Assembly: GCA_004299305.1 (NCBI GenBank)
Contig: SCPZ01000045.1
Location: forward strand, 1-34,869
Source: Methylobacter sp.
Lineage (GTDB): Bacteria; Pseudomonadota; Gammaproteobacteria; Methylococcales; Methylomonadaceae
DNA: 34,869 nt
Reading direction: 5' to 3'
Part shown: one piece after another, positions 1 to 34,869 of the stretch
Layout of the letters: every line of letters starts with the position of its first letter
Numbering within the stretch: position 1 is the stretch's first letter
Position numbers and translations under genes: made by a program
The notes under the pieces: model-generated
What the model was told of the DNA's origin: nothing
Databases searched by the model: none
The model's input: the letters and a program-made list of their open reading frames with translations, nothing else

Positions 1-25
1 ATTCAGCGTATGCTAAAAATGATTA

Positions 26-135
26 ATGGAACACGGATGACACTGATTAAACGGATAATCACCGATTAAAAACCCAGAATATTTTGAAAAAAATCTGTGT
101 AAATCCGTCCTATCCGTGTCATCCGTGTTCTATTT
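26..135. repeat. Long inverted repeat, GAACACGGAT family (copy A)
   Basis: The left arm begins GGAACACGGATGACACTGAT and the right arm ends ATCCGTGTCATCCGTGTTC. The arms are nearly reverse-complementary over about 45 bases around an AT-rich loop, and a T-rich stretch follows the right arm. It lies just past the stop codon of the minus-strand glycosyltransferase gene. The same arms recur at 3608-3746 and 34733-34849, with degraded or shortened forms elsewhere. A long imperfect RNA hairpin is possible on either strand; any function is unknown. Confidence 0.8.
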
Positions 136-187
136 CTTTTTTCGCAGAATAGTTACTGATTTTTAGAGACGTAAACTTAGTCAACTG

Positions 188-1090
188 TTAATGCGCTTGC
201 CCTGAATTCCCGTCCAACTTATCCAGGACATGCCGGGCAATGTAATAGACAGCAACGCCGCCAAACCGTAACCACACGCCCAACGCCACCAAAACCATCA
301 ATATCCCAGGGTAGCGGTGTTGAAAAAACTTTCGATAAAACCGCATCATCCCTTTGTGCTTGTGCCATTCCACAAAAATACGGCGGTTTCGGCCGCACCT
401 ACCTAAGGCATGAATGATTCTTGCGCCGGGTACAAACATAATTGTCCAACCCTTTTGCCGAAAACGCATACACCAATCCAGGTCTTCGCAATGCAAAAAA
501 TAGCCTTCGTCCCATAACCCAACATCATCAATTGCGGCACGCTTAACCAGCATACAGGCGCCTGAAATAGCTTCTACCTCAATAGGTTGAGCGGGCAACG
601 GCTGCTTATGCAAATAAAAGTCAAAAAACAAGCGAGGCCAGCGATTACCAAGCCTGCTCAAACCAAATGCCCGGACAAAAGACCGCCAAGGCGTCGGCAC
701 TGCGCGCCTCCCACCCGCTTGTTCAGTGCCATCAGGGTTAACCAGCAGGCCTCCAACCATGCCGACCTGTTCGTGTGCCTGTAGGCAGCTTAGCATTTGC
801 TTAACAGCGCCGGAATCGAATGAACAATCAGGATTTAAAAACAATAAATAATCGGCGCTCGCGAGCTTTAGCCCCTTATTGCATCCTGCCGAAAAACCTA
901 TATTGACATGATTTCGAATGATTGTTGCCTCAGTAAAATCATCCAGCGCATCAAGACTGCCATCGGAAGATGCATTATCAACAACGATAATTTCAATCTT
1001 CACTGGGCAATTCAATAACGATTTAATGCATTCAAGCAACAGCTCGCCCGCGTTGTAATTGACAATAATTGCCGAAATTACAGCATTCAT
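188..1090 (-). CDS. Family 2 glycosyltransferase (rhamnosyltransferase-like)
   Basis: This 300-residue protein has a GT-A fold of the GT2/WbbL rhamnosyltransferase type. It should move a sugar from a nucleotide-sugar donor to a growing surface glycan on the cytoplasmic side of the membrane. The N-terminus shows the IIVNYN strand (about residues 8-13) and the IIVVDNASSDGS donor-binding segment (about 34-45). An NPDC aspartate motif follows near residue 90, then the SGACMLVKR segment and an HCEDLDWCMR acceptor/base motif near residue 200. A hydrophobic stretch near residues 264-284 probably anchors the C-terminus. No neighbouring glycan gene is visible, so the acceptor and sugar cannot be named. 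The family call is firm; rhamnose specificity is only a guess from resemblance. Confidence 0.85.
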   Translation of the reverse strand: MNAVISAIIVNYNAGELLLECIKSLLNCPVKIEIIVVDNASSDGSLDALDDFTEATIIRNHVNIGFSAGCNKGLKLASADYLLFLNPDCSFDSGAVKQMLSCLQAHEQVGMVGGLLVNPDGTEQAGGRRAVPTPWRSFVRAFGLSRLGNRWPRLFFDFYLHKQPLPAQPIEVEAISGACMLVKRAAIDDVGLWDEGYFLHCEDLDWCMRFRQKGWTIMFVPGARIIHALGRCGRNRRIFVEWHKHKGMMRFYRKFFQHRYPGILMVLVALGVWLRFGGVAVYYIARHVLDKLDGNSGQAH

Positions 1091-1751
1091 AAATGACTAC
1101 CCAGAGATATAGAATATGGCGAATTATTCACAGACATAGCTTTCATTTGCTTTTGCGTAGCGGCTAAATTCACAGTCAATGCTTTTAATTTATACTGCAC
1201 AGGCTTGCTTTTTACGATTTTTTTAAAATATTTTCCGATATTGGTTTCTGACATTTACTTTATCCGCGCCTATAACCGCAGCAGTATATTATTTATCGCC
1301 TTTTGATCCTAACTCTAAAGTCACACTATAGCGTTTAGGCTGGAATTACAGGCGATACAGGTCATTAGCCATCGTCGGCTATAACCAAGACGGTTTCACT
1401 TAGATTGTTGTTATACCAAAAGACGCAAGCAGTGAATGGAATGGCGAACAGCTAATAAATGTAATCATTGCCGAGCAAAAAACAGGCTGATTAAAAAATG
1501 CTGTAAAATGATCGGACAGGCATCAATTAATCACGCTTGCTCTCGACTACAGCCTTTAACCGATAGTTAATTTTCATCTTTGGAAAGCTTGTTACTGAGC
1601 ACTACGGCTTTGCCGGGCATTTTCCAAATGCGGCTTGACCTTCATAGCACAAAGCAGGATAGCAAAAACCGGATTGAGCACGATTGTATGATGGGTTATG
1701 CAAGAGTAGTGTTATTTGGTGTTTTTTTTAATCGCAATGGTTTGATACAAA
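1091..1751. other. Gene-free intergenic region between the glycosyltransferase and darP
   Basis: These 661 bases separate two divergently transcribed genes and should hold both promoters. I see no convincing coding frame. The longest suggestive piece is a short open stretch around 1404-1492 with no credible start and no recognisable family. No member of the GAACACGGAT repeat family occurs here. The first part (about 1130-1300) is AT-rich and the middle has only short interrupted frames. It may contain decayed coding sequence, but nothing can be named. Confidence 0.5.
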
Positions 1752-2333
1752 ATGAATGAAGAATATGAATACGATGATGAAGAAGTTGAATATTACGCGG
1801 TCAGGCCTAACAAAACGCAAATAAAGAAAGATATGGCGGCTCTTTTTGTCGTCAGCGAAGAAATGTCCGAGTTATCGATGGGGCAATTAAAAACTCTTGA
1901 TCTTCCTGAAGTCATCAATAAAGCCGTTGTGGAAGTTTCTGGAATGCCGCACAAAGGCGCAAGAAAGCGGCTGCTGAAATTTATTGCCGGCCAGCTCAAT
2001 AAGATAGAGCTAGATCCTATCTTAGAGAAACTGGCGCGCATCAAAAATAAAAGCGCTCATGCGGTTAGGGAGCATCACATTGCTGAGCGTTGGCGGGATC
2101 GGCTGATTAGCGATGGCAATGGCGCCTTGACGGAATTACTGGATGAGCAGCCTCATGCCGATCGGCAGTTATTAAGGCAATTATTGCGCAATGCTCAAAA
2201 AGAAGCTGAAGCCGGTAAGCCGCCAAAATCGTCCCGTTTGTTATATCGCCAACTGAAAACATTATTTCAGGTTGACGGCGAGTCGGATGATGAGCCGGAG
2301 ATTGGGGACGAAAATGAAGAGGAAATTGATTAA
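1752..2333 (+). CDS. darP: Dual-action ribosomal maturation protein DarP (YjgA, DUF615)
   Basis: This 193-residue protein matches the YjgA/DUF615 family, which associates with late precursors of the 50S ribosomal subunit and helps peptidyl-transferase-centre maturation. The highly acidic N-terminus (EEYEYDDEEVEYY) is followed by the family core: RPNKTQIKKDMAAL, a helix with LPEVINKAVVE, the GARKRLLKFIAGQLNK segment, and an HHIAERWRDRLI motif near residues 117-128. The C-terminus is again acidic (DDEPEIGDENEEEID). The length is close to the E. coli protein (about 183 residues). The gene stands alone on the plus strand. The start ATG at 1752 lacks a strong Shine-Dalgarno site, but the next methionine falls inside the conserved core, so this start is preferred. 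Confidence 0.93.
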   Translation: MNEEYEYDDEEVEYYAVRPNKTQIKKDMAALFVVSEEMSELSMGQLKTLDLPEVINKAVVEVSGMPHKGARKRLLKFIAGQLNKIELDPILEKLARIKNKSAHAVREHHIAERWRDRLISDGNGALTELLDEQPHADRQLLRQLLRNAQKEAEAGKPPKSSRLLYRQLKTLFQVDGESDDEPEIGDENEEEID

Positions 2334-2348
2334 CTAAAAACCTTATTA

Positions 2349-2438
2349 GCCGCAGATAAGCACGGATTAAAAGCAAGGTTGGCGGTTCTTCCGAGTTGTG
2401 CTGCAAAGAACTGATGTAATCCGTTGTTCATCCGTGGC
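2349..2438. repeat. Degenerate inverted repeat after darP
   Basis: The left arm near 2349-2369 reads GCCGCAGATAAGCACGGATTA and the right arm near 2417-2438 ends ATCCGTTGTTCATCCGTGGC. They are imperfect reverse complements separated by about 47 bases. The core words CACGGATTA and ATCCGTGG relate it to the GAACACGGAT family, but with different outer ends. It sits between the converging darP and dinB genes, where a shared terminator would be expected. No T-tract follows, so terminator activity is not claimed. Confidence 0.55.
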
Positions 2439-2481
2439 CCAACTGCTTTTTCTAGGTTAACCGTTCATCCTTCCATTATCA

Positions 2482-3567
2482 CTAACAATCGCCAAATAAA
2501 TCCATCTGCCGAAAATGAGCCTGCCCGGACTTGTTTTCCAGTGATGACAGCGTAATTCCCAGCAAGCGGACATTACGCCTGCCTATGTCGGTGTTTTTCA
2601 ATAAGTCTTCAAGAATAGCGCGTATCGGCGCTACGGCTGTAAGCGCATACGGCAGTGTCCGGCTGCGGGTAATTTGAACAAAATCATGATATTTAATTTT
2701 TACGGTCAGGGTGCGGGCGACCAATTGCTTTTCGGCGACATTGCTTAACGCCTTTTCCAGCAGTTTTTGTAACTGCGTAATGACATCTTGTTTAAGTTTA
2801 ATATCCTGTTGAAAAGTAACTTCCACGCCCACCGATTTTCTGATGCGGTAGTTGTTGACGGGCCGGTTGTCTATGCCCCTGGAAATGCTGTAATAATGCA
2901 GCCCGGACTTGCCGAAATAGTGCAACAGCATTTCCAGGGGCAGTTCCTTCAAATCCTTGCCGGTCTTGATGCCCAGCGAGTGCATTTTCATCAAAGTTGC
3001 CTTGCCTACGCCATGAAACCTTTCGACCGGAAGTTGTTCGGCAAAGTCGGCGCCCTGTTCAGGGGTGATTAAATAAAGCCCGTCCGGTTTATTGATGTCC
3101 GATGCGATCTTAGCAAGGAATTTGTTGTAAGAAACGCCAGCCGAAGCAATCAACTGGGTCTCCTGCTTAATCGCAGCCTTGATGGCTTTGGCGATTAATG
3201 TCGCGGAGCCTTGATGCAGGCTTGTGTTGCTGACATCCAGATAGGCTTCGTCCAGGGAAAGAGGCTCAAAAAGATCGGTGTACTCGGCAAAGATTTTTCG
3301 GATGGCGATTGAAGCTTGCTGATAAGCGTCGAAGCGGGGTTTTACAAAAATAGCTTGCGGACATAAACGGTAAGCATGAGCTGAAGGCATCGCCGAATGG
3401 ATGCCGTATTGTCTTGCTTCATAGCTACAGGTCGCGACAACGCCGCGAGAGTTGGGAGCGCCGCCGACGATCAGGGGTTTATTACGGTATTGCGGGAAAT
3501 CGCGCTGCTCTATGGCCGCAAAAAAAGCATCCATGTCAATATGAATGATTTTGCGGATAGCGTTCAT
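2482..3567 (-). CDS. dinB: DNA polymerase IV (Y-family translesion polymerase)
   Basis: This 361-residue protein is the Y-family translesion polymerase, which copies past damaged template bases with low fidelity. The palm shows the first metal-binding motif IHIDMDAFFAAIE (residues 8-20), the steric-gate region, SYEARQYGIHSAMP near residue 50, and the catalytic SLDEAYLDVS near residues 102-111. A helix-hairpin-helix-like FHGVGKATLMKMHSLGI segment follows, then the little-finger domain. The C-terminus carries QMDLF, a standard beta-clamp binding motif, so processivity-clamp recruitment is expected. The length is normal (E. coli 351). It appears monocistronic; the long repeat at 3608-3746 fills the space upstream of its start. 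I did not find a clear LexA box upstream. Confidence 0.96.
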   Translation of the reverse strand: MNAIRKIIHIDMDAFFAAIEQRDFPQYRNKPLIVGGAPNSRGVVATCSYEARQYGIHSAMPSAHAYRLCPQAIFVKPRFDAYQQASIAIRKIFAEYTDLFEPLSLDEAYLDVSNTSLHQGSATLIAKAIKAAIKQETQLIASAGVSYNKFLAKIASDINKPDGLYLITPEQGADFAEQLPVERFHGVGKATLMKMHSLGIKTGKDLKELPLEMLLHYFGKSGLHYYSISRGIDNRPVNNYRIRKSVGVEVTFQQDIKLKQDVITQLQKLLEKALSNVAEKQLVARTLTVKIKYHDFVQITRSRTLPYALTAVAPIRAILEDLLKNTDIGRRNVRLLGITLSSLENKSGQAHFRQMDLFGDC

Positions 3568-3607
3568 CGTGCGTAGCTAGTCAACAAGCGCTAAAAGCGC
3601 TAATTTA

Positions 3608-3746
3608 ATGGAACACGGATGACACTGATTTGACTGATAAACACTGATAAAATCATTAAGATAATAAATGTATAGGGAACCTGGCCTTGTCTTTCTTAAA
3701 AATCCGTTTAAACCCGTCTAATCAGTGTCATCCGTGTTCTATTTTT
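3608..3746. repeat. Long inverted repeat, GAACACGGAT family (copy B)
   Basis: This is the best-preserved long copy. The left arm starts AATGGAACACGGATGACACT and the right arm ends AGTGTCATCCGTGTTCTATT, followed by TTTTAG. Inner arm words (ACTGATAAA / TTTAAACCCGTCTAATCAGT) are also complementary with a few mismatches. It occupies almost the whole gap between the dinB start and the DUF4389 gene stop. In RNA it could form a long stem ending in a U-rich run, so a terminator role for a transcript running through it is possible but unproven. Confidence 0.85.
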
Positions 3747-3757
3747 TAGCCACTGGA

Positions 3758-4072
3758 TTATTTTGTCGAGTTTTTCGCTTCCGGCAATTGCAGTTCTGCG
3801 GTCATATTCCAGTCGGAAAAAGGAAAGGGCAGGGTTTCGGTGTTAAAGGTCAGGAATAGTAAAATATGGTAGGTATAAGTGGAAAGACTACGTCCGAAAT
3901 TAAGAATGTTGACATTGGGTTTTCCGGTTAGCAGCGTTGATGCGACCTGCAAGATGATAACAGCCCAAAGCAGCATTCTGACCAGACTGCCGATAGCGGC
4001 AAAAATCAGCATAAAGAAAATTCTTTTCCAGGTGCTAAGTTGCGTTAAGTTGTAGTTGATTTGTTCGTCCAT
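3758..4072 (-). CDS. DUF4389-family membrane protein
   Basis: This 104-residue protein resembles the DUF4389 family of small inner-membrane proteins of unknown function. Two hydrophobic segments are visible, about residues 17-45 (FFMLIFAAIGSLVRMLLWAV then IILQVASTLL) and about residues 67-78. The family-typical segment GKPNVNILNFGRSLSTYTYHI lies between them. The C-terminus (FPFSDWNMTAELQLPEAKN) is soluble. The start ATG at 4072 lies five bases after the stop of the upstream DUF2333 gene, so the two are probably co-transcribed. This is a family-level call only; no reaction can be assigned. Confidence 0.75.
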   Translation of the reverse strand: MDEQINYNLTQLSTWKRIFFMLIFAAIGSLVRMLLWAVIILQVASTLLTGKPNVNILNFGRSLSTYTYHILLFLTFNTETLPFPFSDWNMTAELQLPEAKNSTK

Positions 4073-4077
4073 CGTAA

Positions 4078-5103
4078 TTAACCTCGGTTCATAATGTCGC
4101 GTAAATCAAGAGCCGCAGCGTTGCAGCGAGCTATGTAGTTTGCCATAGACAAGGAGTAGTTGGCGAAAAGTCCGTAGCCGCTACCGTTTAAAATCATCGG
4201 GCTCAGAATGGGGGTTAGGGCGTTTTCCAAGGCTTTAATCATGATGTCAACGGTACGCATAGCCCGTTTATCCAATAAAATATCTTCAAAGTCATGTTTG
4301 ATAGCCCGAAGTATATGCAATAACGCCCAGCTTGCACCGCGCGCTTCATAGAAAACGTCGTCAATCTCCAGCCAGGTTACTTTAGCGACGGTTGTGCCTT
4401 TTTCATCGGCGGCTTCCCGCTCAAGTTCTGTTAATCCGGGGCCATAGTTGCCGCTGGCGCTGTTTGCGGTTAAGCGGGTGGAAAGTCCGCCCAAACGTTT
4501 GATTACAACTTCAGTGTATTGCCACAGATTGTCGGCGCGTGAATAAAACTGCGCTTGTTTTACCGGACCGCCGTATTTTTGCAGACGCTCCATGTATTTA
4601 TGCAGCGCCTCAATGCCTTTCTGATATTCGGCTTCCGTCGACGGCAGCGCCCATGAATCGTTTTCGTAGTAGAAATAAGGTTCGGCTATCGCCAGATCCG
4701 GATCTTCGGCAGATTGGGACTGATCTCTGGCAAAGTGATTTCTTAATGCCGATGTGGCGTCGCGCAGCATGACCAATGCGCCATATTCCCAGTTGGAAAT
4801 GTTATCCAGGAGTACGCCGGGAGGTGCGACATCGTTAGTAATATAGCCGCCGCTTTTATGCAATAGAGTCTCGGCAATGTGAGCCAGCGTGTTGGTATAG
4901 ACATAGCCGACAGGCATACTGTCAGTGGAGTGCGTTTCTTCGGCGCGTCTTACGGCTTCGTCCTGAACATTAAACTGCCCCGGCTCCCTCCCCCACCAAG
5001 CGCCTAGGAAAATCAGGATGACCACTACAATAAGGATAAAAACGCCAAAGCCCCAAAGTATTCCTTTAGATTTTATATCGTTCAGTGTTTCGTTTGCCGC
5101 CAT
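4078..5103 (-). CDS. DUF2333-family membrane-anchored protein
   Basis: This 341-residue protein matches DUF2333, a proteobacterial family without an assigned function. There is one strong N-terminal membrane segment (about residues 14-35, ILWGFGVFILIVVVILIFLG) with a short basic cytoplasmic tail, so most of the chain should lie in the periplasm. The body is mostly helical. It includes the motifs YVYTNTLAHIAETLLHKSGGY, PPGVLLDNISNWEYGALVMLRD and a C-terminal NYIARCNAAALDLRDIMNRG. No catalytic motif can be recognised. It precedes the DUF4389 gene by five bases, suggesting a two-gene membrane operon. It is separated from xerC by about 120 bases containing a candidate terminator. Confidence 0.8.
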   Translation of the reverse strand: MAANETLNDIKSKGILWGFGVFILIVVVILIFLGAWWGREPGQFNVQDEAVRRAEETHSTDSMPVGYVYTNTLAHIAETLLHKSGGYITNDVAPPGVLLDNISNWEYGALVMLRDATSALRNHFARDQSQSAEDPDLAIAEPYFYYENDSWALPSTEAEYQKGIEALHKYMERLQKYGGPVKQAQFYSRADNLWQYTEVVIKRLGGLSTRLTANSASGNYGPGLTELEREAADEKGTTVAKVTWLEIDDVFYEARGASWALLHILRAIKHDFEDILLDKRAMRTVDIMIKALENALTPILSPMILNGSGYGLFANYSLSMANYIARCNAAALDLRDIMNRG

Positions 5104-5167
5104 TTTAGATGTCCCGTAAAGAGGTTTTGCAGGGTCGAAAAATATTTCACCCTTACTGTTTTTTATA

Positions 5168-5191
5168 TAAAAAAATTAGCTACATGGTAGC
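5168..5191 (-). terminator. Candidate rho-independent terminator after xerC
   Basis: On the minus strand, a short stem GCTAC-cat-GTAGC is followed by TAATTTTTTTAT. It lies about 35 bases past the xerC stop codon and before the DUF2333 start. The stem is only five base pairs, which is weak, but its loop size, G/C content and U-run fit an intrinsic terminator for the lptM-to-xerC transcript. Confidence 0.4.
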
Positions 5192-5225
5192 AGGTTTTTT
5201 AGCTATTTGCTTATGGCGCAAACCG

Positions 5226-6134
5226 TTATAACGATTTTTTTTTAGCTCTTGGGTGTGCTTTATCATAGATTTCAGCCAGATGCTGAAAGTCCAGATGGGT
5301 GTATATTTGGGTGGTACTGATATTGCTATGTCCGAGCAGTTCTTGAACGGCTCTTAAGTCTTGACTGGATTCAAGCAAATGACTGGCGAAGGAGTGTCTG
5401 AGCATGTGTGGATAGATATGTTCGGCTATGCCTTTTTTTATGCACCACTGTTCCAACCTTAATTCAATGTTGCGCTGGCCGAGCCGGTTTCCGCGCGTTG
5501 AAACGAATACCGCAGACTCAATAGCGGGAATTTTTACGGCTCGCTGCTGTAACCAGTTGTCAATGGCTTTAACTGCTTTGCTGCCTACCGGTAATACTCT
5601 TGATTTGCCGCCTTTGCCTATGCGGACAGTCAATGTGCCGTCCGGCAAGTCCAGGTCGGTTAAATCAAGCGCCGACAACTCACTCAGCCGCAGGCCGGAT
5701 GAATAAAATAATTCGAACATGGCGAGGTCGCGGATTTCAAGCAGCGAACTGGTACCGGCTTCCAGCAAGCCGGTTAGCTGATCGACATCCAGGGTTTTAG
5801 GCAGCTTTCTGGCTTGTTTCGGCGCTTGGATATGCTGGGCCGGATTAATGCTGGCCTGACCTTGTTTTAACAGGTAATTATAAAAACTGCGGATCGCAGA
5901 CAATTCGCGTTGCAGGCTTTTACTGCTCAGTCCTTTCCGATGTCGCCCGGCTATGTAGGAGCGAATATCGGTGTGTTGGAGGTCAGCCCACTGGGCTATG
6001 GCTTTGTCTGTGCAATAGAGGCACAGATGCCTAAGGTCCCGTTGATAACTTTTTACGGTGTGTTCCGAGGCGCGAACCTCAACGGTGAGCTGCGTAAAAA
6101 AATCAGCCAGCATAAGCGCTGCATCAGGATGCAT
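5226..6134 (-). CDS. xerC: Tyrosine recombinase XerC
   Basis: This 302-residue site-specific recombinase should act with XerD at the chromosomal dif site to resolve chromosome dimers. The N-terminal SAM-like core-binding domain spans roughly residues 5-90 (HTVKSYQRDLRHLCLY, LSAIRSFYNYLLKQG). The catalytic domain contains SSGLRLSEL (first Arg), GKGGKSRVLP (Lys), HMLRHSFASHLLE (His-x-x-Arg), ELLGHSNISTTQIYTH (final His, then the Tyr nucleophile). The full R-K-H-R-H-Y set is therefore visible. The length matches E. coli XerC (298). It starts one base after the stop of the DUF484 gene, in the classic dapF-DUF484-xerC order of gammaproteobacteria. That context favours XerC over XerD or an integrase. 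Confidence 0.95.
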   Translation of the reverse strand: MHPDAALMLADFFTQLTVEVRASEHTVKSYQRDLRHLCLYCTDKAIAQWADLQHTDIRSYIAGRHRKGLSSKSLQRELSAIRSFYNYLLKQGQASINPAQHIQAPKQARKLPKTLDVDQLTGLLEAGTSSLLEIRDLAMFELFYSSGLRLSELSALDLTDLDLPDGTLTVRIGKGGKSRVLPVGSKAVKAIDNWLQQRAVKIPAIESAVFVSTRGNRLGQRNIELRLEQWCIKKGIAEHIYPHMLRHSFASHLLESSQDLRAVQELLGHSNISTTQIYTHLDFQHLAEIYDKAHPRAKKKSL

Positions 6135-6135
6135 G

Positions 6136-6849
6136 TTACTGCTGCAACAAGGTGATCAACCGGGTGCCGATGATTTCGCTCATTTGGTTCAAAAATAGAT
6201 TACCCATACTGTAATGAAAGCGGCCTTCTTCGCGGCTGCCGATGGCTAAAATACCTTCCAGTTCGGTAAAAGCCAGTGGAATAATCGCGCAGGATTTTAC
6301 TTCAAACGCTAACTCGCCGAATAATACTCTTGCTTGGGCTATCGTTGGACGACCGCATTTGGGCTGGCCGTTGGCCAATTCATTGGCAAACGGCTCCAGG
6401 TCTTTGCTGTCCGGCTCGATAAACAGGTTGCTGATAGGGGGGGCCGAATGGTGTTTGATGATGCGCACAGCAACAAAATCAATCAAAAAATATTCCGATA
6501 ATACTACATCAAGGTTGGCAACCGCCTCTTCCAGCGTATTTGCATCCAACAGCGCCAAGGTGAGCTTGTGCATACGGTTCAAAGAGGTATCGTTATCCCT
6601 GGCTATTTCTATCAGCGCAGTGAGCTGGTTTTCCATGTCATGATGCCGACTCCTAAACAGTTCCAGCTGCTTTGAAATAAGGGAAACTGCACTGCCGCTG
6701 GGATGAGGGATGCTCATGTGTTCCAGCAAATTCAAGTGCTCATGAAAGAACTCGGGGTGTTTTCGCAGATATTCTTCAACTTGGTTGGAGGTGAGTTCCG
6801 ACGACTGCATGTCCGCGATAGGGGCAATTACCGGGGGTTGTTCGTTCAT
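6136..6849 (-). CDS. DUF484-family (GAF-like) protein
   Basis: This 237-residue protein belongs to DUF484, a GAF-related family of unknown function found between dapF and xerC in many gammaproteobacteria. The conserved N-terminal part includes [34 protein letters not shown] in separated blocks (about residues 26-60). A coiled-coil-like helix follows (about 60-110). The C-terminal GAF-like half ends with [28 protein letters not shown] and [12 protein letters not shown]. The start codon overlaps the dapF stop by four bases (ATGA) and its stop is one base from the xerC start, so it is translationally coupled to both. Confidence 0.88.
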
Positions 6850-7673
6850 AGCGTTATTTGTCCTTCAAAAACAGAAATGGCAGGCCCCGTCATTAAAACC
6901 GGCTTTTTGCGACCAGGCCAGTTGATGGTTAATGTTCCGCCGGGCAGGTCAACACTAACCGTATGATCCAGCAGGTTATGTTCAATGCCGATAACCACGG
7001 CCGCACAAGCGCCGCTGCCGCAAGCCAGGGTTTCGGCGGCGCCGCGTTCAAACACGCGCAGCTTGATGTGTTGGCGATCTAAAACCTGCATAAATCCGAC
7101 ATTAACCCGTTCCGGGAAAAAAGCATGGCTCTCCAAGGCTTTTCCCAATTCAGCTACTGGCGCGGTTTTAACATCAGTGACTTGAATAACCGCGTGCGGA
7201 TTGCCCATTGAAACGGCTCCGAAGGCTTTTTCAGTATCGTTAACCAGCACGGTATAAAATTTGGATTCTTCTTCTGCCAGTAGGGGGATTTCAGCGGGCG
7301 CATGCATTGGAATGCCCATGTTGACAGTGATCAGGTTGTCATCATCAAAACGCAGCAATAACTGGCCCGCGTTCGTATCGACACGGATTTCATCTTTGTC
7401 CGATAGCTTTTTATCGCGCACAAAACGGGCAAAACAGCGTGCGCCGTTACCGCATTGAGAAACTTCTCCGCCGTCTGCGTTAAAAATCCGGTATTTGAAA
7501 TCGGCATTGGCGTTTACCGCTTTTTCAACCAGTAGCAATTGATCAAAACCTATGCCAAAGTGCCGGTCTGACAGCAGCCGGATTTGCTCGGGCGTTAAGC
7601 TTATATGCTGGTTGATCGCGTCAATGACTATAAAATCATTGCCGAGGCCGTGCATTTTAGTGAAGTTGATCAT
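6846..7673 (-). CDS. dapF: Diaminopimelate epimerase
   Basis: This 275-residue cytoplasmic enzyme interconverts LL- and meso-diaminopimelate, the step that supplies meso-DAP to peptidoglycan and, via LysA, to lysine. The two catalytic cysteines are plain: [13 protein letters not shown] near residue 73 and [16 protein letters not shown] near residue 218. The N-terminus [18 protein letters not shown] is the usual family start. The length matches E. coli DapF (274). The stop codon overlaps the start of the DUF484 gene. Upstream lies lysA on the same strand, about 257 bases away, with a degraded repeat in between, so separate or attenuated transcription from lysA is possible. Confidence 0.97.
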
Positions 7674-7772
7674 TTAGTCGGTGCCTGCCTAGGAATTGGG
7701 GCTACTCAGCCGATAGAAAAATACGACTGCATGGCGCAGGAGGTAGAGCAATGCAGGAGCAATTGCCGAGGC

Positions 7773-7910
7773 GATACGGATTTAACTGATAAGCGCGGGT
7801 AAAAAATAGTTTTTTCATAGCGATATTAATTTCTTACAGTGTATTTTATATAAGGCCGGGGCGGATTATTTCAAAAAAATCCGTTTAAACCTGTCTAATC
7901 CGTGTTCCAT
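7773..7910. repeat. Degraded GAACACGGAT-family repeat (copy C)
   Basis: The right arm is well preserved (ATCCGTTTAAACCTGTCTAA then TCCGTGTTCCATT). The left arm is reduced to GATACGGATTTAACTGATAA. It fills the intergenic region between lysA and dapF, two genes of one biosynthetic route. The loss of the GAACACGGAT outer end on the left suggests an old copy. Confidence 0.65.
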
Positions 7911-7930
7911 TATAATAATCAGCATCTACT

Positions 7931-9202
7931 CTAAGGCAACAAATGTTCGCCCGCCCAAAGTTGCTCAATAGTTTCTCTTTCCCTGATCACATGCAGCTTG
8001 CTTCCATCAACGATCAGCTCAGCCAGGCGCGGTCTGGAATTATAGTTCGAACTCATGGTAAAGCCATAGGCGCCGGACGAACGTATCGCTAATAAGTCGC
8101 CCTGAGCAATTTTAAGTAGCCGTTCTTTACCTAAAAAATCGCCGGTTTCACAGACCGGACCGACTATATCCCAGGTCGTTTCTTCTGCGTTGCTTTGCAG
8201 GTTGACCGGAATAATATTCTGCCAGGATTTATATAAAGAAGGACGCACCAGATCATTCATGGCCGCATCGACAATGGCAAAATTCTTATGATCAGTCGGT
8301 TTAAGATATTCAACCTGGGTCACTAGAATACCGGCATTGCCGACGATAGCGCGGCCCGGTTCCAGTAAAATCTCAAAATCGGTCCATTCGACAGACTCAG
8401 GACAGGTTTTGCTAAGGCGCGCCAAAATAGCCTGAATATATTCGGCAGGTTCCGGCGGTTGCTCATCTTTATAACAAATGCCTAAGCCCCCGCCCAGATC
8501 CAGGTGATGTAGGTTAATGCCTTCGGCTTTAAGCGCCGCAACCAAGTCAAGAATTTTATCCAGTGCATCCAGAAATGGCCGGGTTTCGGTCAGTTGCGAG
8601 CCGATGTGGCAATCTATGCCGATCACGTTGATATGGGGCATGGCCACAGCACGGCGATATTCAGTCAAAGCCTGCTGAATGTCTATACCGAACTTATTTT
8701 CCTTTAGCCCGGTAGAAATATAAGGGTGGGTTTTGGCGTCGACATCTGGATTTACCCGAAAAGACACCGGCGCGATAACGCCCAATTGCCCGGCTAACCG
8801 GTTAATCCGGTCCAGTTCGCCGCTGACTTCAATGTTAAAACAGCGTATGCCGATTTTTAATGCCGCCAATATTTCATCTTCGCGTTTGCCGACACCGGAA
8901 AACACGATTTTTTTAGGGTCGCCGCCGGCGGTAAGCACGCGTTCCAATTCACCCAAGGAGACAATGTCGAAGCCTGAACCCAAACGAGCCAGCAGATTGA
9001 GTATCGCAATATTGGAATTGGCCTTTACCGCATAACAAATTAAATGCGCTTGTTCGCCGAAAGCCCGGTCAAACGCTTTCCAGTGCCGCTCCAGCGTAGC
9101 TCTTGAATAGATGTAGCAAGGGCTGCCGTATTTGTAGACGATGTCGGAAACAGCAATATCTTCGGCAAAAAGTTCGTCGTTCCGGTAATTAAAATAATCC
9201 AT
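7931..9202 (-). CDS. lysA: Diaminopimelate decarboxylase
   Basis: This 423-residue PLP enzyme decarboxylates meso-diaminopimelate to L-lysine, the last step of the DAP route. The alanine-racemase-like barrel shows the PLP lysine in CYAVKANSN and the phosphate-binding GGGLG segment. HIGSQ lies about halfway, and GPVCETGDFLG contains the cysteine contributed to the partner active site. The open frame extends upstream to a TTG at 9232 and an ATG at 9223. I prefer the ATG at 9202 because MDYFNYRNDELFAED matches the usual start of the family. No strong Shine-Dalgarno site marks any of the three. lptM lies 77 bases upstream of the chosen start on the same strand, the order seen in relatives. Confidence 0.96.
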   Translation of the reverse strand: MDYFNYRNDELFAEDIAVSDIVYKYGSPCYIYSRATLERHWKAFDRAFGEQAHLICYAVKANSNIAILNLLARLGSGFDIVSLGELERVLTAGGDPKKIVFSGVGKREDEILAALKIGIRCFNIEVSGELDRINRLAGQLGVIAPVSFRVNPDVDAKTHPYISTGLKENKFGIDIQQALTEYRRAVAMPHINVIGIDCHIGSQLTETRPFLDALDKILDLVAALKAEGINLHHLDLGGGLGICYKDEQPPEPAEYIQAILARLSKTCPESVEWTDFEILLEPGRAIVGNAGILVTQVEYLKPTDHKNFAIVDAAMNDLVRPSLYKSWQNIIPVNLQSNAEETTWDIVGPVCETGDFLGKERLLKIAQGDLLAIRSSGAYGFTMSSNYNSRPRLAELIVDGSKLHVIRERETIEQLWAGEHLLP

Positions 9203-9279
9203 GGTTATTTGTTTTTTCTTCATGCATAGCAATCCCTGCCATGCCCCCTTCGGGTAAATGCAAATCCGCTTCCAGCAGA

Positions 9280-9429
9280 TTAGTCGGGCTTGGTTTTTGG
9301 TTTTGGCGCGAGTTCCGGTTCTACATGAATCGGCGCAGCTTGGCCCGGTAAATAAAGCGGGCCTGGTTGTCCGCAGCTTGCTAGACTCGCGTTTAATAGC
9401 AAAAGCAGTAATAATTTATAGGATTTCAT
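9280..9429 (-). CDS. lptM: LPS translocon maturation lipoprotein LptM (YifL-type)
   Basis: This 49-residue lipoprotein has a hydrophobic signal (KLLLLLLLNASLASC) and a lipobox with Cys19 as the lipidation site. Immediately after comes GQPGPLYLPG, the hallmark of LptM/YifL. In E. coli this protein assists assembly and disulfide maturation of the LptD/LptE lipopolysaccharide translocon at the outer membrane. The frame is open further upstream, but the methionine at 9429 gives a proper lipoprotein signal and is preferred. The proline- and lysine-rich tail (EPELAPKPKTKPD) is typical of the family. It lies directly upstream of lysA on the same strand, and the position near dapF is conserved in gammaproteobacteria. 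Confidence 0.88.
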   Translation of the reverse strand: MKSYKLLLLLLLNASLASCGQPGPLYLPGQAAPIHVEPELAPKPKTKPD

Positions 9430-9578
9430 GGTGCGTTCATAAATCATTGTTGGCAATAATGACCGATATAATAAGCCCAATTGCAGGAAAAGGCATTAGA
9501 AAGGCGGTGCAGCGAGCCTTGAACAGACAAATAAACGAACTCCGTTGTCTGTCAAATTAAACAAACTTGAAAGCCGGG

Positions 9579-10343
9579 TTACATGAGCGGAAGGATCTGG
9601 TTAAGGATTTTTCCGTTTGTTACCAGAATTTGTTTTGGAAAAAGTCCGTTATTGCCTTGAAAATCTGTAACCGTAGCACCGGCTTCGCGGGCAATCAATG
9701 CACCGGCCGCAATGTCATACAAGTTTAACTCCTGCTCCCAAAAAGCATCTACTTGGCCGTCCGCAACCAGGCATAGATCGACTGCCGCAGAGCCAAAACG
9801 GCGCTGCCCTGTTGTTACCTCGGCGATTTTGCAAAACCGTTGGAGATTGTTTTCTTTTAAATAAGAGCGTAAGCAGGCAAACCCGGTCGCTATCATTGCG
9901 TCGGCAAGCTTATTTTCATTAGAGACCGTAATGGCTTGGCCGTTTTTCCAGGCTCCCTCCCCTTTTTTTGCAGCATAATAATCATCCAATGCGGGCGCGT
10001 AGACTGCTCCAACTATAAGCTCCTGGTCAATCTCCAGGGCGACGCTGATAGCCCAAAAATACTGGCCTCTCGAAAATGAGTGCGTTCCATCAATCGGGTC
10101 GACAATCCAGCGGCTGGATTGATTTGCACTTTGTCCGCTTTCTTCGCCCCAAAAACCAAATTGGGGGTAATGTCTGGCAAGGGCTTCTTGTAAAAAAGCT
10201 TCAACGGCCACATCGGCATCGGTGACTAGGTCTCGAGGGCTCTTTTTAGTGACCGCTAGATTGCCCAGATCCCTAAAATGAGTCAGGGCAATCGATCCGG
10301 CTTCACGAAGCACATTTTCAAGAACGGCAAGCGAAATAGGCAT
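9579..10343 (-). CDS. Inositol monophosphatase-family phosphatase
   Basis: This 254-residue protein belongs to the Li+-sensitive, Mg2+-dependent phosphatase family (IMPase/SuhB/CysQ/HisN). The metal-binding motifs are present: the GEES segment near residue 67, WIVDPIDGTHSFSRG near residues 79-93, and a C-terminal LYDIAAGALIAREAGA where most relatives have WD-x-AAG. The aspartate of that motif is kept and the tryptophan replaced by tyrosine. The length is normal. Candidate substrates are inositol phosphate, histidinol phosphate or 3'-phosphoadenosine 5'-phosphate. The sequence alone does not decide, and no histidine or sulfur gene is nearby. The SPRDLVTDADVAVE block resembles HisN-type members slightly more than SuhB. 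Confidence 0.85.
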   Translation of the reverse strand: MPISLAVLENVLREAGSIALTHFRDLGNLAVTKKSPRDLVTDADVAVEAFLQEALARHYPQFGFWGEESGQSANQSSRWIVDPIDGTHSFSRGQYFWAISVALEIDQELIVGAVYAPALDDYYAAKKGEGAWKNGQAITVSNENKLADAMIATGFACLRSYLKENNLQRFCKIAEVTTGQRRFGSAAVDLCLVADGQVDAFWEQELNLYDIAAGALIAREAGATVTDFQGNNGLFPKQILVTNGKILNQILPLM

Positions 10344-10508
10344 TTATAGTAACCTTATAGGTAAGAGGGTGGAAGGAAAGCGCTGTGGATAAGAAATTTC
10401 AGTGGGTGTTTTATTTTTGCTGCTGAATAGTTGTGCGAATTTTACAGTGAATTCTACTGTCCGAACAAAATATAGGGCGACAACTCTTAAAAAATAGACC
10501 TCTTCGCC

Positions 10509-10517
10509 TGTTATAAT
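10509..10517 (+). promoter_or_regulatory. Extended -10 promoter for the TauE/SafE-type permease gene
   Basis: The sequence TGTTATAAT contains a consensus TATAAT (10512-10517) preceded by TG one base upstream, the extended -10 pattern. No good -35 hexamer lies at 17 bases, which extended -10 promoters tolerate. Transcription would begin near 10524 and leave a leader of about 34 bases before the ATG at 10558. Confidence 0.45.
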
Positions 10518-10557
10518 GCGCAACTTTTTAAACGCATTAAAACAAAGGTTAGTTTTT

Positions 10558-11367
10558 ATGAATTGGGCATATACTTTTTCCGGTCTTTCTGTAGGGGTGT
10601 TGGTGGGTTTGACCGGCGTAGGCGGCGGTTCGCTGATGACGCCATTATTGGTTTTCCTGTTCGGGTTTAAACCTGCCGTCGCGGTAGGTACAGACCTGCT
10701 ATTTGCCGCGATCACCAAAACCGGCGGCGTGTGGGTGCATCACAACAAGCATAGTTCGGTAGATTGGAAAATTGTCGGTTGGCTGGCGTTAGGCAGCATA
10801 CCTTTTGCTCTAGCCACCTTGTTCGTACTTAAACATTTAAGCTCAATCGGCAAGGAAACCACCGGGGCTATTACGTTTACGCTGGGGGTCGCGCTACTGT
10901 TGACCGCCTTCTCGCTGATAGTGCGTAGTATATTATTGAGCAGGGCGGCAAAGCTTAACCCTATCGATGACGAGCATAGCACTCCCGAGAATGCCGGACG
11001 CTTCAAGCATCTGCAAATACCGGCCACCGTACTGATCGGCGCTGTATTGGGCATATTGGTGACACTGTCGTCAGTGGGCGCTGGCGCGTTGGGCACTGTC
11101 GCGTTGTTATTTCTTTATCCTAGAATGACTACATTGAAAATTGTCGGCACTGATTTGGCTCACGCCATTCCACTCACGGCAGTCGCAGGCTTAGGCCACC
11201 TCAGTCTGGGTAATGTGGACGTGATTTTATTGGGTAGTCTGCTGATCGGTTCTTTGCCCGGCATCTGGATTGGCAGCCACCTGAGCGCAAGGATTCCCGA
11301 GAAAATTTTACGACCGATTTTGGCTTCTATCCTTATGCTGATAGGGCTTAAATTTGTATTGCAATAA
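10558..11367 (+). CDS. TauE/SafE-family (TSUP) membrane permease
   Basis: This 269-residue integral membrane protein has about eight hydrophobic segments in two homologous halves. The TSUP/DUF81 signatures are VGLTGVGGGSLMTPLLVFLFG (split over residues 15-35) with AVAVGTDLLFAAITKTGG. In the second half come VTLSSVGAGALGTVALLFLYP and KIVGTDLAHAIPLTAVAGLGH. Family members move sulfite, sulfoacetate, taurine or other organic anions across the inner membrane; the substrate here is unknown. The frame is open upstream to 10516, but the ATG at 10558 has AAAGG about ten bases before it and starts the usual family N-terminus. It is divergent from the phosphatase gene and has its own promoter candidate at 10509. 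Confidence 0.85.
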   Translation: MNWAYTFSGLSVGVLVGLTGVGGGSLMTPLLVFLFGFKPAVAVGTDLLFAAITKTGGVWVHHNKHSSVDWKIVGWLALGSIPFALATLFVLKHLSSIGKETTGAITFTLGVALLLTAFSLIVRSILLSRAAKLNPIDDEHSTPENAGRFKHLQIPATVLIGAVLGILVTLSSVGAGALGTVALLFLYPRMTTLKIVGTDLAHAIPLTAVAGLGHLSLGNVDVILLGSLLIGSLPGIWIGSHLSARIPEKILRPILASILMLIGLKFVLQ

Positions 11368-11389
11368 AAAAAGAACTCAGCAAATAGAA

Positions 11390-11467
11390 AATGGAACACG
11401 GATAAAACCAATGAATGGGCTGTCCATCAACTCTTAAAATCCGTTTAAATCCATCTAATTAGGTGTC
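11390..11467. repeat. Short, degraded GAACACGGAT-family repeat (copy D)
   Basis: The left end ATGGAACACGGATAAAACCA is intact. The right arm (ATCCGTTTAAATCCATCTAA, then TTAGGTGTCGG) has lost the terminal CCGTGTTC. It begins about 20 bases past the stop of the permease gene. It is shorter than copies A, B and J, with only about 35 bases between arms. Confidence 0.6.
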
Positions 11468-11560
11468 GGTTGATTTGTCTGAAATAAGGCGTATAAAAAG
11501 GGGGAGACAACAGATGTTCAAGGTTGTCATAACCGAAAAAAATCAATAGGCAGGTGTATT

Positions 11561-11917
11561 ATGAATGATGATTCGACTAATCAAATTGATGCTGAAAGAT
11601 TGTACTCATTAAAAAAGTGGGCAACAGCTGTGTATCTGTGTCAGGTGCTGGCTTTCGCCTTTGCCGGACTGCCGCTGTTGGTAGGCGTTGCCATTAACTT
11701 TATGAAGCAGGATGAGGTCCAAGGAACCTGGCTGGAATCCCACTTTGACTGGCAGATAAAGACGGTTTGGATGGCCCTGGTCGGCCTGGCATTATCCGGC
11801 TTGACTTTTGCGTTCGGTGTCGGCTTTTTTATCCTAATTGCAACCGTAGTAGCGCTGGTATACAGAATCGTAATCGGCTGGAATGCGTTGAATTCTGACC
11901 AGCCGGTTCATGAGTGA
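11561..11917 (+). CDS. Small membrane protein of unknown function
   Basis: This 118-residue protein has a hydrophilic N-terminus (DDSTNQIDAERLYSLKKW) and three hydrophobic segments at about residues 22-45, 69-87 and 88-106. The pattern resembles small DUF4870-like membrane proteins, though I would not assign that family firmly. The ATG is preceded by AGGCAGGTGTATT, containing an AGG/AGGTG Shine-Dalgarno-like stretch at good spacing, which supports this start. It is flanked on both sides by repeats (11390-11467 and 11938-12055), so it appears to be transcribed alone. No function can be given. Confidence 0.65.
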   Translation: MNDDSTNQIDAERLYSLKKWATAVYLCQVLAFAFAGLPLLVGVAINFMKQDEVQGTWLESHFDWQIKTVWMALVGLALSGLTFAFGVGFFILIATVVALVYRIVIGWNALNSDQPVHE

Positions 11918-11937
11918 TCCTAAAAACCGCAGTTTAT

Positions 11938-12055
11938 CCACGAAAAGCACGAAAGACACTAAATAAAACAATATATTGTATTGATTTAGTAACTCACCCT
12001 TTGGGTAACGGCCTACGGTTTGATAACCTTTTGAAATTTTTCGTGCTTTTCGTGG
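11938..12055. repeat. Inverted repeat with CCACGAAAAGCACGAAA arms
   Basis: A perfect 17-base inverted pair: CCACGAAAAGCACGAAA at 11938-11954 and its reverse complement at 12039-12055, with about 84 bases between. It differs in sequence from the GAACACGGAT family. It sits shortly after the small membrane protein gene. Confidence 0.75.
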
Positions 12056-12110
12056 ACGAAATGATTTTTCTAGGGTGATCGTACTTCCGGTTTCGTACCC
12101 ATCCAATATA

Positions 12111-12145
12111 GAACACGGATGCCGAAAATAGGCGTCCGTGTTCCG
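12111..12145. repeat. Compact GAACACGG hairpin (copy F)
   Basis: GAACACGGATGCC and GGCGTCCGTGTTC form a 13-base stem with one mismatch around a loop of about nine bases. It is a miniature version of the interspersed family; compare the perfect version at 20100-20145, which also uses GATGCC in the stem. Confidence 0.75.
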
Positions 12146-12313
12146 TTTCTGCTGAATAATCTCTAACGCTATCTACTAACAATTCCCCTACAATTGCTTG
12201 ACTGTTACAGCAAAGAGGTTAGCAATTCTTCTTTGGAGTTTTGGCGCTCCAGTCATCCTGATTATTCTAGGTAAAATAAAACATCTGCTAAAATGGCGGA
12301 AGGAGGAATTTTA

Positions 12314-14458
12314 ATGTTGAAAAAAACTTTACGCTGGCTGCTGACCTTGATTTATAAGGTTGAAATCAAGGGCTTGGACAACTATAAAAAGGCCGGGAAA
12401 CGTGTCCTGATTATATCCAATCACACGTCCTTTCTGGATCCGGTACTGCTGGGTGTATTTTTACCCGATGACATCACTTTTGCGATCAACACCCAAATGT
12501 CCCAACGCTGGTGGGTAAAGCCTTTTCTGGGTTTATCCCGCGTATTCCCGATGGACCCGACCCATCCTATATCGCTGAAAGATTTAATTCATCATTTACA
12601 GCAAGATACGCGCACCGTTATTTTTCCTGAAGGCCGCATTACTGTGACCGGCTCGTTGATGAAAATTTACGACGGCACCGGCATGGTCGCCGATAAATCC
12701 GAAGCGGCCATATTGCCGGTACGGATTGACGGCGCCGAATACACGCACTTTTCAAGAATGCGCAATATCGTCCGTTTGCGTTTATTCCCCAAAATCACTA
12801 TCCAGATTTTGCCCCATACTTTCATTTCGCCTCCTCAAGGGTTAAGCGGTAAATGCCGACGCAAATACAGCGGACATATTTTGGCGGATATTATGACTGA
12901 AATGATGTTTGCGACCAGTCATTACCGGCAAACCGTTTTCGCCAGCTTGCTTGAAGCGCGCAAAATACACGGCGGTAAACATACTGTCGCCAGCGACCTG
13001 GATCGTATTCCCTTATCCTATGACAATTTAATTACCCGCACTATTGCGATCGGCAACGCCTTAAAACAGATTACCGTCGAGGGGGAAAATGTCGGGGTGT
13101 TTTTACCCAATTCGACCAAAACCCTGGCGGTCATTCTAGGCTTGCAACTTTATGGCCGGGTGCCGGCCATGTTGAATTATTCAACCGGGTCAGCCGGTAT
13201 GGTTTCCGCTTGTAATACGGCGCAAGTCAAAACCGTTTTAACTTCCCGTCGCTTTATAGAATTGGGCAAGTTAACCGAGGACGCCGAGCATTTGAGCGAA
13301 CAGGTTAAACTGGTCTACCTGGAAGACTTGGCAGGGAGCCTGTCGGCTGTAGATAAACTCCAGGCATTGCTGCAATGCAAAACCGCCAATATCTGGTACA
13401 AACACACCCAATACAATCCCGACAGTCCGGCCGTGGTTTTGTTTACCTCAGGTTCCGAAGGTGAGCCAAAAGGCGTGGTGCTGTCCCACGCGAACATCCT
13501 GTCCAACCTCAAACAATTGGAAGCCCGGATCAATTTTACTGCACAAGATGTAGTGCTCAATTTTCTGCCGATGTTTCATTCCTTCGGTTTTACTGTCGGC
13601 ACTATGCTGCCGATCCTGCACGGCATGACCACCTTCTTTTATCCGACGCCTTTGCATTTCTCCGTCATTCCTGAAATCGCTTATGAAATCAGCGCCACGA
13701 TTATGTTCGGCACCAATACCTTTTTAGCCGGATATGCTAAAAAAGCCCACGCATACGATTTCTTCAATATGCGTTATGTGGTTGCCGGTGCGGAAAAATT
13801 GCAGGAAACGACTCGCCAGCTTTGGGCCGATAAATTCGGCATTCGCATCCTGGAAGGTTATGGCGCCACCGAAACCACGCCTATTGCTTCCGTCAATACC
13901 CCGATGGATTTTAAAGCCGGCACGGTAGGCAGGTTTATGCCGTCCATGGATTACAAACTGGAACCTGTCGAAGGCATTGAAGATGCGGGTAGGCTGCACG
14001 TCAGCGGCCCCAATATCATGTTGGGTTATCTGCTGGCCGACAATCCAGGCAAACTGGTCACGCCCGAATCAATCTATGGCAAAGGTTGGTATGACACCGG
14101 CGATATTGTGCATGTCGATGATGAGGGCTTTATCAGCATTCGCGGTCGCAGCAAACGTTTTGCCAAAATCAGCGGCGAAATGGTCTCGTTAACCGCCGTA
14201 GAGCAGATGGCCGCCAATGCCTGGCCGGACGCGCAGCACGCCGTCATCAGCCTGCCGGATGCAAAAAAAGGCGAGCAGATTATTTTAGTCACTACCCAGA
14301 AACAGGCGACAGTTAATGATTTGGCGGCGGCGTCTAAAGGTGTATCCCTTATCTGCCTACCCAAGAAAATATTGATAGTTGATGCTGTTCCGGTGATGGC
14401 GACCGGTAAGACCAATTACATAGCGGTTACAGAACTGGCAGCTGGAAAAATCACTTAA
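12314..14458 (+). CDS. aas: Bifunctional acyl-ACP synthetase / 2-acylglycerophosphoethanolamine acyltransferase
   Basis: This 714-residue inner-membrane enzyme reacylates lysophosphatidylethanolamine. Its acyl-ACP synthetase half activates fatty acids and the acyltransferase half moves them to position 1 of the lysolipid. The N-terminal acyltransferase has the NHTSFLD catalytic motif (His37) and FPEGRITVTGSLMKIYDG near residue 113. The AMP-binding half has LFTSGSEGEPKGVVLSH near residue 380, YVVAGAEKLQE, ILEGYGATETTP and GWYDTGDI. Blocks throughout match E. coli Aas, whose length is 719. The frame opens at 12293, but the ATG at 12314 is seven bases after GGAGG and gives the normal N-terminus. 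lplT follows 90 bases downstream, separated by a shortened palindromic repeat. Confidence 0.95.
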   Translation: MLKKTLRWLLTLIYKVEIKGLDNYKKAGKRVLIISNHTSFLDPVLLGVFLPDDITFAINTQMSQRWWVKPFLGLSRVFPMDPTHPISLKDLIHHLQQDTRTVIFPEGRITVTGSLMKIYDGTGMVADKSEAAILPVRIDGAEYTHFSRMRNIVRLRLFPKITIQILPHTFISPPQGLSGKCRRKYSGHILADIMTEMMFATSHYRQTVFASLLEARKIHGGKHTVASDLDRIPLSYDNLITRTIAIGNALKQITVEGENVGVFLPNSTKTLAVILGLQLYGRVPAMLNYSTGSAGMVSACNTAQVKTVLTSRRFIELGKLTEDAEHLSEQVKLVYLEDLAGSLSAVDKLQALLQCKTANIWYKHTQYNPDSPAVVLFTSGSEGEPKGVVLSHANILSNLKQLEARINFTAQDVVLNFLPMFHSFGFTVGTMLPILHGMTTFFYPTPLHFSVIPEIAYEISATIMFGTNTFLAGYAKKAHAYDFFNMRYVVAGAEKLQETTRQLWADKFGIRILEGYGATETTPIASVNTPMDFKAGTVGRFMPSMDYKLEPVEGIEDAGRLHVSGPNIMLGYLLADNPGKLVTPESIYGKGWYDTGDIVHVDDEGFISIRGRSKRFAKISGEMVSLTAVEQMAANAWPDAQHAVISLPDAKKGEQIILVTTQKQATVNDLAAASKGVSLICLPKKILIVDAVPVMATGKTNYIAVTELAAGKIT

Positions 14459-14464
14459 AGGAAA

Positions 14465-14500
14465 TGGAACACGGCGCCTACTTTTGGCATCCGTGTTCTA
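14465..14500. repeat. Shortened palindromic repeat between aas and lplT (copy G)
   Basis: GGAACACGG is followed directly by CGCCTACTTTTGGCATCCGT and GTTC. The right half matches the right half of the 46-base palindrome at 20100-20145, while the left half lacks ATGCCAAAAGTAGG. It looks like an internal deletion of the palindrome. The remaining outer stem (GAACACGG/CCGTGTTC) is eight base pairs. Confidence 0.75.
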
Positions 14501-14548
14501 TATTTTAACCCGGCATCTGCCGAGTACTTACCCGTCCCCAAATACTGT

Positions 14549-15706
14549 ATGAACAAACAAATCTACCCATTACTGATCGCCCAGTTCTTATCCGCATTTG
14601 CCGATAACGCTATTTTATTCACCGTGATTGCGATGGTAATGCAATCTACGCAGCTTGCAAGCTGGTACGTTCCGGCCTTGCAAAGCGTGTTTCTGGTTGC
14701 CTTTGTCGTGCTTGCGCCGTGGGTGGGCGGATTTGCCGATAATCATCCTAAATCCAGGGTATTGATTATTGCCAACCTGATTAAAGCGGTCGGCGCAGGA
14801 CTATTGTTGTGCAACGTAGAGCCGCTTATTGCTTATTGCGTAGTCGGTGTAGGCGCGGCTATTTACAGTCCGGCAAAATACGGCATTTTGCCCGAATTAG
14901 CCGGGCATGAATTTTTGGTTAAAGCGAACAGCTGGATTGAAGGTTCGACTATCTTGGCTATTTTATTGGGCATGACTATAGGCGCTAAGGTGGCCGATTA
15001 TTCGATAGCTTGGGCGCTGACCGGGACCATTATCATCTTTATAGCCTCGGCTTTGATTACCATGGCGTTACCGGTCCGCATCCTGAAACATGAGACTGCC
15101 TCCGGTTCCAAGATTATTGCGTTCCAGCGGCAAATAGCTTCGTTTTTCAGCACGCCACGCTCGCGTTTTGCGATTCTGGGCGGCTCATTATTCTGGGCTG
15201 CTGCGGCAACCTTACGAGTGATTATCGTGGTTTGGGCGCCGCTGGTTTTACTGTCTAAAAATGCTACCGAAATTGCTGAACTGACGTTGTTTCTCGCCAT
15301 CGGCATTATTGCCGGATCGGCCTTGGTGCCCCGTTTGATTCCGCTGGAGCATTTGCGCCGCGCCCGAATTCCGGCTTATTTAATGGCAATTTTCATTATT
15401 GTGCTGAGCCTGACAGGCAGCGTCTGGCCTGCCCGTTTCGCCCTGTTGTTGATCGGCATGATGGGCGGCATGTTTATCGTGCCTGTCAATGCGGCGCTAC
15501 AGGAACTAGGTCAGCAAAGTATCGGTAGCGGCAGTGCAGTGGCCCTGCAAGGTTTTTTTCAAAATTTTGCTATGCTATTGGCGGTTGGCAGCTATACTTT
15601 CGCCGCTGCCCACAATATAACCCCTGTATTTGCAATGTTTATGCTGGGCTTGTCGGTATTTTGCGCCACTTTCCTGGTGTCATTGCATCTGCCTGATAAC
15701 AAATAA
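14549..15706 (+). CDS. lplT: Lysophospholipid transporter LplT
   Basis: This 385-residue major-facilitator protein has about twelve hydrophobic segments. LplT flips lysophospholipids from the outer to the inner leaflet of the cytoplasmic membrane so that Aas can reacylate them. Family signatures include QFLSAFADNAILF at residues 12-24, APWVGGFADNHPKSRVLI, and YSPAKYGILPEL near residue 110. The length is close to E. coli LplT (397). The neighbouring aas gene makes the assignment strong. Here the order is aas then lplT, the reverse of E. coli. No Shine-Dalgarno is obvious before the ATG at 14549, but the N-terminus aligns with the family. Confidence 0.93.
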   Translation: MNKQIYPLLIAQFLSAFADNAILFTVIAMVMQSTQLASWYVPALQSVFLVAFVVLAPWVGGFADNHPKSRVLIIANLIKAVGAGLLLCNVEPLIAYCVVGVGAAIYSPAKYGILPELAGHEFLVKANSWIEGSTILAILLGMTIGAKVADYSIAWALTGTIIIFIASALITMALPVRILKHETASGSKIIAFQRQIASFFSTPRSRFAILGGSLFWAAAATLRVIIVVWAPLVLLSKNATEIAELTLFLAIGIIAGSALVPRLIPLEHLRRARIPAYLMAIFIIVLSLTGSVWPARFALLLIGMMGGMFIVPVNAALQELGQQSIGSGSAVALQGFFQNFAMLLAVGSYTFAAAHNITPVFAMFMLGLSVFCATFLVSLHLPDNK

Positions 15707-15724
15707 AAAGGCTTCCAATTTAAA

Positions 15725-15776
15725 GCGGGACGATTATTACAGATAATATCCCTTGAAGGATGTTATCTGTCCCGGC
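15725..15776. other. Strong intergenic hairpin after lplT
   Basis: CAGATAATATCC (15740-15751) and GGATGTTATCTG (15758-15769) form a 12-base stem (one G-T pair) with a six-base loop CTTGAA. Outside a small internal bulge, CGGGAC and GTCCCG extend the stem. It begins about 20 bases past the lplT stop. There is no U-run after it, so it is not a textbook intrinsic terminator. It could stabilise the transcript end. Confidence 0.6.
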
Positions 15777-15880
15777 TTAAGTTGGTAGCCAATAAAAACC
15801 ATACCGATGTGTATTGATGCGCTAAACAATTAACTACTAAAAGTAAGCTTTGGATTACAATAATATTAAGGTGCTACACG

Positions 15881-16156
15881 ATGAAACTGTTTGAACTTGG
15901 AAAAATCACCATGACTCCATCGGCTATCTCAATCATAGCTACTTTTAAGGTCGCCATTGGCGATTTGCTGGACAGGCATGAAAGAGGCGACTATGGGGAG
16001 GTATCAGAGGTGGATTGGCGTGAAAACACCCTCGCGCTATTGCCTGAATCGGTGGAAAGGGTCATGTCTGTTTATACTGTCGGCACCAAAAAGCTATGGA
16101 TTATCACAGACCCGGACAGGCAAGTAACAACGCTATTAACAGAGGAAGACTTTTAA
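15881..16156 (+). CDS. Small conserved protein of unknown function
   Basis: This 91-residue protein resembles a widespread family of short (about 90 aa) proteins seen on plasmids and chromosomes. Family-like blocks are LGKITMTPSAI at the start, LLDRHERGDYGEV in the middle, then RENTLALLPE and KLWIITDPDRQVTTLLTEEDF at the end. The C-terminal pattern (lysine-x-W-I-I-T-x-x-x-R-x-x-T-x-L-L) is the clearest link. It is soluble and mildly acidic, with no signal peptide or membrane segment. The start at 15881 follows AAGG at about ten bases. It lies upstream of the giant ETR1-like GGDEF-EAL gene but is separated from it by about 365 bases, so a shared transcript is unlikely. Confidence 0.7.
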   Translation: MKLFELGKITMTPSAISIIATFKVAIGDLLDRHERGDYGEVSEVDWRENTLALLPESVERVMSVYTVGTKKLWIITDPDRQVTTLLTEEDF

Positions 16157-16350
16157 CGGTTCGTTTTGCCTGCATGGATGCGGCTAAGGGGCGTGAGCAG
16201 GGAGCGAAAGCATTGCTTATTGCCAATATTTACTAAGATGAGTTGGCGAAAGACACCCATCATTTGCGATTGATGCGCCCGTCGACAAGCACAGGACAAA
16301 CTTCACTGCGTTCAGCGCATCCACGAGCAGCAAAGTAACAAAAATATATT

Positions 16351-16493
16351 TAACCGCAAAATAATGCTAAGGAATATGTACGAAACTACTTTTGCAGACT
16401 CATTCTTCGACAAGGCCTTTAGCCCTTGGGGGCAGCCGAAAGTCCGGGGCTATAAGGATCTTCCGCGCTTAACTTTGCGTAACTCTGCGGTTA
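16351..16493. repeat. Degraded inverted repeat with AACCGCA/TGCGGTT ends
   Basis: The left end TTAACCGCAAAATAATG (16350 on) and the right end AACTTTGCGTAACTCTGCGG then TTA (16471-16493) are recognisable partners, but only the outermost bases pair well. It lies directly upstream of the giant signalling gene and overlaps its candidate promoter. Confidence 0.4.
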
Positions 16494-16497
16494 TATA
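16469..16497 (+). promoter_or_regulatory. Candidate promoter for the ETR1-like GGDEF-EAL gene
   Basis: TTAACT (16469-16474) and TATATA (16492-16497) are spaced by 17 bases. Each matches four of six consensus positions of a sigma-70 promoter. Transcription would begin about 19 bases before the ATG at 16523. Both hexamers fall in or next to the right arm of a degraded repeat. Evidence is modest. Confidence 0.3.
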
Positions 16498-16522
16498 GCT
16501 TTAAAACGGGGTACAAGACTGA

Positions 16523-19500
16523 ATGTTTGCATGGTTTAATGATTTACTGGTCAGCACCAGCCATTTTATGCCCCACGGCGCTTGTTACCTATGGCTACCG
16601 TCAATCTTGTGGTTACATATTATCAGCGATAGCATTATTACGCTGGCCTACTATTCCATTCCGTTCGCATTATTCTATTTTGTCAAAAAACGCACCGATT
16701 TGGCTTATCGCTGGGTGTTTGTGCTGTTTGGGGTTTTTATTTGTTTGTGCGGCACCACCCATTTAATCAGTATCTGGACGATTTGGTATCCCGATTATTG
16801 GCTTGACGGCCTGATAAAACTGGCTACGGCGCTGGTTTCGATAGTTACGGCCTTGCTGATTTGGCCGTTGATTCCAAAACTATTACAACTGCCCAGCCCT
16901 GAAGCGCTACAAACCAGCGAAACCTACCTGCGCGCTATCTTCGATGCCACGCCGGACGCGATGTTGATCAGCAATGAACAAGGCATTATTACCATGGCCA
17001 ACCAGCAGACCGTGTTTTTGCTGGGCTATTCAATCAACGAACTGCTTGGCCAGCCGATTGAACTCTTGGTGCCGGAACGCTTTCGCGCAGCACATCCGGC
17101 ACTGCGGGCGCAATTTGCCGCCTTGGCTGTCGCCCGGCCTATGGGAGTCGGACGAGCGGTAAAGGCGCTACGAAAAGACGGCAGTGAATTGGATGTGGAA
17201 ATCAGTCTAAGCCCGATTCAAACCGAACAAGGCCTATTTTTCGCCAGCGCCTTGCGCGACATCACTGAACGTAAGCAAGCCGAAGCTACGCTACGGGCAA
17301 GCGAGCAGCGTTTTCGCAGGATGGCCGACAGCTCCCCGATCATGATTTGGATTACCAATGCCGATGGCGAGCCTACTTTTGTCAATCAATCCTGGCTTGA
17401 TTTCGCTGGTTTTGATTCGGTACAGTCTATGACGTATGAAGGATGGATCAACACCATTCATCCCGATGACAGGCAAACTGCATTCCTGGCTTATTATCAA
17501 AATACCGAAGTTCACGAAGCGATTACCACAGAATACCGTCTACGCAACGCGAACGGCGAGTGGCGCTGGATTTTAGATAAAGGTATGCCGCTTTATGATG
17601 AAAACGACGTGTTTAGCGGTTACATCGGTTCGGCAATCGACATTACCGAACGTAAGCAAGTGCAGCAGCTGTTACAAGACAAAGAGCAGATGCTGTCCGA
17701 ATCGCAGCGTATCGCTCATGTCGGCAGTTGGTCTGTGGAACTGGCGACCGGTTGCATTAGCTGGTCGGACGAAATGTATCGAATTTTTGGCGTGACCCAG
17801 CAGAGCTTCGGACACTCCTTGAAAACGTTTCTCAACCTGATCCATCCCAATGATCGCGCTACGATGAGAAGGTGGCTCAGCGACTGTCGAGCGGGGAAGA
17901 AGGGAGAAATCGATTTCTGTATTATGCTGCCGGATGATAGCGTTCGTTTTATCCGAGGCAGTGGCGGCTTGCAATACGATGAAATGAAAAAACCGTTACG
18001 CATGGTGGGTAGTGCGCAGGATATTACCGAACGTAAGCAGGCCGAGCGGGTATTAAATCAAATCAAGGCGATGATTGATCTATCTTTGGACGGTTTTTGG
18101 ATAGTCGACTTGATGGGAAATTTGTTGCAAGCTAACGAGGCTTATGCAGAAATAAGCGGCTATTCGATTGATGAATTGGTGAATATGCACATCAGTCAAT
18201 TGGAAGCTATAGAAGGAACGGAGCAAATTAAAGCACATATTGCAAAAATTATTACTCAGGGTTACGACCAATTCGAAACCCGTCACCGTCATAAAGACGG
18301 ACATAGCATTGATATTGACGTATCTGCCGCCTTCCTGCCTGAGTTCCAGCAATTTTGTGTGTTTTGCCGCGACATCACCGAGCGCAAACGCATCGAGCTG
18401 GACCTACGCATCGCCGCCATTGCGTTCGAATCCCAAGAAGCCATGGTTATCACTGATACCGAGAGCGTCATTCTACGGATCAACAAAGCCTTCACCGAAT
18501 CTACCGGCTACACGGAACAGGAGGCTTTGGGCCAAAAAATAAGCCTACTTAAATCCGGGCGTCATGATGCGGCTTTTTATGCGGCTATGTGGGAGAGTAT
18601 TCTAAGTGTCGGCGCCTGGCAGGGAGAAATCTGGGACCGCCGCAAAAATGGCGAAATCTATCCCAAATGGTTATCCATTACTGCGGTAAAAGGCGGCGAT
18701 GACGTAGTGACTCATTATGTCGGCACCCATACGGACATCACCGAGCGCAAGGTTGCTGAGGACCAAATCAAACAACTGGCCTTTTATGACCCGCTTACCC
18801 AGCTGCCCAACCGCCGATTGTTGCAGGAGCGACTAAAACACGGCATTAATATGGAGCGTCGTGAAGGCAAGCAACTGGGCTTATTAATGCTGGATCTGGA
18901 TCGCTTTAAAGCGGTTAACGACAGCCTGGGGCATCTGGCGGGCGACGAATTATTGCAACAAGTCGCGGTGCGCATTACCGCAAGATTGCGTGATGTGGAC
19001 ATGGTAGCCCGTTTGGGAGGGGACGAGTTTATCGTGTTGCTGGAAGATATTGCACAGCCGGAAGATGCGGCGCGGGTGGCTAAAGAAATTATCACCGATT
19101 TAACTAAACCTTTTTTCCTGGCCCAGGGCAACAACGTTCAGATTGGCGCCAGCATCGGCATTAGCCTGTATCCGCAGCACGGCGAGACGCCAGAGCTACT
19201 GATGGATCATGCCGATGCCGCGTTGTACCAGGCCAAAGACGCCGGTCGCGGCTACTTTGCCTATTTTTCAGAAGACCTGACGCTTGCCGCCCGAGAGCGC
19301 ATAGCTTTGGAAACGCGGCTGCGCTATGCGATTGGACAGCAGGAACTGCGCGTTTTTTACCAGCCACAGGTGGATCTTGCCGACGGTCGCATCGTCGGCG
19401 CCGAGGCATTGGTGCGTTGGCAAGACCCGGTCGATGGGCTGGTTCCACCGCTACGCTTTATCCCCATTGCGGAAGAAACCGGCCTGATTATGGAGATCGG

Positions 19501-20074
19501 CGGCTGGGTGTTACGCGAAACCTGTAGGCAAGGCCGCCTTTGGCTGGATGCGGGCTTGCCACCGATAACCTTAGCGGTTAATGTGTCCCCTCACCAATTC
19601 CGTCGTGGCGATATTTGTGCGTTAGTGGCTACGGTGCTAAGCGACACCGGTTTTCCAGCCAATCAACTGGAATTGGAAATAACCGAAACCGGGTTGATGG
19701 AAAACCAGGATAACGCAGCGGCTATTCTTAATAATCTTCGCGCTCAAGGCGTTCGTCTTGCCATTGATGATTTTGGCACCGGTTATTCATCCTTGGCTTA
19801 TCTTAAACATTTTCCACTGGATGTATTAAAAATTGACAAGAGCTTTATCGACGATATTCCCTTTCATCAAGATGATATGGAAATCGCCGCTACCATCGTT
19901 GCGATGGGGCATATCCTGGGCTTTAAGGTCTTGGCCGAAGGCGTGGAAACTGTCGAGCAACTGGCTTTTTTGCAGGAAAAAGGCTGTGATATGTATCAGG
20001 GCTATATCAAAAGTAAACCGGTGCCGACCGACGAGTTTGCAGAGTTATTGCGTAACCAAGGCAACTCGCGATAA
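16523..20074 (+). CDS. Ethylene-receptor-like (ETR1-type) membrane sensor with five PAS domains, GGDEF and EAL
   Basis: This 1183-residue protein should make and/or break cyclic di-GMP in response to a membrane-sensed signal. Residues about 25-120 form three hydrophobic helices matching the plant ETR1 sensor. The seven ETR1 residues important for Cu(I)/ethylene binding (D25, Y32, I35, P36, I62, C65, H69) appear as D36, Y43, I46, P47, I73, C76, H80, with no gap. Five PAS/PAC units follow (about 131-253, 257-380, 385-505, 508-623, 625-745), most ending in D-I-T-E-R-K. The GGDEF motif is intact at 832-836, with an RDVD inhibitory I-site at 823-826. The EAL motif is at 961-963, with the downstream NVSPHQF, EITETG, DDFGTGYSS, EGVETVEQ and Q residues conserved. 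Both activities are therefore predicted. Ethylene or copper as the ligand is inference. Confidence 0.92.
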   Translation: MFAWFNDLLVSTSHFMPHGACYLWLPSILWLHIISDSIITLAYYSIPFALFYFVKKRTDLAYRWVFVLFGVFICLCGTTHLISIWTIWYPDYWLDGLIKLATALVSIVTALLIWPLIPKLLQLPSPEALQTSETYLRAIFDATPDAMLISNEQGIITMANQQTVFLLGYSINELLGQPIELLVPERFRAAHPALRAQFAALAVARPMGVGRAVKALRKDGSELDVEISLSPIQTEQGLFFASALRDITERKQAEATLRASEQRFRRMADSSPIMIWITNADGEPTFVNQSWLDFAGFDSVQSMTYEGWINTIHPDDRQTAFLAYYQNTEVHEAITTEYRLRNANGEWRWILDKGMPLYDENDVFSGYIGSAIDITERKQVQQLLQDKEQMLSESQRIAHVGSWSVELATGCISWSDEMYRIFGVTQQSFGHSLKTFLNLIHPNDRATMRRWLSDCRAGKKGEIDFCIMLPDDSVRFIRGSGGLQYDEMKKPLRMVGSAQDITERKQAERVLNQIKAMIDLSLDGFWIVDLMGNLLQANEAYAEISGYSIDELVNMHISQLEAIEGTEQIKAHIAKIITQGYDQFETRHRHKDGHSIDIDVSAAFLPEFQQFCVFCRDITERKRIELDLRIAAIAFESQEAMVITDTESVILRINKAFTESTGYTEQEALGQKISLLKSGRHDAAFYAAMWESILSVGAWQGEIWDRRKNGEIYPKWLSITAVKGGDDVVTHYVGTHTDITERKVAEDQIKQLAFYDPLTQLPNRRLLQERLKHGINMERREGKQLGLLMLDLDRFKAVNDSLGHLAGDELLQQVAVRITARLRDVDMVARLGGDEFIVLLEDIAQPEDAARVAKEIITDLTKPFFLAQGNNVQIGASIGISLYPQHGETPELLMDHADAALYQAKDAGRGYFAYFSEDLTLAARERIALETRLRYAIGQQELRVFYQPQVDLADGRIVGAEALVRWQDPVDGLVPPLRFIPIAEETGLIMEIGGWVLRETCRQGRLWLDAGLPPITLAVNVSPHQFRRGDICALVATVLSDTGFPANQLELEITETGLMENQDNAAAILNNLRAQGVRLAIDDFGTGYSSLAYLKHFPLDVLKIDKSFIDDIPFHQDDMEIAATIVAMGHILGFKVLAEGVETVEQLAFLQEKGCDMYQGYIKSKPVPTDEFAELLRNQGNSR

Positions 20075-20099
20075 ATAAAATACCGTGTTAAATACAATA

Positions 20100-20145
20100 G
20101 AACACGGATGCCAAAAGTAGGCGCCTACTTTTGGCATCCGTGTTC
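20100..20145. repeat. Perfect 46-base palindrome, possible terminator (copy H)
   Basis: GAACACGGATGCCAAAAGTA and its exact reverse complement meet at a GGCGCC centre (20120-20125). The pairing continues outside with a single mismatch. ATTTTTC follows on the right and AT-rich sequence lies on the left, so RNA from either strand would form a stem of up to 23 base pairs. It begins about 25 bases past the stop of the ETR1-like gene and precedes the MASE1 gene. It may stop the first transcript, which would make the two giant genes separate units. Confidence 0.85.
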
Positions 20146-20290
20146 CATTTTTCTAGCTGCCAAGGTGTCAAGATTATTAGGATGCGGTAGTTTATTTTCT
20201 GCGCGTTACCCAACAGTATTTGTAGGTTAAGGTTCCCATGGCGGAGCTTGGAAACGCTGCCAAACAAAATCGTAGCAAGGAAAAATAATA

Positions 20291-23251
20291 ATGATAAATT
20301 TCCAGCAACTCGTAGGGGCGGGCAGCCTATTCCCCCTGCTAAAGCAACTTGGCTTAGCCGCACTTTATACGCTGCTAGGTTCAATTGTTCTGTCCTGTTG
20401 TTCCGGCAACGGTATTATCAGCGTCATCTGGCTGCCGGCTGGACTGGCCTTGTCGGCTTTATCAATAGGCGGAAACCGGTACGCTTGCGGGATATTTTTC
20501 GGGGCGCTGCTGGTTAACGTCATAGCAATCAACGCCTTTTGGCCGGCCTTAGCCATTGCGATGGGCAATACGCTGGAAGCGCTTTTCGGCGCCTGGCTAT
20601 TAAGGCGCAACAACATTTTTAACCGGCCCGTCTTATCCACACGCAACTACCTGCTGCTGCTCATCGTCGGAGGCTTTGCCAGTGTTATAGCCGCGCTGGC
20701 AGGAGCCGCAAGCTTGTTTTTTTTCGGGATCCCGGCTGGAAAAACTTTTTTTCTAAACCTGAATTATTGGTGGATGGGTGATGCCTTGGGCATCGCCCTG
20801 ATTACCCCGTTGATCCTGGTTTGGCGACGAGCGCCTGATGGCGGGTTCAAGCCGAAGCAGCTGGCTGAGTTCATCTTGTTGTTTGGTTTTGCCTTCCTGC
20901 TTTGCCAAATGATTTTTATGGGTTGGCTGCACAACTCGGTAGGCCATATCGCCAAAGGTTATTGGATGTTCCTGGTTGTAACGTGGGCTGCGGTGCGTCT
21001 GGAAGTTCATGGCGTAGTGGTCATACTGCTCATGTCGGCAGTTATTGGGCTGCTGGGGGCGCAGCAGGGAATCGGTTACTTCGCAACGGACATTATCCAA
21101 ACCTATTTGGCCAATTACTGGTTTTTTATGATGATACTGTCGGTGACAGGAATGACCTTGGCTACCTATTTCGTCGCACGCAGGCGAGCCGAACAAACCC
21201 TGACAGCCAGTGAAGGCTATCAACGCGCCATCTTCAATGCCACACCGGATGCCATGCTGATTAGCGACAAACAGGGCATCATTACCCAGGTCAACCAGCA
21301 AGCCGAGTTACTGCTGGGTTATAAGCTTGGAGAACTGATCGGGCAACCGATTGAAATCTTGGTGCCGGAAAGCTTTCGTGCAAAACATCCTGAAAAACAC
21401 GCCAAATTTGTTGCCGACCCTGTCACCAGACCCTTGAGAACAGGGCGAACACTACAGGCGCGACGAAAAGACGGCAGCAGTTTTGATGTAGACATCAGTG
21501 TAAGCCCGATTAAAACGGAACAAGGCCTGTTTTTTGCCAGCGCCTTACGCGATGTGACACGGTACAGACAAGCGGAGGCTCATCTTCGCGTTGCCGCGAT
21601 CGCTTTCGAATCTAATGAGCCGATGGTCATTACCGATGCCGAAAGCCTTATCTTACAAGTTAACCGGGCCTTTACCGAATCTACCGGCTACACCAAAGAA
21701 GAGGTTATTGGACAACATATAAACTTGCTCAAATCCGGGCGTCATGACGAAGACTTTTATGCAGAAATGTGGGCAAGCATCCATCGCGACGGCACATGGC
21801 AGGGAGAAATTTGGGATAAACGCAAAAATGGCGAAATTTATCCCAAGTGGCTGATCATCTCGGTGGTGAAAGGGGATGACGGCGTGGTTAGCCATTATGT
21901 CGGCACCCATATCGACATCACCGAGCGTAAAGCCGCTGAGGAACAGATCAAACAGCTGGCCTTTTATGATTCACTTACCCAACTGCCCAACCGCCGACTG
22001 CTGCAAGAGCGGCTGAAACACGGTATTGATGTAGAACGACGCGATGGCAAACAGTTAGCATTGCTGATGCTCGATTTGGATCGATTCAAGGCGGTTAACG
22101 ACAGTCTTGGGCATCTGGCAGGCGATGAATTACTGCAACAAGTTGCCGCAAGAATTACCAAGCGGTTGCGTGAAGTGGACATGGTAGCCCGTTTGGGCGG
22201 TGACGAATTTATCGTGTTACTGGAAGACATTAGCCACCCTGAAGATGCGGCGCGCGTGGCCGAAGACATCATCGCCGACTTAAGTAAACTTTTTTGCGTC
22301 GCTCAGGGCGAGGAAGTGCAGATTAGCGCCAGCATTGGTATTAGCCTGTATCCGCAACACGGCGACAGTCCTGAGGCGCTCATGGATCATGCCGATGCCG
22401 CGTTGTATCAAGCCAAAGATGCCGGGCGCGGCTGTTTTGCGTATTTCTCGGAAGACCTGACGGTTGCGGCCCGTGAACGCATAGCGCTGGAATCGCGTCT
22501 GCGCCGGGCGATTGAGCAACAGGAGCTGCGCGTTTTTTACCAGCCGCAGGTGGATATTGCCAGCGCCCGCATTGTTGGCGCCGAGGCATTGGTGCGCTGG
22601 CAAGACCCTGTAGAAGGGCTGATTCCGCCCTTTAGATTTATTCCTATTGCCGAAGAAACCGGCCTGATTATTCCGATAGGCGAATGGGTGTTGCGGGAAA
22701 CCTGTCGGCAAGGTCGGCAGTGGCTGGATGCGGGGTTGCCGCCATTAACCCTGGCGGTCAATGTATCCCCGCACCAGTTTCGCCGTAGCGACATTTGCGA
22801 TGTGGTGGCCGCCGTGTTAAATGAAACCGGTTTCCCGGCCAAACAACTGGAATTGGAAATAACCGAAAGCGGCTTAATGGAGAACCAGGAAAACGCAACC
22901 GATATTCTCAACTGCTTGCGCGGCCAAGGCATCCGGCTGGCGATTGACGATTTCGGCACCGGCTATTCGTCATTAGCTTATCTCAAACACTTTCCGCTGG
23001 ACCTGTTAAAAATCGATAAGAGTTTTATTGATGATATTCCCCATCTGCAATACGACATGGAAATTGCCGCCACTATTATTGCCATGGGCCATATTTTGGG
23101 CTTTAAAGTCTTGGCCGAAGGCGTGGAAACACTTGAGCAACTGGCATTTTTGCGGGAAAAAGGTTGTGATATGTATCAGGGCTATATCAAAAGCCGCCCC
23201 ATACCGGCGGAAGAATTTGCCGAGTTGTTGCGTAATCAACAGCGAGAATGA
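20291..23251 (+). CDS. MASE1-PAS-PAS-GGDEF-EAL cyclic di-GMP protein
   Basis: This 986-residue protein is a membrane-anchored cyclic di-GMP enzyme. Residues about 12-300 form a MASE1 multi-helix sensor, recognisable from VIWLPAGLALSAL, the GNTLEALFGAWLL helix and YWWMGDALGIALITPLIL. Two PAS/PAC units follow (about 308-425 and 427-545). The GGDEF motif is at 636-640, with an REVD I-site just upstream, and the EAL motif is at 765-767. The EAL metal and catalytic residues (NVSPHQF, EITESG, DDFGTGYSS, EGVETLEQ, MYQGY) are all present. From the first PAS onward it is closely similar to the preceding gene but lacks that gene's PAS 2-4. The start at 20291 has AAGGA nine bases upstream. The MASE1 signal is unknown. 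Confidence 0.95.
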   Translation: MINFQQLVGAGSLFPLLKQLGLAALYTLLGSIVLSCCSGNGIISVIWLPAGLALSALSIGGNRYACGIFFGALLVNVIAINAFWPALAIAMGNTLEALFGAWLLRRNNIFNRPVLSTRNYLLLLIVGGFASVIAALAGAASLFFFGIPAGKTFFLNLNYWWMGDALGIALITPLILVWRRAPDGGFKPKQLAEFILLFGFAFLLCQMIFMGWLHNSVGHIAKGYWMFLVVTWAAVRLEVHGVVVILLMSAVIGLLGAQQGIGYFATDIIQTYLANYWFFMMILSVTGMTLATYFVARRRAEQTLTASEGYQRAIFNATPDAMLISDKQGIITQVNQQAELLLGYKLGELIGQPIEILVPESFRAKHPEKHAKFVADPVTRPLRTGRTLQARRKDGSSFDVDISVSPIKTEQGLFFASALRDVTRYRQAEAHLRVAAIAFESNEPMVITDAESLILQVNRAFTESTGYTKEEVIGQHINLLKSGRHDEDFYAEMWASIHRDGTWQGEIWDKRKNGEIYPKWLIISVVKGDDGVVSHYVGTHIDITERKAAEEQIKQLAFYDSLTQLPNRRLLQERLKHGIDVERRDGKQLALLMLDLDRFKAVNDSLGHLAGDELLQQVAARITKRLREVDMVARLGGDEFIVLLEDISHPEDAARVAEDIIADLSKLFCVAQGEEVQISASIGISLYPQHGDSPEALMDHADAALYQAKDAGRGCFAYFSEDLTVAARERIALESRLRRAIEQQELRVFYQPQVDIASARIVGAEALVRWQDPVEGLIPPFRFIPIAEETGLIIPIGEWVLRETCRQGRQWLDAGLPPLTLAVNVSPHQFRRSDICDVVAAVLNETGFPAKQLELEITESGLMENQENATDILNCLRGQGIRLAIDDFGTGYSSLAYLKHFPLDLLKIDKSFIDDIPHLQYDMEIAATIIAMGHILGFKVLAEGVETLEQLAFLREKGCDMYQGYIKSRPIPAEEFAELLRNQQRE

Positions 23252-23287
23252 ATGACGGCGTATAAGTTTATCCTAAAAAATCAGTCA

Positions 23288-23320
23288 GCCACGGATTTAC
23301 ACAGATAAACGCTGATAAAA
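23288..23320. repeat. Single-arm remnant of the GAACACGGAT family (copy I)
   Basis: CCACGGATTTACACAGATAA followed by ACGCTGATAAAA resembles the left arms of the long copies, but no right arm follows before the next repeat. It lies about 35 bases past the stop of the MASE1 gene. Confidence 0.5.
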
Positions 23321-23355
23321 CATTCTGTTACTCAGGATGAAATAACTTATTAATT

Positions 23356-23496
23356 TGTAACTACTCGCCCCTTTTTAAGCGCAAAGCCGATTCTTACTGT
23401 CCAAAGCCAGCTTTGGACTCCAGAAAATGCGCTATAGGAGTTCAAAGCTGGCTTTGAACATGACAGGAGCCAGCATTAGCATAGGGTGTAGTTACA
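23356..23496. repeat. Double-hairpin repeat, copy 1 (MITE-like)
   Basis: The core (23371-23494) is shared with 32773-32894. It holds two neighbouring hairpins, TCCAAAGCCAGCTTTGGA and GTTCAAAGCTGGCTTTGAAC, then a conserved tail ATGACAGGAGCCAGCATTAG. Here the element is bounded by nine-base inverted ends, TGTAACTAC at 23356-23364 and GTAGTTACA at 23488-23496. It carries no coding frame. It lies between the converging MASE1 and histidine kinase genes. Confidence 0.8.
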
Positions 23497-23513
23497 TTAA
23501 TTTTACGTAACAT

Positions 23514-25055
23514 CTATCCCTTAGGCAGGGTAAAACTGAACACACTACCCTGACCGGCCGTGCTTTCCAGGGAAATAGTCCCGCCCAGTCGTTTAATTGC
23601 AGATTTGACGTAATTCAGCCCTACGCCCTCGCCTTCTACAGTATGATTATTGCCGCGACGAAACATCTCAAACACTTTTTTTTGATCTTGTTCTGAAATA
23701 CCCAAGCCATTATCTTTAACGAAAAATCGGAACTGATCGTTCTGCTCATCAGCCCATATTTCAATTGTTCCAGGGCGTTTTGGATCTAAGTATTTGACGG
23801 CATTCGATAATAAGTTAGCAATTATTTGCGCCAACAAATAAGCGTCTGTCTCAATTTGCGGCAAAGGCTGAACCTGAAACTTGGCCCTGGCCTGGTCGCT
23901 CTGATATTTTATTGACTCAATGTTATCGTTTACTAAGCGTTGGGTATCGACTAAACAGATATTCAACTCCTGCCGTCCCAGGCGCGAAATCTTTAAAATC
24001 CCGGATAGTAATTGATTCATCTTGGCGACACCGCCGGTAATAAAGCGTGTCGAGGTTGGAATATCATCGTCCAGTATTTCCAGCACGGCGGTTTTTTTCT
24101 GTTCAGGGATGAGTTCCATGACTGGGGCGAGTATTTTTCGCAACTCTTCCAGGCTCAAGCCTAATTCGTTAACAAAGCCCTGTACATTAATCATCGGCGC
24201 ACGTAAATCATGCGAAACAATATACGAGAAATCTTTGAGCTCCTCATTGTATTGCTCCAATAGGTCGCGGCGGTTTTGCAGTTCTTCGTCGCGAGACTGG
24301 ATTTGCTCAAGCATCTGGTTGAAGCCGTACACCACCGTATTCAGCTCTATGATGCTGGGATGGAGCTGCACCCGCCTATCGTAATTGCGGTTTTGGCCGA
24401 TTTCGAGTGCGGTTTGCGCCAATTCCTCCAAGGGCTTGACCACGCTATAAGCCAGCCGATTGTTGAGTGTGCGGCCTAAGCCGTAGATACCTAACATGAC
24501 CAAGGCGAACACGCCCAACACAGCGGACAGTTCCAGCCAAGCCCCAGTCAGGTCGGCTTCGATCCAAACCTGTCCGATGATTTGCCGACCTGGGTCGGTC
24601 ACAGGGTGCTGGTGGTTTGGCGCTAATACGGACTGTTCCAGGCGCAACCTGCCGGTAAAGACTTTATGTAGTAAATCTTGCGCGGTGCCGGGTAGGTTTT
24701 GCGCCAGATTCGGGGGAGGCGCATAGTTGGCTAGCGTATCGCCATTCGATTTCACTATGCCGGCGCTGGACACTTCGGCAATGGCGGATAAAGAATGCAG
24801 GTTCTCTTCCGCTGACGGCTTGTCGGAAAAGACCAACGGCGCTTCGCTATTGATAGCCAGGATGGACGCCAGCGAACGCATACGCTGGACGGTGTCCCGG
24901 TACTTACTGATTACCGTATAGCCGGTGAATAAAATAAAAGAAATCAGCATGATCCCGGTAGACACCCGGAGGATAGCGTTTAGGCGGCGGGAGATAGTCG
25001 GGGAATCGACAAAACCTGCTTCAGCTGATGAGGTATTTTTCACCTTACTCGCCAT
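23514..25055 (-). CDS. CHASE8-like sensor histidine kinase
   Basis: This 513-residue inner-membrane kinase has a first membrane helix (about residues 30-47) and a periplasmic region resembling CHASE8, with RMRSLASILAINSEAPLVFSD in separated blocks near residues 55-75. A second helix follows (about 175-195), then a HAMP-like linker and a coiled coil (QSRDEELQNRRDLLEQYNEE). The phosphoacceptor is His282 in VSHDLRAP. The ATPase domain has the N box LLSNAVKYLDP, DNGLGIS and the G2 motif GEGVGLNYV. The kinase should respond to a periplasmic partner and phosphorylate a receiver. The frame also allows an ATG at 25070 that overlaps the YfiR stop (ATGA). I prefer 25055, which has AGGACAGG before it. 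YfiR is the likely upstream regulator. Confidence 0.88.
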   Translation of the reverse strand: MASKVKNTSSAEAGFVDSPTISRRLNAILRVSTGIMLISFILFTGYTVISKYRDTVQRMRSLASILAINSEAPLVFSDKPSAEENLHSLSAIAEVSSAGIVKSNGDTLANYAPPPNLAQNLPGTAQDLLHKVFTGRLRLEQSVLAPNHQHPVTDPGRQIIGQVWIEADLTGAWLELSAVLGVFALVMLGIYGLGRTLNNRLAYSVVKPLEELAQTALEIGQNRNYDRRVQLHPSIIELNTVVYGFNQMLEQIQSRDEELQNRRDLLEQYNEELKDFSYIVSHDLRAPMINVQGFVNELGLSLEELRKILAPVMELIPEQKKTAVLEILDDDIPTSTRFITGGVAKMNQLLSGILKISRLGRQELNICLVDTQRLVNDNIESIKYQSDQARAKFQVQPLPQIETDAYLLAQIIANLLSNAVKYLDPKRPGTIEIWADEQNDQFRFFVKDNGLGISEQDQKKVFEMFRRGNNHTVEGEGVGLNYVKSAIKRLGGTISLESTAGQGSVFSFTLPKG

Positions 25056-25066
25056 GTTACCTGTCC

Positions 25067-25597
25067 TCATGGCACGATTTTGGCCAATTTCAGCATCTTG
25101 GAACTGATTTTCAGCTTCGCCGCCAAAACCGTGCTTATATTGATCTCAAATCTCAGGCGGTTGGACTCGGTGATTAAATTGATCATGGCCCCCGGAGGCG
25201 AGCGCCCTTGAACATCGGTGACAACCAATACGGGTGCGTTGCGCAATAGGGCGATGGTTTTGCCGAAATTCTCTTGTTCGGATGGCGCCAAATAGAGAAT
25301 ATTACAAGCAGTCAACTGCTCTAATTGGCGCGGATATTTGAAATCGGCGTCAATTTGCCCTGCTTTTGCTTCCAGCAAGGTAGCGATGGTTGTAGCCTTG
25401 AACGGATTATCACCGTAAACGCAGATGGTTATCGGCTTAGGCGAATTGGGCCACTCGACATAATCGGCGAAATTGAGCAGATAAGCCGCTTTAAGATCGT
25501 ACTCCGTGACCTCATCGGCTAATCCGGCGCCCGCAGTAAAGATTAGCAGCAAAGCCCAGACTGTGATCTTCTTTATCATTGATGATATATACGGCAT
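25067..25597 (-). CDS. YfiR-family periplasmic protein (DUF4154)
   Basis: This 176-residue secreted protein belongs to the YfiR/DUF4154 family. In Pseudomonas aeruginosa, YfiR is a periplasmic repressor that holds the CHASE8-like diguanylate cyclase YfiN inactive. A signal peptide covers about residues 7-27 (MIKKITVWALLLIFTAGAG). Family blocks follow: YDLKAAYLLNFADYVEWP, TICVYGDNPF, CNILYLAPSE, PVLVVTD and MINLITESNRLRFEINISTV. An alternative start is the ATG at 25579. The gene starts four bases after the TonB-dependent receptor stop, and its stop overlaps or abuts the start of the histidine kinase. It probably controls that kinase rather than a cyclase; this is inference from gene order and the kinase's CHASE8-like domain. 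Confidence 0.9.
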   Translation of the reverse strand: MPYISSMIKKITVWALLLIFTAGAGLADEVTEYDLKAAYLLNFADYVEWPNSPKPITICVYGDNPFKATTIATLLEAKAGQIDADFKYPRQLEQLTACNILYLAPSEQENFGKTIALLRNAPVLVVTDVQGRSPPGAMINLITESNRLRFEINISTVLAAKLKISSKMLKLAKIVP

Positions 25598-25601
25598 GGG
25601 A

Positions 25602-27614
25602 TTAAAACCGACACTCGAATTTCAGGCGGAAGGTACGGCCTTCTTGTGGAATGCCGTAAGTCCCGCCGGGCTCCAGGCGATTATCGCCGAGCAAGTCGTA
25701 TACGCTGGCCGACAAATCAAGGTAGGTGATGGGTTGATAGAGTAAATTCAGGCCGACTCGAGTATATCCGGGGGTTTTAGCTTGTAACGATGTTCTTGAC
25801 GTCAAGACTTGCATATCGAAGCCGCCGCGCCATTTGGGGCTGAACAGCGGAGTCATGAAATTCAGCTGGTAGAGATGGCGGGGCACGTTGCTCAGCACGT
25901 CGGGATCCAGGTTGGCCGGATCCTGATCTTTGGCGAAGGCCAAACTGTAGCCGCTACGCAGCAGGGCGCCGTTATCCCAGCGCCGTTGCACTTCGAACTC
26001 TCCGCCGTAGCCGATATCTGCGCCCAAGTTAACGGTATGCTGGAAACTGTCAAGGTTCTCTAGGCCAAGCCGTTTGCTCTGTTTTAGGTAATAGCCGGTA
26101 GCGGTGAAATGCCAGTTTTCGGCAAAAGCTTGCTCCCAAGCCAGCGACACGGTATCGATTTGCTCCGGCTGCAATCCCTTATTGGGCATTTGGCTGGGTA
26201 TGCCGTAAACGGTATAGTACTGTTGGGCTATGGTAGGTGCGCGGAAAGCCTTTCCGTATTGCAGTTTAAAAACGGTGTCGGTCAGCATTTGGTAAACCAA
26301 TCCGACACGCGGGCTAAACATGCTTTGGCTGGACAAGGAACTGTCGTCGAAACGCGCGCCCAGCGATAGCTTTAAACGCTTGGTCAAATCCATGTCGTCC
26401 TGCAGGAAGATGCCTACGCGGTGGGTATCGTGCGAGTCATCCTGGGAAACCGAGACAGGCGGGCTGCTGTCGGCATATAGCTGTAGCTGCCAGTTTTCCT
26501 GGACTTCAACGCCGGCCAATAGCTTATGTCCGTCGAAGTGGCTGGATAGCAAGCGCATTTCCATGCCGCTCCACCAGGCGTGGTTCAAATTGCTGATCAG
26601 CGTGCCGCCGTAGCGGTATTGTCCTTTGAAATCATAATCGCCGTAAAACGCACGCGCGGTAAAGTCCAGTTTTGGCGACAAGGCTTTTTGATATTGCAGG
26701 TTGACGAAGGCTTCACTGTCTTGAAGACTGCTGGCAGGCGTGCCGAAATCGACGCCGAAAATCCCGCCGGGTATCCCTTTGAAACGCCGCCCATAACCGC
26801 CTTCGAAACTGAAATTGCCCCAGTTGGCCTTGGCGAAGAACTGTTTGTCGTGCTCGTTATTGGCCCCTGAAGACTCGCCTAAAGGATTGCCCGGCGAGGC
26901 GGCTTCGGGTATTTGCAGCGATTGTCCGGCGGAATTGAAACCGGTGCCGGATGCCAGGAAGTCCAAGCCGTTATCCAATTTACGCCCGTAGCTGGCGCGG
27001 CCTTTATAGGTGTCGAAACTGCTCCAGGCGCCGGCCAATTCCCCGCCTTGATAATTGCCGCCCCGCTTGGTGATGACGTTGATCACCGCAAAGAACGCAT
27101 TGTTGCCGTACAGGGACGATCCCGGCCCGCGCACGACCTCGACTCGTTCCACCAAGTCCATATCGATGGGCAGGGCATTGTCGGTGAAGCCGGAATCGTA
27201 AATGGCCTCATTCATGCGGATGCCGTCGATCATGACCAGCAGCCGGCCATTGTAAGCGGCGGATTGGTCGAAGCCGCGGACGCCGGCGTTGTCGTACTCG
27301 CGGTTGTTGGTGATGAAGAAACCGGGCACCGTGCGCAATACATCGCTCAAGGTGCGAAAACCGAACTGTTGGATTTGATCCTTGCCGATTACCGTTACCG
27401 AACTGGCTGTCTCCGACAATTTTTGACTGTATTTTGATGCGGTAACGGTTTCCAGCTCTACGCTCATCAGCTGTTCCAAATCCATCCGGCCAATATCATT
27501 GACTTCGGTGGCAAAGACGGTGACGCTGGCGCCGAGCAGCAATCCTGCTATGGCTAGCCTTAGGGAAGCTTTGGGGCAATGATTGAATCCGGTTGTGCTG
27601 GCGTTGTCGATCAT
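25602..27614 (-). CDS. TonB-dependent outer-membrane receptor
   Basis: This 670-residue protein has a signal peptide (about residues 15-34, KASLRLAIAGLLLGASVTVF) and then the segment GRMDLEQLMSVELETVTASK. A plug domain follows (SSVTVIGKDQIQQFGFRTLSDVLRTVPG in pieces, then GVRGFD and VEVVRGPGSSLYGNNAF), and a 22-strand-type barrel ends in an aromatic residue (LKFECRF). It should import or sense an extracellular ligand with energy from TonB-ExbBD. No TonB-box or FecR-type extension is clear. The frame is open to 27740, but the ATG at 27614 gives a proper signal peptide. It lies 32 bases after the REC-GGDEF-EAL gene and four bases before the YfiR gene. Its ligand is unknown; no siderophore, cobalamin or sugar gene is nearby. 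Confidence 0.93.
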   Translation of the reverse strand: MIDNASTTGFNHCPKASLRLAIAGLLLGASVTVFATEVNDIGRMDLEQLMSVELETVTASKYSQKLSETASSVTVIGKDQIQQFGFRTLSDVLRTVPGFFITNNREYDNAGVRGFDQSAAYNGRLLVMIDGIRMNEAIYDSGFTDNALPIDMDLVERVEVVRGPGSSLYGNNAFFAVINVITKRGGNYQGGELAGAWSSFDTYKGRASYGRKLDNGLDFLASGTGFNSAGQSLQIPEAASPGNPLGESSGANNEHDKQFFAKANWGNFSFEGGYGRRFKGIPGGIFGVDFGTPASSLQDSEAFVNLQYQKALSPKLDFTARAFYGDYDFKGQYRYGGTLISNLNHAWWSGMEMRLLSSHFDGHKLLAGVEVQENWQLQLYADSSPPVSVSQDDSHDTHRVGIFLQDDMDLTKRLKLSLGARFDDSSLSSQSMFSPRVGLVYQMLTDTVFKLQYGKAFRAPTIAQQYYTVYGIPSQMPNKGLQPEQIDTVSLAWEQAFAENWHFTATGYYLKQSKRLGLENLDSFQHTVNLGADIGYGGEFEVQRRWDNGALLRSGYSLAFAKDQDPANLDPDVLSNVPRHLYQLNFMTPLFSPKWRGGFDMQVLTSRTSLQAKTPGYTRVGLNLLYQPITYLDLSASVYDLLGDNRLEPGGTYGIPQEGRTFRLKFECRF

Positions 27615-27646
27615 GACGTAAAGATTTTTTTCTATCTGCTGAGTAG

Positions 27647-30127
27647 TTACAATGAAACAAAAATACTTTTTTGTAACAGTGCCAACAAGTCGGCGGCGGG
27701 TATAGGCCGACTGCACAAAAATCCTTGTCCTAAGTCGCAACCCAACTGTTTCAGGTGTTCAAGCTGTTCGATCGTTTCTATGCCTTCGGCTATGACTTGA
27801 CAGTTTATGCTATGGGACATGGAAACAATGGCCTCAATGACATGACATCGCCCTGACTGACCTATTTGGCTGACAAAACTCCGGTCCACTTTTATAAAAT
27901 CAAGCGGCATCCCGCTTATCCTGGAAAGCGAGGAAAAGCCGGTTCCGAAATCATCCAGGGAAATCTCGATTCCAGACGCTTGTACACGACCTAAAGTTGT
28001 CATCAACTTAAGCGTCTCGCCCATCAGCGCCGTCTCGGTAATTTCAAGTTTAATTCTGTGTACTGAGACACCGGAGTCATCCAGGATCTCATGCATCTGA
28101 ATCAGCCAATCATCCAAGCGACGAAACTGTGTCGGCGACAGATTGATGGCTACAGAAATATCATTCAACGCACATTTATCCCAGATTTTAATTTGTTTAA
28201 CGGCTTCTTTTACAACAAAAAGACTCAAATCATGTATAAAGCCGCTTTCTTCTGCAACGGGAATAAACTCATCCGGCATGACCATGCCCCATCCAGGATG
28301 CTGCCAACGCAATAAAGCCTCGACGCCCATGATTCGTCCGTCACTCAAGCGCCAAACCGGCTGGAAGAACACTTTAAACTCACCCTTTTCCAAACTGTTC
28401 TTAAAGGCGCTTTTAAACTGTTGGCGTATAGCCGCCTCACGATTCATTTCAGCAGTGAAAAACTCAAACCCGTTCCTGCCGGTTTCCTTAACCCGGTACA
28501 TGGCCGCATCTGCATTCTGGATGAGTGTTGTATTATTCTCCCCATCGGCAGGACACAGCGCTATCCCGATGCTGGCCGAAATAGCTGCGTTAATGTTGTC
28601 GCCCAAGGCAAACGGTTGTTCCAACAAAGCCAGCATCGTCCTGACTATATTCTCCGCTTCATGGTTGCTGCGTAAATTATTAAGAATCACGACAAATTCA
28701 TCCCCGCCCAAACGCGCCAGGGTATCGCTCTCTCGGATACATTTACTCAGCCTCCGGGTGACTTGGATGAGCAATTTGTCGCCCGCTGCATGACCGGAGC
28801 TGTCGTTAACTTCCTTAAAGCGATCCAGGTCTATAAACAATAACGCCATCAGGGTCATATTGCGCTTAGCCGAAGCGACTGCTGAACGTAGTCTGTCTTG
28901 AAATAACTGGCGATTGGGCAGGTCTGTTAGCGGGTCGTAGTTGGCCTGATAATAAATTTTTTCTGCGGCTTGCTTTTTTTCGGTCACGTCGCCAAAAATG
29001 GCGATGTGCCGTTTAATATTGCCGACTTCGTCATGAACATAGGAGATCGATGTTGATTCGGCGTACATAGCGCCATTTTTATGTCGGTTCCAAAGCTCGC
29101 CTTCCCAATGCCCATGATCGTTTAAAGACTGCCAGAATGCCGCATAAAAACTGGCATCCTGAAGCCCTGAACTGAGTATGCGCGGATTTTGCCCTTTAAC
29201 TTCATCGAAGCTATAGCCGGTAATATCTGTAAACGCCGGGTTCACAATTTCGATACAATTATCGGCATCGGTAATCATAATCCCTTCATGGATATTATCA
29301 AATACCAACTCCGCCAGACGTTGTTTTTCCATGGCTTGCTTGAATTCGGTAATATCAATCAAAAATCCGCGCAGTACGCAACAGCACTCGGCGTCTATTT
29401 CTACGACTGAAATAAGCTGTCTAAGCCAAATCTCGCTGCCATCTTTCTTTAATAGCCGAAATTCAAGTTCCTGCTCTTCCTGGCTATGCGTTAGGGTAGA
29501 ACAAAATGCGCTAACTTTTGCATACTCTTCAGGATGTAAACTGGCCTCCCAAAAACCTTCCGCAGTCCACTCTTCCAAACTGTGTCCGGTCAGTTTTTCC
29601 GCTTGCGCGGAAACATAGCTGAATCGTCCTGCGTTCGGCAGATATTCCCAGGCCACAACATGGGTATGCTCGATTAATGAGCGGTAAAATGCCTCGTTTT
29701 TATTTTTTTCCCGTTCAGCCGCTTCTTTTTCTGCAATTAAACGCTGCTTAAGCAATACCTTGCCCAGCGTCGTCGGTAGTAACTCCAAATACGCGCCGCC
29801 CGCATCCTTGAGTACAAAATCTTCTGCGCCTTGCTTGATTGCGTTGACCACCAATTGCATATCATCGACGCCGGAAATCATGATGCAGGTAACTTTACGC
29901 TTCAATGCCTGAATAGCCTTTAATATCTCCAGGCCATCCATGTCCGGCAGGTAAAAGTCGATCAATGCCACATCAAAATCCTGGTCATGCATCAACATCA
30001 TAGCCTGGCTGCCAACCGAAGCATGAGTCAGATGATAGCCTTCGCGTTTAAGCTTTATGCGCACTAACTCCGCAAGGCCTAAGTCATCTTCTATATATAA
30101 AATTCTGGCAGAAAGCATAGCAGGCAT
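27647..30127 (-). CDS. REC-PAS-PAS-GGDEF-EAL response regulator
   Basis: This 826-residue cytoplasmic protein combines a receiver with both cyclic di-GMP domains. The REC domain (about residues 7-125) has the acidic pair YIEDD, the phosphoacceptor Asp in VALIDFYLPDMDG, and MISG and VLKD near its end. Two PAS/PAC units follow (about 145-265 and 275-400). The GGDEF motif is at 474-478, with an RESD I-site. The EAL motif is at 603-605, with INLSPTQF, EITETALM, DDFGTGFSS, KVDRS and EGIETIEQ intact, so both activities are predicted. The frame runs up to 30172, but the ATG at 30127, one base past the stop of the upstream receiver gene, gives a normal REC start. It may be the target of the operon's histidine kinase. 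Confidence 0.92.
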   Translation of the reverse strand: MPAMLSARILYIEDDLGLAELVRIKLKREGYHLTHASVGSQAMMLMHDQDFDVALIDFYLPDMDGLEILKAIQALKRKVTCIMISGVDDMQLVVNAIKQGAEDFVLKDAGGAYLELLPTTLGKVLLKQRLIAEKEAAEREKNKNEAFYRSLIEHTHVVAWEYLPNAGRFSYVSAQAEKLTGHSLEEWTAEGFWEASLHPEEYAKVSAFCSTLTHSQEEQELEFRLLKKDGSEIWLRQLISVVEIDAECCCVLRGFLIDITEFKQAMEKQRLAELVFDNIHEGIMITDADNCIEIVNPAFTDITGYSFDEVKGQNPRILSSGLQDASFYAAFWQSLNDHGHWEGELWNRHKNGAMYAESTSISYVHDEVGNIKRHIAIFGDVTEKKQAAEKIYYQANYDPLTDLPNRQLFQDRLRSAVASAKRNMTLMALLFIDLDRFKEVNDSSGHAAGDKLLIQVTRRLSKCIRESDTLARLGGDEFVVILNNLRSNHEAENIVRTMLALLEQPFALGDNINAAISASIGIALCPADGENNTTLIQNADAAMYRVKETGRNGFEFFTAEMNREAAIRQQFKSAFKNSLEKGEFKVFFQPVWRLSDGRIMGVEALLRWQHPGWGMVMPDEFIPVAEESGFIHDLSLFVVKEAVKQIKIWDKCALNDISVAINLSPTQFRRLDDWLIQMHEILDDSGVSVHRIKLEITETALMGETLKLMTTLGRVQASGIEISLDDFGTGFSSLSRISGMPLDFIKVDRSFVSQIGQSGRCHVIEAIVSMSHSINCQVIAEGIETIEQLEHLKQLGCDLGQGFLCSRPIPAADLLALLQKSIFVSL

Positions 30128-30128
30128 G

Positions 30129-30575
30129 TCAAAGAAAGGTGGATTTAATGGAAGGGGCAGCAATAAGCCCAATCATCAGCCCCAATTTGCGCACAGCGTC
30201 GGCAAACCTATCAAACTCAACAGGCTTGGGTACATAGAGGTTGCATCCCAGACTGTAACACTCGTCTATTTCACCTTGATCGTCGGTGGAGGTTAAAATG
30301 ATCACCGGCACTTCGCGTAACTTAGTGTCCTGTTTAAGAATCCGCAATAATTCCACGCCGTTCATGATCGGCATGTTTATATCCAGCAGCATCAGGATAG
30401 ATTGATTAAGAGGACCTTCGTCCTGACCCTTAAGATAGTCCAGGGCTAGCTGGCCATTTTGAAAGGTCTTGATAGGATTTTCGAGGCCGCCTCGACGCAA
30501 ATTTTTCTCAATTAGTTTTGAGTGTCCGGGATCATCTTCTACGATTATGATCGTTACAAACTGACTTTCAAGCAC
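30129..30575 (-). CDS. Rcp/CheY-like single-domain response regulator
   Basis: This 148-residue protein is a free-standing receiver of the type that partners phytochrome-like kinases (Rcp family). It shows IIIVEDDPGH near residue 10, the phosphoacceptor Asp in LMLLDINMPIMNG near residue 65, the LTSTDD switch, and the YVPKPVEFDRF lysine segment. It has no output domain. The start is GTG at 30575, preceded by GAGGA at seven bases. It is the first gene of a probable operon, with the REC-GGDEF-EAL gene next. It could receive phosphate from the operon's histidine kinase and act as a shuttle or sink. Confidence 0.9.
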   Translation of the reverse strand: MLESQFVTIIIVEDDPGHSKLIEKNLRRGGLENPIKTFQNGQLALDYLKGQDEGPLNQSILMLLDINMPIMNGVELLRILKQDTKLREVPVIILTSTDDQGEIDECYSLGCNLYVPKPVEFDRFADAVRKLGLMIGLIAAPSIKSTFL

Positions 30576-30595
30576 TTTATAATCCTCAAAGGAGG

Positions 30596-30607
30596 CTGAT
30601 TATATCA
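30596..30607 (-). promoter_or_regulatory. Extended -10 promoter of the receiver-to-kinase operon
   Basis: On the minus strand the sequence reads TTTGATATAATC. It holds a perfect TATAAT (30599-30604) with TG at the extended -10 position. No good -35 hexamer is present at the normal distance. The predicted start of transcription would be about 15-20 bases before the GTG at 30575, leaving just room for the GAGGA ribosome site. It is the only strong promoter-like site I see for the five-gene set. Confidence 0.45.
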
Positions 30608-30810
30608 AACCACTACCTATACACAGGACAAACAATCGCACTTAAAAACACTTGAAAAGAGAGTTTAGACAAATGGACAATCTGCATACCATTTCCCATC
30701 ACGCCATTTAAAATGGGGAATGCTCTTGCTCAGCCTATGGGATAGCGCCCTATTATGATGAACGGATATTGTGTAAAAAACCTTATCCGTCATTAAGAAA
30801 CGACTGAATC

Positions 30811-31293
30811 TTAGTCCCTGAAATTTTCAAACTGCAATGGCATTTCCAGTTTTTCCTCTCTGAGCATTTTAATGACGTCCTGCAGGTCATCCCTGTTTTT
30901 GCCGGTCACCCTAACCTGGTCGCCCTGAATCGCTGCCTGGACTTTCAGTTTTTTATCCTTAATCAACTTAACGATCTTTTTGGCCAGCACCGAATCCAGG
31001 CCCTGCTTCATGATGATTTCCTGGCGCACCGATTTACCGCCGGGCTTAGGGTCGCCAACTTCCATACAGGCGATATCCACGCCGCGTCGACTGAGTTTCG
31101 AGCAGACCACGCTGAACATTTGTTGTAACTGAAACGTCGATTCGGAGGTCATAATCAACTTATCGTCAGTCAATTCAAAGCTTGAGTCGGTCCCCTTAAA
31201 ATCAAAGCGCGTGCTAACTTCTTTATTAGCTTGGTCAACGGCGTTTTTAATTTCGTGTTTGTCAAATTCAGAGATGATATCGAAAGAAGGCAT
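30811..31293 (-). CDS. yajQ: YajQ-family nucleotide-binding protein
   Basis: This 160-residue protein belongs to the YajQ/UPF0234 family of two RNA-recognition-like folds. In Xanthomonas a member binds cyclic di-GMP and works with a transcription factor; others bind nucleotides or tRNA. The usual start MPSFDIISEFDKHEIKNAVD is present, followed by STRFDFKGTDSSFEL, CMEVGDPKPGGKSVRQEI and the C-terminal VRVTGKNRDDLQDVI and QFENFRD. The frame extends to 31320, but the ATG at 31293 matches the family. It lies 90 bases downstream of cca on the same strand and 235 bases upstream of the receiver gene. Cyclic di-GMP binding here is inference, supported by the surrounding genes. Confidence 0.94.
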   Translation of the reverse strand: MPSFDIISEFDKHEIKNAVDQANKEVSTRFDFKGTDSSFELTDDKLIMTSESTFQLQQMFSVVCSKLSRRGVDIACMEVGDPKPGGKSVRQEIIMKQGLDSVLAKKIVKLIKDKKLKVQAAIQGDQVRVTGKNRDDLQDVIKMLREEKLEMPLQFENFRD

Positions 31294-31382
31294 GGTGATG
31301 ATTACACTACAGAGTAACAAAGAAACACACTATAGTGATCTTTAGCGCATTATTCAACATCGTCAGCCGGTGTCGGCGGCAT

Positions 31383-32606
31383 TTATTCCGCGTTAATAAA
31401 CTCGCTGACTGCCTTAATTCGCAAGCGGCGAATCGCCTCGCCGATATGCGAACCTTTAAGCGCGCCATTCAGAATAGACGAGGTGTCAACGGCTCCGGCC
31501 GCCTTGGCGGCGCCGCTTAGCAGCTCGGCTTGAGGATAGGATGTATTTTCAAGCCCGGTTCTGCCTTTGGCATCCGCCTCGCAAGCCAGCAAAAATTCAG
31601 GCAATCTATTGGTTTGCTTGTATGCTCCCAAAGCGGCCAGCATATCGGTTAGTGTTGACGCGCGTAATTCAAAAGCCCGGTGACAGCGGGTATGGTATTG
31701 CATGACCTGCAAAGCCAGCACTTTAAACGAGTTAGGTACGCGCAAACGGCTACACATTTGTTCCAAAATGGGCAGGCCGTGGCTTTCATGGCCGTGATGA
31801 TGCGGCCAATGCGCCTTGGGCGATACGCCCTTGCCGAGGTCATGGACCAGCGCTGCAAACCTGACTTCGGGACTGGTCGACAAAAGCGCCGCCTGCTCCA
31901 AACAGAGCAGGGTATGAATGCCGGTATCGATTTCCGGGTGATATTTTTCCGGTTGCGGTACGCCAAATAAACAACTTATTTCCGGGAAGATTTTATCCAA
32001 TGCCGCGCAATCTTTTAAGGTGTAAAAAAAAGCGCTGGGTGATTTTTCGCCAAGCGCCTTACACAGTTCCGCCCATACCCGCTCGGGAACCAAATGATCC
32101 GCCTCGCCCGCCGTCACCATGGATTGCATCAGAGTTCGGGTTTCCTCTGCCAAGGTGAAACCGAGATGAGTATATCGTGCGGCAAAACGGGCAACCCGCA
32201 ATATCCGCACCGGGTCTTCGGCGAATGCCGGTGAAATATGCCGGAACATGCGTTTTTCAAGGTCAAGCTGTCCGCCGTAAGGATCGATGAGCTGTCCTTC
32301 CTGCGTCATCGCCATCGCATTGATTGTCAGGTCGCGGCGGATCAAATCCTGTTCCAGGCTGACATCGGGCGATGCGTGTATGGTAAAGCCTTTATAACCG
32401 GGCGCAGTTTTTCTTTCGGTTCTGGCCAGTGCATATTCTTCATGACTTTGCGGATGCAAAAATACCGGAAAATCCTTGCCTACCGGCCTGAAGCCTTGTT
32501 GCACCATGGCTTCCGGCGTCTCGCCAAGCACCACCCAGTCTCGTTCCTTGACCGGAAGCCCAAGCAATTTATCGCGCACTGCGCCGCCAACAAGGTATAT
32601 TTCCAT
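31383..32606 (-). CDS. cca: Multifunctional CCA-adding tRNA nucleotidyltransferase
   Basis: This 407-residue enzyme adds or repairs the 3'-terminal CCA of tRNAs. The N-terminal nucleotidyltransferase has VGGAVRDKLLGLPVKERDWV (residues 6-25), RRDLTINAMAM and DPVRILRVARFAARY. The C-terminal HD phosphohydrolase region has VHDLGKGVSP with HH and HESHGL, as in E. coli Cca, so 2',3'-cyclic phosphodiesterase and phosphatase activities are likely. The length equals the E. coli enzyme (412). The frame opens with a TTG at 32618, but the ATG at 32606 starts the standard MEIYLVGGAVRD. It is followed by yajQ on the same strand. Confidence 0.96.
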   Translation of the reverse strand: MEIYLVGGAVRDKLLGLPVKERDWVVLGETPEAMVQQGFRPVGKDFPVFLHPQSHEEYALARTERKTAPGYKGFTIHASPDVSLEQDLIRRDLTINAMAMTQEGQLIDPYGGQLDLEKRMFRHISPAFAEDPVRILRVARFAARYTHLGFTLAEETRTLMQSMVTAGEADHLVPERVWAELCKALGEKSPSAFFYTLKDCAALDKIFPEISCLFGVPQPEKYHPEIDTGIHTLLCLEQAALLSTSPEVRFAALVHDLGKGVSPKAHWPHHHGHESHGLPILEQMCSRLRVPNSFKVLALQVMQYHTRCHRAFELRASTLTDMLAALGAYKQTNRLPEFLLACEADAKGRTGLENTSYPQAELLSGAAKAAGAVDTSSILNGALKGSHIGEAIRRLRIKAVSEFINAE

Positions 32607-33170
32607 TGATTTATCCAAATGTGTCTAAAAGTCAATCAAACCTGTTTTGATGTGGAAGCTGTTTTTTTCAGCTCTTTCTATTTGTCTTTGTACGCATTAT
32701 CATAGCCATCTTGTAAGCTAATGATTACATAGGCGCCAGTAGTTGCCGATAGCAGCGGAATTCCCATTCAGGCTTTTTAAGCTGCAACGTCGATTCTTAC
32801 TGTCCAAAGCCAGCTTTGGACTCCAGAAAAATAGGAGTTCAAAGCTGGTTGTGAACATGACAGGAGCCAGCATTAGCATTATGGTGAGTAGTTGCGATAA
32901 TTTTAATGTATTGGGATTGATTAGCCAGGTAAGTTCTCATTAATTAAAAAACGATATATCCGATTATATTTATATAAAAGATTAAAACGATTGACTGAAA
33001 TCGATATGGACAATAGAATTTTTTCCAGAGTCATTGCCTGGTCCGACTACTTGTCAAGTTAATTTAAAATCGGGCTTATATATACATAACAAATTGATTT
33101 AACATTATTAATTAAATTTAAATTGGCCGCCGTATTGAAATACACATCTCATAATTCGGGTAAAAACAAG
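32607..33170. other. AT-rich intergenic region with a repeat copy
   Basis: These 564 bases separate the divergent cca and PilZ genes. They hold the second double-hairpin repeat (32773-32894). After it, from about 32940 to 33120, the sequence is very AT-rich. The gene-like frame at 32743-32943 lies across the repeat and is not believed. Promoters for both flanking genes must be here, but no consensus site is clear. A TTG at 33123 keeps the PilZ frame open upstream of its preferred ATG. Confidence 0.5.
32773..32894. repeat. Double-hairpin repeat, copy 2
   Basis: It shares with 23371-23494 the blocks CGATTCTTACTGTCCAAAGC, GACTCCAGAAAA, ATAGGAGTTCAAAGCTGG and ATGACAGGAGCCAGCATTAG, in the same orientation. 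The second hairpin is damaged (GGTTGTGAAC in place of GGCTTTGAAC). The nine-base inverted ends of copy 1 are not paired here. Instead a near-direct repeat flanks it, AGTAGTTGCCGATA (32738-32751) and AGTAGTTGCGATA (32887-32899). Confidence 0.8.
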
Positions 33171-33824
33171 ATGACCGTTTTTAAAGATATTAACCTGCAA
33201 GTCGGGATACGCTTACAAATGGCGTTGCAACACGGCCCTAATCAGCTCATTTACTATACGGAATTCATTGGTTACGTGTATGGAGAGTACTTGATAATAA
33301 AGATACCTATTGAAAATGGGCTGTCTATTCAAATACAAGTAGGTGAGCCGGTTACCCTGAGGGTCTTATCGGGCACGGATGTTTTTACCTTGACTTGTTA
33401 TGTAAAAACTATCTTTAGAGCCCCGCATCATTATGTACACCTCAGCTTTCCTACTGATATTAAATCCATCCCACTACGCGCCGCCGCCAGAGCCAAGGTA
33501 AATCTACCGGTGCATGTCAATGGTGTGGCGGCGGCCGGCATTATTAGCGATATCAGTATTACAGGTGCTGCGATAACGGCCGATAGAGCGCTGGGCAACC
33601 TTAATGAAGACGCTTTAATTTCTTTCGAATTCCCTATAAAACCCATTAACCAGAATGTGCATATAGATACCAGAGCAACGATTCGCAGCATTCAAAAATT
33701 GCCCAACAAGAAAAAAGACGCGCCGCCCAGACTATCACATGGAATTTCGTTTCATGAGCTTGATATTACCAATCAGGTGATGATATTAAATCTTGTTTAT
33801 GAATCGATGATCAGGTGTAGTTAG
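33171..33824 (+). CDS. PilZ-domain (YcgR-like) cyclic di-GMP effector
   Basis: This 217-residue protein has an N-terminal YcgR-like beta-barrel (about residues 1-95, with GEYLIIKIP and GEPVTLRVLSG) and a C-terminal PilZ domain. The two ligand motifs are intact: RAAAR at the junction (the RxxxR motif) and DISITG (the D-x-S-x-x-G motif) about 25 residues later. It should bind cyclic di-GMP and adjust motility, adhesion or another output. No flagellar or pilus gene is nearby to tell which. The ATG at 33171 is preferred; the frame is open to a TTG at 33123, which would add 16 residues, and neither start has a strong Shine-Dalgarno site. Confidence 0.88.
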   Translation: MTVFKDINLQVGIRLQMALQHGPNQLIYYTEFIGYVYGEYLIIKIPIENGLSIQIQVGEPVTLRVLSGTDVFTLTCYVKTIFRAPHHYVHLSFPTDIKSIPLRAAARAKVNLPVHVNGVAAAGIISDISITGAAITADRALGNLNEDALISFEFPIKPINQNVHIDTRATIRSIQKLPNKKKDAPPRLSHGISFHELDITNQVMILNLVYESMIRCS

Positions 33825-33834
33825 GCGGCCCTTT

Positions 33835-34581
33835 TTAAGGCGCAATTAACAGGGAAAAACCGGCGAAAACGCCATAATCATCGGTTACGGTGGTCATGCC
33901 TACCGTTCCGCCAAAATCAAGCATAAGCTGGGGCGTCATTAAATAATTTAAAGAGGCTAAAAATTGGCTGCTTGGTTTTTGTTGTTTGGCTAGAATACCG
34001 GAAAATTCCCCGGCAATGCCCCAGCGTTCGGTCATCATCTGCGATACGGCAATCGCCCAGTTGTACCTGAATCTATCCAGATCATCTTCTTTAACCCCCC
34101 GCCGGGTTACTCCCGCGTTTACATCAACCCGTAACGCAGAAATATCCTGACTGACAATCAAGTTAGCCAAATAATCGGTGCGCCCTTGTCCCAGTGACTG
34201 GCGAGCCGACGGCAAAATCGCTCCCGTCTCAAAACCAACCGCCAGAGTCGGGCTAATCGGATAATAATGTTTAAGCAGCACGGAGGTATTGCCAAAACCG
34301 GATATGCTTCCATCCTGATCGCGCGATTTAATCCACGCCTCGCCGCCAACCATTAGCCCCCATTGATCGGCAAAGGGGTATTTCAACAAGAAAGGCAGGC
34401 TGTTACGTTCTACTTCCATGCCGGGTTGATTCGATTGTGCGCCAAATTCAACTTCCAGATGCCGCAATGCAGATAATTCCGCCGGATTGGATACTGTGGG
34501 CCGGTACGGCGTAACGGTAAGTTGTTCGGCGTGAGCGATTGAGGCGGAGAGGGATATAAATAAGGTCAGGAGTAAACGCAT
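33835..34581 (-). CDS. Predicted outer-membrane beta-barrel protein of unknown function
   Basis: This 248-residue protein has a clear signal peptide (MRLLLTLFISLSASIAHAEQ, cleavage likely after AHA). The rest alternates short amphipathic strands and turns, as in small outer-membrane barrels (WGLMVGGEAWIKS, TLAVGFETGAILPS, LMLDFGGTVGM, YGVFAGFSLLI). It resembles proteins loosely annotated as transporters of the phenol-degradation meta-pathway type, but I cannot make that call firmly. The frame is open to 34635; the ATG at 34581 begins the signal peptide and is chosen. It converges with the PilZ gene, whose stop is ten bases away. No pathway neighbour suggests a substrate. Confidence 0.7.
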   Translation of the reverse strand: MRLLLTLFISLSASIAHAEQLTVTPYRPTVSNPAELSALRHLEVEFGAQSNQPGMEVERNSLPFLLKYPFADQWGLMVGGEAWIKSRDQDGSISGFGNTSVLLKHYYPISPTLAVGFETGAILPSARQSLGQGRTDYLANLIVSQDISALRVDVNAGVTRRGVKEDDLDRFRYNWAIAVSQMMTERWGIAGEFSGILAKQQKPSSQFLASLNYLMTPQLMLDFGGTVGMTTVTDDYGVFAGFSLLIAP

Positions 34582-34732
34582 AAGAGTGGCGCTAGTAATT
34601 AAGGTGGGGGTAATTCTACGTGAATAGCCACACAAAACAACGCAAGTTGGAGAGGTTTTTTTGTATTAAGGTAACTCGCAAAAATAAACCCCCACATTCT
34701 ATAATCTTAACTACTCAGTATGGCTAATTTAT

Positions 34733-34849
34733 AATGGAACACGGATGAAACGGATTAGACAGATAATCACTGATAAAACTCTAAGTCATTAGAATTGTTA
34801 AAAATCCGTTTAAATCCGTCCAATCAGTGTCATCCGTGTGCTATTTTTT
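34733..34849. repeat. Long inverted repeat, GAACACGGAT family (copy J)
   Basis: The left arm AATGGAACACGGATGAAACG is followed by GATTAGACAGATAATCACTG. The right arm runs ATCCGTTTAAATCCGTCCAA then TCAGTGTCATCCGTGTGCTA and TTTTTTA. It closely matches copies A and B, with one change in the outer end (CCGTGTGC for CCGTGTTC). It lies upstream of the predicted outer-membrane protein gene, near the edge of the window. Confidence 0.8.
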
Positions 34850-34869
34850 AGCTGTTGAAGTTGCGTATT

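Follow-up and report, generated by a model that had tools for sequence, protein, structure and literature searches.

Many proteobacteria and cyanobacteria possess proteins with an ethylene-binding domain, coupled to a wide range of putative outputs (PMC7700396), so the protein described here is a variant and its kind is not new. It resembles the plant ETR1 family (PF25487) in its profile match, in seven binding residues, in the Cys and His that are ligands of Cu(I) and in a predicted three-helix membrane domain, but the plant receptors continue into GAF and histidine kinase domains, whereas the present protein has five PAS domains, a GGDEF and an EAL domain. Among the bacterial relatives, AzoEtr1 of Azospirillum brasilense also has all seven residues, and its binding of ethylene was shown with radiolabelled gas; a role in biofilm is reported. 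It differs in being a protein of 525 aa with PAS and histidine kinase domains and an adjoining response regulator gene, and no GGDEF or EAL domain is described (PMC11819568). SynEtr1/UirS (Slr1212) of Synechocystis also carries a bacterial domain of this type, binds ethylene and alters motility, but is in addition a UV-A photoreceptor and a histidine kinase (PMC5812497). GeiEtr2 of Geitlerinema, a putative bacterial receptor, is grouped with a diguanylate cyclase gene, although the cyclase domain is encoded by that separate neighbouring gene and lies outside the receptor (PMC6682694). The PAS-GGDEF-EAL tail of the present protein is held in common with DosP-like PAS-GGDEF-EAL proteins and with MASE1-GGDEF-EAL proteins. 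At the front, DosP-type and MASE1-GGDEF-EAL proteins have other sensor domains, not ETR1_N. A search of titles and abstract openings in one open-access library found no report, among the matches listed, of an ETR1-type domain on a cyclic di-GMP (c-di-GMP) enzyme or in methanotrophs.

The window, that is the whole stretch of DNA analysed, comprises 34,869 nucleotides of contig SCPZ01000045.1 from Methylobacter sp. (assembly GCA_004299305.1), and its features are collected in the Table. A sequence-only reading had placed an ETR1-type sensor at the head of a c-di-GMP enzyme, and a profile search of the N-terminal segment, the check it asked for, bears this out. Positions 2–97 of the 97 in the Pfam profile ETR1_N match without a gap (96 residues to 96 profile positions) and score 145 bits where the cut-off is 27. 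The E-value is 8.3e-43 when residues 1–136 are searched by themselves and 3.7e-41 with the whole protein, far beyond chance, and the score excludes an unrelated membrane family as the identity of this segment. The gap-free alignment that had been claimed to the ETR1 sensor therefore stands for the Pfam profile, which was used in place of the ETR1 sequence. The five PAS domains proposed to lie between sensor and output were recovered as five stretches matching NCBIfam TIGR00229, and the proposed output is likewise present, with the dual GGDEF-EAL motif set complete: RDVDMVARLGGDEF at residue 823, EALVR at 961, then NVS, EITE, DDFGTGYS, KIDK and EGVE. The RxxD before GGDEF is taken here to be the inhibitory site (I-site), and the listed EAL motifs to be the catalytic ones. 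HisKA, HATPase_c and GAF had no Pfam match in the protein at E 0.001, and the best NCBIfam matches were DibA, the Tlr1612 family and DosP, all under their cut-offs. Both ends of the protein are securely identified, and judging from the motifs the GGDEF-EAL part looks like an enzyme for the synthesis and/or breakdown of c-di-GMP.

Table. Positions of the ETR1-type gene, its parts and its neighbouring paralogue in the window.
Feature	Position	Strand	Residues and content	Basis
ORF	16523..20074	+	1183 aa: ETR1-type domain, 5 PAS, GGDEF, EAL	Open frame, Pfam, NCBIfam
HGxCxxW motif	16574..16594	+	H18, C21, W24; ahead of helix 1, outside the Pfam match	
ETR1_N domain	16604..16891	+	28–123	Pfam match
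Asp36	16628..16630	+	ETR1 D25	Protein sequence, family alignment
Tyr43	16649..16651	+	ETR1 Y32	Protein sequence, family alignment
Ile46-Pro47	16658..16663	+	ETR1 I35, P36	Protein sequence, family alignment
Ile73	16739..16741	+	ETR1 I62	Protein sequence, family alignment
Cys76	16748..16750	+	ETR1 C65, Cu(I) ligand	Protein sequence, family alignment; role from PMC6586836
His80	16760..16762	+	ETR1 H69, putative Cu(I) ligand	Protein sequence, family alignment; role from PMC6586836
Five PAS domains	16913..18748	+	About 131–742	Pfam and NCBIfam
GGDEF domain	18779..19249	+	753–909; RDVD at 823, five residues ahead of GGDEF	
EAL domain	19316..20020	+	932–1166; EALVR, NVS, EITE, DDFGTGYS, KIDK, EGVE	
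Tandem paralogue	20291..23251	+	MASE1, 2 PAS, GGDEF, EAL	

All seven residues critical for binding in ETR1, numbered as in the sequence-only reading, are kept in the window protein (D36, Y43, I46, P47, I73, C76 and H80) at the constant offset of +11 which that reading had reported. C65, H69, D25, I35, P36 and I62 of ETR1 are backed by PMC6586836, where the term Y32 did not come up. Conservation was assessed in 81 domains, the window and 80 others from its order (Methylococcales), most of which ranked high in the match lists: Asp was kept in 77, Tyr in 79, Ile46 in 75, Pro in 76, Ile73 in 78, Cys in 81 and His in 80, and 65 domains had all seven. In another ten domains of the order, all with lower scores, the site was less well kept (Asp 10, Tyr 7, Ile46 7, Pro 9, Ile73 8, Cys 9, His 10), and half of them (5/10) had the full set. 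A second collection, 80 named loci, was retrieved by searching for FIx[AL]CGTTH and I[ATV]L[AS]Y[YF]SIP; several of the seven residues are invariant in it, which is partly a product of these patterns.

The near-invariance of the two Cu(I) ligands (Cys 81/81, His 80/81) would also suit a copper sensor, in which Cu(I) occupancy of Cys76 and His80, and not ethylene, sets the c-di-GMP output. This is unlikely, as the ethylene-binding residues besides the copper ligands are also kept, in 75–79 of the 81 domains each, and as cyanobacteria, which are not known to be methanotrophs, are well represented among the named loci. A sensor of some other small Cu(I) ligand that methanotrophs encounter, e.g. 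acetylene, carbon monoxide or another short alkene, would presumably have the same site chemistry, and the sequence does not fix the ligand; it is very unlikely, given that the bacterial relatives reported as tested, AzoEtr1 (PMC11819568) and SynEtr1 (PMC5812497), bind ethylene.

The domain as a whole is under purifying selection. Over 28 pairs of eight orthologues the median dN/dS was 0.089 for ETR1_N, close to the 0.058 of GGDEF and the 0.082 of EAL, and the same pairs gave 0.111–0.158 for the five PAS domains and 0.142 for the N-terminus. These values, with the recurring neighbours described below, exclude a chance match or a dead gene.

A model of residues 1–136, built as a monomer on an alignment of 81 sequences (the window and the 80 named loci), had a mean pLDDT of 85.6 and three long helices (26–56, 63–88 and 92–121). 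Lys and Arg number none in residues 1–27, four in 54–64 (between helices 1 and 2), none in 86–96 (between helices 2 and 3) and one in 117–136, a distribution that puts the N-terminus on the outer side of the membrane and the output domains on the inner side. A three-helix membrane bundle with cytoplasmic output is thus predicted. A PDB sequence search gave no match up to E 10, and a fold search with the N-terminal model gave none at E 0.001 (best E 1.0). Ahead of helix 1 there is a single cysteine (C21), within the HGxCxxW motif, unlike in plant ETR1, where residues 4 and 6 form interchain disulfides (PMC6586836); the N-terminal cysteine pair of the plant receptors is not found here. The motif is present in 80/80 named relatives and in 77/80 of those fetched from the order, where a contig end accounts for one of the three without it. 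Plant ETR1 is not known to have HGxCxxW. The motif is possibly a copper-handling or disulfide site, and a further His-Cys pair conserved close to the outer side of the membrane would fit the sensing of copper itself.

The link to c-di-GMP enzymes recurs in the order. ETR1_N frames were sampled there by profile search, with regions hand-picked from the higher-scoring matches, and 39 of the 80 fetched contain GGDEF, 36 of these with EAL as well. HisKA was found in 40 and HATPase_c in 40 of the other 41, and the exception without a kinase match is probably L117, a 335-aa frame near a contig end. As 17 of the 80 were GGDEF-bearing relatives picked for closeness to the window gene, these were dropped together with two paralogues from the host's own genome, leaving GGDEF in 21/61. 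Among the 80 named loci it was present in 10/11 from the order and in 3/69 from elsewhere, the latter being from Paucimonas, Methylovorus and a deltaproteobacterial bin; the comparison of 21/61 with 3/69 gives a p value of 8e-6, with both samples non-random. GGDEF was carried by one of the ten further, lower-scoring frames. Outside the order, Methylovorus menthalis (L155:4917-7184) has an ETR1-type domain with GGDEF-EAL.

In a tree of the domains (151 distinct sequences, 161 before identical ones were dropped; 100 columns), the c-di-GMP state requires nine changes; 200 shuffles averaged 37.5 and never needed fewer than 30. The strongly supported branches alone force at least three changes for the order's GGDEF-bearing rows; 72 of the 148 inner branches were unresolved. 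The window domain falls inside a 28-row set in which all have GGDEF (support 91), and in a 22-row set nested within it (support 95).

The host had been guessed to be a methanotroph, and its genome (4.49 Mb in 144 contigs) agrees, with pmoCAB and an MmoY-type gene in a Methylobacter-type organism. It has one AMO/pMMO A-family gene with subunits B and C adjoining; the top NCBIfam name for this copper enzyme is AmoA/B/C, and it is read as pMMO because the genus is Methylobacter. There are also two adjacent Phenol_Hydrox genes. One matches NCBIfam MethMoxAlphaMmoY, a model with a broader description (aromatic/alkene monooxygenase), at 755 against a cut-off of 700 bits, and the 527-aa gene, presumably of the size of MmoX, matched no NCBIfam model. 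The host thus seems to have both a copper pMMO and an iron sMMO, which again would suit a copper-governed output.

Across 311 genomes of the order ETR1_N was over the cut-off in 156, and in 160 at E 0.001, all 160 of which fall in two families, f1 and f4. An even draw from the class gave 12/369 genomes over the cut-off, three of them from the order (the host, G032 and G039). Genomes carry up to five copies over the cut-off (e.g. G011, G014, G019 and G060). In G019, two ETR1_N genes adjoin (L067:2225-8956), neither with GGDEF. A strict tie to pMMO was considered and is not borne out: at E 0.001, 132 of the 311 genomes have both ETR1_N and AMO, 28 ETR1_N only, 108 AMO only and 43 neither, a weak association (odds ratio 1.9, p 0.022, uncorrected for kinship and with some genomes incomplete), and ETR1_N is present in 0/24 AMO-positive genomes of the order outside f1 and f4. 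The expansion of ETR1_N in two methanotroph families is real but the tie is not strict, and the domain does not simply follow the enzyme. In the phylum AMO was over the cut-off in 3/398 genomes. ETR1_N was over its cut-off in 7/125 genomes of the family of AMO-positive G631 (same class, three identical copies), which would appear to be an ammonia oxidiser, and in 27/149 of the family of AMO-positive G845 (another class), apparently an alphaproteobacterial methanotroph, with at least three matches in its genus, g458.

Ethylene is co-oxidised to epoxyethane, is often toxic to methanotrophs, and at 3–50 ppmv inhibited methane oxidation in several forest soils; Methylohalobius is a methanotroph in which the ethylene response has been studied, and the word 'receptor' is absent from that paper (PMC11507031). 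As Methylohalobius is taken here to belong to a family other than f1 and f4, an ethylene response need not use the ETR1_N domain.

The gene's surroundings were compared in 13 loci of the same genus (L049-L059, L061 and L062). Aas and/or LplT is upstream in all 13, and neither was found at four loci from other genera (L060, L063-L065). The window gene is followed by a tandem paralogue, with 72% identity over 687 aligned C-terminal residues and 79% over 1656 bases. The pair differs in its sensor, MASE1 against the ETR1-type domain, and amounts to a sensor swap between neighbouring c-di-GMP enzymes. This MASE1 twin is downstream in 8/13 loci; the contig is too short in three (L049, L050 and L052), and the twin was not found in L055 and L062, both with room on the contig. 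The match taken for the twin in L050 shares sequence with the frame of the gene itself and probably represents that gene's EAL part. This orthologue (L050:2-3245, in G010) has a 957-aa frame with GGDEF and without EAL, and an overlapping frame matches the EAL end; the gene looks broken, or there is a contig-end error. GGDEF starts at residue 634–636 and not 752–753 in 4/13 loci, and the number of PAS units therefore varies within the genus.

These observations bear on a plainer explanation, that the N-terminal domain is a membrane anchor and dimerisation unit and signals enter via the PAS domains. The five PAS domains and their varying number (4/13 loci), and a twin with MASE1 in the same place, would fit it, as would the 5/10 lower-scoring domains that lack at least one of the seven residues. 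However, an anchor needs neither all seven residues nor a dN/dS near that of the catalytic domains, and this explanation is considered improbable. Two paralogues are encoded in the host's own genome. L046 (7446-10709) is 1088 aa long and belongs to the hybrid histidine kinases, its domains being GAF, HisKA, HATPase, two receivers and Hpt; its site reads DNIPMCH, two of the seven being changed. L047 (8826-12311, 1162 aa) is a PAS/GAF-GGDEF-EAL protein with the site NYIVMCQ, in which four of seven are changed; His80 has become Gln, and the loss of this and three more residues again fits an anchor. On one side, L047 is neighboured by an EAL/GGDEF protein, a chemoreceptor and another EAL protein. 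L046 and L047 are natural variants with which the site can be tested.

The window holds a third GGDEF-EAL protein (27647-30172) together with YajQ-type and YcgR-type PilZ proteins. The region 23514-33824 is rich in c-di-GMP genes, encoding CHASE8-HAMP-HATPase, YfiR-like, TonB receptor, REC-PAS-PAS-GGDEF-EAL, REC, YajQ-type and YcgR-type PilZ proteins. No copper or ethylene family name was found among the 24 window proteins scanned, including the TonB receptor, whose name gives no substrate; the lack of a copper-named family beside the gene counts against copper as the signal. Upstream (15700-16600), promoter-like and terminator-like sites were about as many as in shuffles, and a 14-base repeat in three copies (79–100% identity) is likely due to chance.

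Taken on its sequence, the protein is probably a Cu(I)-dependent ethylene sensor, with a Cys76/His80 site, a relay of five PAS domains and a GGDEF-EAL output that shifts c-di-GMP. Cys76 and His80 of the membrane receptor would hold Cu(I) and ethylene would be sensed there, the signal would pass down the five-PAS chain to the GGDEF-EAL pair, and the resulting shift in c-di-GMP would alter motility or attachment. The cell would gain by reacting to ethylene, from which methane monooxygenase makes toxic epoxyethane. This benefit is what we infer, together with the loading of Cu(I), the identity of the ligand as ethylene and the direction of the effect. The weaker site in the ten lower-scoring domains, the failure of ETR1_N to follow pMMO and the lack of copper or ethylene names among the window proteins scanned count against ethylene sensing, and the main signal could come in via the five PAS domains; an ethylene-to-c-di-GMP function is nevertheless the likeliest reading.

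A broader proposal can be made tentatively, and may well prove too wide: that gammaproteobacterial methanotrophs have a lineage-wide ethylene-receptor system, with up to five genes per genome and a third to half of those sampled acting on c-di-GMP rather than through a kinase, by which cells would leave or settle according to ethylene, which their methane monooxygenase would make poisonous (or according to copper, which this enzyme requires). Because the domain is widespread in the order, the proposed ethylene function can be tested directly in cultures; an orthologue (L130) is present in, for example, the strain Methylobacter tundripaludum SV96. If ethylene is indeed the signal, the receptor would reach a second messenger within a single protein, in contrast to the kinase paths of AzoEtr1 and SynEtr1. 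Methanotrophs curb the escape of methane from wetlands and soils, places in which ethylene is produced, and they could then notice a gas that inhibits them.
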